This document shows, piece by piece, positions 1 to 64,000 of a stretch of DNA of 64,000 nt (positions are counted from its first letter, which is position 1; every line of letters starts with the position of its first letter). Under the pieces are notes generated by a model, which was not told the origin of the DNA, searched no databases, and was given only the letters and a program-made list of their open reading frames with translations. Position numbers and translations under genes: made by a program. This stretch comes from Clostridia bacterium. Lineage in GTDB: Bacteria; Bacillota; Clostridia; Christensenellales; Aristaeellaceae. The DNA lies in assembly GCA_017938695.1 (NCBI GenBank), contig JAGBBA010000064.1, positions 18,883 through 82,882 on the forward strand, read 5' to 3'.

Positions 1-190
1 CGGCAAGGAGATCGGCGTGGTGGAGATCGGCGCAGGGGACGGCGTTTACCGCGCCCGCGTGCAGAACGTGACCGGCCGGCACGCGCTGTACTTTGTGGCA
101 GAGGTGATCAAGCCCCAGAGCGACTGGATGTGCCAGTACTTTAAGGACCGCAGCATTTGCGAAGTAGAAGAATTCGTGTTCATGAAATAA
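1..190 (+). CDS. C-terminal fragment of a possible carbohydrate-binding protein (5' end outside window)
   Basis: An open frame runs from the window edge to a TAA at 188-190 and gives about 62 residues. The tail has the alternating beta pattern of a C-terminal beta-sandwich: GRHALYFVAEV, then a short polar stretch, then CEVEEFVFMK. This resembles the last strands of CBM6-like modules appended to glycoside hydrolases, where a bulky LYF.V strand is followed by a final F.F strand. The family call is tentative because the catalytic part lies outside the window. A strong hairpin terminator follows at once, so this is the last gene of a plus-strand unit that converges on the polysaccharide operon. 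Confidence 0.5.
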   Translation, partial: GKEIGVVEIGAGDGVYRARVQNVTGRHALYFVAEVIKPQSDWMCQYFKDRSICEVEEFVFMK

Positions 191-209
191 CCCCTCAGCA
201 TCATAACAA

Positions 210-256
210 AACGCTCTCTGTTGACTGCATCAGGCAGTGCGGCAGAGAGCGTTTTT
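210..256 (+). terminator. Bidirectional intrinsic terminator between convergent units
   Basis: An 11-base stem, AACGCTCTCTG at 210-220 and its complement at 243-253, is followed by a T-run on the plus strand. On the minus strand the same stem is followed by TTTTGTT, so it can also end the polysaccharide operon whose last stop codon is at 276. Confidence 0.8.
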
Positions 257-275
257 GCTGAAGAGATATGCGGTT

Positions 276-1289
276 TTATTTGCCTGCACCACGCAGGGCA
301 TGAGTGCCCACCCGGCGGCCCAGTTCAAACAGGCTGAAGCGGTCTTCGAAGGCCCGGCGGGCATTGCGGCACATCTGCTGATAGGTTTCCGGGTCGCGGA
401 GGGTGTCCAACGCCTGGGCCAGGGCTTCGGGGGTCTTTGGGATGATCAGGCCGGTGCGGCCCTGGTCGATGTAATCGGGCACGGTGTCGTTGGGGGTGGT
501 GATCACCGGCTTGCCCAGCATGGCGGACTGCAGGAAAACCAGCTGTCCGGAGGAAAACTTTTCGCTTTGCAGGGGAACCAGCGCGGCCCGGGCACCGGCC
601 AGCAGGCGCAGGTACTCGTCGCCGTGGCAGTTTTTCAGGTACTTGATGTTGGCCGTGTCCTCGGACTTCTCCACGTCGCAGATGATCATCAGCGGGGCTT
701 CGTCCTTGGGCCAGGCTTCCCGGAGGAAGGCGTAGTCCCGGTTGCTGCGGCCTGCGGCGACGTAGTAGGGCTCCTCAGGCTGGGCGTCACTGTACAGGTC
801 GGGCCGGTCGGCCACGCCCAGGAGCTCGGTGGCGAACTTGTCCTTGCTCACGCCGAAGTAATCAGCGTAGTAGTCCACCTCGCTCTGGCTGTACACGACG
901 ATCTTATGCACATAGTCCGACGTGACCGTGTAGCGGACGAACCACTCGAACACCCGGCCGATCAGGCCCTTTTTCGGCTTGTAGATCAGGGCCATGATGG
1001 TGATCTGCGGCGGGTTTTTCACATGGAAGAGCCGCAGGAAAAACACGGTGATCAGCCCCAGGAACTGCTCCCAGGAGATGATGTGGGAGTACCGCTTGCG
1101 CTGGAAAAACAGTGCCATTGGCCCCAGGAAATAGGTCAGGAACCGGGTGTATTTCTTGATCCCGTTGTACTGGTTGATCACGCAGACCTTCACATCCCAG
1201 GGGGAGCCGGTGGCCTTTTCCACGCCGCGGCGGAAAGGCCAGTCCTCGTCCACGGTGTTGCCCACCAGGATCAGCTTTTTCTTGTCCAT
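276..1289 (-). CDS. GT4-type glycosyltransferase
   Basis: The 337-residue product probably transfers a sugar from a nucleotide donor to the growing polysaccharide repeat unit at the inner membrane face. The C-terminal half has the GT-B fold signature of family 4: an EKFSSGQLVFLQSAMLGKPV segment in which the usual acidic donor-binding motif is weak, then PVITTPNDTVPDYI and GLIIP, where related enzymes bind the nucleotide sugar. The N-terminal half is hydrophobic around residues 50-95, which suggests membrane association. It is the last gene of the minus-strand operon, 20 bases after the upstream glycosyltransferase, with a GGAGGATCAT-type ribosome site before the ATG. Sugar specificity cannot be read from sequence. 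Confidence 0.85.
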   Translation of the reverse strand: MDKKKLILVGNTVDEDWPFRRGVEKATGSPWDVKVCVINQYNGIKKYTRFLTYFLGPMALFFQRKRYSHIISWEQFLGLITVFFLRLFHVKNPPQITIMALIYKPKKGLIGRVFEWFVRYTVTSDYVHKIVVYSQSEVDYYADYFGVSKDKFATELLGVADRPDLYSDAQPEEPYYVAAGRSNRDYAFLREAWPKDEAPLMIICDVEKSEDTANIKYLKNCHGDEYLRLLAGARAALVPLQSEKFSSGQLVFLQSAMLGKPVITTPNDTVPDYIDQGRTGLIIPKTPEALAQALDTLRDPETYQQMCRNARRAFEDRFSLFELGRRVGTHALRGAGK

Positions 1290-1309
1290 GATGATCCTCC
1301 TATGCTGCG

Positions 1310-2542
1310 TCAGGGTTTGTCACAGAAGGCAGATTTGTACTTGGCGGCGATGTCCGGCCAGCTGTATGCCTCCCGGATGCGGGCCTTGGCCTTCTGGCCG
1401 TAGGCGGCGCGCTCTTCCTCCGGCATGCCGTCCACCTGATTGATAAGGGCCGCCAGGCTGCCTTCGGCCTTCTCCCAGTAGAGGGCGGCATCCTGCCCCA
1501 CCTCGCTGTTGAAGCACACGTTCAAAAGCAGGTTCAGGGGTGTGCTGCCCAGGGCCTCCAGCAGGGAAGGGTTGGTGCCGCCCACCTCATGCCCATGGAA
1601 ATAGGCGTGGGCGTTCTCGCGGATCTTCATCAACAGCTCCTGGTCGTACACCGTGCCCACAAAGCAGATGCGGGGGTCCTGCCGGAAGTGCAGGCGGCTT
1701 TCCAGGTCGTCCAGGAAATTCTGGTTCACGTTGGTGATGATGGCCAGCTTGCGCCGGGTGCGGCTGGCCATGTATTCGCGGATCATGGTTTCGTAGTTGT
1801 TTTCCGGCACGAACCTGCCCACGATCAGGTCATAGCCGTTCTTTTCCAGGCCCTTTTCCTTCAGCCAGGCGCAGAAGCGGGCGTCATCGTCCGCCAGGGC
1901 ACTGGGCCGGGTTTCCGCACCGTAGGCGATGAAGGTGGTCTTGGGCGAAGCACCGTGCATCCCCTTGCCGTCGTAGCTTTCGTGGATGTAGCGTTCGATG
2001 TTCTTCGAGTCGCAGATAGCCAGGTCGCAGAACTTGACCATCCGCCGTTCGGAATACTTCCAGTAGGCCCGCACCGGCGGTGCCCATTTGGCGCGCTTCC
2101 ACTCGTGGCCGTCGGGGTTCAGGAAAACCCGGCCGCCCAGGCGGTGCAACGCGCGATAAAGCCAGCCGATGAAGGGGCCGATGCGGCAGGTCATGATATA
2201 CACGATGGGGTGTTCGATTTTCTCCCGGCGGATGATGCGCAGGCACTCCAGGAATGCTGCCAGGTCGTAATAGATAGCCTGGGCAGGGCCCAGCTTTTCC
2301 GGCACGGGGATGCGGAAGCAGCGGGCGTTGTGGTAGATAAAATTCTCCTCGTCGATGATCTGCGCGCCGGGGGTGGCGGCCGGATCCATGCAGCCGTCGC
2401 CGTTGGCCTTGCAGGCAACGTGATACTGTACCTCGCCGTCCTCCTGGTGGTAGGCGGTCAGCTTGTCGATAAAGGTTTCATAGCCGCCGTACTTTCCCAG
2501 GGATTTGGCACCGATGCAGAAAACATGCTGGACATTGCTCAT
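1310..2542 (-). CDS. DUF1972-type (rhamnosyltransferase-like) glycosyltransferase
   Basis: The 410-residue product starts with QHVFCIGAKSLGKYGGYETF. This is the glycine-rich N-terminal signature of the DUF1972/Cps2T-like group, which includes rhamnosyltransferases of capsule loci. A GT-B C-terminal domain follows, with YFHGHEVGGTNPSLLEALGS near residues 312-331, the E-x7-E donor-binding region. The protein is likely cytoplasmic or peripheral on the membrane and adds one sugar to the lipid-linked repeat. Its start codon overlaps the stop of the upstream GT2 gene (ATGA), so the two are translationally coupled. The rhamnose specificity of characterised members may not hold here, and no dTDP-rhamnose genes are in the window. 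Confidence 0.87.
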   Translation of the reverse strand: MSNVQHVFCIGAKSLGKYGGYETFIDKLTAYHQEDGEVQYHVACKANGDGCMDPAATPGAQIIDEENFIYHNARCFRIPVPEKLGPAQAIYYDLAAFLECLRIIRREKIEHPIVYIMTCRIGPFIGWLYRALHRLGGRVFLNPDGHEWKRAKWAPPVRAYWKYSERRMVKFCDLAICDSKNIERYIHESYDGKGMHGASPKTTFIAYGAETRPSALADDDARFCAWLKEKGLEKNGYDLIVGRFVPENNYETMIREYMASRTRRKLAIITNVNQNFLDDLESRLHFRQDPRICFVGTVYDQELLMKIRENAHAYFHGHEVGGTNPSLLEALGSTPLNLLLNVCFNSEVGQDAALYWEKAEGSLAALINQVDGMPEEERAAYGQKAKARIREAYSWPDIAAKYKSAFCDKP

Positions 2543-3435
2543 GATACATTCGCTTCTTTCGTTTGGGCGGTGGAGGTCTGGGCTTTTTGCTTGCGCCTGC
2601 TGTTCAGAAAGCTTTTCGCAAAGGGCACCAGGCCGGGGTAGTACCAGCGCATCATTTGCAGGAACCGCTTGCGCTGCCCGGGGGCGGCGTTCTTTTGCTT
2701 CAGGTATCCCTCCAGCAGGTTGCGCAGGGCGTGCATGGAGATCACCGGGCAGTTTTTCACCACCTCCGGGTGCTTGCGGCTGAACAATTCCAGCGCACAG
2801 AGCATCTTGTTATAATTCACGCTGATGGAATCCTCGCCGATGATGTAATCCACCAGGGGGATGTCCATGCAGTAGGCCCGGTATTTTTTCATGGCCCGGT
2901 AGAGCCACTCCATGTCCTGATAGCGGGGCATGGCCGGGTCGAAGAGCACATGCTCCAGCACCTCGCGCCGGGCGAACACATTCTGCGTGCCAAAGCCGAA
3001 AATATCATCCTCCAGGGTGATAAAGCCCTCGCCCACGCGCTTGGGGAAAAGGGTTTTGCTGCCGTCGGGGTGGCACATGGCCAGCTTGCAGATCACGATA
3101 TCGCTGCCGGTTTCGCGGATGCAGTGCAGCTGCTTTTCCAGCTTATCGGGATACCACAGATCGTCGCTGTCGTGAAAGGCGATGTACTCGCCCCGGGCCA
3201 GGGCAATGCCGTGATTGCGGGCGGCACAGGCACCGGCGTTCTCCTGATACACATAGCGGACGCGGTCATCCTGCAGCCCCTCTACCACCTGCCGGGTATT
3301 GTCGGAGGAGCCGTCGTCGATGATCAGCAGCTCAAAATCCGCAAAGGTCTGCGCCAGAACGCTCCGGGCGGATTTTTCGATCACATGCGCCCGGTTATAG
3401 GAGGGGATGATCACCGAGATCAGGGGCGTTGACAT
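2539..3435 (-). CDS. GT2 family glycosyltransferase
   Basis: The 298-residue product has a complete GT-A domain. The N-terminal PLISVIIPSYNRAHVI strand is followed by FELLIIDDGSSDNT, ENAGACAARNHGIALARGEY and the DxD-type metal site FHDSDDLW near residues 88-95. It would transfer a sugar from a UDP- or similar donor to a lipid-linked acceptor. The C-terminal quarter is basic and rich in Lys/Arg, typical of the membrane-facing tail of such enzymes. It lies between the asparagine-synthetase-like gene and the DUF1972 transferase and overlaps the latter by 4 bases. Donor and acceptor are unknown. Confidence 0.9.
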   Translation of the reverse strand: MSTPLISVIIPSYNRAHVIEKSARSVLAQTFADFELLIIDDGSSDNTRQVVEGLQDDRVRYVYQENAGACAARNHGIALARGEYIAFHDSDDLWYPDKLEKQLHCIRETGSDIVICKLAMCHPDGSKTLFPKRVGEGFITLEDDIFGFGTQNVFARREVLEHVLFDPAMPRYQDMEWLYRAMKKYRAYCMDIPLVDYIIGEDSISVNYNKMLCALELFSRKHPEVVKNCPVISMHALRNLLEGYLKQKNAAPGQRKRFLQMMRWYYPGLVPFAKSFLNSRRKQKAQTSTAQTKEANVS

Positions 3436-3468
3436 GGCGGGGTTCCTTCTTTCTTCTGCATGGGAAAA

Positions 3469-4995
3469 TCAGCTGTGCTGGTCAAACTTCCGCGACAGCT
3501 TTTTCTTCTCGATCTTGTGCTGGATAAAGCTCACGTAGGTCTGCACGGTTTTCTTTATGCCCAGGGTGCGCAGGCGGTGAAGGCCGCGCTGCAGCTTTTT
3601 GCCCAGCAGGGCCAGGGACGATTCGCCGGAAATCTTGTCGCTGCCAAAGGGCACATCGCCAATGGCGGGGCAGACATGGCGGATGATCCGGGCCTGGTGG
3701 TGTTTGGTCATGCGCTCGTCCCTGGGGAATTCCAGCAGCATGCTCATGAACAGGCGGCAGTTGGCAGGCTGCAGGGAAACGGCGTGATCCAGCATATCGA
3801 AGCCGGACTCGATGGCGGAAAGCCAGCAGCCTTCGCGCTGCAGCCACAGGAACAGATTGCTTGCCACCAGGTCCTTTTCCGGGTGGGCGTCGTTCCAGGC
3901 GAAATACTGCTCCAGGGAGCGCTTTTCGATGGAATCTGCCTGCACGCCGAACCAGTCGTAAAAATCAAAGCCGGGGCCTGATTCGGTAAAGGTGCGGCGG
4001 AAGTATTCGATCACGTTTTCCCAGATGGAGCTGCGCAGGAAAGCCACATCTCCAAAAGATTCGATCAGCTGCTGATATTGCCCGTGGGCGTAAAAGATCC
4101 TGTCCTGGTCGCGGATCAGGCCGGCGGTCTGGGACAGGTAATCCTGCTCCAGCTGAGCATCGTACCGGTCATGATCCACGGGAACGTAGTGATGCTTCAC
4201 ACCAGTCAGCTCGCACAGCTTTTTCGGGATGCTGATATCATCGGTGTAGATGGTGTCATAGGCCAGGGTGTAGGCATCGAAGTCGATCCCGGCGTGCTTC
4301 GCCAGGGCGAAGAGGGTGCGGGAATCGTATCCGCCGGTGAGGGCGACCAGCAGCTTCTTTCCGCCCAGTGCCTTGCGCATGTTGTGCATGGAGGCGGTGA
4401 AAAGCCTGGTGAAGGCTTCGATGCGCTGTGCATCATCGGCGATGCCCTGGTAGCCCTGGGCCAGCAGCGGCCGGGCGGCTACTTCGCCGGTATCGTACTG
4501 GTACGTCTGGGAGGCCAGCAGCTTGTACACGCCCTCGTAGTGGGTCAGGGGGCCGGGCATCCAGTTCATCACACCGGGCTTGGGGGTGTAAAGCTGCTCC
4601 GGCAGCCCGGCGGCCTGGGCCAGCAGCGTGCAGTCGCTGGAAACGCCCCGGTCGCTGTAGAAAACGGAGAGCATGCTGCAGGTATCCGTATACACGGTGG
4701 CGCGGTGGATCAGCACATAACGGCCGCACCAGGTCTCCTCCATGGCGAGGACGGCTTCCCGGGGTGCGCCCTGGGGATAGCGAACGCAAAGCTGGCTGAT
4801 CTCCTCCTCGGGGGTGCCCCGGGAGGGATCCACCTGCCAGGCGATGCCCAGCAGCAGGGTCTGCTTGTCCTGGGAAATGAAAACCTTCAGCTTTTCGTGA
4901 TAGCTGAGAATCCAGCCGTCATGCAGCGAAACATGCTGATACCCGGGCAGATCAACGGTGTTTTTCAGGATAGCGAATTGGCCGCCGCGGATCAT
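3469..4995 (-). CDS. Asparagine-synthetase-like protein of the polysaccharide locus
   Basis: The 508-residue product has the AsnB architecture. Residues 1-200 form a glutaminase-like beta domain and residues about 210-480 an ATP-pyrophosphatase domain with the PP-loop LLVALTGGYDSRTLFAL, a variant of SGGxDS. The N-terminus is MIRGGQFA, so the catalytic Cys2 of true glutamine amidotransferases is missing. Related proteins in surface-polysaccharide loci are thought to amidate or otherwise adenylate-activate an acidic sugar or peptide; the reaction here is unknown. The start overlaps the flippase stop by 4 bases. A housekeeping asparagine synthetase is unlikely given the missing Cys and the location. 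Confidence 0.8.
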   Translation of the reverse strand: MIRGGQFAILKNTVDLPGYQHVSLHDGWILSYHEKLKVFISQDKQTLLLGIAWQVDPSRGTPEEEISQLCVRYPQGAPREAVLAMEETWCGRYVLIHRATVYTDTCSMLSVFYSDRGVSSDCTLLAQAAGLPEQLYTPKPGVMNWMPGPLTHYEGVYKLLASQTYQYDTGEVAARPLLAQGYQGIADDAQRIEAFTRLFTASMHNMRKALGGKKLLVALTGGYDSRTLFALAKHAGIDFDAYTLAYDTIYTDDISIPKKLCELTGVKHHYVPVDHDRYDAQLEQDYLSQTAGLIRDQDRIFYAHGQYQQLIESFGDVAFLRSSIWENVIEYFRRTFTESGPGFDFYDWFGVQADSIEKRSLEQYFAWNDAHPEKDLVASNLFLWLQREGCWLSAIESGFDMLDHAVSLQPANCRLFMSMLLEFPRDERMTKHHQARIIRHVCPAIGDVPFGSDKISGESSLALLGKKLQRGLHRLRTLGIKKTVQTYVSFIQHKIEKKKLSRKFDQHS

Positions 4996-6539
4996 GCAGA
5001 ACGCCTCCTTTTCAGCAATTGGGTCACCTGCTTCCAGTCACGCCTGCTGAAAACGATCAGCAGGTGCAGTGCAGCACCGATGATCAAAAGCACCGCTGCC
5101 GAGGCGATCAGCGCAGGCCAGGAAGCAGGGGTGTACAGCAGGGAAAGACCCTTGAAAACGGCCACCAGCACCGCGCAGGACAGCACATTGCGCAGAATGT
5201 TGGGGTAGAAGGTCCACCAGGGCAGTTGCAGCACATGGGCCATATACAAGGGATTGGTAACGAAGTTGATCACAAACATCACGAACACGGTAGTCCACAC
5301 CACGGCGTAAATGCCCAAACTGGTGTAGCGGATGAGGAAATACATGCTCACCACGTTGAACAGGCCGCCTGCAATGGTGATCAGGGTGGGGAGCTTCTTT
5401 TTTAGCGTCAGGATATAGATGTAGTAAAGGGGCTGCATGGGCCCGCCGGGGATGGTGGTCATGTTGCCGATGATGGTCAGCAGGTAGATCAGCGAGATGT
5501 CCTCATTGGGGATCCACAGCTTGTAGAAGGCCATGCCCAAGGCCACGAACCCGGCAAAGAAGATATTGCTCAGCATGCCGGAGAACTTCATGGCGATCTT
5601 CAGATCGCCCAGCAGGGTCTCCTTGTCGCCCTTGGCGTAGCTTCTCAGGTACAGGGGCTCGAAGGCCTGGCCCACCAGGATGAACATGCCGGCAAAAATG
5701 GCGTAGAATGTTTTCGAAAGTGCCAGCTGGCCCATGGCCAGGGGCGTGAGCATCAGGTTGCAGATGAGCAGATCCAGCCCCTGGTTCAGCATATCGCCCA
5801 GGGAGTTCAGCGTGGACCAGATGCCGTCCACCACCAACCGCTTGATGGCCTGGAAGGAGAAATAGCGACGCTGCACCTTTAGCTCAGGCGTATATCGTTT
5901 GCACAGCCAGCCGTTGCTCACCGCCACCACCAGGGACATGGTGGTGAGGCCGATGCCCACATAAAACACCCGGGGCGGCAGAAGGGTGTAGAGGGCGATC
6001 AACACCAGGGCCTCGCACACATAGGCCAGGGCCTTGAAGGCACCCACGGTGTCCAGCTTGTTTTTGATGTGCCCAGCCGCGCTGAAGGCGGTGGCCACCG
6101 TGGTGATCCAGAAGTTGACGAACACGAAGAACATCAATAGTTTGACATCGGTGACGATGGCCGGGGAGATTTGCAAAACCTTTTCCATGAACGAGGTAAA
6201 ACCCATGGCAATGGCAAACAACCCCGTGCCCAGCAGAAAATCGCCGAAGACGGTGGAGGAAAAATACGTATTGGCCTCATCCAGGTCGTTCTTATGATAA
6301 GCGATCACGATGTAGCGCGCGGCAAAGGAATTGAGTGCCGAGGCGGCGATTACCGCATACTGCGCAATATTCTTGGCCAGGGAAACAAAGCCATAGGCCT
6401 CGGTGCCCACGGTGGAGGAGATCAGCGGTGCCAGCAGCAGGGCGATCATGCCGTTGAGCAGCAGCGCGCCGCCGGAAACGACGATCGTCCGCAGCAGCTT
6501 CACATATTTGTTGGTGGGTTTCGCTTGTTGCATGTGCAT
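4992..6539 (-). CDS. Polysaccharide repeat-unit flippase (Wzx-like, MOP superfamily)
   Basis: The 515-residue product is highly hydrophobic with about a dozen membrane segments. Its N-terminus is that of the polysaccharide transporter branch: a short basic cytoplasmic tail, then VVSGGALLLNGMIALLLAPL and a GTEAYGFVSLAKNIAQYA segment. Such proteins flip undecaprenyl-diphosphate-linked repeat units across the inner membrane. Its place between glycosyltransferases and a Wzy-like polymerase supports a Wzx/Wzy-dependent pathway. The ATG at 6539 follows a second in-frame ATG-like context (MHMQQ), so the true start may be two codons later. Confidence 0.9.
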   Translation of the reverse strand: MHMQQAKPTNKYVKLLRTIVVSGGALLLNGMIALLLAPLISSTVGTEAYGFVSLAKNIAQYAVIAASALNSFAARYIVIAYHKNDLDEANTYFSSTVFGDFLLGTGLFAIAMGFTSFMEKVLQISPAIVTDVKLLMFFVFVNFWITTVATAFSAAGHIKNKLDTVGAFKALAYVCEALVLIALYTLLPPRVFYVGIGLTTMSLVVAVSNGWLCKRYTPELKVQRRYFSFQAIKRLVVDGIWSTLNSLGDMLNQGLDLLICNLMLTPLAMGQLALSKTFYAIFAGMFILVGQAFEPLYLRSYAKGDKETLLGDLKIAMKFSGMLSNIFFAGFVALGMAFYKLWIPNEDISLIYLLTIIGNMTTIPGGPMQPLYYIYILTLKKKLPTLITIAGGLFNVVSMYFLIRYTSLGIYAVVWTTVFVMFVINFVTNPLYMAHVLQLPWWTFYPNILRNVLSCAVLVAVFKGLSLLYTPASWPALIASAAVLLIIGAALHLLIVFSRRDWKQVTQLLKRRRSA

Positions 6540-6575
6540 CAGCCTTCTTGGTTGCAGAAAACGGCGGGCCGGAAA

Positions 6576-7433
6576 TCAGCAGCCGCGCAGCTTTGCATAA
6601 ATTTTGTAGAAGAACAACTTGATCACATAAGGGGTCACCTGGGGCAGCTTGGCGCGCACGCCGCAGCGGCAGATGTTCCACAAAATGGCCACATGGGCCC
6701 GGGGATATTTACGGTAGTCCGCTTTGTTGATGCGGTAAATATTGCGGAAACCCTCGTACACCCGGTCCAGGCGGGTGGAGATATGGGCGCTGTTGTCCAT
6801 GTGCTTGATGAAATACACATCGTTGGTGCCGCGGACGGCATACTTCCGGGCAATGCGGATCCACAGCTCGTAGTCCTCTTCAGCAGGCTGGTTTTCCGTC
6901 AGGAAGCCGCCCACCTCGCGCAGGGCCTTCATGGAGATCAGCGGCACGGAGGCGGAGCCCACATAGTCCGTCCACAGCATGTCCTCCAGGGTGGGTTCGG
7001 GCTTAAAGATCTGGTGCTGCCAGGTGTATTCTTCCTTGTCGCTGCCCTCAAACAGGATGCGGCCGGTCACGAAGGCGATGCCCAGGTTGGGCGTTTCGTC
7101 GAACAGGCGCACCTGGGTGGCCAGCTTTTCAGGATGCCACTCATCGTCGTCATCCAAAAAGGCCAGCAGATCGCCCCGCGCCTCCTCGATGGCATGGTTG
7201 CGGGCCTTGCACACGCCGCCGTTCTTCCCCATGGGGACATAGCGCACCTTGGCCAGCTTCAGTACCTCTTGGCGGATCTCCCGGCTGTATTCGCTGGTGG
7301 CGTCGTTATCGTCCACCAGCAGCAGCTCGTAGATGGGATAGGTCTGGTTCAGTACGCTTTCGATAGAACGGATGATGGACTTCCACTCGCGCTTGTAGGT
7401 GGTGATGGCAACGGAGATTTTCCACTGGCTCAT
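6576..7433 (-). CDS. GT2 family glycosyltransferase
   Basis: The 285-residue product has a standard GT-A domain: ISVAITTYKREWKSIIRSI at the start, YELLLVDDNDA, NGGVCKARNHAIEEARGD and the metal site AFLDDDDEWHPEKL near residues 90-104. It probably adds a sugar to the repeat unit on the cytoplasmic side. Later motifs EEDYELWIRIARKY correspond to the ED.Ew acceptor/base region of GT2 enzymes. It lies 36 bases from the flippase and just after the acyltransferase gene. A GGAGGGATCC ribosome site precedes the ATG. Confidence 0.9.
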   Translation of the reverse strand: MSQWKISVAITTYKREWKSIIRSIESVLNQTYPIYELLLVDDNDATSEYSREIRQEVLKLAKVRYVPMGKNGGVCKARNHAIEEARGDLLAFLDDDDEWHPEKLATQVRLFDETPNLGIAFVTGRILFEGSDKEEYTWQHQIFKPEPTLEDMLWTDYVGSASVPLISMKALREVGGFLTENQPAEEDYELWIRIARKYAVRGTNDVYFIKHMDNSAHISTRLDRVYEGFRNIYRINKADYRKYPRAHVAILWNICRCGVRAKLPQVTPYVIKLFFYKIYAKLRGC

Positions 7434-7470
7434 AAGGATCCCTCCTGAGATAAAATGCCGTTTGGGTCAA

Positions 7471-8466
7471 TCAGTAACGGAACGCTTCTTTGATCACGGG
7501 GATCTTGCCCAGCACCCAGGAAGCAAACCAGGTACCGGCGATCAGCAGCAGCCACCCCAGGGTGGATTCCACCGGGCCGCTGACAAGAGAACGCATTTGG
7601 AGCGCATCCACCACGAAGGAGTGCAGCAGGAATGCGCCGAAGCTGCATCCGGCAAAACGGGCGAAGAAGCCGGAAAGCCCTTTGGATACGCGGAAAACCA
7701 GGAAGAGTACCGCGCTCCAGATGATGACCAGCAGGTTATCGTAAACGTAGTTGGATTCGATCTGCCCGGTGATCTTGTAGCAGAGGACGTATTGATAAAC
7801 AATACAGAGCACCGTCAGGACAAGAGCGGCGATGGGCAGGTGCACAGGCTTAAATTTGCTTATGTCCAGGGTACTCAGGTAGTAGCCGAGGAAAAAATAG
7901 AATAGCCACGTCCACAGCCGAAGCCGCTGGTTGATCGCTTCCTGAACAAAGAAGCCCCCATTGGCAATGGAAACAAGAGATGCAATATCCACCAGAACGC
8001 AAACTGCACCCAAGGCAAGGGTCAGGATTTTCAAATGCTTTTTGATCAGCGGGAAAGCCAGAAGCAGCAGGGTGTAGATCAATCCGAAGGTGATCAGGAA
8101 CCACAAATTGGTCACATGGTGATAGGCCAGCATGCCCTTGAGGCCCTCTTTGACGGACTGCATCAGCCCGGCCTGATGGAACAAAAGATAATACAGGCCG
8201 GTCACGCCGCCCCAGATGATCAGAACGCGGATGATGCTGATAAGCTTTTTCTTGTAATAATCCAGGGGAAAGCTTTCCCTGCGAAGCATCAGCGCGCCGT
8301 TGACCATAAAAAACAGCGGCATGCAGCACCGCGCTGCATAGAACAACACGGCGTTGTGACAGGGATCGGTCACCTCTGCGCCGCGTTGGGTATGCAGAGC
8401 GAAAACCATCAGCAATGCAAAGGTTTTGATGCCATCCAGATAGACTTCTCGGCTCTTTGTTTTCAT
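7471..8466 (-). CDS. Acyltransferase-3 family membrane protein
   Basis: The 331-residue product has about ten membrane segments and the family's N-terminal signature REVYLDGIKTFALLMVFALH, in which the Arg and His are typical of O-acetyltransferases such as OafA. CMPLFFMVNGALMLRR and TNLWFLITFGLIYTLLL follow, as in the family. It probably O-acetylates or otherwise acylates a sugar of the polysaccharide from the membrane. The gene overlaps the upstream polymerase gene by 4 bases. A-T content is slightly higher than that of its neighbours, which is common for locus-specific modification genes and fits exchange between strains. Confidence 0.87.
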   Translation of the reverse strand: MKTKSREVYLDGIKTFALLMVFALHTQRGAEVTDPCHNAVLFYAARCCMPLFFMVNGALMLRRESFPLDYYKKKLISIIRVLIIWGGVTGLYYLLFHQAGLMQSVKEGLKGMLAYHHVTNLWFLITFGLIYTLLLLAFPLIKKHLKILTLALGAVCVLVDIASLVSIANGGFFVQEAINQRLRLWTWLFYFFLGYYLSTLDISKFKPVHLPIAALVLTVLCIVYQYVLCYKITGQIESNYVYDNLLVIIWSAVLFLVFRVSKGLSGFFARFAGCSFGAFLLHSFVVDALQMRSLVSGPVESTLGWLLLIAGTWFASWVLGKIPVIKEAFRY

Positions 8467-9857
8467 GCTCGTTTATTCCTTTGCGGTTTTCTGTTCAATG
8501 CTCGTTTGGCACTGCCTTGCTTCAGCCTGGCAGCGCGCAGCTCCGCGCCTTTGGGCATGGAGGCATAGGCGATCTCCTTGCCCTGCTGCGCCAGGCCAAG
8601 CATCAAAAACAAGAACATGGTGCCGTAGGAGGATGGCGTGAAGGCGCGTTCTGTCAGGCCGCGGATGAGCAGCACCATAATGATGGCACTGCATACTACA
8701 TAGTGTTCCTCCGGGATTTTTTTCACGTTGATATAAGCGATGATCAGTGTCGCCAGGTAAATCGTCAGGCCGATCAGTCCCATGTCCAGCCACATTTCCA
8801 ACAGCACATTGTGGGAGCCGAAGGTCATGGAGCGGAACCAGGAATCGCGGGAATAGCAATTTTGCAGGTTTTGCAGGGCGATCTCGTCGCGCCAGAACAT
8901 GTTAAAGCCCGACCCTGTAAAGGTGTTGAACTGCTGCACATATTCCAGAATGCCTTCCCAGATCAGCGTTCGGTTGGACAGGGTGGCGTCCTTGCCGATG
9001 GAATTGAAGAAGGGCTCGAACAGGGGAAGGATCGTCATAGCGGCGATGAGAAAGCCGATGGAACCAACGGTATAGATGATCCCCCACTGAAAGCGGCCGC
9101 GGGCACCTAAACGCTTTTCCAGCACGAACAAAAAGGCGACCGGTATGGAGGCAGTGAACAGTGCACCGGCGTTCTGGCACAGGATCAGCAAAAACAGCTG
9201 AGCTGCCAGCACGCCCCAGAACAGCAGGGAGACTTTTTCTTTTTTATCCAGCTTCAGGCGGAGCAACACCATTTGCAGCACCATGCCGAAGCCCAGCTCC
9301 TGGCCCAGAGCGTTTTTACGATCAGCAATGCCGCGAAAAAGATAGCGGCCCTCTTCGTCAAAATAGAAGCCGATATGGGGGAAAAGAAAATACAAAACCA
9401 GGTTCGCAAACACAAACATGGTTTGCGCAGCGATGATAAATTCCAGCGTGCGCTTGATGTCATAGCGGTCGGTGACCCACAGGGCAAACAGGGCCGTCAT
9501 GGTAAAGCGCAGGCAGGAGATGAGCTGGTCGGCCACATAGTTGGTCACAGCCATGGACTGGATGAAGAACACCGCCAGCAGGAAATAGGTAGGCATGTGC
9601 CGTTTTTTCAGGTCGATGATCTTGATGTCCATCAGGTTGTCGGCGCTGGAAACCAGGATCACGGCGATCTGCAGGATGAAGGAGCTGTACTCGATGGCCA
9701 TGCCGATGGCGCCGCCGAAGAATTCCCGGTAGTTGCCGGGAAAACCCATGCTGCAAAAAAACGCATAGATCACGATAAAATCGATGATGCTGTTTTTCTG
9801 CCGGTCCATCTGGCCGCTCAGTCGCCTGTCCATGGTTCCATACTCCATCCTGTTCAC
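8463..9857 (-). CDS. O-antigen/capsule polymerase-like membrane protein (Wzy-like)
   Basis: The 464-residue product has about eleven membrane segments and a large outside loop. The loop carries LSNRTLIWEGILEYVQQF and, later, FGSHNVLLEMWLDMGLIGL. This H-N-x(4)-E-x(3)-G-x-I-G pattern is the hallmark of the O-antigen ligase/polymerase superfamily. It would join flipped repeat units at the outer face of the membrane. The tail is Lys/Arg-rich. It overlaps the VanZ-like gene upstream by 4 bases and the acyltransferase downstream by 4 bases, so all three are translationally coupled. A ligase role cannot be excluded because the two classes share the signature. Confidence 0.85.
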   Translation of the reverse strand: MNRMEYGTMDRRLSGQMDRQKNSIIDFIVIYAFFCSMGFPGNYREFFGGAIGMAIEYSSFILQIAVILVSSADNLMDIKIIDLKKRHMPTYFLLAVFFIQSMAVTNYVADQLISCLRFTMTALFALWVTDRYDIKRTLEFIIAAQTMFVFANLVLYFLFPHIGFYFDEEGRYLFRGIADRKNALGQELGFGMVLQMVLLRLKLDKKEKVSLLFWGVLAAQLFLLILCQNAGALFTASIPVAFLFVLEKRLGARGRFQWGIIYTVGSIGFLIAAMTILPLFEPFFNSIGKDATLSNRTLIWEGILEYVQQFNTFTGSGFNMFWRDEIALQNLQNCYSRDSWFRSMTFGSHNVLLEMWLDMGLIGLTIYLATLIIAYINVKKIPEEHYVVCSAIIMVLLIRGLTERAFTPSSYGTMFLFLMLGLAQQGKEIAYASMPKGAELRAARLKQGSAKRALNRKPQRNKRA

Positions 9858-10540
9858 TGCGGGCAGAAGCGGCGGAAGATCCGGTAGCCCAGAAAGCCGA
9901 CCGCGGCACCCAGAATATTTGTAACGATGTCGGTCAGGTCAGCCTGGCCCAGCAAAAGGAAAAACTGCACGGTTTCGATCAAGGTGGTGGCCATCAGGGC
10001 GATGAGGATCACATGGCCCCAGGCGTCCAGCTTTTCCGGATAAACAAAGGGCAGCAGCACGCCCAGGGGGATGAACATGGCCACGTTTTGCAACAGGTGG
10101 TTCACCGGTTTGAGGGAATGGGTGCGGATGGCCTTGCTGACCAGATCGGTGCGGAAGATGAAAACAGAGGTATCCTTGGCATACTCGCGGGAGAAGATGG
10201 TCACATAGGCCACCGCCAGCAGATACACGATGAAAAGGGTCAGCATGCCTTTGTTGATATGACACCAGTTCTGAAACAGCGCGTAGACGGCTGCCAAAAG
10301 AATCACGCAGGACATAAGCATCAGCAGGGTGAACAGGAGCATTTCTGTGCTGCCCAGGCTGCTGACGATGTAGATCACCGGCCCGGCGATCATCGCATAG
10401 GCAAGCAGCAGGACCACCGCCAGAAACGGACGCTTGATATACTCAGGGGCGCGGCGGGAGGCCATCTGCAACAGATAAATGTAGCCGCATACCAGCAGGA
10501 TGCCGATGATGGCCAGCTGAAACACATTCTGGTTGGACAA
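9854..10540 (-). CDS. VanZ-like family membrane protein
   Basis: The 228-residue product has six to seven membrane segments. Its second half carries the VanZ-like pattern: LLQNVAMFIPLGVLLPF, then TTLIETVQFFLLLGQADLTDI, then TNILGAAVGFLGYRIF. The biochemical role of the family is not settled. Members recur in polysaccharide and glycopeptide-resistance loci and may affect lipid-linked envelope intermediates. The canonical Arg after ETxQ (usually R.x.D) appears as QADLTDI, so that position is altered. It lies between the chain-length regulator (28 bases upstream) and the polymerase (4-base overlap). Confidence 0.82.
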   Translation of the reverse strand: MSNQNVFQLAIIGILLVCGYIYLLQMASRRAPEYIKRPFLAVVLLLAYAMIAGPVIYIVSSLGSTEMLLFTLLMLMSCVILLAAVYALFQNWCHINKGMLTLFIVYLLAVAYVTIFSREYAKDTSVFIFRTDLVSKAIRTHSLKPVNHLLQNVAMFIPLGVLLPFVYPEKLDAWGHVILIALMATTLIETVQFFLLLGQADLTDIVTNILGAAVGFLGYRIFRRFCPQ

Positions 10541-10568
10541 GGGGGATCGTCCTTTCTGCCGGGATGAT

Positions 10569-12209
10569 TTAGGGCATATTGGTGGGCTTGGTGGGGTTAT
10601 CGTTGATGAGGCTGTCCATCATATTGCGCGCACTGGGTGCAGGCTTGCTGCTGGCAGAGACCTCTGCCGCAGGGGCGGCGGGGGCAGCCTTCTTTTCGGG
10701 CTTGCGCTTGCTCTTCTTCCGGGCGGACTTCACCTGCACCGTAGCGGCGGTGGGATCTTCATTAGCATTGGCAGAGGTGGTGGGGAAGGCAGGTTCGGGC
10801 ATGTCGTCCACAACGGTCTTTTGCTTGCGGCTGCGGTTGACCTTCTTGTCCTTGCCCTTGCCGCGGTTCTGCACACCGTTGACGATGCAGCCCAGCACGC
10901 GGATGCCGGACTTGTCCAGCTTCTCCAGGGAGGCCTGGATATCCGGGATGGTGGCGGTGTCGTAGCCCACAACGTAGAGCACGGTGTTGGCCACCTGGTT
11001 CAGGCTCAGGGTATCGGACTCCTTGCCCACGGGCGGCGCGTCCAGAATGACGTATTCGTATTTTTCAGAGAGCTTGTTGATCAGACCGATCACCGTGCTG
11101 TCCATGGAGATGGCGTTATGCTCCAGCACCGTGGGCAGAATGTCCAGATAGCCGGTGAGGGTGGTGATGGCCTCGATCTCGTTGGCGTCGCCGCGGTAGA
11201 GGGCGTTGAGGGAGTTGCTGTAATCCACATGGTCCAGGAACAGGCCGCCCAGGCTGGGGTTACGGGTATCGAAGTCGATCAGCAGGGTGCGGTGCTCCAT
11301 GTCAGACAGCTGAATGGCCAGGTTGGCCGCCACAGAGGAGCGGCCCTCCCGGTTGGTGGTGGAGGTCACGTAGAAGCAGTGGTGCTCGTCCTTCATGCCC
11401 AGGCGGTTGCGCAGGATGTAAGCAGCGGCAGAGAAGCCCTGGATGATCTCCGGGGAGTTGTCGTCTTCCACCAGCAGGGAGCTTTCGCGGTTGAAGTGCG
11501 CGTCGTCCCGGGGGATCAGGCCCATGGTTTCCAGACCCAGCACGGATTCCACGTCCTTGACGTTGGTAAGGGTGGGGTGCATCAGGATCTCCATGGCGGC
11601 AAAGCCGACGCCGGTGCAGAAGCCCAGCATGGCCAGGATCAGCCACACGGTCTTGCCCATGGTGCTGGCACCCACCACCTCGGAGGTGGCGGTGTTGATC
11701 AGCACCAGGCGGCCCATTTGCAGGATCTCGGGCATCAGCTTGTTGGTGGCGGCGATCACCGCATTCCAGATGCCCAGGCCCTCGGTATCATCGCTCCAGG
11801 CCAGGGTCATTTCCAGGATCTGCGTGGCGTTGAACTGCCGGATGGACAGGTTCTCACGCAGGTCCTTGATGCCCACGCCCAGCAGCTGCTGCTCGTTGAT
11901 CACCTGATCCAGCACGCGGTCGCTCTTCATCAGGTAGGTCACGGCGTCCACCATGGTTTCGCCCAGGGTGAAGTCAAGCTGGCCGGGGGCGTCGGCGCCG
12001 TTGAGGTAGGTGCCTGCTTCCGGCTTGGTGATAATGGCAAAGGAGCCTGTGATCTCATGATTCTGCATGGAGGACTGGACATAGCTCACCGCGGAGAGCA
12101 GCAAGCCCATCACCAGACCCACAAAGGTCAGCGTCATGATCAGCTTCCAGCGTTTTTGAATGGCAAAGAGCATATCGCCGATGCGCAGCTGGATACCATT
12201 GGTCTGCAC
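10569..12209 (-). CDS. Fused chain-length determinant (Wzz/CpsC) and degenerate tyrosine-kinase-like ATPase (CpsD)
   Basis: The 546-residue product joins a Wzz-type domain, with membrane segments at about residues 22-44 and 186-206 and an outside loop between them, to a CpsD-like P-loop domain at about 255-450. The nucleotide site is degenerate. The Walker A loop reads TSTTNREGRSS at 282-292, with Arg290 where the invariant Lys should be. The Walker A' motif is IDFDTRNP at 311-318 and Walker B is YVILDAPP at 386-393. The tail after residue 450 is Lys/Ala/Pro-rich and has no tyrosine, so the usual autophosphorylation cluster is absent. It probably controls chain length structurally rather than as a kinase. 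The gene is third in the operon, 45 bases after the MotB-like gene. Confidence 0.85.
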   Translation of the reverse strand: MQTNGIQLRIGDMLFAIQKRWKLIMTLTFVGLVMGLLLSAVSYVQSSMQNHEITGSFAIITKPEAGTYLNGADAPGQLDFTLGETMVDAVTYLMKSDRVLDQVINEQQLLGVGIKDLRENLSIRQFNATQILEMTLAWSDDTEGLGIWNAVIAATNKLMPEILQMGRLVLINTATSEVVGASTMGKTVWLILAMLGFCTGVGFAAMEILMHPTLTNVKDVESVLGLETMGLIPRDDAHFNRESSLLVEDDNSPEIIQGFSAAAYILRNRLGMKDEHHCFYVTSTTNREGRSSVAANLAIQLSDMEHRTLLIDFDTRNPSLGGLFLDHVDYSNSLNALYRGDANEIEAITTLTGYLDILPTVLEHNAISMDSTVIGLINKLSEKYEYVILDAPPVGKESDTLSLNQVANTVLYVVGYDTATIPDIQASLEKLDKSGIRVLGCIVNGVQNRGKGKDKKVNRSRKQKTVVDDMPEPAFPTTSANANEDPTAATVQVKSARKKSKRKPEKKAAPAAPAAEVSASSKPAPSARNMMDSLINDNPTKPTNMP

Positions 12210-12254
12210 GATAGATCACCTGCATTTCATCAATAACGTGGGGAATAAGGCAGT

Positions 12255-13883
12255 TTATTTTTTCCTGCGCTTGCGGATATACGAGGGAATGGCGATGGCC
12301 ATGGCGATGATGAACACCGCCAGGAAGCCGAACATCACATACTGCATCACATAGGTGGTATGGATGTTGATCACCTGCACCTCTGCCTGGTTGGCAATGC
12401 GGATATCATAGCGGGTTTCCGTGTCGCCGTCCTTGATCAGGTAGTAGCGGCCCTCTTCCAGCTCGTTGAACATCAGCGCGCTGCCGGTGGTGGTCCAGGT
12501 GCGGATCAGCTCGTCCTGCGCGTTGTACAGGGCCAGGCTCACGTTGGGCACCTGCACGCTGGAGAACTCATCCGTAATGCCGATGGAGGCGCGCAGCATG
12601 CGGTTGGTCAGGTTCACGGTGGCTTCGGTTTCCTCGCCGATGTAGCCGTTCAGGTCAACGGACACATGGGTTTCATCCTGGTTGTAGCGGTAGCCGGTGG
12701 TGGAGGCCGTTTGCAGGATGCGGTAGGTCACGCCCTTGTCCAGCTCGTCCAGAAGGATGCGGCCGCTGCTGTCGGTGGTGTAGGAAACGGGCTCGCCGCC
12801 GGGCACGGCACTGATCAGGAACGTTGCGCCGGAAATGCCCCGGGTGTTGTAAAGCTCGTCGGTCAGGTTCAGGCGGATGCGGGTGCGGCGGCTGGCCACA
12901 GTGTTCAGCGTGGGCAGGGCGTCGGTCTTCTGGGCGACGGTCACCTCGATCTCCTCGGTCAGACCGGCGTAGTGATCGGGGATCTCCTTCTGCCGCAGGA
13001 TATAGCTGCCCAGGTACAGCTCCTTGCTTTCGCCGTAGCCGTCCTCGTCGCAGGCAAGGGTGCCCACCAGCTGCCCGGCATAGTGGCGCATGGTGCCGTC
13101 GGCGGTGAGGATATCCTCGCCGGCGATGATATCAAAGCTGCCGCCGGAAACGGGCATGCCGGTTTCGGCATCGGTCATCTGCACGCGGATCACATTGCGG
13201 GCGGCAAACACCGGGATGCGCACCACCAGCGGTTCGGGCCAGTCGTATTCCTTGCCCAGGTAGAAGGCCACGTCCTCCGCCGGGTCGTAGCCTGCGGGGG
13301 TGGTCACCTGCCGGATCTCATAGTGCCCCTGGGCCAGCTTCTCCGGGAAGAAGAAGGTGCCGGCGTCGGTGGTGGCGTAGATGCGGTGGCTGAGAAGCTC
13401 GGGATAATATACGTTCAGGATCTGCAGGGCGTTGTTCTCGCCGTATAGCTCAAACTCCACGCCCGCTTCCTTGATGGTGCGGTTGGTTTCGGCGTCCACC
13501 ATCATCACATACACGGCGGACTTGGCACCGGGATCGCCTTCGCCGTGGCTGTCATCGCCACCGCCGCCGCCGTAGCCGGGATGCACAGGCGTGGGGGTGG
13601 GGGAGGGCGTGGGCGACACGGTGGGCGTGGGGGATGGGGTGGCGTAGGTGCCGCCGTCGCCGCCGTCATAGGCCCACAGGGGCGTGGGAGAAGGCGTGGG
13701 CGAGGAGGTAACGTCGCCGATTTCGGTGTCCACCAGCTCCTCGTCCGGCACATGGACCAGGTACAGGCCCATCAGGATGATAACGAGCATCAAGATCAGC
13801 AGCAGTGCAGAGAACATGTCGGAAGCAGGCTGCCAGAAGTTGAATTCATCGTTATTCGTAAATTTCTTCTTCTGCTTCATCAA
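12255..13883 (-). CDS. MotB-like membrane protein with SpaA/Cna-B-like extracellular modules
   Basis: The 542-residue product begins with a short basic tail and a membrane helix at about residues 22-43 in the context NFWQPASDMFSALLLIL. This matches the MotB/ExbD/ZorB stator helix FW-x(3)-D, with Asp22 at the proton-carrying position. No OmpA-like peptidoglycan-binding domain follows. Instead there is a Pro/Thr/Ser linker (58-100), a glycine-rich stretch (104-120) and four beta-rich modules at about 121-228, 229-330, 333-426 and 431-506. The modules have SpaA/Cna-B features (AGVEFELYG, GHYEIRQVTTPAGY, SGATFLISAV). A second helix (513-533) and a KRRKK tail anchor the C-terminus, so the body is a loop outside the membrane. 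Its ATG overlaps the stop of the stator-EAL gene (ATGA), the usual arrangement of stator pairs. Confidence 0.78.
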   Translation of the reverse strand: MMKQKKKFTNNDEFNFWQPASDMFSALLLILMLVIILMGLYLVHVPDEELVDTEIGDVTSSPTPSPTPLWAYDGGDGGTYATPSPTPTVSPTPSPTPTPVHPGYGGGGGDDSHGEGDPGAKSAVYVMMVDAETNRTIKEAGVEFELYGENNALQILNVYYPELLSHRIYATTDAGTFFFPEKLAQGHYEIRQVTTPAGYDPAEDVAFYLGKEYDWPEPLVVRIPVFAARNVIRVQMTDAETGMPVSGGSFDIIAGEDILTADGTMRHYAGQLVGTLACDEDGYGESKELYLGSYILRQKEIPDHYAGLTEEIEVTVAQKTDALPTLNTVASRRTRIRLNLTDELYNTRGISGATFLISAVPGGEPVSYTTDSSGRILLDELDKGVTYRILQTASTTGYRYNQDETHVSVDLNGYIGEETEATVNLTNRMLRASIGITDEFSSVQVPNVSLALYNAQDELIRTWTTTGSALMFNELEEGRYYLIKDGDTETRYDIRIANQAEVQVINIHTTYVMQYVMFGFLAVFIIAMAIAIPSYIRKRRKK

Positions 13884-15454
13884 GCCTTACCTTCGTTCAT
13901 GATTTTTTCGAATTCTTCCAGAGACATCGGCTTGGAAAGGTAGAAGCCCTGGCCCTCGGTGCAGCCGCACTTGCGCAGCAGCGTCATCTGCTCCATGCTC
14001 TCGATGCCCTCGGCTGCCAGGTTGATCTGCAGCTTGCGGGCCTGCTCAAACATGCCGCGCAGGCTGTTGGGGTTGGCGGCGGCGTTGCAGCGGCGCAGGT
14101 CCAGCTTCAGTAGGTCGGCCTTGATGTCCTCAATGGCCTGCAGGGCCATATAGTCGCCGTCGAAGCCGTCGATGGCCACGCGGAAGCCAGCCTGGCGCAG
14201 CTTTTCCTCGGTTTCGATGGCTGCCTCGGGGCACTGCAGATAGGCGTTCTCCGCGATCTCGATCTCCAGGCTGCGGGGCGGGATGCGGTACTTCTTCAGC
14301 ATTTCGGTAAAGAACTCGGTGATGTCCATGGCCAGGATATCCGTCTTGGTCACGTTGATGGACAGGGGCACCGGGCGGATGCCCTGGTCGATCCAGCGGC
14401 GGACGGCGGCGCACACCTGCTCCCAGATGTGCTTGTCCAGCTTGGTGATGGAGCCGTTCTTTTCCAGCACGGGGATGAACTCCGCCGGGGACACCGTGCC
14501 CAGCTTGCCGTGGTTCCAGCGAACCAGGGCCTCGGCACCCACCACCTTGCGGGAGTTCAGGTCAAACCGGGGCTGGAGGTAGAACACGAATTCCCCCGTG
14601 CGCAGGCCCTGGAGGATCTGGGGCATCAGGGTTTGCTCTTTGCCGGTGGCAGGGGCAGCAGCGGGGTTGTTGCCGCCGTCGGCTGCGGAAAAGGGCAGCG
14701 CGCCGCCCTTGCTCATCTTTTCCAGCAGGTCGGTGATCTGCTTGATCTCCTTATGCTCGCGGTAGCGCAGCTGCTCATCCACGGTGGGGATGATATTCTG
14801 ATGGAATTCCTCGGTGAAAAGGCCCATGTTGCGCAGCACCATGTTCCAGGCAATGCGGTACATGATGTTGAACGCCAGGGACAGGATCAGACCGGCGATG
14901 GAGGTGTAGAAAGCCACCTGGATACCGCCCAGCAGGGCCTGCACGCTGGTCAGGGCTGCGCTGACGGTGCTGAAGCCGATGTTGCGGATACCCATGATCA
15001 GGCCGATGAAGGTGCCCAGCAGGCCCAGGCCCGTCAGGCTGCCGGGAATTTGATGGATCACGTTCTGCCAGCTGCGCAGGGCCAGGCTTTCCTCGTTGAT
15101 GAACTCGTCGATGTCAGACAGCACCTGGCCGGATTCGCGCTGGGCCTGCACCTTGGCGCGGTAATCGGTAAAGATCTCGTCCATGGTGCGCTGGTGGAAA
15201 AACTCGTCGATCTGAAGCATGGCGGCCCAGGTGGACTGGCTGGGCATGGAAAGCGCATGATCGATGTTCTCCATGCCGGTTTCAAAGCCGTGATAAAACT
15301 GCACCGCCGGAAGGATGCCAAACAGGCCGCCCGCCACCAGAATGCCTTCCATCAGCACGATAAACACGGTGGAAATGGAGTCGGGGGCGTAGGCCATCAG
15401 CACGATGCCGGTGATCAGGATCAGGGCCATAAAGGTGTAGATCAGTCTGCGCAT
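13880..15454 (-). CDS. MotA/TolQ/ExbB-type proton channel fused to an EAL domain
   Basis: The 524-residue product has four membrane segments (about 4-22, 28-50, 137-157 and 178-203) with a cytoplasmic loop of roughly 80 residues between the second and third. TGLGLLGTFIGLIMGI (141-156) and AFYTSIAGLILSLAFN (181-196) match the channel core of the family, with Thr148 and Thr184 at pore-facing positions. Residues 280-520 form an EAL domain: Glu308-Ala-Leu, Asn367, Glu399/Glu402, Asp429, Lys450, Glu482 and Gln502 are present. The DDFGTG loop is replaced by DGFDGD (429-434), losing the second Asp. It may bind or slowly hydrolyse cyclic di-GMP to gate ion-driven work on the envelope. It is the first gene of the polysaccharide operon, with a GAGGAGA ribosome site. 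Confidence 0.85.
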   Translation of the reverse strand: MRRLIYTFMALILITGIVLMAYAPDSISTVFIVLMEGILVAGGLFGILPAVQFYHGFETGMENIDHALSMPSQSTWAAMLQIDEFFHQRTMDEIFTDYRAKVQAQRESGQVLSDIDEFINEESLALRSWQNVIHQIPGSLTGLGLLGTFIGLIMGIRNIGFSTVSAALTSVQALLGGIQVAFYTSIAGLILSLAFNIMYRIAWNMVLRNMGLFTEEFHQNIIPTVDEQLRYREHKEIKQITDLLEKMSKGGALPFSAADGGNNPAAAPATGKEQTLMPQILQGLRTGEFVFYLQPRFDLNSRKVVGAEALVRWNHGKLGTVSPAEFIPVLEKNGSITKLDKHIWEQVCAAVRRWIDQGIRPVPLSINVTKTDILAMDITEFFTEMLKKYRIPPRSLEIEIAENAYLQCPEAAIETEEKLRQAGFRVAIDGFDGDYMALQAIEDIKADLLKLDLRRCNAAANPNSLRGMFEQARKLQINLAAEGIESMEQMTLLRKCGCTEGQGFYLSKPMSLEEFEKIMNEGKA

Positions 15455-15550
15455 GGCAAGCTCTCCTCACAAGGCAGGTGCCTGTGCAGCCGCCTTGATG
15501 TTAGTCATATGAATGTTTCATGTAAAAAAGCCGATAAATAACCGAAATAC
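15455..15550 (-). promoter_or_regulatory. Operon leader with competing short hairpins
   Basis: The leader contains CAAGGC and GCCTTG arms about 16 bases apart (15472-15499). A second, overlapping hairpin, CACAGGC with GCCTTGTG, shares the 3' arm, so the two cannot form together. The ribosome site lies just after them. I see no match to known cyclic di-GMP riboswitch cores. The rest of the 310-base gap to 15764 is AT-rich with no recognisable gene. Confidence 0.3.
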
Positions 15551-15556
15551 ATTATA
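15551..15556 (-). promoter_or_regulatory. Extended -10 promoter element for the polysaccharide operon
   Basis: On the minus strand the sequence reads TGCTATAAT, a perfect extended -10 box. No good -35 box lies 17 bases upstream, which fits an extended -10 promoter. Transcription would start near 15543 and leave a leader of about 90 bases before the stator-EAL start codon. Confidence 0.65.
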
Positions 15557-15764
15557 GCATAGTTTGTCGAATGAAATCTACCATATTAGTGAAAATATCA
15601 ATAAAAAGTTTCGCAGCGGCGTTTTGGGGCCTGGAAGCATAAGGAAAAAGAAAGGACAAATGTGATCAGTTTCTGGGCAATAATTTGCAAAAAGGCAGGG
15701 AGGTTTCATGGCTTACATGTCGAAATAGACAGCAGAAAAGTACGCCAAAGGAGCGAGTCATACC

Positions 15765-17156
15765 ATGATGACCATTAAGGATAACAAGGCTTCCGGCCTG
15801 CAGGTGGCCTACATCGGCGGCGGCAGCCGCGGCTGGGCCTGGGGCTTTATGGCTGACCTGGCCATGGACGAGCAGCTGTGCGGCGAGGTGCGCCTGTACG
15901 ATATCGACCGCAGCGCGGCCGAGCGCAACGAGATCATCGGCAACCGGCTGAGCGAGAAGGCCGAGGTCAAGTCCAAGTGGACGTATTCCGTCAGCGATTC
16001 CCTGAAGGACGCCCTCACCGGTGCGGATTTCGTGGTGATCTCCATCCTGCCCGGCACCTTTGAGGAAATGAAGTCCGACGTGCATCTGCCTGAGCGCGTG
16101 GGCGTGTGGCAGCCCGTGGGCGACACCGTGGGCCCCGGCGGCTTTATGCGCGCCATGCGCACCATCCCCATGTTTGTGGAGATCGGCGAGGCCATCCGCG
16201 ATTATGCGCCCGACGCCTGGGTGATCAACTACACCAACCCCATGAGCCTGTGCGTGCGCACGCTGTATGAAGTGTTCCCCAAGATCAAGGCCTTCGGCTG
16301 CTGCCACGAGGTGTTCGGCACCCAGAAGCTGATGTGCCAGATGCTGGAGGACGAGTACGGCATCAAGGCCGAGCGGCATGAAATCTACACCCAGGTCACC
16401 GGCATCAACCACTTCACCTGGCTGACCCGCGCCACCTACAAGGGCATGGACCTGATGCCCCTGTATGCCAAGTATGCCGAGAAGTACGCCGACGGCTACG
16501 ACAAGGGCGGCGACAACAACTGGATGAACTCCAATTTCAACTGCGCCCAGAAGGTGAAGTTCGACCTCTTCCGCCGCTACGGCTCCATTGCCGCCGCCGG
16601 CGACCGCCATCTGGTGGAGTTCCTGCCCCCCTGGTATAACGACAGCCCCGAAACCGTGGCCAAGTGGAAGTTCAACCTGACCACCGTGGATTGGCGCATC
16701 GGCGACCTGGCCAAGCGTATGCAGCGCAGCGACGATCTGATCGCTGGTAAGGAGGAGCTGAGCCTCTCCGGCTCCGGCGAGGAAGGCCATCTGCTGCTGA
16801 AGGCCGTGCTGGGCCTGGGCGACCTGGTGAGCAACGTCAACGTGCCCAACCGGGGCCAAATTCCCAACCTGCCCCTGGGCGCGGTGGTGGAAACCAACGC
16901 CCTCTTCGGCTATGACCGCATCGAGCCCGTGCATGCCGGGGACATCCCTGCCAACATCCTGCCCCTGGTGGCCCGGCAGATCTACAACCAGGAGAACACC
17001 CTGCGCGCCGCCATGACCTGCGACCGTAAGCTGGGCTTTACCACCTTCATGAACGATCCGCAGATGGCCAAGGTGTCCATGGAGGACGGCCAGAAGCTGT
17101 TCGACGATATGCTGGAAAACCAGCGCAAGTACCTGCCTGCCAAGTGGTTTGAGTAA
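15765..17156 (+). CDS. GH4 family NAD-dependent glycosidase (alpha-galactosidase/alpha-galacturonidase type)
   Basis: The 463-residue product has the GH4 signature. An N-terminal Rossmann segment VAYIGGGSRGW binds NAD, NYTNPM at 155-160 lies in the active site, and Cys180 of the CCHEVFG motif plus His216 of GINHFTW are the expected metal ligands. GH4 enzymes cleave glycosides by transient oxidation at C3, with Mn2+ and NAD+. The Cys-His arrangement fits the MelA/LplA-like branch, but the sugar and linkage cannot be assigned. The enzyme has no signal peptide and would act in the cytoplasm. AAAGGAG before the ATG supports this start. It stands alone, divergent from the polysaccharide operon. 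Confidence 0.9.
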   Translation: MMTIKDNKASGLQVAYIGGGSRGWAWGFMADLAMDEQLCGEVRLYDIDRSAAERNEIIGNRLSEKAEVKSKWTYSVSDSLKDALTGADFVVISILPGTFEEMKSDVHLPERVGVWQPVGDTVGPGGFMRAMRTIPMFVEIGEAIRDYAPDAWVINYTNPMSLCVRTLYEVFPKIKAFGCCHEVFGTQKLMCQMLEDEYGIKAERHEIYTQVTGINHFTWLTRATYKGMDLMPLYAKYAEKYADGYDKGGDNNWMNSNFNCAQKVKFDLFRRYGSIAAAGDRHLVEFLPPWYNDSPETVAKWKFNLTTVDWRIGDLAKRMQRSDDLIAGKEELSLSGSGEEGHLLLKAVLGLGDLVSNVNVPNRGQIPNLPLGAVVETNALFGYDRIEPVHAGDIPANILPLVARQIYNQENTLRAAMTCDRKLGFTTFMNDPQMAKVSMEDGQKLFDDMLENQRKYLPAKWFE

Positions 17157-17166
17157 GGCAGCAAGC

Positions 17167-17206
17167 AAAAAGGAACGGAAGCGATTCGCTTCCGTTCCTT
17201 TTCTTT
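17167..17206 (+). terminator. Bidirectional terminator between the GH4 gene and the sulfatase gene
   Basis: A 14-16 base stem (AAAGGAACGGAAGCG and its complement around a 3-base loop) carries A/T runs on both sides. It serves the GH4 gene on the plus strand and the sulfatase gene, ending at 17210, on the minus strand. Confidence 0.85.
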
Positions 17207-17209
17207 GTA

Positions 17210-18949
17210 TTACTGGGCATTCAGCCATTCCTCGAAGGATTTTTCAGATACATTCGCCATGGAGAATTCCACGTCCCACCAGTTGCCGGTGGGCTGGTAG
17301 CTGGCCAACTCCTGAGCGTCGCCGTTCACCAGGTATTCACGCAGGGCGATCTCGCCATCCTCGTCGGAGAACAGGGCGGTGTAGCAGTAGGTGCGCTGAC
17401 GGGCCTCGCCTTCGGGAATGTCCAGCAGGGTGCGGCCGTAGGCGGCAGCGTCGATGCCCAGGCCCTGCAGATAGGTGGCAGGCAGGTCCTCGTGGCATAC
17501 GGGGGCGTTGGAAATGGCCAGGGGTGCATCGGCAGCACCGGCGGGTTTGACCATCATCAGAGGTGCGGCGGCCTGGGGGAGATCCAGGCTGTCGCCGCCG
17601 CCGGAGTAGCCGTGGTCAGCGGTGATGACGATGGTGCTCTGGTCGTAAATGCCCAGGGCTTTCATCTGCTGCACATACTCGGCTACCATCCGCAGGGAGC
17701 CGCACATGGCGTCGGTGCGCTGGGGGGTGTAGTCGTACACGAAGTCCAGGTTGGCGTCCCAGCAGTAGCCGGGGTGGTTGCCCCACAGGTGGTAGAAGCG
17801 GAAGGCCTTCTTGTAATTGTCCGTGGCGGTCAGGGTCTGGTCTGCCAGCTCGTAGTAGAAGTCGCAGTCCAGGTTGCTGAAGTAGGTTTCCTCCAGGGTC
17901 ATGGACTCTGCGCCGATGTCGAAGGGATCGTACTCGTACTCCTCCTTCAGCGCATAGGGGGCCAGCTTGTACAGGGAAATGGTGCCCATGCCCTGCACCA
18001 GGCCGGGCAGGCTCAGGTTTTCCAGCTGGTTATAGGCATAAGCGGTGCTGTTGGCGATGATATCGCTGGCGGCGTTGCCGATCATGCCGATATCCTCGGT
18101 ATAGATGCGCACGTCCGTCCCGGCGGCGTGCATGTCCCGCAGGAGGGTGCCGTTGGTAAAGGCACGGTCCACATACAGGGCGGGGTCTTCGTTGAAATAG
18201 AAGCGTTCGCCGGTGAGCATGTAGGTCAGGGAGGGGAAGGTGCGGCTGTAAGCACTGGTGGCGTTGGGGAAGTAAGTGAAGCCGGAAAGCTCGCTGTGCA
18301 GCTCGGGGTACTGGGCCAGGGTGTCGTTCACGATGCTCACGTCGCTGGTATCCAGGATGAACACCACCACGTTTTCGCCCTTGGAAAGCTCAAACTGGCC
18401 GTTGCCGGTGAGGAAGGTTTCCAGCTGGCCGCCGGAAAGGTCGCTGGTGAAGATCAGCGTTACCAGGGCCAGGGCCTGGATGCCCGTCAGCGCGGCGGAA
18501 ACATAGCGCAGCACGTTGTGGGCCAGCTGTTCCTTCTTTTTGAGCAGCAGCACGATGGTCGCCGCCAGCACCGCCAGCAGGATCGCGCCCCAGATCACCA
18601 GGTTCACGGTGATCTGCCCGGGGGTGATGTTCATTTCCTCGCCCGTGAGGGTCACCATGCCGCCGTTGAGGAACATGCTCTGCACATAGCAGCCAAGGCC
18701 CAGACCAGCGGTGAGGGCATTCAGCAGCAGGGACACCTTGCGGGGAAGGAGCATCTCCACGGCGGTGAGCAGCAGCGCGGCCAGAAGGGTCGCGGCCAGC
18801 ATGATCCACCACACATGCTCAAAGGGCATGACGAAGGAGCTCAAATTGCCCACGTACACTTCCATGGGGGCAAAATAGAGCACCGTGCCTGCCAGAAACA
18901 GGTTGCACAACAGGGCTGTCAGCAGCTTGGCTTTCCAGGGATGCTTCAT
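17210..18949 (-). CDS. Membrane-anchored sulfatase/LtaS-like alkaline phosphatase superfamily protein
   Basis: The 579-residue product has about five membrane helices in its first 165 residues and then an extracellular alkaline-phosphatase-fold domain. Visible motifs are NVVVFILDTSD (metal-binding Asp), a SAYSRTFPSLTYMLTGE segment where the catalytic Ser/Thr nucleophile is expected, a FYHLWGNHPGY His site and IVITADHGYSGG. This resembles LtaS and related phosphoglycerol/phosphoethanolamine transferases or sulfatases. It is the last gene of a three-gene unit with the YidC-TagF fusion and ends one base after the small membrane protein's region begins. A role in adding phosphoglycerol or phosphoethanolamine to the envelope is inferred; simple sulfatase activity is possible. 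Confidence 0.75.
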   Translation of the reverse strand: MKHPWKAKLLTALLCNLFLAGTVLYFAPMEVYVGNLSSFVMPFEHVWWIMLAATLLAALLLTAVEMLLPRKVSLLLNALTAGLGLGCYVQSMFLNGGMVTLTGEEMNITPGQITVNLVIWGAILLAVLAATIVLLLKKKEQLAHNVLRYVSAALTGIQALALVTLIFTSDLSGGQLETFLTGNGQFELSKGENVVVFILDTSDVSIVNDTLAQYPELHSELSGFTYFPNATSAYSRTFPSLTYMLTGERFYFNEDPALYVDRAFTNGTLLRDMHAAGTDVRIYTEDIGMIGNAASDIIANSTAYAYNQLENLSLPGLVQGMGTISLYKLAPYALKEEYEYDPFDIGAESMTLEETYFSNLDCDFYYELADQTLTATDNYKKAFRFYHLWGNHPGYCWDANLDFVYDYTPQRTDAMCGSLRMVAEYVQQMKALGIYDQSTIVITADHGYSGGGDSLDLPQAAAPLMMVKPAGAADAPLAISNAPVCHEDLPATYLQGLGIDAAAYGRTLLDIPEGEARQRTYCYTALFSDEDGEIALREYLVNGDAQELASYQPTGNWWDVEFSMANVSEKSFEEWLNAQ

Positions 18950-18950
18950 C

Positions 18951-19223
18951 TTAGGCCTCCTGGTCGTCCTTGACGATCACGTCTTCTTCAACTTCCTTGT
19001 TCTTGTCCAGGTTGATACCCATCTTCTCGTTCAGGCGTTTCTTGGCGCGGCGCCAGTAGATCACCACAAAGGAGCCCACGGCCACGGCGATACCGGCGAT
19101 GGCCTGGATGAGATAGGTGGTGGTGGAGGGATCGATGTAGGCGTAGGCCACGGTGGGGAAGAAAGCGTTCTTGTAGGCGATCAGGGCCAGCACCAGGCCC
19201 AGGAACTTCATGGTCTTTTTCAT
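18951..19223 (-). CDS. Small YIDPS-motif membrane protein
   Basis: The 90-residue product has an N-terminal hydrophobic segment that looks like a signal or anchor, ending at AYAYIDPSTTTYLIQAIAG. A second helix (about residues 38-60) and a strongly acidic/basic cytoplasmic tail follow. The YIDP-[GS]-x-[ST] motif followed by a helix recurs in small proteins next to envelope phosphotransferases in Clostridia; no function is known to me. The gene lies 12 bases after the YidC-TagF gene and 1 base before the sulfatase, so the three are probably made together. It could be an adaptor between the two larger proteins. Confidence 0.7.
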   Translation of the reverse strand: MKKTMKFLGLVLALIAYKNAFFPTVAYAYIDPSTTTYLIQAIAGIAVAVGSFVVIYWRRAKKRLNEKMGINLDKNKEVEEDVIVKDDQEA

Positions 19224-19235
19224 GGTGTATTCTCC

Positions 19236-21329
19236 TTACTTTTTCTTGGTCAGACGGCTGATGATATAGTCAGCGGCGGTCTTGCCGCAGGAACCCAGGT
19301 TGAAGATGTTTTCGGTGCGCACCTGCTTGATCTGCTCGCTCCAGCGGCCGGGGTTATCCAGCATATCCCGGGCCAGGTCGGCGGCGCGGGCGACCTCGTC
19401 CTTGTTCAGGGACTGGCCGATCTTGTCGCGCAGGGAAATTTCGAGGGGCGTGATGCCGATCTTCTCCCAGTTGGGGTTGGGGGCCTTGACCTTGGTGTTG
19501 ATGAACAGCGTGGGCCGCAGCGTGGAGTAGGAATACTCGTAGGCGATGCCCGACCAGTCGGTGATCATCAGATCGCTGCGCCAGATGGAGGTGCTGTCGG
19601 AGAAGTCGGTTTCGAACACCAGGCCTTCGCCGGTCTTCTGCTCCCAGCGGGCCATGAGGGCCTCCATCCGGGGCCAGTAGCGTTTCACATACTCGGGATG
19701 GGGGCGAACCACCAGCTGGTATTCGTCGCACAAAAGGGTCTCGATCAGTTCATCAATGACGGAATCCAGGATGTTGTCCTCCTGCCAGGAGGGGGCGATC
19801 AGCACACGCTTGCGGGGCTGCTGGGGAAGGTCGCTGCTTTCGTAGCCAGCCACCAGGTCGTCCATCAGGCAGTAGCCGCAGGGCACCAGGGTCTTTTCGG
19901 GGGTGCCGTACACCTTCTCGGTGGCGCGGATTTCCTCCATCTGCTGGGGGCCGACGCAGAATACCGTGTCGAAGTGGTCCAGCGCGCCCTCCCGGAAGCC
20001 CATGTGGATGCTCATGGCGTCGTGGGGGGTGTAGATGTACTCCACATCCTTGCGCATTTTGCTGCGCTTGATCTGGTACTTCTCTAGGTCGGGGGTGGTC
20101 ATCACCACCAGGTCGGCGTCCAGCTTCATCATCAGGGTGATGATCTTGCGCGGGCCGATGTAGTAGGGCACGATGCGGGGCTCCTTCTCCGCCAGGGCGA
20201 AGATCTGATCCTCCGGGTCGTTGGTGACGTAGTGGATCTTCATGTTGGTGCGGCGGAGAAGCTGCTCCACAATGTCCTTGTAGTACTTCCAGAAGCCGCT
20301 CTTTTCAGAGTAGAACACCACATGCTTGTTCAGCACCGAGAAGAACCGCTTGTAGTCCTGCTTTTCACGCTTGGCGTTGGGGTCCTTGCTGAACAGTCCG
20401 CCGCTCTTTTTGCCGCCGGCCAGGTTTTCCATTTCCTCCAGGGCAGCGCGGCTCTTTTCCAGCTCGGCATAGTCCACAAACTTCTTGGGGTCGATGGCCA
20501 TGTTCAGCAGGTACATCTGCACGATGGAAATCAGGTTGCTGGCGATCCAGTACAGGCCGATGCCGGCCGGTACGAAGAAGCCCAGGTACAGCGACAGACC
20601 CACGGAAATGGCCATGGTGCCGTATTTATTCACCTTGCCCTGCTCGGCCTGCAGCACCTGGTCGTGGTTCTGGGTCACGCACATGATCCACGCGCTCAGC
20701 GCGGCCAGCACGGGCACGATCAGCGTGATGCCCAGCGTTTCCGAGGGGATCCAGCTCAGGTCAAGGCCCAGGAAGTTCATCTGGAAGGCCTGCAGCTGCG
20801 CCACGATGGCAGGCATATCGCCGCCCTCCAGGGCCAGGAAGGCATCCTGGTAAGCCGGGTTCTTGACGGCGTTCACCACCGTCATCTGGATGGAGGAGGA
20901 CAAAACGTCCGCGCCGGTGAGCTCGCCCGTCAGGGCCACCATGGCGGCGGAAAGCTCTTCCGGCAGGCAGAGGATGTAGCGCAGGGGGTTGTAGATCACT
21001 TCCACCAGGCCCAGCAGGATCACCACCTGCACCAGCAGGGGGATCACGCTGGCCAGGGCGTTGTATTTGTATTTCTTATAGATGTCGGCCTGCTTTTCGG
21101 CAATGGTATCCAGATCGCCGAAGTGGTTCACCTTCAGCCAGTTGATCTCCGGCTGCATCTTCACCAGCTTGATGCCGTTTTTCTGCACCCAGATGGAAAT
21201 GGGCAGCAGAACGACCTTCGACAAAAGCACAAACAGCAGTATGGCCAGGCCGTAATTCTGCGTCAGCATATAGCAGGGGCGGATCACATACCCCAGCAGC
21301 TGACCGATCAGTCCAACGATGGTATCCAA
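19236..21329 (-). CDS. YidC/Oxa1-type insertase fused to a TagF/TagB-like CDP-glycerol glycerophosphotransferase
   Basis: The 697-residue product has two distinct halves. Residues about 22-290 form a YidC domain: LLSKVVLLPISIWVQKNG, a cytoplasmic helical hairpin, then FFVPAGIGLYWIASNLISIV. Lys38 sits where the groove Arg of YidC is expected. Residues about 330-690 match glycerophosphotransferases: YTPHDAMSIHMGF, APSWQEDN (512-519), VRPHPEY (541-547) and DLMITDWSGIAYEYS (586-600). The fusion would place a teichoic-acid-type polymerase on a membrane-embedded insertase fold. Translation starts at TTG (21327-21329), preceded by GAGGTGAG; no ATG is better placed. This heads the three-gene unit ending at 17210. 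Confidence 0.85.
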   Translation of the reverse strand: MDTIVGLIGQLLGYVIRPCYMLTQNYGLAILLFVLLSKVVLLPISIWVQKNGIKLVKMQPEINWLKVNHFGDLDTIAEKQADIYKKYKYNALASVIPLLVQVVILLGLVEVIYNPLRYILCLPEELSAAMVALTGELTGADVLSSSIQMTVVNAVKNPAYQDAFLALEGGDMPAIVAQLQAFQMNFLGLDLSWIPSETLGITLIVPVLAALSAWIMCVTQNHDQVLQAEQGKVNKYGTMAISVGLSLYLGFFVPAGIGLYWIASNLISIVQMYLLNMAIDPKKFVDYAELEKSRAALEEMENLAGGKKSGGLFSKDPNAKREKQDYKRFFSVLNKHVVFYSEKSGFWKYYKDIVEQLLRRTNMKIHYVTNDPEDQIFALAEKEPRIVPYYIGPRKIITLMMKLDADLVVMTTPDLEKYQIKRSKMRKDVEYIYTPHDAMSIHMGFREGALDHFDTVFCVGPQQMEEIRATEKVYGTPEKTLVPCGYCLMDDLVAGYESSDLPQQPRKRVLIAPSWQEDNILDSVIDELIETLLCDEYQLVVRPHPEYVKRYWPRMEALMARWEQKTGEGLVFETDFSDSTSIWRSDLMITDWSGIAYEYSYSTLRPTLFINTKVKAPNPNWEKIGITPLEISLRDKIGQSLNKDEVARAADLARDMLDNPGRWSEQIKQVRTENIFNLGSCGKTAADYIISRLTKKK

Positions 21330-21374
21330 CGTCTTCTCACCTCGTGATGGTTGTGTGCATATGGACTAAATTTT

Positions 21375-21404
21375 ATTTTATCACTGTATGTTATGCCTTG
21401 TCAA
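21375..21404 (-). promoter_or_regulatory. Sigma-A promoter for the YidC-TagF unit
   Basis: On the minus strand TTGACA (21399-21404) and TAAAAT (21375-21380) are separated by 18 bases. The leader to the TTG start is about 40 bases. This is one of the best -35 boxes in the window. Confidence 0.75.
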
Positions 21405-21417
21405 ATCGCCCTCCTGC

Positions 21418-21447
21418 TTGCAGTCTTTTGTCCTTTCGTGGTACAAT
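21418..21447 (+). promoter_or_regulatory. Promoter for the ABC exporter gene
   Basis: The extended -10 TGGTACAAT (TACAAT at 21442-21447) lies 18 bases from a weak -35 TTGCAG (21418-21423). The -35 region is close to that of the divergent YidC-TagF promoter, so the two promoters nearly abut. Confidence 0.55.
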
Positions 21448-21478
21448 ATTCCGGATCGAAAACTGTGGAGGAAAACCC

Positions 21479-23230
21479 ATGAAAACCTCAACCCTGATCA
21501 AAAGATTCCTTCCTTATTTTAAGCGGTACAAGGGCACCGTGGCCTTCGACCTGATGTGCGCCGCGCTGACCACCGTGTGCGAATTGGTGCTGCCGCTGAT
21601 CGTCAGCGAGATCACCGACAGGGCCACCATCGACCCGGCCTCCCTCACGGTGAAGTTCGTGCTCACTATGGGCGGGGTGTATCTGCTCCTGCGCGTGGTG
21701 GACGCGGCGGCCAATTATTTCATGCAGTCCGTGGGCCACATCATGGGCTCCAAGATGGAAACGGATATGCGCCGCGACCTGTTCCACCACCTGCAGCAGC
21801 TGTCCTTCGGCTATTACAGCGAAACCAAGGTGGGCCAAATCATGGCGCGCATCACCTCCGACCTGTTCCAGGTGACGGAGTTCGCCCACCACTGCCCGGA
21901 GGAGTTCTTCATCGCGGGCATCAAGATCATCGTCAGCTTTGTGGTGCTGTGCGGCATGAACATTCCCCTGACGCTGCTGGTGTTCGCGGTGCTGCCCTTC
22001 ATGCTGGCGGCGGCCTTCCATTTCAACCGCAAGATGCGCCGGGTGATGCTGGCCCGCAACAAGCAGGTGGGCGAGATTAACGCCCAGGTGGAGGACAGCC
22101 TGCTGGGCATCCGCGTGGTGAAGAGCTTCGCCAACGAGGGCATCGAAGAAGAAAAGTTCCGCCAGGGCAACCAGCGTTTCCTGGAGTTGAAGGCGGAGTC
22201 CTACAAGGTGATGGCCCAGTTCGGCACCTCCAACCGCATCTGCGACGGCCTGATGTACATCATTATCGTCATGGCGGGCGCGATCCTCATCGGCAAGGGC
22301 AAATTGAGCATTGCGGACTTCACGGCCTATCTGCTCTATGCCACGGTGCTGCTGAACTCCATCCGCCGCATTGTGGAGTTCACCGAGCAGTTCCAGCAGG
22401 GCATGACGGGCATTGAGCGTTTCTTTGAGATCCTGGACGCCCCGGAGGATATCCAGGACAAGCCTGGTGCCAAGGAAATGAAGGACGTCAAGGGCGCGGT
22501 GACCTTCGACAACGTGTCCTTCCATTATGCCGACGATAACACCGAGGTGCTCCACCGCCTGAACCTGACGGTGCAGCCCGGGCAGTCCATTGCCCTGGTG
22601 GGTCCCTCCGGCGCAGGCAAAACCACCCTGTGCAACCTGATTCCCCGGTTCTACGATGTGACCGGCGGCCGCATCCTCATCGACGGGCAGGACATCCGGG
22701 ACTTTACCCAGCAGAGCCTGCGCCAGTCCATCGGCATGGTGCAGCAGGAGGTCTACCTGTTTGCCGGAACCGTGTTTGAGAACATCGTCTACGGCAAGCC
22801 CGGCGCGACCCTGGAGCAGGTGCAGGAGGCCGCCAAGATGGCCGGCGCGCACGAGTTCATCATGGCCCTGCCCAATGGCTACGACACCTATGTGGGCGAG
22901 CGCGGTGTGCGCCTCTCCGGCGGCCAGAAGCAGCGCATTTCCATTGCCCGTGTGTTCCTGAAGAATCCGCCCATCCTGATCCTGGACGAGGCCACCTCCG
23001 CCTTGGATAACGAGAGCGAACACCTGGTGCAACAGTCCCTGGAAAAGCTGGCCCGCGGCCGCACGGTGTTCACCATCGCCCACCGCTTGACCACCATCAA
23101 GGGCGCGGATACCATATGGGTGCTGACCGAGAACGGCGTGGAGGAAAGCGGCAGCCACACAGAACTGATGAACAAGGGCGGCCTGTATGCCCATTTGTAT
23201 GCGATGTATACCAGTGAACAAAAGCTATGA
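21479..23230 (+). CDS. ABC exporter, fused membrane and ATPase domains (MsbA/MDR type)
   Basis: The 583-residue product has a six-helix type I exporter membrane domain (about residues 1-320) and an ATPase domain: Walker A GPSGAGKTT, Q-loop MVQQEVYLF, signature LSGGQKQR, Walker B LILDEATSALD and the His loop AHRLTT. It would export a lipid, drug or peptide. The upstream frame is open for 45 more codons, but GTGGAGGAAAACCC before the ATG at 21479 fixes the start. The gene has its own extended -10 promoter and overlaps the DUF559 gene by 4 bases. No partner half-transporter is present, so it probably works as a homodimer. Confidence 0.92.
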   Translation: MKTSTLIKRFLPYFKRYKGTVAFDLMCAALTTVCELVLPLIVSEITDRATIDPASLTVKFVLTMGGVYLLLRVVDAAANYFMQSVGHIMGSKMETDMRRDLFHHLQQLSFGYYSETKVGQIMARITSDLFQVTEFAHHCPEEFFIAGIKIIVSFVVLCGMNIPLTLLVFAVLPFMLAAAFHFNRKMRRVMLARNKQVGEINAQVEDSLLGIRVVKSFANEGIEEEKFRQGNQRFLELKAESYKVMAQFGTSNRICDGLMYIIIVMAGAILIGKGKLSIADFTAYLLYATVLLNSIRRIVEFTEQFQQGMTGIERFFEILDAPEDIQDKPGAKEMKDVKGAVTFDNVSFHYADDNTEVLHRLNLTVQPGQSIALVGPSGAGKTTLCNLIPRFYDVTGGRILIDGQDIRDFTQQSLRQSIGMVQQEVYLFAGTVFENIVYGKPGATLEQVQEAAKMAGAHEFIMALPNGYDTYVGERGVRLSGGQKQRISIARVFLKNPPILILDEATSALDNESEHLVQQSLEKLARGRTVFTIAHRLTTIKGADTIWVLTENGVEESGSHTELMNKGGLYAHLYAMYTSEQKL

Positions 23231-23703
23231 ACCAGCGGAAGAATGAACGGCTGACGTCCAATGCGCAGAAACTGCGGCGTGCTATGACCAGGGAAGAACG
23301 CCGTTTGTGGTATGAATGTCTGAAACAGCTTCCTGTAACGGTGAACAGGCAAAAGGTGATAGGACATTATATTGTCGATTTCTACTGTGCATCAGCAAAG
23401 CTGGTGATTGAGCTGGATGGTTCTCAGCATTATCAGGAGGAAGCACGGCAGGCCGATTGTCAGAGAGATGCGTATCTGAACGGACTTGGGCTGCAAGTTT
23501 TACGCTATACCAACAGAGATGTGAACCAGCAGTTTCAGCAAGTGTGCGAGGATATATACAGGCAAATAATGCAGCGTACCACCTCATCAGTCGCTGCGGC
23601 GACAGCTTCCCCTCAAGGGGAAGCCAAGGAGAGCCGAAGCTTGACCGGGCACCCTGAGAGGTGCGTAAACCAGTTGGGTTGCGCACGAAAGCCTTCCCCT
23701 TGA
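23227..23703 (+). CDS. DUF559 (Vsr-like) endonuclease-domain protein
   Basis: The 158-residue product has a DUF559 core at residues about 5-115. It includes MTREERRLWYECLK, then VIGHYIVDFYCASAKLVIEL with the D-x(n)-E-L-D pattern of the PD-(D/E)XK-like fold, then DGSQHYQ and GLQVLRYTNRDV. Such proteins resemble very-short-patch-repair nucleases; cellular targets are unknown. The last 40 or so residues are encoded by repeat R2 (from 23571) and look foreign to the family, so the original stop was probably lost when the repeat arrived. The start overlaps the ABC exporter stop (ATGA). Confidence 0.8.
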   Translation: MNQRKNERLTSNAQKLRRAMTREERRLWYECLKQLPVTVNRQKVIGHYIVDFYCASAKLVIELDGSQHYQEEARQADCQRDAYLNGLGLQVLRYTNRDVNQQFQQVCEDIYRQIMQRTTSSVAAATASPQGEAKESRSLTGHPERCVNQLGCARKPSP

Positions 23704-23734
23704 GGGGAAGGTGCCCGAAGGGCGGATGAGGTGG
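23571..23734 (+). repeat. R2 interspersed repeat, copy 1
   Basis: This 164-base unit starts with GCAGCGTACCACCTCATCAG and ends with GATGAGGTGG, so the termini are inverted repeats (CCACCTCATC/GATGAGGTGG). It holds internal palindromes such as TTCCCCTCAAGGGGAA and its near mirror CTTCCCCTTGAGGGGAAG. Copy 2 follows after 29 bases in the same orientation. It looks like a MITE or REP-type element and carries no gene of its own. Confidence 0.85.
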
Positions 23735-23763
23735 ATGTGCGAGGAAAAGACGAGAAGGCAAAA

Positions 23764-23927
23764 GCAGCGTACCACCTCATCAGTCGCTGCGGCGACAGCT
23801 TCCCCTCAAGGGGAAGCCAAGGCGAGCCGGAGCTTGACCGAGCATCCCGACAGGTGTGCAGACCAGCCGGGTTGAGCACGAAAGCCTTCCCCTTGAGGGG
23901 AAGGTGCCCGAAGGGCGGATGAGGTGG
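23764..23927 (+). repeat. R2 interspersed repeat, copy 2
   Basis: This unit has the same 164-base length, termini and internal palindromes as copy 1. Differences cluster in the middle third (for example GAGCATCCCGACAGGTGTGC versus GGGCACCCTGAGAGGTGCG). It ends 40 bases before the GNAT-ManA start codon and includes no obvious promoter. Confidence 0.85.
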
Positions 23928-23967
23928 ACGCAACGAAATCAACCAATATCAACAGGGAGGAATCACC

Positions 23968-25419
23968 ATGTTATTGACCAAGGCAAATCAATCTCATTTT
24001 GTTGCAGCATGCGAGCTTTATCGAGCGGTCTGCGACGACATGGTCGCCCGGGGCGTGAACCAGTGGGTGTGGGGCGAATACCCCAACGAGGACTTTGTCC
24101 GCCAGGATATCGAGAAGAGCGAACTGTATGTGCTGGAGGGCGAAAACGGCCTGGATGCAGTGCTGTGCATCAACACCGTGCAGGACAAGGAATACGACGA
24201 GAAAAACTGGCTCTTCGGCGTGAAGCCCGGCAGCTTCCACCGCCTGGGCATCCGCCCCGGGGCCCAGGGCAAGGGCCTGGGCGCGAAGATCCTGGCCGAC
24301 GTGGAGGAGGTCATCCGCGCCCTGGGCTGCGACTGCCTGCGCATCGACACCTATTCCCCCAACGAGAACGCCCAGAAGCTTTACACCCGTTACGGCATGC
24401 GCCGGGTGGGCGAGGTGAAGTTCTGGCACCGGGAGCTGCCCTTCGTGTGCTTTGAAAAGCCCGTGACGGCGGATTGTCCCCTGCTGCCCCTGACCATGCA
24501 CCCGGCCTTCCGCGGCGGCGCGCTGACCCCCTGGGGCGGCGAAAAGCTGCGCACCGTGTACGGCAAGCCCATCGCTGACGTGCCCACCGGCGAAAGCCTG
24601 GAGGTCAGCTGCATCCCCGGCCTGGAATCCACCGACGACGAGGGCGTGAAGCTCACCGACCTTATCGCTAAGTATGGCGCGAAGTTTGCCGGCAAGTATG
24701 CGGAGGGCACCTTCCCCCTGCTGCTGAAGCTCATCGACGCCAGCGAGTCCCTGTCCGTGCAGGTGCATCCTGACGACAGCTACGCGGGTGCCAACGAGAA
24801 CGGCAAGCTGGGCAAGACCGAGGCCTGGCTGATCCTGGACGCTCCCGAGGGCAGCCAGCTGGTGTACGGCATCAAGCCCGGCACCGACCTGGACACCCTG
24901 CGCACCGCCTGCGAGGCCGGTGCCGCCGTGGAGCCCCTGCTCCGCCGCGTGAACGTGAAGCCCGGCGACGTGTGCTTTATCCCTGCTGGCTGCGTGCACG
25001 CCATCGGCGCAGGGATCATGCTGTACGAAATTCAGCAGTCCTCCGACGTGACCTACCGCTTCTACGACTGGGACCGCGTGGACGCCAAGGGCAACCGCCG
25101 CGAGCTGCATCTGCGCAAGGCCCTGGACGTGACCGACCTGAGCTTCTCCCTGGACCCCATTCCCGCGCCGGACGCCCCCATCGCCCGGGTGCTGGACGAG
25201 GAGTATTTCACCCTTGACCTGATGAAGGTGGACGGCCAGTGCCAGCTGCCTGCCATCGCCGATTTCGGCCTGCTCACCAGCCTGGAGGGCGACGTGACCC
25301 TGTGCTGGCAGGGCGCGGAGAAGCCCCTCAAAAAGGGCGAGAGCCTGTACATCCCTGCCGCCGCGCCGGAACTGGTGCTGAAGGGCAACGGCCGCGCCGC
25401 GCTGAGCATGGCACGGTGA
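23968..25419 (+). CDS. GNAT acetyltransferase fused to class I mannose-6-phosphate isomerase
   Basis: The 483-residue product has an N-terminal GNAT domain (1-160) with acetyl-CoA loop GIRPGAQGKGLGAKIL and the C-terminal NAQKLYTRYGMRRVGE segment. A complete ManA domain follows (165-483) with zinc-site motifs QVHPDD, KTEAW and CVHAIGAGIMLYEIQQSSD. ManA interconverts fructose-6-phosphate and mannose-6-phosphate and could feed GDP-mannose to the surface polysaccharide. The acetyl acceptor of the GNAT half is unknown. The start has GGGAGG at the right distance, and there is no internal ribosome site at the junction, so a true fusion is likely. The R1 repeat begins directly after its TGA. Confidence 0.88.
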   Translation: MLLTKANQSHFVAACELYRAVCDDMVARGVNQWVWGEYPNEDFVRQDIEKSELYVLEGENGLDAVLCINTVQDKEYDEKNWLFGVKPGSFHRLGIRPGAQGKGLGAKILADVEEVIRALGCDCLRIDTYSPNENAQKLYTRYGMRRVGEVKFWHRELPFVCFEKPVTADCPLLPLTMHPAFRGGALTPWGGEKLRTVYGKPIADVPTGESLEVSCIPGLESTDDEGVKLTDLIAKYGAKFAGKYAEGTFPLLLKLIDASESLSVQVHPDDSYAGANENGKLGKTEAWLILDAPEGSQLVYGIKPGTDLDTLRTACEAGAAVEPLLRRVNVKPGDVCFIPAGCVHAIGAGIMLYEIQQSSDVTYRFYDWDRVDAKGNRRELHLRKALDVTDLSFSLDPIPAPDAPIARVLDEEYFTLDLMKVDGQCQLPAIADFGLLTSLEGDVTLCWQGAEKPLKKGESLYIPAAAPELVLKGNGRAALSMAR

Positions 25420-25594
25420 CCAGAGGCTCTGCCTCTGGACTCCGCCCAAGGGGCTTTGCCCCTTGGGAATCCCCACGAAGGGCCCTTCGGCCCTTTCGAA
25501 ACCCCTTTGGGGAGAGTGAGGCTATGTGATCTCCGAGCGGGGGCGCGGCGCAGGGTCTTCGGCCCATTTCCTTCAGTCGCGCCGCGACGCGGGG
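25420..25594 (+). repeat. R1 composite palindromic repeat, copy A
   Basis: The unit begins at the first base after the TGA of the GNAT-ManA gene. It holds CCAGAGGC-tct-GCCTCTGG (25420-25438), CCCAAGGGGC-ttt-GCCCCTTGGG (25445-25467), a GAAGGGC/GCCCTTTC element and the R1 core ending in GCGCCGCGACGC (to 25591). It has no T-run typical of an intrinsic terminator. The gap 25420-25637 contains nothing else I can identify apart from the ribosome site of the next gene. Confidence 0.8.
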
Positions 25595-25637
25595 AACGGA
25601 GGGCTCCTTGGCTTGATTCCAGGAACGAACGGAGGGA

Positions 25638-26057
25638 ATGACCTTGACCTTTGGTCAGCGGCTTTATGAGCTGCGCAGGAGCAAGAATATTTCGCAGGAA
25701 GAGTTTGCCGAGCTGCTGGATGTGTCCCGGCAGTCCATCTCCAAATGGGAGAATGACAAAGCCTACCCTGAGATGACGCGGTTGCTCTTCATGAGCGATT
25801 ATTTCGACGTTTCGCTGGACTATCTGATGCGCGGCACGGAAGCACCCCAGAGCAAGCAAGAGGCAGACAAGAACTACGATGCAAAGGATTGGCTGCTTGT
25901 CTGGAATACCTTTGTTACCAATCTGTCCGCTGCCCAGAGGAAGCTGATGGCGGTTCTGTGCCTTCTGCTGGCTGGCGTTTGCCTGGCGGCGATCTTCAAC
26001 TTTATCTACGGGGCCGGTTATGAAATCGGCAAGTTCATTTATCACCTGAAAAACTAA
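25638..26057 (+). CDS. XRE-family regulator with C-terminal membrane helix
   Basis: The 139-residue product has an N-terminal helix-turn-helix (about 5-60), with NISQEEFAELLDVSRQSISKW as the recognition unit. A short linker and a hydrophobic helix (about 104-128) follow, then YEIGKFIYHLKN. Membrane-attached XRE proteins of this form occur in Clostridia and usually sense an envelope signal; the target promoter is unknown. The ATG at 25638 has GGAGGG 5 bases upstream. The C-terminal end is similar in sequence to the 40-residue protein encoded just downstream, which suggests a shared membrane partner or a duplicated segment. Confidence 0.85.
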   Translation: MTLTFGQRLYELRRSKNISQEEFAELLDVSRQSISKWENDKAYPEMTRLLFMSDYFDVSLDYLMRGTEAPQSKQEADKNYDAKDWLLVWNTFVTNLSAAQRKLMAVLCLLLAGVCLAAIFNFIYGAGYEIGKFIYHLKN

Positions 26058-26170
26058 GCAAAAGCCATCTGCAACCGCAAGTTTACACAGGTGCAACCCC
26101 GGTTTGATGGCGATTTCCCTGCCGTGATGCTATGCTGCCTGCATCACTTGACGAAGGGAGGTCGCTTGGT

Positions 26171-26293
26171 ATGAAAAAATTCTTTCAAGAGCGTACGCTG
26201 ATGCAAAAGGTGCTGATCTGTCTGCTGGGGATCCTGGCACTGTATCGTCTGGGCTACGGCATCGGCGAATTTCTGGGGCATATCGGCAGCTGA
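26171..26293 (+). CDS. Small single-helix membrane protein (40 aa), partner of the XRE regulator
   Basis: The ORF starts at ATG 26171, eight bases after GGGAGG, and ends at TGA 26293. The product has a basic N-terminus (MKKFFQERTLMQK), one hydrophobic helix and the ending YGIGEFLGHIGS. This echoes the end of the upstream XRE protein, YEIGKFIYHLKN (Y-x-I-G-[KE]-F pattern). The codon use and ribosome site are convincing despite the short length. It could form a heteromeric helix pair with the regulator. A non-coding reading is unlikely but possible. Confidence 0.65.
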   Translation: MKKFFQERTLMQKVLICLLGILALYRLGYGIGEFLGHIGS

Positions 26294-26332
26294 TTCATTC
26301 TTTAAGAAGCCGAACGAAGGAAGGTGAAGTTC

Positions 26333-26893
26333 ATGCGTTTGTTGTTTATCTTTGGTGCCCATGCCGCCGGAAAAATGACGGTAGGGCAGGCGGTGAGCCG
26401 CATCACGCCCATGAAGCTGTTTCATAACCATATGACCATCGAGCCGGTGATCGAGCTGTTCGGCAGCTATAACGGCGTGGCCACTCAGCGGCTCCGCCAG
26501 GTGGTCTTCGAGGAGTTTCTGAAAACCGATAACTACGGCCTGATCTTCACCTTCATTTGGGCGTTTGATTCTCAGTACGACTGGGACTATGTGGAGCAGA
26601 TCTCCAAGCTGTACCGGGAGGCCGGTGCCCAGGTGGATTATGTGGAGCTGATCGCGCCCCAGGAGCTCCGCCTGCAGCGCAACCGCACAGAAAATCGCCT
26701 GAAGGAAAAGCCCTCCAAGCGTGATGTGGAGCTGTCGGAGGCACGGCTGCTGGATGCGGAGAGCCACTACCGCTGCGTGTCCGAACCCGGCGAGGTGCCC
26801 TACGCCAATTATCTGCGGCTGGATAACAGCCAGCTTTCCCCGGAGGAAGCGGCGGAAATCATCGTGAAGCATTTCGGGTATGAGAGGAAATAA
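26333..26893 (+). CDS. P-loop NTPase/kinase-like protein
   Basis: The 186-residue product has a Walker A loop FGAHAAGKMTV near residues 5-14, right after a hydrophobic first strand. This is typical of small shikimate/adenylate-kinase-like P-loop proteins. It also carries NRTENRLKEKPSKRD, a basic lid-like segment with spaced Arg and Lys. Substrate and pathway are unknown. I chose ATG 26333 rather than the upstream GTG at 26324 because GGAAGGTGA lies at the proper distance. A hairpin terminator follows the TAA and overlaps the last codons of the convergent YwaF-like gene. Confidence 0.75.
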   Translation: MRLLFIFGAHAAGKMTVGQAVSRITPMKLFHNHMTIEPVIELFGSYNGVATQRLRQVVFEEFLKTDNYGLIFTFIWAFDSQYDWDYVEQISKLYREAGAQVDYVELIAPQELRLQRNRTENRLKEKPSKRDVELSEARLLDAESHYRCVSEPGEVPYANYLRLDNSQLSPEEAAEIIVKHFGYERK

Positions 26894-26895
26894 GC

Positions 26896-26927
26896 AAGAG
26901 GCTGGTCAGTGCGACCAGCCTCTTTTC
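26896..26927 (+). terminator. Intrinsic terminator of the P-loop gene
   Basis: AAGAGGCTGGTC (26896-26907) pairs with GACCAGCCTCTT around a 5-base loop and is followed by TTTT on the plus strand. Its left arm overlaps the stop codon of the minus-strand YwaF-like gene, so the two genes converge within the hairpin. Confidence 0.75.
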
Positions 26928-27589
26928 CGTTGCAGCAGGTATACGGTGCATCCCTCCGCCAGCAGCACCAGCACCGCCAGGGCGGCCAGCGTCAGCCGCC
27001 AGGCGGTTTGGCCCCACTGGTTCATCCAGGGGACGGGGGAGAAGTTCAGAAACAGGTAGTTGCCGCCGGTGAGGGCGTTCATCCCCAGGGCCACGCAGGC
27101 GGCCAGGGCCAGAAACCCCAGCGACCAGGCCGCACCCCAGGGCGAGGGCCGCCAGCCCAGGCTCAGGGGCAGCAGGGGTGCGAGAAACACGCAGCAGTGC
27201 ATCAGGTGGAAGGCCAGCTCGGTCACGCGGGGCCAGGGTGTTTCCAGCACGGCGGGGAAGAGCAGGGCCATCAGCGCGCCGGGCAGCCCCAGATACAGCG
27301 ACAGGTGCCGCAACAGCCTGCGGCGGCTGATGAGCATGGGCAGGGTGAACAGCCCCATCAGGCTGCACAGGTGCAGGGGCAGGGCGTTGCGCCAGTGGAG
27401 CTGGCCGCTGAAAAGCAGCACCGCCTCCTGCACGGCCATGGCCGCATAGGCTCCGCCGCCGACGGCCCAGCTCATGGCCAGGTAAAGCCGCTGTGCCGGG
27501 GGATTGCATCCGCACCGCCGCCACAGGACAATGCGCCGCAGGCCCATGCCCACGGCGGCACCAAGAACGATCAGCAGCGCGAATTGCAT
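26906..27589 (-). CDS. YwaF/TIGR02206-family membrane protein
   Basis: The 227-residue product has seven membrane segments. Key features are the WRNALPLHLCSLMGLF segment, matching the family's W-x-x-x-LPLHLC motif, and GMNALTGGNYLFL, matching the conserved G-x-NY motif near the end. The family is widespread in Firmicutes, and its biochemical role is unknown to me. The gene is 32 bases downstream of the GNAT gene on the minus strand and may be in one transcript with MATE-GNAT. GGAGGTGGATGG precedes the ATG. Confidence 0.75.
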   Translation of the reverse strand: MQFALLIVLGAAVGMGLRRIVLWRRCGCNPPAQRLYLAMSWAVGGGAYAAMAVQEAVLLFSGQLHWRNALPLHLCSLMGLFTLPMLISRRRLLRHLSLYLGLPGALMALLFPAVLETPWPRVTELAFHLMHCCVFLAPLLPLSLGWRPSPWGAAWSLGFLALAACVALGMNALTGGNYLFLNFSPVPWMNQWGQTAWRLTLAALAVLVLLAEGCTVYLLQRKRGWSH

Positions 27590-27621
27590 CCATCCACCTC
27601 CACGGGTGGATAGGGTGCGCG

Positions 27622-28161
27622 TTATGCCACAGGCTTATGCATGGCGGCAAACCGCTTTTCGCCCAGGAAAGCGGTCATCAGCTGCTGGTAATCCCCATAG
27701 GTGACAGGGGCGGTGGCCAGCATTTCGTACACCACGCCGCTCTCGCAAAGCTTGAATCCGGCGGGCTGATAACCGTTACGCAGGTAGAAGCTGCGGCGGC
27801 GCAGGCGCAGGGGCAGGTTGTCGCAGGGGGCGTCCGGGTCCTCGATGGCCAGCATCAGCCGCTTGCCTGTATGCCGCTGGGCCAGCTCCGCCAGGATGGA
27901 CGTGCCCCGGCCTGCGCCCCGCTGGGCGGCTTCCACCGCCAGGAAGAACACATACACCATGTCGGCATGGTGGACGAGGATGGTCAGACCCACGAAGGTC
28001 TTATCGTCGTACACGCCCAGGATCTCCCCTGCGCCCTTGCGGGCCTTGAGGGCAAGCAGCAACAGCGGCGGCCGTTCATTGGGCGGAAAGGCCTCGATAT
28101 ACAGCTTTTTCACCTGCCGGTAGCAGCGGCGGTTTTTCAGTGCGTTTTCAAACTGGATCAT
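27622..28161 (-). CDS. GNAT family N-acetyltransferase
   Basis: The 179-residue product has a GNAT fold. EAFPPNERPPLLLL is a motif of a common Firmicute GNAT subgroup, FFLAVEAAQRGAGRGTSIL forms strand 4 and the acetyl-CoA pyrophosphate loop (Q-R-G-x-G-x-G), and FYLRNGYQPAG is the C-terminal Y/N-G signature. It would transfer an acyl group to an unidentified amine. It overlaps the MATE gene stop by 4 bases, so the two are coupled, and it sits upstream of the YwaF-like gene. A role in drug modification paired with MATE efflux is possible but unproven. Confidence 0.85.
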   Translation of the reverse strand: MIQFENALKNRRCYRQVKKLYIEAFPPNERPPLLLLALKARKGAGEILGVYDDKTFVGLTILVHHADMVYVFFLAVEAAQRGAGRGTSILAELAQRHTGKRLMLAIEDPDAPCDNLPLRLRRRSFYLRNGYQPAGFKLCESGVVYEMLATAPVTYGDYQQLMTAFLGEKRFAAMHKPVA

Positions 28162-29543
28162 GCTTCAAAACCTGCTTTCTTGATGCACCTTTGCAGCCAG
28201 CCGCCCTTCCAGTAATACAAAAGGAACAGGCAGGAAGTCAGGCCCCAGGTGATGGGATAGCTCACCAGCACCGCCTGCATGGTGCCGATACCCGGCGCGA
28301 TGAACAGTAGCCACACCACGCGGATCAGGCACACGCCGCAAAGGGTGATCAGGGTGGGGATCAGGGAATCGCCTGCGCCGCGCACCGTGCCGGAGATGAT
28401 CTCGATGCACAGGTACAGCACATAGGTGGGCACCAACAGGCGCAGGATGTCCATGCCGTGGGCGATGACCACCGGGTCATCGGCAAAGAGGCGGTAGAGA
28501 TACTGGCCCACCAGCAGGTAGGCGGTGCTCAGCACAATGGTGGCCCCGAAGGCCATGCCCAGGCACACCTTGACGGACTTGCGCACCCGGTCGTACAGCT
28601 GGGCACCGAAGTTCTGCCCCACGAAGGTGGTAATGGACACGCCAAAGGCACTGACGATCATCCAGAACAGGCCGTCCAGCTTGCCATAGGCCGTCCAGGC
28701 GGCCAGCACATCGGTGCCGAAGGCGTTCATGGAGGACTGGATGATCACGTTGGACAGGGAGTACATCACGCTCTGCAAGCCGGCAGGCAGGCCGATGCGC
28801 AGAATACCCCGCATCAGCCTTGTGTGGATGCGGATCTGCCGCAGATGCAGCTGATAGCTATCGCGGCTGCGGCAAAGGGTGAGAATGACCAGCACGGCAC
28901 TCACCGCCTGGGAAAGGATGGTCGCCAGTGCTGCACCGGCCACGCCCATGTCAAGCCCCACCACCAGGATCACGTCCAGCACGATGTTGGTCATGCAGGC
29001 GGCGATGAGGAAATACAGCGGGCGGCGGGAATCGCCCACCGCGCGCAGGGAGGCAGAGCCGATATTATACAGTGCCGAGGGGATCATGCCGCCGAAATAG
29101 ATGCGGATGTAGGTCACGGCGTTGTCGAAGATCTCCGGGGGCGTGCCCATCCACCCAAGCAGCGTGGGGGAGAGAATGATGCCTGCAACCATCAGCACGG
29201 TACCAAAAAGAAGGCCCATGGCGATGTTGGTGTGCAGGGTGTCGCTCACGTCCTTGCCGTTGCGCGCGCCATAGACCTGGGAGAGCATGACGGTTGCGCC
29301 CGAGGACACACCCATAAAGAAGCCCACGATCAGGTTGATCAGACTGCCGGTGGCACCGCCCACGGCGGCCAGGGCCTCCTTGCCCACATACTTGCCCACG
29401 ATCATCGCATCGGCGGTGTTGTACATCTGCTGGAAGAACGATCCCAGCAGGATCGGGAAGAAAAAGATCAGCAGCTGTTTCCAGATCACGCCTTCGGTGA
29501 TGGAATTCTCTTCAATGGCCTCCCGGCGGCGGTTCCACGGCAT
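28158..29543 (-). CDS. MATE family efflux protein
   Basis: The 461-residue product has twelve membrane segments in two six-helix halves. The first half begins with a MATE-typical FFFPILLGSFFQQMYNTADAM segment followed by MIVGKYVGKEALAAVGG. Such proteins export cationic compounds with Na+ or H+. The ATG at 29543 follows AAAGGAG. Its own promoter (29583-29611) lies in a compact divergent region shared with the isomerase gene. It is translationally coupled to the downstream GNAT gene. Confidence 0.9.
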   Translation of the reverse strand: MPWNRRREAIEENSITEGVIWKQLLIFFFPILLGSFFQQMYNTADAMIVGKYVGKEALAAVGGATGSLINLIVGFFMGVSSGATVMLSQVYGARNGKDVSDTLHTNIAMGLLFGTVLMVAGIILSPTLLGWMGTPPEIFDNAVTYIRIYFGGMIPSALYNIGSASLRAVGDSRRPLYFLIAACMTNIVLDVILVVGLDMGVAGAALATILSQAVSAVLVILTLCRSRDSYQLHLRQIRIHTRLMRGILRIGLPAGLQSVMYSLSNVIIQSSMNAFGTDVLAAWTAYGKLDGLFWMIVSAFGVSITTFVGQNFGAQLYDRVRKSVKVCLGMAFGATIVLSTAYLLVGQYLYRLFADDPVVIAHGMDILRLLVPTYVLYLCIEIISGTVRGAGDSLIPTLITLCGVCLIRVVWLLFIAPGIGTMQAVLVSYPITWGLTSCLFLLYYWKGGWLQRCIKKAGFEA

Positions 29544-29582
29544 GGCGGCGGCTCTCCTTTGCGAAGAATGTTCTTAATTGTA

Positions 29583-29611
29583 GGTATAGCATAAAGGGGT
29601 GGGTTTGTCCA
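29583..29611 (-). promoter_or_regulatory. Promoter for the MATE-GNAT genes
   Basis: On the minus strand TGGACA (29606-29611) and the extended -10 TGCTATACC (TATACC at 29583-29588) are spaced by 17 bases. A short palindrome, AAGAATGTTCTT near 29562-29573, lies in the leader. Confidence 0.5.
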
Positions 29612-29657
29612 TAGGATCAAATGCGCAAAAAATGATTAACACGCTGTTAAGTTTGAG

Positions 29658-29686
29658 TTGACGAACGGCGAATTGCGTGATATTCT
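29658..29686 (+). promoter_or_regulatory. Promoter for the isomerase gene
   Basis: TTGACG (29658-29663) and TATTCT (29681-29686) are 17 bases apart, with TGA before the -10 forming an extended -10. The leader to 29740 is about 47 bases and includes the palindrome at 29701. Confidence 0.7.
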
Positions 29687-29700
29687 GTAGAAAGAAGATC

Positions 29701-29719
29701 TATGTTCGCCAAGAACATA
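29701..29719. promoter_or_regulatory. Perfect palindrome, likely operator
   Basis: TATGTTC and GAACATA are separated by 5 bases, just downstream of the predicted start site of the isomerase promoter. The position suits a repressor site. It is not a LexA box, because the order of half-sites is inverted. Confidence 0.45.
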
Positions 29720-29739
29720 TCTGTTAGGAGGTACATATT

Positions 29740-31224
29740 ATGCAGAACATTCCTGTGGTTAAGCTTGGCCTGGTGGCCGTGTCCCGCGACTGCTTCCCCA
29801 TCACCCTGAGCGAAAAGCGCCGTGCCGCTATCGCTGAGAAGTGCGGCCAGAAGAACCTGGAGATCGTTGAGATCAAGACCACCGTCGAAAACGAGAAGGA
29901 CATGCTCAAGGCTGTTGAAGAACTCAAGGCCAACGAGTGCAATGCCTGCGTGGTGTTCCTGGGCAACTTCGGCCCCGAGACCCCCGAGACCCTGATCGCC
30001 AAGTATTTCGACGGTCCCTGCATGTTCATTGCTGCTGCTGAAGGCGACGGCGACATGATCAACGGCCGCGGCGACGCCTATTGCGGCATGCTGAACTGCT
30101 CCTACAACCTGGGCATGCGTCACCTGAAGGGCTACATCCCCGAGTATCCCGTGGGCAACGCTGCTGAGCTGGCCGACAAGATCGCCGAGTTCGTGCCCAT
30201 CGCCCGCGCCATCATCGGCGTGAAGAACCTGAAGGTCATCACCTTCGGCCCCCGTCCCCAGGACTTCTTTGCCTGCAACGCCCCCATCAAGGGCCTGTAC
30301 GAGCTGGGCATCGAGATCGAAGAGAACTCCGAGCTGGATCTGCTGGTTTCCTACAAGGAGCATGCCAACGATCCCCGTATCCCCGCCATCTGCGCCGAAA
30401 TGGCCGCCGAAATGGGCGAGGGCAAGTACTACGAAGACCTGAACGCCCGCATGGCTCAGTTCGAACTGACCCTGCTGGATTGGGCTGAGAACCACAAGGG
30501 TGCCCGCAAGTATGTCGTGTTCGCCGACAAGTGCTGGCCCGCCTTCCCCTCTCAGTTCGGCTTCGAGCCCTGCTACGTCAACTCCCGTCTGGCTTCCCGC
30601 GGCATCCCGGTGGCCTGCGAAGTGGACATCTACGGTGCTGTTAGCGAGTACATCGGTGCCTGCCTGACCGGCGACGCCGTGACCCTGCTGGACATCAACA
30701 ACTCCGTGCCCGAGTACATCTACGACGCCGACATCAAGGGCAAGTTCGACTATCGTCTGACCGAGACCTTCATGGGCTTCCACTGCGGCAACACCCCCTC
30801 CTGCAAGATGTGCGCCGACCGTGCTGTGAAGTATCAGCTGATTCAGCACCGTGTGCTTGAGCCCGAAGGCTCCGAACCCGACATCTCCCGCGGCACCCTG
30901 GAAGGCGACATCGCTCCCAGCGACATCACCTTCTATCGCCTGCAGTGCGACTCCAACGGCGACCTGCGCTCCTACATCGCTCAGGGCGAGGTTCTGCCCG
31001 TGGCTACCCAGTCCTTCGGCGGCATCGGCATCTTTGCCATCAAGGAAATGGATCGCTTCTACCGTCACGTGCTGGTGCAGAAGGGCTATCCCCACCACGG
31101 TGCTGTGGCCTTCTCTCACTGCGCCAAGCAGCTGTTTGAGGTGCTGAAGTACCTGGGCGTGAAGGACATCGCCTACAACCAGCCCAAGTCCCTGCCCTAT
31201 CCCACGGAGAATCCCTGGGCCTAA
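29740..31224 (+). CDS. L-fucose/L-arabinose isomerase family protein
   Basis: The 494-residue product matches the FucI/AraA fold, with three alpha/beta domains. The middle and C-terminal parts hold LDINNSVPEY and MGFHCGNTPSCKM, the conserved H-x-G-N segment found in this superfamily, with a metal site shared with arabinose and fucose isomerases. The true substrate is uncertain, because several sugar-isomerase-like clades exist. Codon use is unusually biased toward preferred codons, which suggests strong expression. The GTTAGGAGGT ribosome site before the ATG is near optimal. It is monocistronic, between a promoter with operator and a strong terminator. Confidence 0.85.
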   Translation: MQNIPVVKLGLVAVSRDCFPITLSEKRRAAIAEKCGQKNLEIVEIKTTVENEKDMLKAVEELKANECNACVVFLGNFGPETPETLIAKYFDGPCMFIAAAEGDGDMINGRGDAYCGMLNCSYNLGMRHLKGYIPEYPVGNAAELADKIAEFVPIARAIIGVKNLKVITFGPRPQDFFACNAPIKGLYELGIEIEENSELDLLVSYKEHANDPRIPAICAEMAAEMGEGKYYEDLNARMAQFELTLLDWAENHKGARKYVVFADKCWPAFPSQFGFEPCYVNSRLASRGIPVACEVDIYGAVSEYIGACLTGDAVTLLDINNSVPEYIYDADIKGKFDYRLTETFMGFHCGNTPSCKMCADRAVKYQLIQHRVLEPEGSEPDISRGTLEGDIAPSDITFYRLQCDSNGDLRSYIAQGEVLPVATQSFGGIGIFAIKEMDRFYRHVLVQKGYPHHGAVAFSHCAKQLFEVLKYLGVKDIAYNQPKSLPYPTENPWA

Positions 31225-31237
31225 GGCGCTGCGCTTT

Positions 31238-31277
31238 CAAAAAGATGGCTTCTGAAGAAGCCATCTTTTTGAGTTTT
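31238..31277 (+). terminator. Intrinsic terminator of the isomerase gene
   Basis: CAAAAAGATGGCTTCT (31238-31252) pairs with its complement around a 3-base loop and runs into TTTTTGAGTTTTT. The stem is near perfect. Confidence 0.88.
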
Positions 31278-31280
31278 TGG

Positions 31281-31436
31281 CAGATTTGGACTGGTCGCTG
31301 CGCTCCCGGCCGTCCAAATCTGTAAGGTATGTTTCCGGCAGAGCCGGAAACGCCCCGCCCGCCCGGCAAAGCCGGGCGATACGATTACAGTCAGAGAGGC
31401 TGCGGCCTCTCCGACACCTCTCCGGAGGCGTGTCGA
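31281..31436. repeat. Array of five consecutive hairpins
   Basis: Five inverted repeats follow in 160 bases: CAGATTTGGAC/GTCCAAATCTG (31281-31322), GTTTCCGGC/GCCGGAAAC (31331-31351), GCCCGGC/GCCGGGC (31361-31377), AGAGGC/GCCTCT (31395-31410) and CGACACC/GG-c-GTGTCG (about 31412-31436). The rest of the 345-base gap to 31569 holds only the candidate promoter of the next gene. Confidence 0.75.
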
Positions 31437-31459
31437 AGCCCTTTTCGGCTCATGGCAAT

Positions 31460-31488
31460 TTGTCCATGAAAATTTGCAGAAATATACA
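31460..31488 (+). promoter_or_regulatory. Candidate promoter for the Na/Pi symporter gene
   Basis: TTGTCC (31460-31465) and TATACA (31483-31488) are spaced by 17 bases. Both boxes are 4 of 6, so the call is weak. The leader would be about 75 bases. Confidence 0.35.
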
Positions 31489-31569
31489 TTTACTTGCAGG
31501 AACAGGCATGATATCATTATCCCGTATAGTGAACAGGAAAAGAAGAAATATTGCGGAGGGATCGCAAGA

Positions 31570-33216
31570 ATGAGTTTCATGAACGTACTGTCACTGCTGG
31601 GCGGCCTGGGCCTGTTCCTCTTTGGCATGAAGATCATGGGCGACGGCCTGGAAAAGGCCGCCGGCAACCGGCTGAAGAAGATCCTGGGCTATGTGACCCA
31701 TAACCGGTTCCTGGCCATGCTGGCCGGTATCGTGATCACGGCGGTGATCCAGTCCTCCTCGGCCACCACGGTGATGGTGGTGGGCTTTGTCAACGCCAGT
31801 CTGATCAGCCTTACCCAGGCGGTGGGCGTGATCATGGGTGCCAACATCGGTACCACGGTGACCTCGCTGCTTCTGTCGGTGAAGATCGACTTTGCGGCGG
31901 TGTTCGCCTGCATCGGTCTGCTTTTGACCATGCTGCCCAAGAAGTATAACACCGCCCGCCAGTTCGGCGATATCTGCCTGGGCCTGGGCATCCTGTTCGT
32001 GGGCATGAACACCATGTCCTCGGCCATGAAGCCCCTGCAGGACTGGGACGTGTTCAAAAACGCCATGACGGGCATCACCAACCCCATTGTAGGCGTGCTG
32101 GTGGGTGTCATCATCACGGCGGTGCTGCAATCCTCCTCTGCCAGCGTTGGTATCCTGCAGGCCCTGGCCGGTGAAGGCCTCATCCCCCTGCAGGGCTCCA
32201 TGTTCATCCTCTTCGGACAGAACATCGGTACCTGCGTCACAGCCCTGATCGCCTGCTCCGGTGCGACCACGGCGGCCAAGCGCGCGGCAGTGGTGCATCT
32301 TCTGTTCAATGTGATCGGCGCGGTGCTGTTCACGGTGCTGGCGGTGCTGCTGCCTGTCGACCAGTGGATCATCGCTCTGGCCCCGGATAACCTGCGCTTG
32401 CAGATCGCCTTTATTCACATCATCTTCAACGTGACCACCACCGCCCTGCTTCTGCCTGCTGCCAAGGTGCTGGAGAAGATCGCCTGCCTGGTGGTGCGCC
32501 AGAAAAACGACACGCTGGTGGAAGGCGAACCCATGCGCCTGCAGTATTTCGACGAGCGTCTGCTGAAGACGCCCCCCATCGCCGCTGCCCAGCTGTTCAA
32601 GGAAGTGCAGCGCATGGGCGACATTGCCATGAGCAACTTCACCGGTGCCATGGCCTGCTTTGAGAACTGGGATGAAAGCAAGGCAGATGAGATCGCCCGG
32701 AACGAAGAGGTGCTGGACTTCCTGAACAAGGAGATCACCTCCTGCCTGGTGGAAGTCCGCGGCCTTGACCTGAACGAGAAGGACGCTCATATGGTGGGTA
32801 CCCTCTTCCATGTGGTGAACGACTGGGAGCGCGTGGGTGACCATGCCGTGAACGTGCTGGACGCTGCCCGCCTGCGCCAGACGGAGGAGATCAAGTTCTC
32901 CGCCAAGGCCGTGGCCGAATTGGAAAACCTCTCCGGCATGGTGATGGATCAGCTGAACACCGCCGTGGCCATGTTCCTGGCCCAGAGCACCGACCCCACC
33001 GCCTTCCAGGCCGTGGAGGACGTGGAGGAAGAGATCGACAACCTCACCGAGGCCCTGCGCGAGCACCATGTGGAGCGCGTGAAGAACAAGAAGTGCTCCG
33101 CCAAGAACGGTATGCTCTACCTGGATATCCTCACCAACCTGGAACGTATCGGCGACCACGCCGAAAACATCGCCACCTCCACCGAGCGTCTTGTGCCGGT
33201 GAACAGCAAGTGGTAA
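31570..33216 (+). CDS. Na+/phosphate symporter (NptA/PNaS family) with PhoU-like C-terminus
   Basis: The 548-residue product has duplicated transporter halves, each with the QSSSA signature: TAVIQSSSATTVMVVGFVNA and TAVLQSSSASVGILQALAG. Each is followed by a G-x-N-I-G-T segment (MGANIGTTVTSLL, FGQNIGTCVTALI). Residues about 350-545 form a PhoU-like helical domain. It would import phosphate with sodium. The frame is open upstream to 31474, but GGAGGGATC and ATG 31570 fit the family start (MSFMNVLSLLGGLGLFLFGM). No phosphate-regulon genes adjoin it. The IS200-like element begins directly after its stop codon. Confidence 0.92.
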   Translation: MSFMNVLSLLGGLGLFLFGMKIMGDGLEKAAGNRLKKILGYVTHNRFLAMLAGIVITAVIQSSSATTVMVVGFVNASLISLTQAVGVIMGANIGTTVTSLLLSVKIDFAAVFACIGLLLTMLPKKYNTARQFGDICLGLGILFVGMNTMSSAMKPLQDWDVFKNAMTGITNPIVGVLVGVIITAVLQSSSASVGILQALAGEGLIPLQGSMFILFGQNIGTCVTALIACSGATTAAKRAAVVHLLFNVIGAVLFTVLAVLLPVDQWIIALAPDNLRLQIAFIHIIFNVTTTALLLPAAKVLEKIACLVVRQKNDTLVEGEPMRLQYFDERLLKTPPIAAAQLFKEVQRMGDIAMSNFTGAMACFENWDESKADEIARNEEVLDFLNKEITSCLVEVRGLDLNEKDAHMVGTLFHVVNDWERVGDHAVNVLDAARLRQTEEIKFSAKAVAELENLSGMVMDQLNTAVAMFLAQSTDPTAFQAVEDVEEEIDNLTEALREHHVERVKNKKCSAKNGMLYLDILTNLERIGDHAENIATSTERLVPVNSKW

Positions 33217-33219
33217 TCA

Positions 33220-33935
33220 GAACCACCGGCTAAGCCGGTGGTTTGCACTGTGCCTATAAGGCACCAATACCGGCCGCGCTGAAAGCGCCGGAAAGTCTGC
33301 CTTCCGCACCAGGGTCACGGGCTGCCCCTAAAGGGGCTTCTCTTTACTTGCCTTTTCTGTACTGCTCACCCGTAAACGGGTCAATTACCTCGCTCATTGT
33401 CAGTTGCTCGTACTCCTTATCCTCCTTCAACTGATTCCGGATGTACTCCTCTATCGCTTTCTTGTTCCGTCCCACCGTATCCACATAGTAACCACGACAC
33501 CAGAATTTCCGATTCCCATACCGGTATTTCAGGTTTGCGTATCGGTCGAATATCATCAGCGAGCTTTTCCCCTTCAGATATCCCATAAAATCCGATACAC
33601 TAATCTTCGGCGGTATACTCACTAACATGTGGATATGATCCGGACACGCCTCTGCTTCGTGGATTGTCACTCCCTTGCGCTCGCACAGCGTCCGCAGGAT
33701 TTTTCCGATATCAGCTTTCAGTTTCCCATAGATGATTTGCCTCCGATACTTCGGCGCAAACACTATATGATATTTGCAATTCCATGTCGTATGTGCTAAA
33801 CTATTCTTGTCCATTTGTATCCTCCTGTTCTTTCTTGGTGCGGTTGGCAGACCTATCCCATTTTAGCATAGTTGGATACTCTTGGACTCATAGCTTTAAG
33901 CTTTCCTGAACCCCCGCTCGAAGCGGGGGTTTTCG
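33220..33935 (-). mobile_element. IS200/IS605-family insertion sequence (IS200-like)
   Basis: The element contains one Y1-type transposase gene and is bounded by subterminal hairpins: AACCACCGGC/GCCGGTGGTT at 33221-33243 and AACCCCCGCT/AGCGGGGGTT near 33909-33931. It has no terminal inverted repeats or target duplication, as expected for this family. The sequence 33244-33343 between the right hairpin and the gene contains more short palindromes and nothing else recognisable. Exact ends are uncertain by a few bases. Confidence 0.75.
33344..33814 (-). CDS. tnpA: IS200/IS605-family Y1 transposase
   Basis: The 156-residue product is a full-length single-domain Y1 HUH transposase. The HUH motif is DHIHMLVSIPP near residues 59-69. 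The catalytic Tyr lies in the FWCRGYYVDTVGRNKKAIEEY region near residues 118-125. It cuts and rejoins single-stranded DNA at hairpin ends. The ATG at 33814 has GGAGGA about 8 bases upstream. There is no accompanying tnpB, so this is the IS200-type form. The gene is intact and may be active. Confidence 0.93.
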   Translation of the reverse strand: MDKNSLAHTTWNCKYHIVFAPKYRRQIIYGKLKADIGKILRTLCERKGVTIHEAEACPDHIHMLVSIPPKISVSDFMGYLKGKSSLMIFDRYANLKYRYGNRKFWCRGYYVDTVGRNKKAIEEYIRNQLKEDKEYEQLTMSEVIDPFTGEQYRKGK

Positions 33936-33943
33936 TTATACAA

Positions 33944-33975
33944 CAAAGCCGCGTACCAAATGGTACGCGGCTTTG
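33944..33975 (-). terminator. Terminator of the DUF3783 gene
   Basis: A 15-base perfect stem, CAAAGCCGCGTACCA and its complement around a 2-base centre (33944-33975), lies right after the DUF3783 stop on the minus strand and runs into TTGTTGT. Confidence 0.75.
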
Positions 33976-33976
33976 C

Positions 33977-34366
33977 TTATGCCTCCGTGTGCACCTGACC
34001 CTGGTGCTGCCGGATGGCCTCCCGCTCGGCGGTAAGCTCCTTGTACAGCTCCACCGGGTTCCACAGGGCATTGGTGGGGGTCACCACGGCCTTGAGGCGG
34101 ATGGGCAGGCGGCCCTGCTTCAGTGCGGCCAGCAGGCGGTTGGCCAGCTGCTGGTTGAAACCATTCATCACCAACATATCCTCGGTGAAGGTTTCTTCCG
34201 GGGCGGGGGCGTCGGTGCGGTCGGTCATGCCGCACAGCGCGCCGATGGTCTGGCCGTAGTCGGCGGCGTCCACAGGGCGCACCTGGATGCCCAGGCGCAT
34301 GCAGGTAAAGCGCAGCTTGCTCAGCTTATCGGCAGGAATGTTGAAAACAAGGATCGTGGGGCTCAT
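33977..34366 (-). CDS. DUF3783-like protein
   Basis: The 129-residue product has the DUF3783 outline: an N-terminal TILVFNIPADKLSKLRFTC segment, RPVDAADYGQTIGALCG in the middle, then EDMLVMNGFNQQL and LKAVVTPTNALWNP, where the family keeps K-A-V-x-T-x-x-N-x-x-W. The structure and role of the family are unknown to me. It is a small cytoplasmic protein with no signal peptide. It lies downstream of yunB on the same strand (57 bases) and may share its transcript. Confidence 0.7.
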   Translation of the reverse strand: MSPTILVFNIPADKLSKLRFTCMRLGIQVRPVDAADYGQTIGALCGMTDRTDAPAPEETFTEDMLVMNGFNQQLANRLLAALKQGRLPIRLKAVVTPTNALWNPVELYKELTAEREAIRQHQGQVHTEA

Positions 34367-34423
34367 GGGAAGACCTCCTTGATTGATCTGATGAAGGTAT
34401 TCGACAGAGCAGGGGATTTTCCT

Positions 34424-35083
34424 TTAGGGGATCAGATCCAGCATGTCGGAATCCTCGTTCAGATCCACAAAGGACTCGGGCACCTGGCCCACGATGATGC
34501 TCTCCGCCACGGCCATCTGGGTGGAGGCCTCCATTTTGCTGGAGCCGGTGGGGATCACCAGCCGCACCGTGGCGGTGAGGGTCAGCAGCACCTTGTGCCG
34601 GGTTTGGTTGATGCCGGCGGTCTGGAATTCGGTGTCGAAGCGGGGGATCACCGCGCCTACGGGCAGGATGCGCACCTGGATGCGCGGCCCCGCGCCGGCG
34701 AAGATGGTCAGCCCCAGGGCGGAACCCAGGGGCACGGAGATGGTCTGGTCTTCCAGCTCCTCCAGCTTTTTCTGGGCCAGCAGCGTGGCGTGGGAGGCCA
34801 GGCGGTTCATTTCCGCCGTGTTGGCCTGGATCAGCCGCACGGTGCCGTCGCTGCCGGTGGTAACGGACATCAGCTTGTCGTAGCTGACCTCGCCTGCGAT
34901 GGTTTCCTCCACGGCTTCGTTCAGTATCTGCACCGCCAGCGACCGGGCCCGGGCGTCCGCCAGGGACAAGACCACATGGGTCAGGTTGCCATCCAGATAC
35001 AGCCAGATCAGGGCAAAAAGCACCGCAGACACCGCAAACCCCACAAGAATGCTGTGGCGTTTTTTTTCGCATTTTGCAGTCAT
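34424..35083 (-). CDS. yunB: Sporulation protein YunB-like
   Basis: The 219-residue product has an N-terminal membrane helix (about 12-32) and then the YunB region: ILNEAVEETIAGEVSYDKLM, ISVPLGSALGLTIFAGAGPR, FQTAGINQTRHKVLLTL and AESIIVGQVPESFVD. The GINQTRH and IVGQVP strings are characteristic. In Bacillus subtilis YunB is made in the mother cell and is needed for normal spores, so this gene points to an endospore-forming ancestry. The frame is open 12 codons upstream, but GGAGG before ATG 35083 fits better. Its promoter was not identified. Confidence 0.85.
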   Translation of the reverse strand: MTAKCEKKRHSILVGFAVSAVLFALIWLYLDGNLTHVVLSLADARARSLAVQILNEAVEETIAGEVSYDKLMSVTTGSDGTVRLIQANTAEMNRLASHATLLAQKKLEELEDQTISVPLGSALGLTIFAGAGPRIQVRILPVGAVIPRFDTEFQTAGINQTRHKVLLTLTATVRLVIPTGSSKMEASTQMAVAESIIVGQVPESFVDLNEDSDMLDLIP

Positions 35084-35105
35084 TCCAGGGCCTCCATCGT
35101 TGTTA

Positions 35106-35135
35106 TTGTGTAAGGGCAAGCACTTGTGCTATAAT
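35106..35135 (+). promoter_or_regulatory. Promoter for the PBP1A operon
   Basis: A perfect extended -10, TGCTATAAT (TATAAT at 35130-35135), lies 18 bases from a weak -35 TTGTGT (35106-35111). The leader to the TTG start is about 48 bases and holds a GC-rich hairpin (GCCCGCGTGGGC). Confidence 0.7.
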
Positions 35136-35189
35136 TACAATGTGAAGATATGCCGCCCGCGTGGGCAGCATACCCGGGAGGTGACCCCT

Positions 35190-38033
35190 TTGAGACGAAG
35201 CAAGCGTTACGAGCAGGAACAGCCTGCCGATTATGAAGCCTGGCAGGAGGAAGATGATCTCCCCCAGGAGGAAGACTGGCCCGAGGAAGAGGGCTACGAC
35301 GATTATGTGGGTGAGGAAGCCTACGCCCATGAGGACTTCTGGGACGAACAGCCCGTCTACGACGACGTGGACCTGTACCCGGAGGAGGTGGTGCACGCAC
35401 GCACCATCTTTAAGCCTGCCACGAAGAAGCCGAATTTCGTGATCTCGGTGGCGGTGAACGTGGTGCGCATCCTGGCGGTGATGGTGCTGCTGGCCGGTCT
35501 GGCCCTGGTGGGCGCGGTGGCAGGCATCGCCAAGGGCTATATGGAAACCGCCCCCGACCTGAATCTGGCCACCCTGGAGGGCCAGGCCCAGACCTCCTTT
35601 ATCTATGACGCCAACGGCAATCTGATCACCGAGTACAAGGGCATTGAAAACCGCGTGATGGTGTCCATCGCCGCCATGCCCCCTTATCTGCAAAAGGCCT
35701 TTGTGGCCGTGGAGGACGCCCGCTTTTACACCCATTCCGGCATCGACCTGAAGCGTATCGTGGGCGCGTTTGTGTCCAACCTGTCGTCTTCCTCCACCCA
35801 GGGCGGTTCCACCATCACCCAGCAGCTGATCAAAAACACGCTGCTTTCCAGCGAGCAAAGCTACAAGCGCAAAATCCAGGAAGCCTACCTGGCCATGCAG
35901 CTGGAGCAGAAATACACCAAGGACGAGATCCTTGAGGCCTACCTGAACACCATCTGGCTGGGCGAAAATTATTACGGCGTGCAAACGGCGGCGGAGGGCT
36001 ACTTCGGCAAGTCCCTGGCTGAACTGACCCTGCGCGAGTGTGCCATGCTGGCCGGCACCTGCAACAGCCCCTACTATTACAACCCCCGGCGCAATTTCTA
36101 CACCCGCTCCAAGGAGGGTGTGGACTATGTGGGCATCACCAACGACCGCACAGACTATGTGCTGCGCTGCATGTACGAGAGCCAGTTCATCACCTACGAG
36201 CAGTATCAGGAGGCCCTGAACCCGGCCACCGCTGCCGTGCTGGAAAAGGATCCCTCCACCGGCACGGGCATGTATGACTATGCCCATTATGTGGAGTATG
36301 CCATCAGCGAGGTGGTGGATATCCTTCTGGAAATGGAAGGCATCGAAAACACCACCGCCAACCGCAACGCCATGGAGAACAAGCTCCGCTCCGCAGGCTA
36401 CCACGTCAAGCTGGCCATTGATACCGACGTGCAACAGATCGTGGAGGATACCCTGGAAAACTGGACCAAGTATCCCTCCCTGCGCGACCCGTCGGACAAG
36501 ATCTACCGCATCCGCAATTCCGACGGCACCTATGACGAGATCATCCAGCCCCAGGCGGCAGCCGTGGTGCTGGACTACCGCACGGGCGAGCTGAAGGCCA
36601 TCGTGGGCAGCCGCACCAAGCCCGACGCGAAAAAGACGCTGAACCGCGCCGTGAACATGAAGATGCCTGTGGGCTCCTCCATCAAGCCCCTGGCGGTGTA
36701 TGCCCCCGCGCTGGAGTTGGGCGCATCCCCGGCCAGCATCGTGTACAACATGCCCCTGCCCATTTCCGGCTGGAAGGACGCCAAGGGCAACGACACCTGG
36801 CCGAAAAACTACGGCGGTGGCGGCTACACCGGCCCCACTACTCTGCGCTACGCCATGAAAAAGAGCCTCAACACCGCCGCGGCCCAGACGCTGATGACCA
36901 TGGTGGGCGTGGAACGCTCCAAGGATTTCCTTCTGCGCATGGGCGTGGATGAGGATCATATCGACCAAACCCCCTTCGGCCTGAGCCTGGGCTCCAGCGG
37001 CATCACCCCCATGCAGATGACCGTGGCCTTCGGCGTGCTGGCCAACGGCGGCGTGTACCAGGAGCCCATCTCCGTGCTGGGCATTTCCGACTCCGAGGGC
37101 AAGGTGGTCTGGGACGGCCACGCCCAGCAGGAACGCCGGCGCGTGTTCTCTGAATCCACCGCCTGGATGATCGTGGACATGCTCAAGGACGCCGTGTCCT
37201 CCGGCACGGGCACCACGGCCAAGATCAAGGGCCAAACCGTGGGCGGCAAGACCGGCACCAACTCCGACCAGAAGGGCGTGTTCTTCGCCGGCATGACGGG
37301 GTACTATTCCTCCGCCATCTGGGTGGGCCACGACAATTACAAGGCCCTGAGCGGCTCCTCCACGGGCAGCGGCGCGGCAGCCCCCCTGTGGCAGAGCTAC
37401 ATGAGCAAGATCCACACCCAGAAGAACCTGCCCAACCGGGACATCCTGGAGGGCGACCCCACCCAGTACGGCCTGGTGAAGGCCACCACCTGCGCGGTGT
37501 CCGGCCAGCTGGCCACCGACGCCTGCCGCAACGACGCCATGGGCTACGGCACCGTCACCGACTGGTGGGCCCAGGGCACGGTACCCACGGTGTCCTGCCA
37601 GATGCACGTGACGCAAAATGTCTGCTCCGAGAGCGGACAGCTGGCCTCGAACTACTGCCCCTATGCCGTGCAGAAGGGCGTGATCGTGATTCCCCAGGGG
37701 CATCCGCTGTACCGCTTTGTGGGCTCCGGCTATGATGATGTCCTGGCGGATTACCTGGGCAGCGCGGCGGCGGTGGGCGGCACCTGCACCCTGCACACCT
37801 CCTATGGCGGCGGCAGCACCCTGGTGCAGAACACCCTTATCCCCGATGCGCAGCTGCTGATTTCCCAGGCCCAGGGCATGCTCTCGGCCATGGATCCCTC
37901 CAGCATGCAGTATCAGAGCATTCAAAATGCCATCAGCTACCTGCAAAGCGTGATCTCCTCTGGCTCGCCCAGCCAGAGCGAGGTGGCCCACGCCATGGGT
38001 CAGCTGACGCAGGCTATGGCAGGACTTTACTGA
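35190..38033 (+). CDS. Class A penicillin-binding protein (PBP1A-like)
   Basis: The 947-residue product has a long acidic cytoplasmic tail (about 1-80), a membrane helix, a GT51 transglycosylase domain and a transpeptidase domain. The GT51 motifs are EDARFYTHSGIDL, GGSTITQQLIKN and KIQEAYLAMQLE. The transpeptidase has the Ser nucleophile in GSSIKPLAVY, SLN in KKSLNTAAAQ and KTG in GGKTGTNSD. Four Cys residues in the C-terminal 180 residues may form disulfides. It builds and crosslinks peptidoglycan outside the membrane. Translation likely begins at TTG 35190, eight bases after GGGAGG; an in-frame GTG at 35181 is too close to that site. The gene overlaps the following nuclease-like gene. Confidence 0.92.
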   Translation: MRRSKRYEQEQPADYEAWQEEDDLPQEEDWPEEEGYDDYVGEEAYAHEDFWDEQPVYDDVDLYPEEVVHARTIFKPATKKPNFVISVAVNVVRILAVMVLLAGLALVGAVAGIAKGYMETAPDLNLATLEGQAQTSFIYDANGNLITEYKGIENRVMVSIAAMPPYLQKAFVAVEDARFYTHSGIDLKRIVGAFVSNLSSSSTQGGSTITQQLIKNTLLSSEQSYKRKIQEAYLAMQLEQKYTKDEILEAYLNTIWLGENYYGVQTAAEGYFGKSLAELTLRECAMLAGTCNSPYYYNPRRNFYTRSKEGVDYVGITNDRTDYVLRCMYESQFITYEQYQEALNPATAAVLEKDPSTGTGMYDYAHYVEYAISEVVDILLEMEGIENTTANRNAMENKLRSAGYHVKLAIDTDVQQIVEDTLENWTKYPSLRDPSDKIYRIRNSDGTYDEIIQPQAAAVVLDYRTGELKAIVGSRTKPDAKKTLNRAVNMKMPVGSSIKPLAVYAPALELGASPASIVYNMPLPISGWKDAKGNDTWPKNYGGGGYTGPTTLRYAMKKSLNTAAAQTLMTMVGVERSKDFLLRMGVDEDHIDQTPFGLSLGSSGITPMQMTVAFGVLANGGVYQEPISVLGISDSEGKVVWDGHAQQERRRVFSESTAWMIVDMLKDAVSSGTGTTAKIKGQTVGGKTGTNSDQKGVFFAGMTGYYSSAIWVGHDNYKALSGSSTGSGAAAPLWQSYMSKIHTQKNLPNRDILEGDPTQYGLVKATTCAVSGQLATDACRNDAMGYGTVTDWWAQGTVPTVSCQMHVTQNVCSESGQLASNYCPYAVQKGVIVIPQGHPLYRFVGSGYDDVLADYLGSAAAVGGTCTLHTSYGGGSTLVQNTLIPDAQLLISQAQGMLSAMDPSSMQYQSIQNAISYLQSVISSGSPSQSEVAHAMGQLTQAMAGLY

Positions 38034-38389
38034 TGAACGAAGTATATCAGGCATTGCAGACCCTGCGCGCACCCATCCAGCAGGGGGAATACGACCTGCA
38101 TCAACTGGTGATGGAGGCACTCCATGCCCACGGGATACCTTGCGAGCACGAGGTATCCCTGGCACCCCGCTGCCGCATCGACCTGATGTGCGGCGGCGTG
38201 GGCATTGAGATCAAGCGCGGCAAGCCCGTGCGGGGCAAGCTCATTGAACAGCTGACCCGTTACGCCCGGTGCGAACAGGTGCAGGGGCTGATTCTGGTGG
38301 CGGAGCGCAGCGTGGATCTGCCCCGGCAGATCGCAGGCAAGCCGGTGCAGACGGTGTGCCTCAACCGCTTATGGGGGATCGCACTATGA
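38033..38389 (+). CDS. Small PD-(D/E)XK nuclease-like protein
   Basis: The 118-residue product has a short helical N-terminus and then CRIDLMCGGVGIEIKRGKPV, a D-x(n)-E-x-K arrangement typical of the restriction-endonuclease fold. KLIEQLTRYARCEQVQGLIL follows, as in the helix and strand after the active site of such nucleases. The match is by pattern only. Its start overlaps the PBP stop (TGATG) and its stop overlaps the SNF2 start (ATGA), so all three genes are coupled. A nuclease or DNA-binding role with the helicase is the simplest reading. Confidence 0.65.
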   Translation: MNEVYQALQTLRAPIQQGEYDLHQLVMEALHAHGIPCEHEVSLAPRCRIDLMCGGVGIEIKRGKPVRGKLIEQLTRYARCEQVQGLILVAERSVDLPRQIAGKPVQTVCLNRLWGIAL

Positions 38390-40152
38390 TGGACGACTGG
38401 CAGGATTTCCAGGATTTCGACGATCAGCCGGAGGACGAGCTCCTTCCGGCTTATTTGCGTTATGTGGAAAGCACCCCCGGCCGCACCTACGGCACGCTGA
38501 GCTACAACCGCCGCAGCAAGTGCTGGGTGGTGAAGGGCGACCCCTCCGTGACGGAAATGTGCAAGCGGCTGTTTCCTGGCTCTGCCGGGAGCAAGCGTGG
38601 CGAGGCCCGCTTCACCGCCCACCGGCGCATGGTGGGGGAACTGTGCTGGCTGATGATGCGCTTTCCCCTCAGCGTCAAGATGTCCGACCTGCCCCTGTGG
38701 GACAAGGCCGTGGCCGATGCGAGGGAGTACGCCATCCGCAAGGAGCGCGCCGCCCGGATGCCCGTGTGCGCCACGCCGCCGGAGGGCACTTTTACCGGCA
38801 CGCTGATGTCCTTTCAGCAGGAGGGCCTGGGGTTCCTTTTGCAGCACGACCGCTGCCTCCTGGCCGATGAAATGGGCCTGGGCAAAACGGTGCAGGCCCT
38901 GTCCTGGCTGGCCAGCACCGGCGCATTCCCCGTGCTGGTGATCCCCCCGGCGCACCTCACCCGCAACTGGCAGGAGGAAGCCACCCGTTTCCTGCGCCTG
39001 AGGGGCCAGCCGCCCCGGGTGCATGTGATCAAGGGCCTGAAGCCCTACGACCTGCCCGAGGCGGATATCTACATCATGCATTACCTTCTCCTGCGCGGCT
39101 GGAAGGAAGTGCTGCCCACGCTGCCCTTCCAGGCGGTGATCTTCGACGAGATCCAGGAGCTGCGCCACACCGGCACGGAGAAATACTCCGCCGCCAGCCT
39201 GCTTTCGGAAAGCTGCGAGAGGGTGATCGGCCTGAGCGGCACGCCCATTTACAACAAGGGCGGCGAGATCTGGAACGTGATCAACATCCTGGACTTTCAC
39301 TTCCTGGGCGACTGGGAGAGCTTCTCCCGGGAGTGGTGCTACGGCTATGGCAGCGCAGTGGTCATCAAGCCCGACCTGCTGGGCGCGTACCTCAAGCGCG
39401 AGGGCCTGATGCTGCGGCGCACCAAGCAGGAGGTGCTGAAGGAGCTGCCCCCCAAACGCCGCCTGGTGCAGGAGCTGGACTGGAACGACAAGGTGTACGC
39501 CAAGCTGATGGAGCCCATTCTGCCTCAATTGATCCGCTGGAAGACCGACGGCACCCTGACGGCCTCCACCCGGGCCATGCTGGAGGAAAGCATCTCCCAG
39601 CGGGCGCGCCAGGCCACCGGCGTGGCCAAGGCCCCCTATGTGTGCCAGTTCGTCCGCGCCCTGCTGGAGGGCGGCGAACAGGTGCTGCTCTTTGCCCACC
39701 ACCACGAGGTGATGGACATCTACAAAAAGGAGCTTCACGCTTTCTCGCCCGGGTTCATCACCGGCCGGGAGACCTCCGCCATGAAGGACAGGGCCGTGGA
39801 ACGGTTTATGACCGGCAAAACGGACGTGCTGTGCATCAGCCTTCGCGCCGCCAGCGGCTTGAACCTGCAGCGCGCCACCTGCGTGGTGTTCGGAGAGCTG
39901 GACTGGTCGCCGGCGGTGCATTCCCAGGCGGAGGACCGCGCCCACCGCATCGGCCAGGAGGATTCCCTCCTGTGCTACTACCTGGTGGCCCCCCAGGGCA
40001 GCGACGCCTCCATGCAGGAGGCCCTGGGCCTGAAGGTCAGCCAGTTTGTGGGCCTGATGGGGGATACGCCCATCTCTGCCCAGCAGGCGGCGGACGCAGC
40101 CAGCCAGGCCCGGAAGCATGTTGAAAAGATCGTGCAGGAACTGAACCTGTAA
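38386..40152 (+). CDS. SNF2-family DNA-dependent ATPase/helicase
   Basis: The 588-residue product has an N-terminal region of about 140 residues and then a two-lobed SNF2 motor. Motif I is LLADEMGLGKT, motif II is FDEIQELRH (DEIQ where DEAH-like boxes occur), motif III is LSGTPIYN, and motif VI is QAEDRAHRIGQ with a preceding VFGELDWSP. Such enzymes translocate on DNA and remodel protein-DNA complexes or forks, in the SMARCAL1/HepA style. The extra N-terminus includes a PxYLRYVESTPGRTYGTLSY segment typical of bacterial SMARCAL1-like proteins. ATG 38386 overlaps the stop of the nuclease-like gene. Confidence 0.88.
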   Translation: MMDDWQDFQDFDDQPEDELLPAYLRYVESTPGRTYGTLSYNRRSKCWVVKGDPSVTEMCKRLFPGSAGSKRGEARFTAHRRMVGELCWLMMRFPLSVKMSDLPLWDKAVADAREYAIRKERAARMPVCATPPEGTFTGTLMSFQQEGLGFLLQHDRCLLADEMGLGKTVQALSWLASTGAFPVLVIPPAHLTRNWQEEATRFLRLRGQPPRVHVIKGLKPYDLPEADIYIMHYLLLRGWKEVLPTLPFQAVIFDEIQELRHTGTEKYSAASLLSESCERVIGLSGTPIYNKGGEIWNVINILDFHFLGDWESFSREWCYGYGSAVVIKPDLLGAYLKREGLMLRRTKQEVLKELPPKRRLVQELDWNDKVYAKLMEPILPQLIRWKTDGTLTASTRAMLEESISQRARQATGVAKAPYVCQFVRALLEGGEQVLLFAHHHEVMDIYKKELHAFSPGFITGRETSAMKDRAVERFMTGKTDVLCISLRAASGLNLQRATCVVFGELDWSPAVHSQAEDRAHRIGQEDSLLCYYLVAPQGSDASMQEALGLKVSQFVGLMGDTPISAQQAADAASQARKHVEKIVQELNL

Positions 40153-40175
40153 CCATAAGTGATCAAGAGGTATGT

Positions 40176-40799
40176 ATGAAGATCAGTGCGCCAATGCTGA
40201 TAGCGGATTTGACCGAGATGTATGAGCTGCCCGACGAGGACGAGTTTGAGCATATCTCCATGGAGTCGGCCTACCTGGCCTATGAGGATCTCCACGCCCG
40301 GGAGTTTCGCGGCTGCGTTTTCCGCAAGGTGAATTTTTCCTCGGCCGACCTGAGCCGCGCCGGGTTTGTGGATGTGGTGTTCGACCACTGCGACCTGTCC
40401 GGCGTGAAAATGGAGGATGCGGTATTCCAGCGGGTGCGGTTCATCGGCTGCCGTATCACCGGCGCGAACATGATCCACGCCATTGCGCGCGATACGGTCT
40501 TCACCGAATGCCGCATGGACTACCTGAACATCAACCGCATCAAAACCGACTGGGTGCAGTTTACGGACTGCATCATGCGTGAGGCCGCCATGGAGGAGTG
40601 CACCTTCAAGCACACCGAATGGGACGAATGCGACCTGACCCGCGCCACCATCCACATGACCAGTATGAAGGGTCTTGACCTGCGTACCTGCCAGCTGGAC
40701 GGCATCACCATCGGGCTGGGAGATGTGCGGGGCATGATCGTGAACACCCAGCAGGCCATCGGGCTGTCGCAGCTCCTGGGCCTGGTGATCAAGGAGTAA
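40176..40799 (+). CDS. Pentapeptide-repeat protein
   Basis: The 207-residue product has a degenerate run of A(D/N)LxX repeats from about residue 40 to 180: [45 protein letters not shown] and [12 protein letters not shown]. Such proteins form right-handed quadrilateral beta-helices; some mimic DNA and protect gyrase, while many have unknown roles. The repeats are Cys-rich, which is slightly unusual. It lies 23 bases after the SNF2 gene and 4 before endonuclease IV, in the same operon, so a DNA-related role is plausible. Confidence 0.8.
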
Positions 40800-40803
40800 A
40801 GCT

Positions 40804-41634
40804 ATGCTGAGAATTGGCTGTCATTTATCGGCGTCGAAGGGCTATCTGCACATGGCGAAGGAGGCCCTGTCCATCGGCGCGAACACCTTTCAGTTTTTTA
40901 CACGCAATCCCCGGGGCGGCACCGCCAAAGCCATGGACGAGGCGGACGTGGCGGCTTTCCGGGATTTTGCGGCGGAAAACGGCATCGGCGTTATCCTGGC
41001 CCATGCGCCCTATACCCTCAACGGCTGCTCGGCGGAGGCGTCCATCCGGGAATTCGCCGCAAGAACCATGCTGGACGACCTTCACCGCATGGAATACACC
41101 CCCGGCAACCTGTATAACTTCCATCCCGGCAGCCATGTGAAGCAGGGCGTTGAAACCGGCATCGAGCTCATTGCCCAGATGCTGAACAGCATCCTGTGGC
41201 AGGACATGCACACCACCGTGCTGCTGGAAACCATGGCTGGCAAGGGCAGCGAGGTGGGCGGCAGCTTTGAGGAGCTGCGAGCCATCATCGACCGGGTGGC
41301 GTTGCAGGACAAGCTGGGCGTGTGCCTGGATACCTGCCACGTCAGCGACGCAGGCTATGATATCGTCAACGACCTGGACGGCGTGCTGACCCGGTTTGAT
41401 AACATCGTGGGCCTGGAGCGCATCAAGGCCGTGCACATCAACGATAGCAAGAACCCCCTGGGCGCGCGCAAGGACCGGCATGAGAAGATCGGCCAGGGAA
41501 CCATCGGCACCGAGGCCATCGTTCGTCTGATGACCCACCCGGCCCTGCGGGACAAGCCCTTTTACCTGGAAACGCCCAACGAGCTGGACGGCTACGCGGC
41601 GGAGATCGCCTTACTGAAGGAGAAATGGTCATGA
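40804..41634 (+). CDS. nfo: Endonuclease IV
   Basis: The 276-residue product is a full-length AP endonuclease of the TIM-barrel, three-zinc type. Visible metal-site motifs are [14 protein letters not shown] (His), [16 protein letters not shown] (Glu), [14 protein letters not shown] (Asp, His), [24 protein letters not shown] in two parts ([13 protein letters not shown]) and FYLETPN (Glu). It nicks DNA at abasic sites in base excision repair. It follows the pentapeptide-repeat gene by 4 bases and overlaps the Nudix-HAD gene, so repair and nucleotide clean-up are linked in one operon. Confidence 0.95.
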
Positions 41635-42638
41635 TCGAGGTTTCTGCCGGGATCATCCGCCGCAAGGACGGCCGGGTGCTGATCTGCCAGCGGGGCGAGG
41701 GGCGGAACAACGCCCATCTGTGGGAATTTCCCGGCGGCAAGATCGAAGCGGGGGAATCCCCCTGCGACTGCCTGCGCCGGGAGCTGATGGAGGAGCTCTC
41801 CCTGCCGGTGGAGGGCTTGCAGGAGGTGTGCCAGCAGCAGGCCCAGGGCATCCTGTTTCACTTTATTGAGGGAACTACGGAGGGGATGCCTGCCCTCACC
41901 GAGCACGAGGCCTTTGCCTTCGTGACCGACCGGGACATGCTGCGCTACGCCTTCTGCCCGGCGGATACCGCTGTGGCCCGGGACATGGCCCTGAATGCAC
42001 CGCCCCTGCGGCATTTCTTCTGGGATTTTGACGGTACGCTGCTGGACACCTACCCGGCCATGACCGAAGCCTTTGTGCGCATGGCGGCAAGGGCTGGCTT
42101 TGTCATCGAACCCCAGCGGGCCCTGAACCTGATGAAAGAAAACCTGACTCACGCCTTGCAGGTGGTGGCAGGGGAGAACGGCCTGGACGCTGCGGTCCTC
42201 TTGCCCATGTTCCGGGAGGAAGAGAAGCTCACCCTGCCCCGGCTGATCCGCCCCGTGCCGGGCATCCCCGAGGCACTGCGCGCCCTGCCCGGCCAGCACT
42301 ACCTGGTGACCCACCGGGATCACGACGCCCTGGCCTACCTGGAGCAGACCGGCCTGAAAGCATATTTCACCGATTTTGTGGTGGCGGACGACGGCTTCCC
42401 CCGCAAGCCCCAGCCGGACAGTCTTTTGCACCTGGTGCGTAAGCACGGCCTGAATCTGAGCGAGTGCGTGATGATCGGCGACCGTCCCCTGGACACCGCC
42501 GCAGGTCGCAACGCAGATATGCTCTCCTGCCTGCTGGACACGGAAAACCGCTTCCCGGACGACCCCTGCGACCTCCGCACAAGCTCCGCTTATGAATTAC
42601 CCTCCCTGCTCTGCCCCCAGCCAGCACTTCATTCCTAA
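41631..42638 (+). CDS. Nudix hydrolase fused to HAD-family phosphatase
   Basis: The 335-residue product joins a MutT-like Nudix domain (1-130) to a HAD hydrolase (about 130-310). The Nudix box is [20 protein letters not shown] plus ELSL, with Ser in place of the usual Gly before the last residue. The HAD motifs are [19 protein letters not shown], and KPQPDSLLH with [10 protein letters not shown]. Together they could dephosphorylate damaged or excess nucleotides. ATG 41631 is preceded by AAGGAG at 8 bases. The last 20 residues run into the AT-rich repeat R4, which supplies the stop codon, so the C-terminus may be altered. Confidence 0.85.
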
Positions 42639-42677
42639 TTCCTAATTCCTAATTCATAATTCATCATTCATAATTCC
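42631..42677. repeat. R4 AT-rich tandem repeat, copy a
   Basis: Tandem units of TAATTCC and TAATTCAT fill this stretch. It contains the stop codon of the Nudix-HAD gene. The same kind of sequence recurs at 50214-50248. The remaining gap to 42800 shows a possible extended -10 (TGGTAATAT near 42703-42711) for the L,D-transpeptidase gene, with no clear -35. Confidence 0.7.
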
Positions 42678-42800
42678 CGCTTGGGGTAGCCAAGACGCGA
42701 GAAATCTGGTAATATAGATAAATCGGCGCAAGAATTTGTGTCGCTGGAACGTTGAATCAATGAAACCTTACGCAAGATGCATTGCCATTGGAGGAATATC

Positions 42801-44663
42801 ATGCGCAAGTTATTAACTGTTTTCTTATTGCTGATGCTGCTTTGCGGCGCGGCACAGGCGGAAAGTGCCCTGTCCCTGGAGCCGGTGGGGGAGACCATCC
42901 ACCCCGGCCGCGCAGTGACCATCAGCTTTACCGCACCCGAGACCGGCGCGGCGGAGATCCTGCTGAAGGACATGCAGGGGCAGACGCTGTCCGTTGTGGT
43001 GGAGAATTTTATTGCCGACCAGGGCTTTAACAGCCTGTGGTGGAACGGCACCTACCAGGGCGTGCCTGCCCCCCAGGGCGAGCACCAGCTGGTGGTGAAC
43101 CTGAACGGGCAGTCCGCCTCCGTGCCAGTCACGGTGGGCAGCATGGCCCCCTACTTTGCCAGCATCGCCGTGGACAGCACCGCTGCCACCCCGGCCGTGC
43201 CCATCAAGGTGGATTTCTACGCCAGCACCGACGGCGTGGTCACTGTGGGCCTTCTGCAGGACGACGTGCACGTGGAGATCGCCACGGTGGACGTGCAGGA
43301 GGGCCAGCAGACCTATCTATGGCAGACCAGCCACTACACCGGCATCGGCCTGCGCGACGGCACCGCCTCCCTGACGCTGATGCTGACCAATAACGAGGAC
43401 TTCTCCTCCAACGAGGAGCACATCGCCCTCACGCTGTCCGGCTTTGCGATGGAGCAGCCCACCGCCGCCCCTGACGCGGTGATCCCCGAGGCCACCGATG
43501 CCCCTGCCGAGCAGCTGCCGGAAAACGACAGTGCCGTGACCATCGAAACGGAGATCCTGCCGGATCAGTCCGTGTTCACCCCCTCCTACGGCAGCCCCTA
43601 TAACACCGATACCTCCCTCAACTACTGGACGCTGCCCATGGACATCACCGACGAAGAGGCCGTGTGGGAAGTGCTGATGCAGCCCATGACCATCCTCTAT
43701 TCCAGCAAGGACAAGGCCGACCGCACCCAGGTGGTGCTCCGTGCCGAGCCCAGCGAGGACAGCCCGGGCGTGGGCGTGGTGACCCGCATCAACCAGGGCG
43801 TGCATGTGCTGGAAACCCTGGACAACGGCTGGTCGCTGATCGAGTGCTACTCCTCCTCCTTCCACAACAGCGAGGTGAAACGCTACAACTGCCTGGTGCA
43901 GGGCTATGTGGAAACCTCCCACCTCAAGACCATCGAGCCCCAGAAGGAATACGCCATGGTCATCGACAAGCTGACCCAGCGGCTGTACCTGTTCAAGGAG
44001 GGCAAGCTGTATTCCACGCTGCTGGTATCCACCGGCCTGACCAATGAAAAGCAGCCCTGGAACGAAACCCGCTCCGGCGAGTTTATGCTCACCAGCCCTG
44101 TGGGCGGCTTCCCCAGCGGCAACCTGACCTGCGCCATGGCCATCCGCTTCAACAGCGGCGACCTTCTGCACGAGGTGCCTTACAAGACCAACGCCGACGG
44201 CACCAAGAATTACAGCTATGCCGAGCCCAGCCTGGGCACCAAGGCCAGCCACGGCTGCATCCGCGTGCAGCGGCGCAAGACCCCCGAGGGCATCAACATG
44301 GCCTGGCTGTGGAACAACCGCGAATGGAACACCAAGCTGCTGATCTGGGAGGACTGGCAGGGCCGTCAAATCCCCATCCCGGAAGACGATCTGCAGCTGT
44401 ACTACAACCCCAAGGGCGGCGAATCGTACCATTCTGCGGAAACCTGCTACTCCGCGCAGAAGACCACATTCACGGCCTTCTCCTACAGCCAGCTGGAGGA
44501 TGAAGGCTTCGCCAAGCTGAAACGCTGCTCCTACTGCGCGCCTGCCTTGCGTGTCAGCGAGATCGAGGAGATCAACGCTGTGTACGCCCCCGGCGGCGAC
44601 CATGACCCCATTCTGACGGAACTCCGCCAAAAGCAGCTGGAAAAAGAAGCGGCGGACGATTGA
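42801..44663 (+). CDS. L,D-transpeptidase (YkuD family) with Ig-like and metal-binding domains
   Basis: The 620-residue product has a signal peptide (MRKLLTVFLLLMLLCGAAQA), two or three FlgD-like Ig domains (about 25-225), a Pro/Ala/Thr linker, an SH3-like segment and a YkuD domain (about 390-510). The catalytic motif is SHGCIRVQ with Cys as nucleophile and the His shortly before it. The C-terminus has YHSAETCYS and then RCSYCAP, a His-Cys3 pattern like small zinc-binding Ada/thermonuclease-tail domains. It would make 3-3 crosslinks or attach proteins to peptidoglycan outside the cell. The ATG is preceded by GGAGGAATATC. Confidence 0.87.
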   Translation: MRKLLTVFLLLMLLCGAAQAESALSLEPVGETIHPGRAVTISFTAPETGAAEILLKDMQGQTLSVVVENFIADQGFNSLWWNGTYQGVPAPQGEHQLVVNLNGQSASVPVTVGSMAPYFASIAVDSTAATPAVPIKVDFYASTDGVVTVGLLQDDVHVEIATVDVQEGQQTYLWQTSHYTGIGLRDGTASLTLMLTNNEDFSSNEEHIALTLSGFAMEQPTAAPDAVIPEATDAPAEQLPENDSAVTIETEILPDQSVFTPSYGSPYNTDTSLNYWTLPMDITDEEAVWEVLMQPMTILYSSKDKADRTQVVLRAEPSEDSPGVGVVTRINQGVHVLETLDNGWSLIECYSSSFHNSEVKRYNCLVQGYVETSHLKTIEPQKEYAMVIDKLTQRLYLFKEGKLYSTLLVSTGLTNEKQPWNETRSGEFMLTSPVGGFPSGNLTCAMAIRFNSGDLLHEVPYKTNADGTKNYSYAEPSLGTKASHGCIRVQRRKTPEGINMAWLWNNREWNTKLLIWEDWQGRQIPIPEDDLQLYYNPKGGESYHSAETCYSAQKTTFTAFSYSQLEDEGFAKLKRCSYCAPALRVSEIEEINAVYAPGGDHDPILTELRQKQLEKEAADD

Positions 44664-44688
44664 TTTTCCCTGCAAGGGAGGCTGATCC

Positions 44689-45399
44689 ATGAACGCTGTT
44701 GACTATGTGGTGCTGGGCCTTTTGGGCCTGAGCGTGCTGTTCGGGTTTTACCGCGGCTTTGTGAGCACGGTGCTCAACTCCGGCGGCTGCCTGATCTCGC
44801 TGATCCTGTCCTTCATCCTCTATCCCAAGGCGGCAGAGCTGATCCAGGGCAATGATGAACTGGTGCGCACCCTTTTGCACTACACCGATGCATCCTCGCG
44901 CCTGGGTGATTTGGAGCTGTCCATCACCAACGTGGCCACGCTGACGCAGTCGAAGATCGCGGAGGTGGTGAGCAAGGTGCAGCTGCCCCCGCCCCTGGAC
45001 ACGCTTTTGCAGGTGAACCTGGAAAAGCAGGTGTACGCGGCCAGTGCGGGCATCGACACCGTGGCGGATTACGTGAGCCAGACGATCCTGACGGCCTGCA
45101 TCAACATCATTTGCTTCCTGGTGTGCTTTGCGGTGATCTACATCGCCCTGGCCCTGATCGTAAACCTGCTCAAGGCGATCTTCCGCTTTCCGGTGCTCAA
45201 GCAGCTGGACTGGCTGGCTGGCGGGATCTTCGGTTTTCTGCGGGGCCTGGTGATCTGCTATGCGGTGTTTGCCCTGGTGCCTCTGGTGCAGACGGTGGTG
45301 CCCATTGATATGCTGGCGCAGCTGTTTGAGGAAAGCACCCTGGCACCGATCTTTAACAACGGGAATCTGATTTTAGGCATTATGAACGGACGGCTGTAA
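44689..45399 (+). CDS. CvpA family membrane protein
   Basis: The 236-residue product has about four membrane segments with the CvpA N-terminus DYVVLGLLGLSVLFGFYRGF and the C-terminal GGIFGFLRGLVICYAVFALV. The family is linked to colicin V production and purine-related phenotypes in other bacteria; the function is unclear. It lies 25 bases after the L,D-transpeptidase gene, likely in one transcript, and is followed by a terminator. Confidence 0.85.
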   Translation: MNAVDYVVLGLLGLSVLFGFYRGFVSTVLNSGGCLISLILSFILYPKAAELIQGNDELVRTLLHYTDASSRLGDLELSITNVATLTQSKIAEVVSKVQLPPPLDTLLQVNLEKQVYAASAGIDTVADYVSQTILTACINIICFLVCFAVIYIALALIVNLLKAIFRFPVLKQLDWLAGGIFGFLRGLVICYAVFALVPLVQTVVPIDMLAQLFEESTLAPIFNNGNLILGIMNGRL

Positions 45400-45411
45400 G
45401 GCCGGGAGAAA

Positions 45412-45449
45412 TGCACGGGATGGCAAGGAGCCGCCCGTGCGTTTTATTT
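45412..45449 (+). terminator. Intrinsic terminator of the cvpA-like gene
   Basis: GCACGGG (45413-45419) pairs with CCCGTGC (45434-45440), followed by GTTTTATTT. The loop is 14 bases long and may fold further. Confidence 0.65.
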
Positions 45450-45514
45450 GGGGAATGCGGAATGCGGAATTGAGTTTGTGGACGGAGAATGGCTGACATT
45501 GGAGCAAGTGGCAG

Positions 45515-45573
45515 AACCGCTCCTTCCGTCAGCCGCAAGCGGCTGCCACCTCCCTCGGAGATGGAGGCTTTTG
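45515..45573 (-). repeat. R3 repeat, left copy (inverted)
   Basis: It holds CCGTCAGCCGCAAGCGGCTG then CCACCTCCCTC. Read on the minus strand it matches the R3 copy at 48680-48738 closely. It lies on the outer side of R1 copy B, upstream of secA. The 45450-45514 stretch between the terminator and R3 shows nothing else. Confidence 0.75.
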
Positions 45574-45597
45574 GCGATGCGAAACCAAACAGTACCC

Positions 45598-45705
45598 GCG
45601 TCGCGGCGCGACCGAACGAAACGGGTCGAAGACCCCGCGCCGTGACCCCTGCTTGGCAGGCGTACCCCGGCCATCCCCGAATGGGTTCAGGGATGAAATC
45701 CCTGG
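45598..45705 (-). repeat. R1 composite repeat, copy B (inverted)
   Basis: On the minus strand it reads, from 45705, the hairpin CCAGGGATttcATCCCTG, then AACCCATTCGGGG and the R1 core GGGGTCACGGCGC...GCGCCGCGACGC (ending 45598). It lies upstream of secA in the opposite direction to all other copies. Its hairpin comes within a few bases of the secA -35 box. Confidence 0.8.
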
Positions 45706-45707
45706 GG

Positions 45708-45737
45708 TTGCAAGAATGGGGGAAGACATGGTATAAT
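45708..45737 (+). promoter_or_regulatory. Promoter of secA
   Basis: TTGCAA (45708-45713) and TATAAT (45732-45737) are 18 bases apart, and TGG before TATAAT gives an extended -10. The leader is about 38 bases, with GGAGA before the ATG. Confidence 0.8.
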
Positions 45738-45780
45738 ATAAGATGCGTTCATATGGATATGGACGGGTTAGGAGACTTTT

Positions 45781-48477
<2,697 letters not shown>

Positions 48478-48497
48478 ACGCATTTCGCCTTCGGCGA

Positions 48498-48670
48498 CCA
48501 AAGGGGCTCTGCCCCTTTGGAAACCCTGCCCAAGGGCTCTGCCCTTGGGAATCCCGCGAAGGGCCTTCGGCCCTTTCGAAACCCATTCGGGGAAGCGTTG
48601 CTCGGTGATCGCCGAGCTGGGGTCACGGCGCGGGGCCTTCGACCCGTTTCATTTGGGCGCGCCGCGACGC
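48498..48670 (+). repeat. R1 composite repeat, copy C
   Basis: It starts 20 bases after the secA stop with CCAAAGGGGC-tct-GCCCCTTTGG (48498-48520), then CCCAAGGGC-tct-GCCCTTGGG (48529-48549), GAAGGGC-x-GCCCTTTC, AACCCATTCGGGG and the core GGGGTCACGGCGC...GCGCCGCGACGC (48619-48670). Confidence 0.85.
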
Positions 48671-48679
48671 ATGCCTGCA

Positions 48680-48738
48680 GCAAAAGCCTCCCTTGTGTAA
48701 AGGAAGGTGGCAGCCGCTTGCGGCTGACGGAGGGATTG
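48680..48738 (+). repeat. R3 repeat, right copy
   Basis: AAAAGCCTCCCTT, then GGTGGCAGCCGCTTGCGGCT and GACGGAGGGA; the inverse of the copy at 45515-45573. Downstream to 48991 there are further palindromes (GGGGCGAACTATGTTCGCCC near 48780-48800, CCGCCTC/GAGGCGG near 48924-48939) and the ribosome site of prfB, but no gene. Confidence 0.75.
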
Positions 48739-48991
48739 CTGCCGCATGCCCAACATGCCGCTTTCCCTCCGCACCCGTAGGGGCGAACTATGTTCGCCCG
48801 TCCCTTAATCTCTCGATCAAAAAGAAAGTTGGAACAGCCATGATTGGATTCTTGTAACGGGTTGGTTAATCAATCAAATGGTGACCCGAAGGTTTCCAAA
48901 GGGCGATCGGAAAGCCCTTTGGCCGCCTCCGCAGAGGCGGAATCTCTTTGCGATTTAAATCAATCTGTTATAAAGAATGCGAGGTATAACA

Positions 48992-50092
48992 ATGCTTGAA
49001 TTAGAACAGTATGCCCAGGACATCGAAACCATCCGCAAGTCCCTGCTGGCTGCAGGCGACGCGCTGCACATTGACCACATCAAGGAGCAGATCGACGAGC
49101 TGACCGAGGAAATGAATCAGCCCGAGTTCTGGAACGACACCGACCGCTCCACCCGCGTGAACCAGAAGCTGGGCCAGCTGAAGAACAAGGTGGGCCACTA
49201 CGAAAAGCTGCTCTGTGCCGCCGATGACATCGAGGTCATGATGGACCTGGCCAAGGAAGAAAACGACCAGGACATGGTGGACGAAGTGGGCGTGGAGCTG
49301 GAGAAGCTCCGCGAGCAGGCCGACGCCCTGGAGCTGGAAACCCTCATGCGCGGCGACTATGACGACAGCCCCGCCATTCTGTCCCTGCACGCTGGTGCGG
49401 GCGGCACCGAGGCCCAGGACTGGACCCAGATGCTCTACCGTATGTACACCCGTTACTGCGAAAAGATGGGCTTCACCGTGAAGGTGCTGGACTACCTGGA
49501 CGGCGATACCGCGGGCGTGAAGTCCGTGACCTTTGAGGTCAGCGGTGACCATGCCTACGGCTACCTCCGCGGCGAGAAGGGCGTGCACCGCCTGGTGCGC
49601 ATCTCTCCCTTTGATGCCAATGCCCGCCGCCAGACTTCCTTCTCCTCCCTGGACGTGTCCCCCATCCTGGAGGACGACGACGGCGAGATCGAGATCAACA
49701 TGAAGGACGTCCGCGTGGACACCTACCACTCCTCCGGTGCTGGCGGCCAGAACGTTAACAAGACTTCTTCCGCCGTGCGTATGACCCACTTCCCCACGGG
49801 CATCGTCGTCGCCTGCCAGACCGAGCGCGACCAGGTGCAAAACCGCGCCACCTGCTTGCGCATGCTGCGCTCCAAGCTGCTGGAACTGCGCGAACGCGAG
49901 AAGGAACAGCAGATGGCCGACATCAAGGGCGAAATGAAGAAGATCGAATGGGGCAGCCAGATTCGCTCCTACGTCTTCCAGCCCTACACCATGGTGAAGG
50001 ATCACCGCACCGGCTTCGAGTCCGGCAACATCGACGACGTGATGAACGGCAACCTGGAAGGTTTCGTCACCTCCTACCTCAAAATGCAGTAA
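48992..50092 (+). CDS. prfB: Peptide chain release factor 2, without programmed frameshift
   Basis: The 366-residue product is a full-length RF2. It has the SPF anticodon-like motif in VRISPFDANARRQ and the catalytic GGQ in SSGAGGQNVNKTSS. It releases peptides at UGA and UAA. In most bacteria prfB needs a +1 frameshift near codon 25 at a CUU-UGA site. Here the whole gene is one continuous frame, and the equivalent region (KSLLAAGDALHID) has no in-frame UGA, so this autoregulation is lost. The start at ATG 48992 has GCGAGG upstream; an in-frame ATG at 48977 lacks one. R1 copy D begins at the first base after its TAA. Confidence 0.95.
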   Translation: MLELEQYAQDIETIRKSLLAAGDALHIDHIKEQIDELTEEMNQPEFWNDTDRSTRVNQKLGQLKNKVGHYEKLLCAADDIEVMMDLAKEENDQDMVDEVGVELEKLREQADALELETLMRGDYDDSPAILSLHAGAGGTEAQDWTQMLYRMYTRYCEKMGFTVKVLDYLDGDTAGVKSVTFEVSGDHAYGYLRGEKGVHRLVRISPFDANARRQTSFSSLDVSPILEDDDGEIEINMKDVRVDTYHSSGAGGQNVNKTSSAVRMTHFPTGIVVACQTERDQVQNRATCLRMLRSKLLELREREKEQQMADIKGEMKKIEWGSQIRSYVFQPYTMVKDHRTGFESGNIDDVMNGNLEGFVTSYLKMQ

Positions 50093-50182
50093 CCAGGGCC
50101 GCATGGCCCTGGACCCATTCGGGGCGACCCTGCCATGCACATGTCCCAGGGGTCACGGCGCATAACGGATGCGCCGCGACGC
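50093..50182 (+). repeat. R1 composite repeat, copy D (short)
   Basis: Starting directly after the prfB TAA, CCAGGGCC-gcat-GGCCCTGG (50093-50112) is followed by ACCCATTCGGGG and the short core GGGGTCACGGCGC-ataacggat-GCGCCGCGACGC (50149-50182). The short core is identical to that of copy E. Confidence 0.85.
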
Positions 50183-50213
50183 AGCAGAAGCAGCAAAGTC
50201 CCTGCTCGCCATC

Positions 50214-50248
50214 TTAATTCCTAATTCCTAATTCATAATTCATAATTT
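50214..50248. repeat. R4 AT-rich tandem repeat, copy b
   Basis: It consists of TAATTCC and TAATTCAT-like units, as at 42631-42677. The start of the DUF1461 gene follows within 25 bases, without a good ribosome site. Confidence 0.7.
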
Positions 50249-50271
50249 GAACTTCCCCTTGTGTGCAAACT

Positions 50272-50961
50272 ATGAAATCAAACAAACTCCTTGCCGCCTT
50301 GTGCGGCATCCTTTTATCCCTGGCGGCGTCGGTGGCGGCCCTGGCGTTCATCCTGGACGGGCTGGGCGGTTCCGCGCCGCTGATGCTCCAGCTGATGGAC
50401 AAACACGCCCCCGCGGAAGCGACCCGGCTGCCCCAGAAGCACTATCCGGCCATGGCGGAGATGATCACCGACTACCTTTCCGGCCGGGAGAAGACCTTCC
50501 AGTTTTCCTTCACGGAAGGGGAGGGGATCACCTACCAGTGCTTCAATGAAAAGGAACAGCAGCACATGGCGGATGTGAAGGCCCTGTTCGACCTGGACCG
50601 CACGGTGCTGCTGGTGGCGGTGCTGGTGCTGGTTTTGCTGGGGATGCTGGCCTGGCGGCTGCGGCTGTACCGCCGCTGGACGGCCCGGGGCTTCCTGTGG
50701 GGGAGCCTCTTGGTGCTGGCGGTGCTCACGGCCCTGGCAGCCTGGGCGGCGGTGGATTTCGACGGGCTGTTCATCCTGTTCCACCGGCTGTCCTTCACCA
50801 ATGAACTGTGGCTGCTGGATCCCCGGACGGATCTTCTGATCCGGCTGATGCCCACAGCGTTTTTCATCCACTACGCCGCCATTCTGGGCGGCACCTGGCT
50901 GGGCCTGCTCCTGGTGATGATGGCAGCGGCCCGGTATCTGTCAACGAGGTGGAAAGCATGA
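50272..50961 (+). CDS. TIGR01906/DUF1461 family membrane protein
   Basis: The 229-residue product has a membrane helix near the start, an outside segment and three or four more helices. The C-terminal half matches the family: FDGLFILFHRLSFTNELWLL, DPRTDLLIRLMPTAFF. The function of the family is unknown. An in-frame GTG lies at 50263; I chose ATG 50272, but neither has a strong ribosome site, so the start is uncertain and may be leaderless. The stop overlaps the tsaD start (ATGA). Confidence 0.8.
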   Translation: MKSNKLLAALCGILLSLAASVAALAFILDGLGGSAPLMLQLMDKHAPAEATRLPQKHYPAMAEMITDYLSGREKTFQFSFTEGEGITYQCFNEKEQQHMADVKALFDLDRTVLLVAVLVLVLLGMLAWRLRLYRRWTARGFLWGSLLVLAVLTALAAWAAVDFDGLFILFHRLSFTNELWLLDPRTDLLIRLMPTAFFIHYAAILGGTWLGLLLVMMAAARYLSTRWKA

Positions 50962-52016
50962 CCTATGAAGATACAGCGCGTGCCAGTGTGGCGCGTCTGA
51001 AAAATCAGGACAGGGTGCGCATTCTGGCCCTGGAAACCTCCTGCGATGAAACCGCCGCCGCGGTGATCGAGAATGGCCGTACCATTGTGTCCAACGTGGT
51101 GTTCAGCCAGATCGACCTGCACGCCCTGTATGGCGGCGTGGTGCCGGAGATCGCCAGCCGCGCCCATGTGGAGGCCTGCGACCGGGTGGTGGATCAGGCC
51201 GTGAAGGAGGCTGGCATGTCCCTCGCCGATGTGGACGCCTTTGCCGTCACCTACGGCCCCGGCCTGGTGGGCGCGCTGCTCACCGGCGTGAATTGCATGA
51301 AGGGCCTGAGCTACGCGCTGAACAAGCCGCTGATCCCCGTCAACCACATCGAGGGCCATGTTTCCGCCAACTACCTGACCCACCCTGACTTGAAGCCGCC
51401 TTTCGTGTGCCTGGTGGTATCCGGCGGCCACAGCCACCTGGTGCAGGTGACGGACTACGGCGAGTATCGCCTGCTGGGACAAACCATGGACGATGCCGCA
51501 GGCGAGGCCTTCGACAAGGCGGCCCGCGTGCTGTGCCTGCCGTACCCCGGCGGCCCCCGCATCGACGCCCTGGCCGAAGAGGGCGATCCCCACTACCTCA
51601 CCCTGCCCCATCCCCATCCCGACGGGCGGTACGACTACTCCTTCTCCGGCCTCAAAACGGCCTTCCTCAATGCTGCCCACAAAATGGAGCAGAAAGGGGA
51701 GGAGCTGCCCAAGGCGGATATGGCTGCATCCTTCCGGTATGCGGTGGTGTCCTCCCTGGTGGAAAAGGCTGTGCTGGCCGCCAAGGAAACCGGTGCCAAG
51801 TGCCTGGCCATGGCAGGCGGCGTGTCTGCCAACCGGCTTCTGCGCCGCATGATGCAGGAGGAATGCGACAAGGCTGGTATTCCGCTGTACATGCCCAAGG
51901 TTTCCCTGTGCACCGACAATGCCGCCATGATCGGCTCTGCTGCCTATTACCGCATGCTCCGCGGCGAGGTGGCCGACCTGTCCCTGAACGCCCAGCCTTC
52001 CCTGCGGCTGGTGTAA
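50958..52016 (+). CDS. tsaD: tRNA N6-threonylcarbamoyladenosine transferase TsaD
   Basis: The 352-residue product has the Kae1/TsaD ASKHA fold: ILALETSCDETAAAVI near the start, metal-binding HIEGHVSANYL (two His), VSGGHSHLV and the KAMAGGVSANRLLR-like segment CLAMAGGVSANRLL. It transfers threonylcarbamoyl to A37 of ANN-decoding tRNAs, with TsaB and TsaE. About 20 extra residues at the N-terminus (MTYEDTARASVARLKNQDR) are longer than in many homologues. It overlaps the DUF1461 gene by 4 bases. TsaB and TsaE are not in the window. Confidence 0.95.
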   Translation: MTYEDTARASVARLKNQDRVRILALETSCDETAAAVIENGRTIVSNVVFSQIDLHALYGGVVPEIASRAHVEACDRVVDQAVKEAGMSLADVDAFAVTYGPGLVGALLTGVNCMKGLSYALNKPLIPVNHIEGHVSANYLTHPDLKPPFVCLVVSGGHSHLVQVTDYGEYRLLGQTMDDAAGEAFDKAARVLCLPYPGGPRIDALAEEGDPHYLTLPHPHPDGRYDYSFSGLKTAFLNAAHKMEQKGEELPKADMAASFRYAVVSSLVEKAVLAAKETGAKCLAMAGGVSANRLLRRMMQEECDKAGIPLYMPKVSLCTDNAAMIGSAAYYRMLRGEVADLSLNAQPSLRLV

Positions 52017-52029
52017 CGGAGGTATACCA

Positions 52030-52425
52030 ATGAAGAAAAAGGAACTGCTGCAAGCGGTGAAATTCACCCTGTTCTCCATTTCCGCCGGTATTGTGCAGGC
52101 GGTGAGCTTCGCCATCCTGCATGACGTGCTGGGCCTGGAAAGCTACTGGCTGAGCCATGTGCCCTCCCTGATCCTGTCGGTTTTGTGGAACTTCACCTTC
52201 AACCGCAAGTACACCTTCAAGCCCACCGGCACCATCAAGCGCGATATGCTCCTGGTAGCCCTGTACTATGTGGTGTTCACCCCTGCCTCTGCCCTGTGGG
52301 GCACCTGGCTGGAAAAGCTGGGCCTGCACGACTGGCTGATCGAGATCATCAACATGCTCATCAACTTCGTGACCGAGTTCCTGTTCCAGAAATTCGTGGT
52401 CTACCGCGAAAAGAAGGAAGATTAA
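52030..52425 (+). CDS. GtrA-like family membrane protein
   Basis: The 131-residue product has four membrane segments with the GtrA pattern: LQAVKFTLFSISAGIVQAV, a WNFTFNRKYTFKP motif after the second helix (basic, aromatic) and FVTEFLFQKFVVYR at the end. The family is thought to flip or handle undecaprenyl-linked sugars; some members are general membrane proteins with unknown role. It follows tsaD by 13 bases and likely shares its transcript. Confidence 0.85.
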   Translation: MKKKELLQAVKFTLFSISAGIVQAVSFAILHDVLGLESYWLSHVPSLILSVLWNFTFNRKYTFKPTGTIKRDMLLVALYYVVFTPASALWGTWLEKLGLHDWLIEIINMLINFVTEFLFQKFVVYREKKED

Positions 52426-52506
52426 GATTTTCTCATTTTCTTCTCATGGAAACCAACTGGAAGCGGCATGGGCAGTGTGCTATCATACAGCCATGGAGGT
52501 TGATTG

Positions 52507-52716
52507 ATGATGTTGCGACTGCTGACCTGGCCCTTCCGTATGGCCGCTGACCTGATTGGTTTGATCCTGAGCCTGGCTGGCTCCATCCTTGGCCTGGCCA
52601 TTGGCTTTGTGATCTGCGCCCTGGGCGTTCTCCTGTGCCTGACGGGCATCGGGATGATCATCGGCATTCCGCTGGCGATCTTTGGCGGCGGACTGATGCT
52701 GAAGAGTATTTTCTGA
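52507..52716 (+). CDS. Small two-helix membrane protein (69 aa)
   Basis: The product is a hydrophobic hairpin with two membrane helices (about residues 10-33 and 38-62) and almost no soluble part. GGAGG precedes ATG 52507 by 7 bases, and a possible extended -10 (TGCTATCAT, ending 52486) lies upstream. No family or function is known to me. It could be a regulator of a neighbouring membrane enzyme. Confidence 0.65.
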   Translation: MMLRLLTWPFRMAADLIGLILSLAGSILGLAIGFVICALGVLLCLTGIGMIIGIPLAIFGGGLMLKSIF

Positions 52717-52735
52717 CAGAGGGGAAAGCAATAAG

Positions 52736-53344
52736 ATGAAATATCTTGCAGGCGGACTGTTTATCGTCTTTTTCCTGATCCTGATGTATCTCCTCTTCCG
52801 CATCTGGCTGGAGGGCCGCCGGGAGCGAATCGCGCCCCGGGAAATTCCCGGGGAGGCGCTTCCGGCAGAGCTGCGGGAGAACGCGCTGCGTCCCCTGCGG
52901 CGGCTGAACGCCTATTACGAAAAGCGGAACCCTGAACTGGCAGATGACTGCATCGAGGAAACGATTCTGCCGGATGAGATGCTGATTTTAGGCACAAACC
53001 CGGGAGAGATTTTCCATGGACGGAAATGGACCAAACACCTGTTGCAATGCGACTGGAAATACTGGGGACAGCTGTCGCTGAATGTGGAGAGAACTGCACT
53101 CAGCCGGGCTGGCAGTGCCCTGTACTTTGCCCTGCCGGCGCAGGTCAGGCTGGATATCTGGCGATTCTGCATTCCCGTCAGGATCACAGGCATCCTGGAG
53201 GAACGGGACGGCCTGTGGTATATCAGCAAGCTTCAGTTTATCAATAATCTGAACACTGCATGGGTGATAGGAACATGGGTTGCAGCACTTGTGCTGGCGG
53301 CCTGCCTGCTACTGTTCGGCTTCGCGTTGCTGCTGTCAATCTGA
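52736..53344 (+). CDS. Membrane protein of unknown function
   Basis: The 202-residue product has an N-terminal helix (about 3-22), a soluble body of about 150 residues with aromatic and charged residues (DWKYWGQLSLNVERTAL) and a C-terminal helix (about 176-200). I recognise no domain. The two-helix layout with an in-between domain resembles small membrane regulators. It follows the 69-residue protein by 19 bases and precedes a good terminator, so the pair forms a small unit. Confidence 0.65.
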   Translation: MKYLAGGLFIVFFLILMYLLFRIWLEGRRERIAPREIPGEALPAELRENALRPLRRLNAYYEKRNPELADDCIEETILPDEMLILGTNPGEIFHGRKWTKHLLQCDWKYWGQLSLNVERTALSRAGSALYFALPAQVRLDIWRFCIPVRITGILEERDGLWYISKLQFINNLNTAWVIGTWVAALVLAACLLLFGFALLLSI

Positions 53345-53372
53345 TGAGATGGACGCACCCGATTGACATTCT

Positions 53373-53397
53373 GCTGCCTCCGGGCAGCTCTTTTTTT
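53373..53397 (+). terminator. Intrinsic terminator
   Basis: GCTGCC-tccg-GGCAGC (53373-53388) is followed by TC and seven T residues at 53391-53397. It ends the small membrane protein unit. Confidence 0.8.
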
Positions 53398-53407
53398 ATC
53401 CCAATCG

Positions 53408-53436
53408 TTGCACACACAACCATTTTGTGATAAACT
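53408..53436 (+). promoter_or_regulatory. Promoter for the DUF362 gene
   Basis: TTGCAC (53408-53413) and TAAACT (53431-53436) are 17 bases apart, with TGA before the -10 giving an extended -10 element. The leader is about 28 bases. Confidence 0.65.
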
Positions 53437-53470
53437 GACCTCACTACTAAAAATTGGAGGTCATCCAACG

Positions 53471-54574
53471 ATGGCATCGAAAGTTTATTATTGCGACCTG
53501 CGTACCCGTCACGGCGAGACTCTGCTGCAGAAGCTCCGCCGCCTGATCAAGACTGCCGGTATGGATCAGATCGACTTCGACGGCAAGTTTACTGCTATCA
53601 AGCTCCACTTTGGCGAGCTGGGCAACCTGGCTTTCCTGCGCCCCAACTACTCCAAGGTGGTGGCGGATTTCGTCAAGGAGCTGGGCGGCCGCCCCTTCCT
53701 GACGGACTGCAACACCCTCTATGTGGGCAGCCGCAAGAACGCCCTGGATCACATGGACACCGCCATGGAGAACGGCTTCAGCCCCCTCTCTACCGGCTGC
53801 CAGATCATCATCGCCGATGGCCTGAAGGGCACCGACGACGTGTATGTTCCCGTGGAAGGCGAGTATGTGAAGGAGGCCAAGATCGGCCGCGCGGTGATGG
53901 ACGCTGATATCTTCATCAGCCTGAGCCACTTCAAGGGCCACGAAGGCACCGGCTTTGGCGGCGCGATCAAGAACATCGGCATGGGCTGCGGCTCCCGCGC
54001 CGGCAAGATGGAGATGCACTCCGCCGGCAAGCCCTATGTGGACCAGGCCAAGTGCATCGGCTGCGCCATCTGCCAGAAGAACTGCGCCCACGATGCCATC
54101 ACCATCGAGGATCGCAAGGCCTCCATCGACCACAGCAAGTGCGTGGGCTGTGGCCGCTGCATCGGTGCCTGCCCCAAGGATGCCACCCGCCCTGCCGAGG
54201 ACGAGAGCAACGATATCCTCAACCGCAAGATCGCCGAGTACTCCCTGGCTGTGGTGCAGGGCCGTCCCCACTTCCACATCAGCCTGGTGATCGACATCAG
54301 CCCCTATTGCGACTGCCATGCCGAGAACGACCTGCCCATCCTGCCCGACATCGGCATGTTCGCCAGCTTTGACCCCGTGGCCCTGGATCAGGCCTGCGTG
54401 GACGCCTGCCTGAAGCAGCAGCCCATCCCCGGCAGCCGCCTGGATGAAATGCCCCACGTGTGCGAGGACCACTTCATCAACAGCCAGCCCGCCACCGACT
54501 GGCGCTCCCAGCTCGCCCACGCCGAAAAGATCGGCCTTGGCACCCGCGACTACGAACTCATCGAAATGCGGTGA
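53471..54574 (+). CDS. DUF362 protein with two 4Fe-4S clusters
   Basis: The 367-residue product has a DUF362 domain (about 30-180) and a ferredoxin-like insert. CIGCAICQKNC and CVGCGRCIGAC each carry the C-x2-C-x2-C-x3-C motif, the second followed by PKDA. A GFGGAIKNIGMGCGSRAGK loop and CDCHAEND lie in the DUF362 part. The family is probably electron-transfer or sulfur/metal-related; the substrate is unknown. The ATG at 53471 has GGAGG 10 bases upstream, and the protein is cytoplasmic. R1 copy E begins at the first base after its TGA. Confidence 0.85.
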   Translation: MASKVYYCDLRTRHGETLLQKLRRLIKTAGMDQIDFDGKFTAIKLHFGELGNLAFLRPNYSKVVADFVKELGGRPFLTDCNTLYVGSRKNALDHMDTAMENGFSPLSTGCQIIIADGLKGTDDVYVPVEGEYVKEAKIGRAVMDADIFISLSHFKGHEGTGFGGAIKNIGMGCGSRAGKMEMHSAGKPYVDQAKCIGCAICQKNCAHDAITIEDRKASIDHSKCVGCGRCIGACPKDATRPAEDESNDILNRKIAEYSLAVVQGRPHFHISLVIDISPYCDCHAENDLPILPDIGMFASFDPVALDQACVDACLKQQPIPGSRLDEMPHVCEDHFINSQPATDWRSQLAHAEKIGLGTRDYELIEMR

Positions 54575-54705
54575 CCAGAGGGGACTTTGTCCCCTCTGGA
54601 CTCCCCTACGAAGGGCCATTCGGCCCTTTCGAAACCCATTCTGCGAGAGCAGAGTGGGTTTTTCCTTTGCAGGGGTCACGGCGCATAACGGATGCGCCGC
54701 GACGC
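54575..54705 (+). repeat. R1 composite repeat, copy E
   Basis: CCAGAGGGGAC-ttt-GTCCCCTCTGG (54575-54599) begins right after the TGA of the DUF362 gene. GAAGGGC-x-GCCCTTTC, AACCCATTC and the short core GGGGTCACGGCGC-ataacggat-GCGCCGCGACGC (54672-54705) follow, as in copy D. A CTGCGAGAGCAG hairpin lies between. Confidence 0.85.
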
Positions 54706-54719
54706 GGGGGAAGGAGCGA

Positions 54720-54839
54720 CACCTCATCCGGCAGTTTGCGCTGCCACCTTCTCCTCAACGGGAAGCCATGTTCAAGGCCATACAAAAGCCTTCCCCTCGA
54801 GGGGAAGGTGGCCGAGCGCAGCGAGGTCGGATGAGGTGG
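54720..54839 (+). repeat. R2 interspersed repeat, copy 3 (diverged)
   Basis: It starts with CACCTCATCCG and ends with GATGAGGTGG as in copies 1 and 2, and holds the CTTCCCCTCGAGGGGAAGG palindrome. It is about 120 bases and shorter in the middle. Confidence 0.75.
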
Positions 54840-55188
54840 AACGCAGCATAACCGCTCAGTTACTTTCCTGTGCAAAAAGCCACTAACTAATTCAGAGCGA
54901 GAGGTCATCTCGAGCGATAGGAAATCTGTTCCTGCGAAGGAATCCAAACGTTATTGAACGCCCCCGCGAGGAAGATTGTGGGGTTGCTAAGCTCGGGCCG
55001 CTACCCCAAGGCGGGAGCGGGGGTCCGGGGCCGCCGCCGCTGCATGATCATATCGGCGGCCCCGGTCGCTCTTTGGTACTTTCTCGCGAGAGAGAAAGTA
55101 CATTACTCAAGGCAGAATCAAGTTTGGAGAAATCCAACGCCCGCGCAGAAAAATTTTTCATCAAAGCCCCTCAAATCAAAGAATTTGA
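54840..55188. other. Gene-free stretch with strong hairpins
   Basis: There is no credible gene here. CCGGGGCCGCCG (55025-55036) pairs perfectly with CGGCGGCCCCGG (55054-55065), and GTACTTTCTC (55076-55085) pairs with GAGAAAGTAC (55092-55101). Either could stall transcription or stabilise RNA. A-rich sequence follows towards the uvrA promoter. Confidence 0.7.
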
Positions 55189-55202
55189 AAAACATTTGTT
55201 CG
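55189..55202 (-). promoter_or_regulatory. LexA (SOS) box upstream of uvrA
   Basis: On the minus strand CGAACAAATGTTTT matches the Gram-positive LexA/DinR consensus CGAACRNRYGTTYC at 13 of 14 positions. It ends 8 bases upstream of the uvrA -35 box, so uvrA is probably SOS-induced. Confidence 0.6.
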
Positions 55203-55210
55203 TGTTCGCG

Positions 55211-55239
55211 TTGATAAAATGCCAGAATTGTGCTACACT
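55211..55239 (+). promoter_or_regulatory. Promoter of uvrA
   Basis: TTGATA (55211-55216) and TACACT (55234-55239) are 17 bases apart, with TGC before the -10. A CCCCGG-tttcag-CCGGGG hairpin lies in the leader (about 55248-55265). Confidence 0.7.
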
Positions 55240-55318
55240 AATCCATGTCCCCGGTTTCAGCCGGGGCCCTTGAAGGGTACAATCTACCTGCAACTGATTC
55301 GCAAACGAGGTTTATCAT

Positions 55319-58153
55319 ATGAGCAACGAATCTCTGATCATCCGCGGCGCACGGGAGCATAACCTGCAGAACGTGAACCTGACCATCCCCCGGGATAAGC
55401 TGGTGGTGTTCACCGGTCTCTCCGGATCCGGCAAGAGCAGCCTGGCCTTCGATACCATTTATGCCGAGGGTCAGCGACGCTATGTGGAGAGCCTTTCCAG
55501 CTATGCCCGCATGTTCCTGGGGCAGATGGAAAAGCCCGACGTGGACGCCATCGAGGGCCTGTCCCCGGCTATTTCCATCGACCAGAAGACCACCAGCCGC
55601 AACCCCCGTTCCACCGTGGGCACCGTGACCGAGGTGCACGATTATCTGCGCCTTCTGTGGGCGCGCATCGGCGTGCCCCATTGCCCCAAGTGCGGCAAGG
55701 AGATCAAGCAGCAAACCGTTGATCAGATGGTGGACGCTGTGCAAAAATACCCCGAGGGCACCCGTATGCAGGTGCTGGCCCCGGTGATCCGTGCCCGCAA
55801 GGGCGAGCACGCCAAGCTCCTGGAGGATGCCCGCAAGAGCGGCTTCGTCCGCGTGCGCATCGACGGCGAATTGTACGAGATCGACGATACCCCCCAGCTG
55901 GACAAGCAGAAGAAGCACACCATCGAGCTGGTGGTGGACCGCCTGATCATCCGCGAGGGCAAGGAGTTCCAGAAACGCCTGGCTGATTCCATCGAAACCG
56001 CCACCGCCCGCTCCGGCGGCCTGGTGGTGATGGATCTGTTCGACCAGGGCGAGCTGCTGTTCTCCATGAACTACGCCTGCCCGGATTGCGGCGTGTCCAT
56101 CGAAGAGCTGGCACCCCGCATGTTCTCCTTCAACAGCCCCTTCGGTGCCTGCCCGGAGTGCTCCGGCCTGGGTACGCTGATGAAGATCAGCCCGGAGATC
56201 ATCATGCCCGATCCCAGCCTGCCCCTGAACAAAGGCGGCCTGAACGCCATGGGTTTCAACGTGTCCGATGGCGACAGCATGGGCGGCCAGTTCCTGACGG
56301 CCCTGGGCAAGAAGTATGGCTTCACCCTCAGCACCAAGGCGGGCGACCTGAGCAAGGAGGCCGTGCAGGCCATCCTCTACGGCACGGGCAAGGAGCAGAT
56401 CACCATCGAGTATGAGGGCGTGCGCGGCCTGACGGAATACCGCACCGCCTTCGAGGGCGTGATCCCCACCCTGGAACGCCGCTATAACGAAACCACCTCC
56501 GACGGCATGAAGGCTGCCTACGAGGAATACATGGCCGAGGAGATCTGCCCTGCCTGCCATGGCCGCCGCCTGAAGCCTGAGGCCCTGGCGGTCACCGTCA
56601 ATGGCCGCAACCTGGCGGAAGTCAGCGACATGAGCATCCTGGACGCCCGGGCGTTCTTCCGTAGTCTGGAGCTGACTGAGAAGGAGAAGATGATCGGCGC
56701 GCAGATCCTCAAGGAGATCGACGCCCGCCTGGGCTTCCTGATCGACGTGGGTTTGGGCTACCTGACCCTGTCCCGCGCTGCTGGCAGCCTGTCCGGCGGC
56801 GAGGCCCAGCGCATCCGCCTGGCCACGCAGATCGGCTCCGCGCTGATGGGCGTGCTGTACATCCTGGACGAGCCCTCCATCGGCTTGCACCAGCGCGACA
56901 ACGCCAAGCTGATCGCCACCCTCAAGCGCATGCGCGACCTGGGCAACACCCTGGTGGTGGTGGAGCACGACGAGGACACCATGTACGCTGCCGACTGGAT
57001 CGTGGACGTGGGCCCCGGCGCGGGCATCCACGGCGGCCACATCGTGGCGGAGGGCAGCATTGACGATATCAAGGCCTGCAAGGAAAGTCTTACCGGCCAG
57101 TATCTTTCCGGGGTGAAGAAGATCGCTGTGCCGCAGGCGCGCCGCGCCCCGGCTGGCTGGCTGAAGGTGCTGGGTGCCCAGGAGCACAACCTGAAAAACG
57201 TGGATGTGGAGATCCCCCTGGGTGTTTTGTGCTGCGTGACAGGCGTTTCCGGCTCGGGCAAATCCAGCCTGGTGAACGAGATCGTCCACAAGCACCTGGC
57301 CCGCGTGCTCAACCGGGCCAAGACCCGTCCGGGCAAGTTCCGGGAGATGCAGGGCGTGGAGCAGCTGGACAAGATCATCTGCATCGACCAGAGCCCCATT
57401 GGCCGCACGCCCCGCTCCAACCCAGCCACCTACACGGGCCTGTTCGACCAGATCCGCAAGATCTTCGCCATGAGCCCGGAAGCCAAGGCCCGCGGCTACA
57501 AGGAAAACCGCTTCTCCTTCAACGTGAAGGGCGGCCGCTGCGAGGCCTGCGCCGGTGACGGCCTGTTGAAGATCGAGATGCACTTCCTGCCGGATATTTA
57601 CGTTCCCTGCGAGGTGTGCAAGGGCCGCCGCTACAACCGCGAGACCCTGGAAGTGACCTACAAGGGCAAAAACATCTACGAGGTGCTGGAGATGAACGTG
57701 GAGGAGGCCATGGCCTTCTTTGAGAATCACCCCACCATCCTGCGCAAGCTGGAAACCCTGTACGATGTGGGCCTGGGCTACATGAAGCTGGGCCAGCCCT
57801 CGACGACCCTTTCCGGCGGCGAGGCCCAGCGCGTGAAGCTGGCCACCGAGCTCAGCCGCCGCGCCACGGGCAAAACCGTGTACCTGCTGGACGAGCCCAC
57901 CACCGGCCTGCACATGGCGGACGTGGACAAGCTGATCCAGGTGCTGCAGCGGCTGACGGAAGCCGGCAACAGCGTGCTGGTGATCGAGCACAACCTGGAC
58001 GTGATCAAGGTGGCGGACTGGCTGATCGACCTGGGCCCCGAGGGCGGCGACGGCGGCGGCACCATCGTGTGCACCGGCACCCCGGAGGATGTGGCGAAAT
58101 GCGAGGCCAGCTACACGGGGCAGTATTTGAAGGGAATGCTGGAAAGAAAATGA
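55319..58153 (+). CDS. uvrA: Excinuclease ABC subunit A
   Basis: The 944-residue product is a full-length UvrA with two ABC ATPase modules. Walker A motifs are [11 protein letters not shown] and GVSGSGKSS, and signatures SLSGGEAQR and TLSGGEAQR sit before Walker B segments [13 protein letters not shown] and [12 protein letters not shown]. The zinc modules include CPKCGKE (plus CPDCG and CPECSG) and CEACAGDG with CEVCKGRR. UvrA recognises DNA damage and loads UvrB in nucleotide excision repair. UvrB and UvrC are not in the window. It overlaps the nucleosidase gene by 4 bases. Confidence 0.97.
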
Positions 58154-58821
58154 AGATAGGCATTTTGTTTGCCGGCGACAGGGAGTTTGCACCGTTCCTG
58201 CCCATGATCAAGGATGCGCGCACCACTAAAAAGGCCATGCTGACCGTGTATGAAGGCAGGGTCGAAGGCGTGGAGGTGGCTGCACTGTTCTCGGGTGTGT
58301 GCAAGGTGAACGCTGCGGTGGCTGCGCAGATCCTTCTGGACAGCTGCGGCTGCGGCGCGGTGATCAATGCTGGCACCTGCGGCGGTATGGATGAAAGGCT
58401 GGAGCTGTTCGATACCGTGGTATCCACGGAGGTCGCATATCATGATGTGGCCCCGGGTATCCTGACGGATTTCCATCCGTGGATGGATTCTGTTTACTTC
58501 AAGGCCGACGAAGGGCTGCTGAACCTTGCCAGGCAGGTTGCCGGGGAAAGGACATTTTTCGGCAGGATGGTGACGGGCGAACAGTTCATTGCTGATGAAA
58601 AACGCCCGGATATCAATGCCCGGTTTGCGCCGATGAGCGTGGATATGGAAACGGCGGCGGTGGCGCATGTGTGCCATGTGAACGGAGTACCGTTCCTTTC
58701 GGTGCGCACGCTGACGGACACGGCCAGGCACAGCGGTACAGCCGCCTTTGAGGAAAACTGTGCCAGGGCTGCCGCCTTATCAGCAGATTTTGTGCGGCGG
58801 ATGCTGCAGGCAATGGCATGA
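58150..58821 (+). CDS. 5'-methylthioadenosine/S-adenosylhomocysteine nucleosidase
   Basis: The 223-residue product has the MTAN fold. [14 protein letters not shown] carries the N-terminal Glu region, [11 protein letters not shown] is the purine-site glycine loop, [12 protein letters not shown] binds ribose (Met-Glu), and SVRTLTDTA carries the catalytic Asp. It cleaves MTA and SAH in the methyl and autoinducer-2 cycle. The upstream frame is open within uvrA, but ATG 58150 overlaps the uvrA stop (ATGA) and suits the family start MKIGIL. A terminator follows. Confidence 0.9.
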
Positions 58822-58829
58822 CGGACCAC

Positions 58830-58867
58830 AGGAGCGCAACGCGATATGTTGCGCTCCTTTCTTTTTT
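58830..58867 (+). terminator. Intrinsic terminator of the uvrA unit
   Basis: AGGAGCGCAAC (58830-58840) pairs with GTTGCGCTCCT (58848-58858), followed by TTCTTTTTT. Confidence 0.9.
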
Positions 58868-58870
58868 GCC

Positions 58871-58899
58871 TGTACATCCACCACCATATCTGGTATACT
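58871..58899 (+). promoter_or_regulatory. Promoter for the ADP-ribosylglycohydrolase unit
   Basis: TGTACA (58871-58876) and the extended -10 TGGTATACT (TATACT at 58894-58899) are spaced by 17 bases. The leader is very short, about 10 bases before the GTG start. Confidence 0.6.
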
Positions 58900-58916
58900 A
58901 TAACGTGGAAAGGTAG

Positions 58917-59990
58917 GTGACGGATGTGGAGCTGATCGAGAGGATCCGCGGCAGCCTTCTGGGCGGCGCGGCAGGCGATGCCCTGGGTTACGCGGTGGAG
59001 TTCATCACCGCAGAGATGATCCAGGATATCTACGGCCCCGGCGGCATCCGTCGCTATGCGCTGGCGGAGGGCAAGGCCATCATTTCCGACGATACTCAGA
59101 TGACCCTTTTCACCGCTGAGGGTATCGTGATGGGCTGGAACCGGGCGGTGGCCGGAGGTATGGCCGCCGATATGGAGGTCTACGTCCACGACGCCTATAT
59201 GAACTGGCTGGCCACCCAGGGCTACCGCACCGAGGGCATGTGGCGGCAGTTCAGCTATCTGATGCAGCGGCCGGAATTGTTCCACCAGCGGGCACCGGGC
59301 GGCACCTGCCTGGGTGCGCTGCTTTCGGGCCGCATGGGCAGCCTGCGGGAGCCCATCAACAACTCCAAGGGCTGCGGCGGCGTGATGCGCGTGGCCCCGG
59401 CTGGGTTTGTGGGGGCCTTTGGCCGCCGCTACGATGATGCACCGGAGGACGCGCCCCTGTGGCAGGCGGCGAAGATCGCGGCCATCACCCACGGGCACCC
59501 CATGGGGTATATGTCCGCGGCCATGCTGGCGGAGATGCTCCGCCTGATCACCCTGGAAAACGGCATGACCTTAGAAGAGATTGCCCTTTCCGCCCTGGAA
59601 AAGACCGAACGCCTCTTAGGCGCGGATGAGGGCCCTGCAGGCATGTCGCTCCACGGGCTGGTGCGCAAGGCCATCGCCCTGAGCCATGAAGAGATGGACG
59701 ATCTGCAGGCTATCCGCAGCCTGGGCGAAGGCTGGGTGGGCGAGGAAGCCCTGGCCATTGCCCTGTACTGCGCGCTGAAATACCAGCAGGATTTCCCTGC
59801 CTGCCTGATTGCCGCCGTGAACCACGATGGGGACAGCGACTCCACCGGAGCCATTGCGGGCAATATCCTGGGTGCCTGGCTGGGCGCAGCGGGGATCCCG
59901 GAGGAGTGGATCACCCCCCTGGATGTGCGTGAAGCCATCGAAACCATGGCCTGGCAGCTGCATGAAGTGGCCAAAGAACAGGGCCTGTAA
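58917..59990 (+). CDS. ADP-ribosylglycohydrolase family protein
   Basis: The 357-residue product has the DraG fold: RIRGSLLGGAAGDALGYAVE at the start, metal motif ISDDTQMTLFTAEGI, and the C-terminal AAVNHDGDSDSTGAIAGNI (D-G-D-x-D-S-T) binding two Mg2+. It removes ADP-ribose from proteins or other targets, which are unknown. Translation may begin at GTG 58917 or at the in-frame GTG 58926; the second has better spacing from AGGTAGG. It heads a unit with the decarboxylase, HAD-Tmk and mnmA genes. Confidence 0.92.
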   Translation: MTDVELIERIRGSLLGGAAGDALGYAVEFITAEMIQDIYGPGGIRRYALAEGKAIISDDTQMTLFTAEGIVMGWNRAVAGGMAADMEVYVHDAYMNWLATQGYRTEGMWRQFSYLMQRPELFHQRAPGGTCLGALLSGRMGSLREPINNSKGCGGVMRVAPAGFVGAFGRRYDDAPEDAPLWQAAKIAAITHGHPMGYMSAAMLAEMLRLITLENGMTLEEIALSALEKTERLLGADEGPAGMSLHGLVRKAIALSHEEMDDLQAIRSLGEGWVGEEALAIALYCALKYQQDFPACLIAAVNHDGDSDSTGAIAGNILGAWLGAAGIPEEWITPLDVREAIETMAWQLHEVAKEQGL

Positions 59991-60002
59991 CAAGGAGTAA
60001 CC

Positions 60003-61342
60003 ATGCGACCGATATATGATATGCTGCTGGCTGCCTCCGGGCGGCGCAGCTTCCACATGCCGGGCCACAAGGGTGTGTCCCCCTTCGGCACGGCGGATCT
60101 GTATGCCCTGGACACCACCGAGATCCCCCAAACCGACGATCTCTACTGCCCGGAAAACGGCATTGCCGAGGCGCAAAGGCTCTATGCCCGGGCTGCCGGT
60201 GCGGCGGAGACCCTCTTCCTGCACAATGGCTCCACCGCAGGCATCCATGCCATGGTGCAGCTTTACGCCGGGGAGGGCGATACCGTCATCCTGCCCCGCA
60301 ACGCCCATTTGTCGGCGGCTAACGGCTGCGTCATCGGCGGCGTGAAGGCGGCGTGGATCCCCATCACCCAGCTGCCGGACGGCTACTGCTACATTGCCGA
60401 AGCTGACGCTCTGGCCGCCCTGGATGCCCACCCCCACGCCAAGGCCATGCTGCTGACCCGGCCTGATTTCTACGGCGGCTGTCTGCCCCTGGAGCGCATC
60501 ATCGCCAAGGCTCACGGCATGGGCATCAAAGTGGTGGTGGATGAAGCCCACGGTGCCCACCTGCCCTGGCTGGAGGGCGTTGCCTCCGCAGGCGAGCTGG
60601 GCGCGGATGCCTGGGTGCAGTCGGTGCACAAGACGCTGCCGGGGCTGACGGGCTCGGCGGTGCTGCACCTGCGCAGCCCGGCGGACAAGCCCAAGGCCAT
60701 GCGCATCCTGCGCCGGGAGCAGACCTCGTCCCCCAGCTTTGTGATGCTCATGTCCATCGACGACAGCCGTGCTTATATGGAAGAAACCGGCCGGGAAAAG
60801 CTGGCCCTGACGGCGAAAATGGCGAACATCCTGCGCAGCGCGCTGCCGGTGACCGGCTATGAGGAGGCCCACTGCCAGTGGCGGCACACCGGCTTGCAGT
60901 TCGACCCCACCCGGGTGGTGCTCCATGCGCCCCAGGGCGGCTTTCGGCTGGCGAAGACCCTGCGGGAAAACGGCATTGATGTGGAAATGGCGGATATCCG
61001 CCGGGTGGTGCTGATCCTCTCCTGCATGGACGGCCCGGGGGACATCATGCGCCTGGTGGGCATCCTGCGGGAAAATCCGCCTCAGGGCAGGCTGCTGCCC
61101 ATGCTGCCGGACATGCGCACCCTGCCGGAAAAGGCCCTGGATCTTCGCCCGGCGGTGATGGCGGACTGCGAGCCCGTTCCCCTGGCGGAGGCTGAGGGGC
61201 GCATTGCTGCGGCCTCGGCCGGGCTGTATCCGCCGGGGATCCCGCTGATCTGCCCCGGGGAGAAATTCAGCCGGGAGATCATCAGCCTGCTGCAACGGGC
61301 CGGGAGCCAGGAACGCTTTGGATTGGAAGGAGAAAATCTGCT

Positions 61343-61358
<16 letters not shown>
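60003..61358 (+). CDS. PLP-dependent Orn/Lys/Arg decarboxylase-type protein
   Basis: The 451-residue product has a fold type I PLP domain. RRSFHMPGHKG is the typical N-terminus, LHNGSTAGIHAM the phosphate-binding region, VVDEAHGAHL holds the PLP-ring Asp, and QSVHKTLPGLTGSAV carries the Schiff-base Lys. The C-terminal half resembles the small domain of Firmicute arginine/lysine decarboxylases. Such genes commonly sit next to tmk in Firmicutes, as here. The substrate is not fixed by sequence. It overlaps the HAD-Tmk gene by 16 bases. Confidence 0.88.
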
Positions 61359-63717
<2,359 letters not shown>

Positions 63718-63744
63718 TTATTACAAAACTACTACATTTAGATG

Positions 63745-63790
63745 AAAACCCGAACGTCTGCATCGAGCAATTGACAGGCGTTCGGGTTTT
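63745..63790 (+). terminator. Intrinsic terminator after mnmA
   Basis: AAAACCCGAACG (63745-63756) pairs with CGTTCGGGTTTT (63779-63790), with an inner CTG/CAG pair, and ends in TTTT. Confidence 0.85.
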
Positions 63791-63831
63791 CTGCAAATAC
63801 AAAAAAATCTCAAAAAATTTTCAAAAAAGTG

Positions 63832-63860
63832 TTGACAAACAAGGCGTTGTTTGATATTAT
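63832..63860 (+). promoter_or_regulatory. Strong promoter of a probable rRNA operon
   Basis: A perfect -35 TTGACA (63832-63837) lies 17 bases from TATTAT (63855-63860), with A-tracts upstream (63800-63830) that look like an UP element. The downstream CCTTGAAAACGATACAG-type leader resembles pre-16S leaders with a boxA-like antitermination segment. Confidence 0.7.
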
Positions 63861-64000
63861 AATCAAGCACGTTGCGCGAGCGATGTGCGCCGAACCTTGA
63901 AAACGATACAGAGACAAGAAACGCAAGAAATAGAGACAGATGATTCCGAATGAGTTAGTCTGGCAGAGCGATCTGCTGGATAAGATAAAGGATTAAACGG
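63861..64000 (+). other. Probable 5' leader of a 16S rRNA operon
   Basis: The stretch has no open frame or ribosome site. It holds CGAACCTTGAAAACG near 63891, of the type seen before 16S genes in Firmicutes, and an AGTTAGTCTGGCAGAGCGA segment. The 16S gene itself would begin outside the window. Confidence 0.55.

Follow-up and report, generated by a model that had tools for sequence, protein, structure and literature searches.

A candidate ion motor beside a polysaccharide co-polymerase-like protein in some gut Clostridia

A three-gene unit in a polysaccharide locus

In the window, the 64,000-nucleotide stretch of a Clostridia genome analysed here, three adjacent genes encode a MotA-like channel subunit, a MotB-like axle bearing a pilin-like rod (MotB-SpaA) and a Wzz/BY-kinase-like protein (Wzz-BYK), and, judged from their sequences, these three genes form one unit. 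We put at about one in two (0.5) the probability that the unit is an ion-driven motor of the Mot/Tol/Exb type serving surface polysaccharide assembly via the co-polymerase, with cyclic di-GMP (c-di-GMP) control in most lineages.

All features lie on the minus strand, where the channel and axle genes occupy 15454-12255 in the order given by the first-pass annotation. The channel gene (13880..15454; 524 aa), MotA/ZorA-like and fused to a degenerate EAL domain, is followed by the gene for the MotB/ZorB-like axle, which bears the SpaA rod and, towards its C-terminus, another membrane helix (12255..13883; 542 aa), and by that for a Wzz-like chain-length protein with a BY-kinase-like domain (10569..12209; NCBIfam and Pfam, all matches weak or marginal). 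Further downstream are genes for a VanZ-family membrane protein (9854..10540; Pfam E 5e-20), a Wzy-type polymerase/ligase with Wzy_C (8463..9857; Pfam E 2e-10), acyltransferase 3 (7471..8466; Pfam E 2e-27), a family 2 glycosyltransferase (6576..7433; Pfam), a membrane protein read from its sequence as a Wzx-like flippase (4992..6539), an asparagine-synthase-like protein, also by reading (3469..4995; weak QueC match, below cut-off), another family 2 glycosyltransferase (2539..3435; Pfam), a DUF1972 glycosyltransferase-like protein (1310..2542; Pfam) and a group 1 glycosyltransferase (276..1289; Pfam). Pfam accordingly bears out the original reading of a Wzx/Wzy-type operon for Wzy_C, the acyltransferase and the glycosyltransferases, whereas the Wzx label is unconfirmed, since the 6539..4992 product gave zero Pfam matches at E <= 0.001.

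Conservation among relatives

The best 80 of 312 relatives were examined, 232 lying beyond, and four loci carrying another pair (L140-L143) were set aside, which left 76 loci. Among these best relatives MotB-SpaA is directly next to the MotA-like gene in 72/76 loci and, because the ordered pair recurs to this extent, the pairing is not due to chance. The Wzz-BYK gene is found downstream in 70/76, including two loci (L135 and L139) in which the axle or channel frame is split in two; five of the misses are contig ends and the other is an odd locus, L122. Over 65 loci the distances of the MotA, MotB and Wzz-BYK proteins correlate with r 0.84-0.90, and the corresponding values are 0.83 for VanZ, 0.58 for the Wzx-like protein and 0.35 for Wzy. 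VanZ co-varies as strongly as the three core genes, and joint inheritance alone can also yield correlated distances. Three EAL-less loci (L127, L137 and L129) keep all three genes amid his, yicC, aminoacyl-tRNA-synthetase, ilvD and priA genes, an arrangement that speaks for the co-polymerase as part of the machine.

The link with polysaccharide loci, for which the check had been fixed beforehand, is supported. Custom models recognise a Wzy, Wzx-like, sugar-transferase (PGT) or GT gene in 49/76 loci and a Wzx-like homologue in 20/76, again among the best 80 of 312 relatives, and Pfam adds such or related sugar genes at L094, L101 and L132. These neighbour models are narrow, and the 27/76 loci without any of the four gene types include some reaching contig ends. 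Some EAL-less copies nevertheless stand apart from such neighbours: the 3 to 5 neighbours scanned at each of L124, L127, L129 and L137 include no polysaccharide-assembly genes, a point against the motor reading. An alpha-amylase-family gene is among the neighbours at L129.

The channel and its axle

Pfam recognises both the channel core (MotA_ExbB, residues 91-203, E 3e-10, over its cut-off) and the EAL domain (residues 280-509, E 1e-55; 13928..14617, by Pfam and residue scoring), and the fusion of a MotA/TolQ/ExbB core to an EAL domain, as initially described, stands. The pair shows two traits of Mot/Tol/Exb systems, a MotA_ExbB-type channel domain with a conserved Thr/Ser ring and a partner whose N-terminal membrane helix carries a conserved Asp. 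In the alignment of the best 80 of 312 relatives the pore threonine T148 is kept in 77/77 rows and T184 in 73/76. Residues 3-42 of the axle match ZorB/MotB (PADLOC E 1.8e-05), and the pore aspartate (codon 13818..13820) is invariant in a 60-row axle alignment and, by eye on the N-termini, present in 71/72 axle proteins from the same best 80 of 312, the exception being L103, where Ala replaces it and counts against a motor. EAL-less copies also retain T148 and the axle Asp. The proposal of a motor pair with conserved pore residues is upheld by these residues and by the MotA_ExbB and ZorA/ZorB profiles. The 4-base overlap and Asp22 first reported for the axle apply to a TTG start; from the next ATG the overlap is 1 base (TGATG) and the residue Asp21, and the DNA fits both.

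Outside this helix the axle is of another kind. Residues 121-509 (12357..13523) consist of SpaA/prealbumin domains (Pfam SpaA E 2e-25), expected to be extracellular and followed by the second membrane helix; AlphaFold2 predicts this rod as a block (pLDDT 91-98), for which the Foldseek matches are Gram-positive pilins and other surface proteins. By family matches, 60 axle proteins contain SpaA domains (60/60) and no OmpA domain, and in the full-length MotB-SpaA proteins among the best 80 of 312 relatives two helices flank the rod in 68/68 and an LPxTG-type sorting signal occurs in 0/68. The description of the partner as MotB-like suits the N-terminal helix with its pore Asp, but not the pilin-like rod, the second membrane helix or the missing OmpA domain. 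The usual Lys position of isopeptide-forming pilin domains is mostly non-Lys in these rods. Two candidate identities were discarded, namely a sortase-anchored LPxTG pilin, ruled out by the 0/68 sorting signals, and a flagellar MotAB stator, given an axle without an OmpA-like peptidoglycan domain. With MotAB the pair would still share an ion channel core and c-di-GMP control. In the flagellar stator the c-di-GMP brake, YcgR or MotI, is a separate PilZ protein, whereas in the window the channel subunit itself carries the EAL domain, and the axle has no OmpA anchor.

Among the systems compared, ZorAB of Zorya types I and II provides the closest channel and axle by profile, and every PADLOC match of the two proteins is to a ZorA or ZorB model; the window pair also has counterparts of the aspartate and of the Ser/Thr ring that the available text of PMC11890865 reports in ZorA5B2. 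These matches are what could suggest a Zorya-type anti-phage defence. However, none of the 10 neighbouring proteins scanned matches a Zor model at E <= 0.001, so that no effector (ZorC, ZorD or ZorE) is found nearby, an EAL domain replaces the long ZorA tail, and the axle has a rod and a second helix instead of an OmpA/peptidoglycan domain. The fixed neighbour, moreover, is a polysaccharide co-polymerase-like protein, and we reject defence as highly improbable.

The co-polymerase-like partner

The third protein of the window has two membrane helices and a BY-kinase-type P-loop domain, as is characteristic of PCP-2 proteins. Its matches to TIGR01007 (E 2e-20) and TIGR01006 (E 5e-9) both lie below the family cut-offs, Pfam AAA_31 is barely above its own, and the Wzz match is weak (E 0.02). 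The Walker A motif reads EGRS, with Arg replacing Lys, and the C-terminal tail contains no Tyr; across 71 Wzz-BYK sequences from the best 80 of 312 relatives, Walker A has GK in 51, GR in 15 and GV in 1. The Arg-for-Lys change and the weak Wzz match were counted against the reading in which a co-polymerase is driven. The protein resembles the Wzc/CpsCD-type co-polymerases with a BY-kinase domain and the pseudokinase EcpK, for which pseudokinase action has been proposed, and the available text of PMC12004946 describes no motor as part of these systems.

One question then is whether the channel pair does work or merely reports. It could read ion motive force or the load on the rod and relay the reading to the EAL domain and the BY-kinase-like domain, and these in turn would set polysaccharide output. 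Such a sensor would accord with the signalling-type domains on the cytoplasmic side, with the degeneracy of the EAL domain and with a Walker A changed in part of the family (15 GR and 1 GV of 71). The T148 and axle Asp kept by EAL-less copies would be needless for a mere scaffold, although a sensing channel would keep both too, and on balance we find a sensor rather improbable.

The EAL domain and cyclic di-GMP

VIA-align, which listed nothing but EAL matches for the fusion protein and is uninformative on its channel half, shows the EAL fold to be intact. The window domain keeps E308, R312, N367, E399, D429, K450, E482 and Q502, and its DDFG motif has become DGFD. Among the best 80 of 312 relatives, all eight scored ligand-site residues, at positions chosen from EAL structures, are kept in 40/68 domains, the window's included, and at most five are scorable as kept in 18/68, of which two are truncated where the contig stops; at L098 the low score arises only from the contig end, which leaves 17/68 with an eroded EAL. 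The window domain looks like a c-di-GMP receptor, its ligand site kept without the full catalytic set. It resembles in this the degenerate receptors LapD (PMC3032553, available text) and FimX, whose EAL fold lacks a complete active site, but in neither is the EAL domain joined to an ion channel.

Of the original claim that the domain binds or cleaves c-di-GMP, binding is favoured by the retained ligand site and cleavage is not. An active phosphodiesterase, by which the motor unit would destroy c-di-GMP locally, could appeal to the intact fold and to the site residues E, N, E, D, K, E and Q kept in the window. Yet the metal site is incomplete, the second Asp of DDFG is replaced by G, N or S in 68/68 fused domains from the best 80 of 312 relatives, and loop 6, reported as essential for EAL activity in the available text of PMC12943098, is altered in them, whereas the unfused EAL domains of the same genomes keep DD in 5/6. 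We therefore disfavour this activity as quite improbable.

Other elements around the locus also point to c-di-GMP. Among the best 80 of 312 relatives a c-di-GMP-I riboswitch is found at the operon head in 8/76 loci, 56-109 nt upstream of MotA-EAL in seven and upstream of VanZ-MotA in L096, and an HD-GYP/sugar-transferase (PGT) fusion lies upstream in 6/76, Pfam-checked on two. In the Faecalibacterium riboswitch the 3' strand of the aptamer makes up an arm of the terminator, which predicts an ON switch. The window itself has no riboswitch, which counts against the overall reading, and the one hinted at L122 by coordinates is absent from that locus. L065 and L082 were omitted from the riboswitch model search, their genomes being covered by a search with a stricter filter. 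The c-di-GMP-II riboswitch was found in 0/50 genomes (of 76), a weak result, as control genomes gave no match either.

The EAL domain is absent in 7/76 loci from the best 80 of 312 relatives, all of which retain the three-gene unit. The EAL-less rows are basal in a quick tree, and EAL gain or loss amounts to one change on the tree; with a careful 47-row tree the AU test did not reject a single EAL-less clade (p 0.60), and the constrained tree scored higher. The suggestion of c-di-GMP gating gains support as a link from the EAL domain, the riboswitches and HD-GYP, but it is not universal: because 7 loci lack the EAL domain and 17/68 of the domains are eroded, gating cannot be the core function.

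How the machine might work

By homology with ZorAB and MotAB, the channel would be a ring of five MotA-like chains with two MotB-like helices at its centre, and ions passing the aspartate of the axle would make this ring rotate or cycle. Because the pilin-like outer rod of the axle returns to the membrane, the axle would act on an adjacent membrane complex, without OmpA-type anchoring to peptidoglycan. The most likely load is the constant neighbour, the Wzz/BY-kinase-like co-polymerase, the assembly cycle of which the motor may drive; it might alternatively pull the nascent chain from the Wzy site through the wall. In most lineages the ring would come under c-di-GMP control through its receptor-like EAL domain, to which some appear to add an operon riboswitch or HD-GYP fused to the initiating sugar transferase. 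Only tentatively, and with less confidence than the general reading, do we advance a more specific form, in which a rotary ion motor, by cycling the co-polymerase, drives polymerisation of the surface polysaccharide and its threading to the outside, or sets their pace, with the c-di-GMP receptor of the ring as its clutch.

The AglRQS-Nfs system of Myxococcus xanthus also has a motor serving a surface glycan, with other partner proteins and another envelope, and is not known to have an EAL domain or SpaA rod. There, according to the available text of PMC3858216, a Mot/Tol/Exb motor moves Nfs and spore-coat glycan, and this published transporter of glycan strands, like the pilin-like nature of our rod, would be in keeping with a motor that moves rods and bound polysaccharide along the surface, the output being coat packing or gliding instead of polymerisation. 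A rod returning to the membrane should, however, limit long-range travel, and the constant partner is co-polymerase-like and no outer conveyor, so that we think such surface transport unlikely.

Implications

We found no description of such a machine in the open-access literature searched, including the available text of PMC12505986, PMC9389320, PMC11890865 and PMC10519070, and a three-gene unit of putative ion motor and co-polymerase-like protein in some gut Clostridia appears undescribed so far. In the standard model, as given in the available text of PMC12004946, tyrosine phosphorylation explains co-polymerase cycling; a motor constantly beside a co-polymerase with an altered Walker A lysine (16/71) would be an alternative source of drive, and would give Mot/Tol/Exb motors a role in cells that lack an outer membrane, where the fused EAL domain might act as a clutch worked directly by c-di-GMP. 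The unit is testable because it is carried, beyond metagenome bins, by records named as isolates, namely Faecalibacterium longum CLA-AA-H243, F. gallinarum JCM 17207 and Blautia sp. MSJ-9. If the more specific rotary reading is true, polysaccharide assembly in Gram-positive-type gut bacteria would draw directly on ion motive force.

A motor-like gene pair and its neighbourhood

The 2.53 Mb genome that holds the window carries, on the minus strand, a row of genes running from 15454 to 276. Its first gene (15454..13880) encodes a protein of 524 residues, in which a MotA/ExbB channel domain (residues 91-203) precedes an EAL domain (280-509), with a single-chain predicted model of mean pLDDT 89.1 and pTM 0.51. 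The next gene on this strand (13883..12255) encodes the putative axle, a protein of 542 residues with a ZorB/MotB-like first helix; the overlap of four bases between the two genes, as originally annotated, holds for a TTG start, and an ATG start gives one base instead. A Wzz/BY-kinase-like protein (Wzz-BYK, 12209..10569), VanZ, Wzy_C, an acyltransferase and glycosyltransferases then follow in that order. The "Wzx" label of the first-pass annotation is unconfirmed, the protein having no Pfam match at E <= 0.001.

Elsewhere in the window, a minus-strand frame of 697 residues (19236-21329) combines a YidC/60KD_IMP domain (26-276) with a CDP-glycerol glycerophosphotransferase domain (332-609), and adjoins a sulfatase-family gene (17210-18949), which we take to be LtaS-like. 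A GNAT acetyltransferase domain shares a single plus-strand frame of 483 residues (23968-25419) with mannose-6-phosphate isomerase domains, and a 168-nt direct repeat (23568-23928; 92% alike, spacing 193), accompanied by inverted repeats of 21 nt, lies next to a DUF559 gene (23227-23703).

The pore residues of the pair are strongly conserved, T148 of the channel being present in 77/77 aligned rows, T184 in 73/76, and the axle aspartate in 71 of 72 relatives; they point to a functioning channel. Equivalents of both the aspartate and the Ser/Thr ring are reported in the solved 5:2 complexes of the Zorya ZorAB motor (PMC11890865). One related locus, L103, has an axle (7199-8869) with Ala at the aspartate position, possibly a decaying copy.

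Rather than a short MotB helix protein, the axle is predicted to comprise the first helix, a low-confidence linker (48-118), a long beta rod (121-509), a second helix (512-541) and a basic tail (mean pLDDT 85.9, pTM 0.66; rod blocks 91-98 in this single-chain prediction). Pfam names SpaA in 60/60 aligned axle relatives, and Foldseek gives the rod 183 matches at E <= 0.001 to Gram-positive pilins and other surface proteins, led by the TIE protein of Bacillus anthracis, with pilins, BcpA among them, coming next; the TM-scores of 0.1-0.4 are low, which a flexible row of domains may lead one to expect. Both helices occur in all 68 full-length relatives, none of which has LPxTG, and in 65 of them no more than 60 residues separate the second from the C-terminus, a long tail following it in three, all from Faecalibacterium (L099, L102, L115).

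Distribution and co-variation of the three-gene unit

The data are sequence only, from largely metagenome-assembled genomes. A profile (A1) built from 15 channel domains, searched against named genome contigs, matched 312 relatives; the best 80 were examined, yielding a family of 76 loci at E <= 3e-46. Four weaker loci (L140-L143, E 4e-29 to 1e-27) fall outside it and, by size and neighbour, look like another pair, in which a MotA-like protein has a partner of OmpA type; the Pfam check of such a pair covers the window's own genome, where a second MotA-like protein (L063 8346-9923) adjoins an OmpA-type MotB (7318-8343). Within the window's taxonomic family, the channel query finds some match in 283/300 genomes at a loose 1e-5, and in 20/300 at E <= 1e-60 (own genome counted). 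Class sampling gave 3/391 genomes (own counted), and the order (1/297) and phylum (1/398) samples the own genome alone; the family is thinly spread.

Among the 76 loci drawn from the best 80 of 312 relatives, a SpaA-type axle directly follows the channel in 72, the remainder being contig ends (L095, L098, L125) and a broken gene (L139). Wzz-BYK lies downstream in 70; of the six without it, five are contig ends (L065, L093, L095, L098, L125) and the odd one, L122, runs from a short axle frame through a glycosyltransferase frame to a contig end. Both partners are present in 63 of 70 representatives with channels less than 90% alike (the window is one of the 70 but is left out of the 63). In 65 loci channel, axle and Wzz-BYK all occur, and across these the pairwise distances correlate at r 0.90 for channel and axle, 0.84 for channel and Wzz-BYK, and 0.90 for axle and Wzz-BYK; correlations with the channel for VanZ (0.83, 37 loci), the Wzx-like protein (0.58, 20) and Wzy (0.35, 30) cover the loci detectable by the neighbour models built here. 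Channel, axle and Wzz-BYK, with VanZ where present, travel together, and the polymerase is swapped.

No description of the unit was found in the open-access literature searched. According to a survey of stator relatives, non-flagellar A subunits carry extra domains of various kinds, and the words EAL, c-di-GMP and polysaccharide are absent from its main text (PMC12505986). The closest functioning precedent is AglRQS-Nfs, a motor reported to carry glycan strands on Myxococcus spores (PMC3858216).

Links to c-di-GMP

In seven loci (L085, L089, L104, L106, L107, L110, L115) a c-di-GMP-I riboswitch (RF01051) lies upstream of the channel gene and stops 56-109 nt short of it. One also precedes the VanZ-MotA pair in L096, and another, in L091, is about 0.9 kb upstream with a reading frame in between; none was found in the window. 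Rfam places this riboswitch 55 times in 24 of the 76 family genomes, once below cut-off. The aptamer 3' strand starts a hairpin in all seven near riboswitches, followed by a T-run in six (all except L106), an arrangement which suggests ON switches, in which the ligand would prevent termination. L106 has a second such riboswitch (7437-7534) before an HD-domain gene (7629-8771).

Directly upstream of the unit, six of the 76 loci have a gene that links an HD-GYP domain with a bacterial sugar transferase in one protein (L105 8647-9954, L112 8660-9967, L118 8659-9966, L128 8468-9955, L133 8648-9958, L138 5604-6914), each with HDIG, HHER and GYP all present; a Pfam check covers these genes in two of the six genomes. 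The L115 unit has an HD-GYP response regulator in front of it.

The core of the unit and its possible drive

Seven of the 76 loci (L121, L124, L127, L129, L134, L136, L137) are without EAL, their channels having 246-278 residues (Pfam-checked on two). Scanned neighbours are his, peptidase and ABC-transporter genes in L127, yicC, aminoacyl-tRNA synthetase and PPDK-type genes in L137, ilvD, priA and an alpha-amylase-family gene in L129, and amidotransferase, transglutaminase and AMP-binding genes in L124, with no polysaccharide-assembly genes among them. L121 adjoins sugar-biosynthesis and sugar-transferase genes, and in L136 there is a Wzy match below the threshold. All four of L124, L127, L129 and L137 keep the co-polymerase, which argues that the core of the unit is motor plus co-polymerase. 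The c-di-GMP part would be either an addition or something lost later, the tree being compatible with both.

The kinase-like domain of the window's Wzz-BYK has Arg at the Walker A lysine position and a tail without Tyr, and the same genome encodes a BY-kinase elsewhere, over the family cut-off (C48, E 7e-55). Some Wzz-BYK proteins have very long C-terminal tails (L070 13426-17004, L064 13397-16039 and others; longest frame 1192 residues). EcpK, a pseudokinase, has been proposed to steer its co-polymerase by a route that does not involve phosphorylation (PMC12004946). In the present unit, we infer, it may be the motor that supplies the power for co-polymerase cycling.
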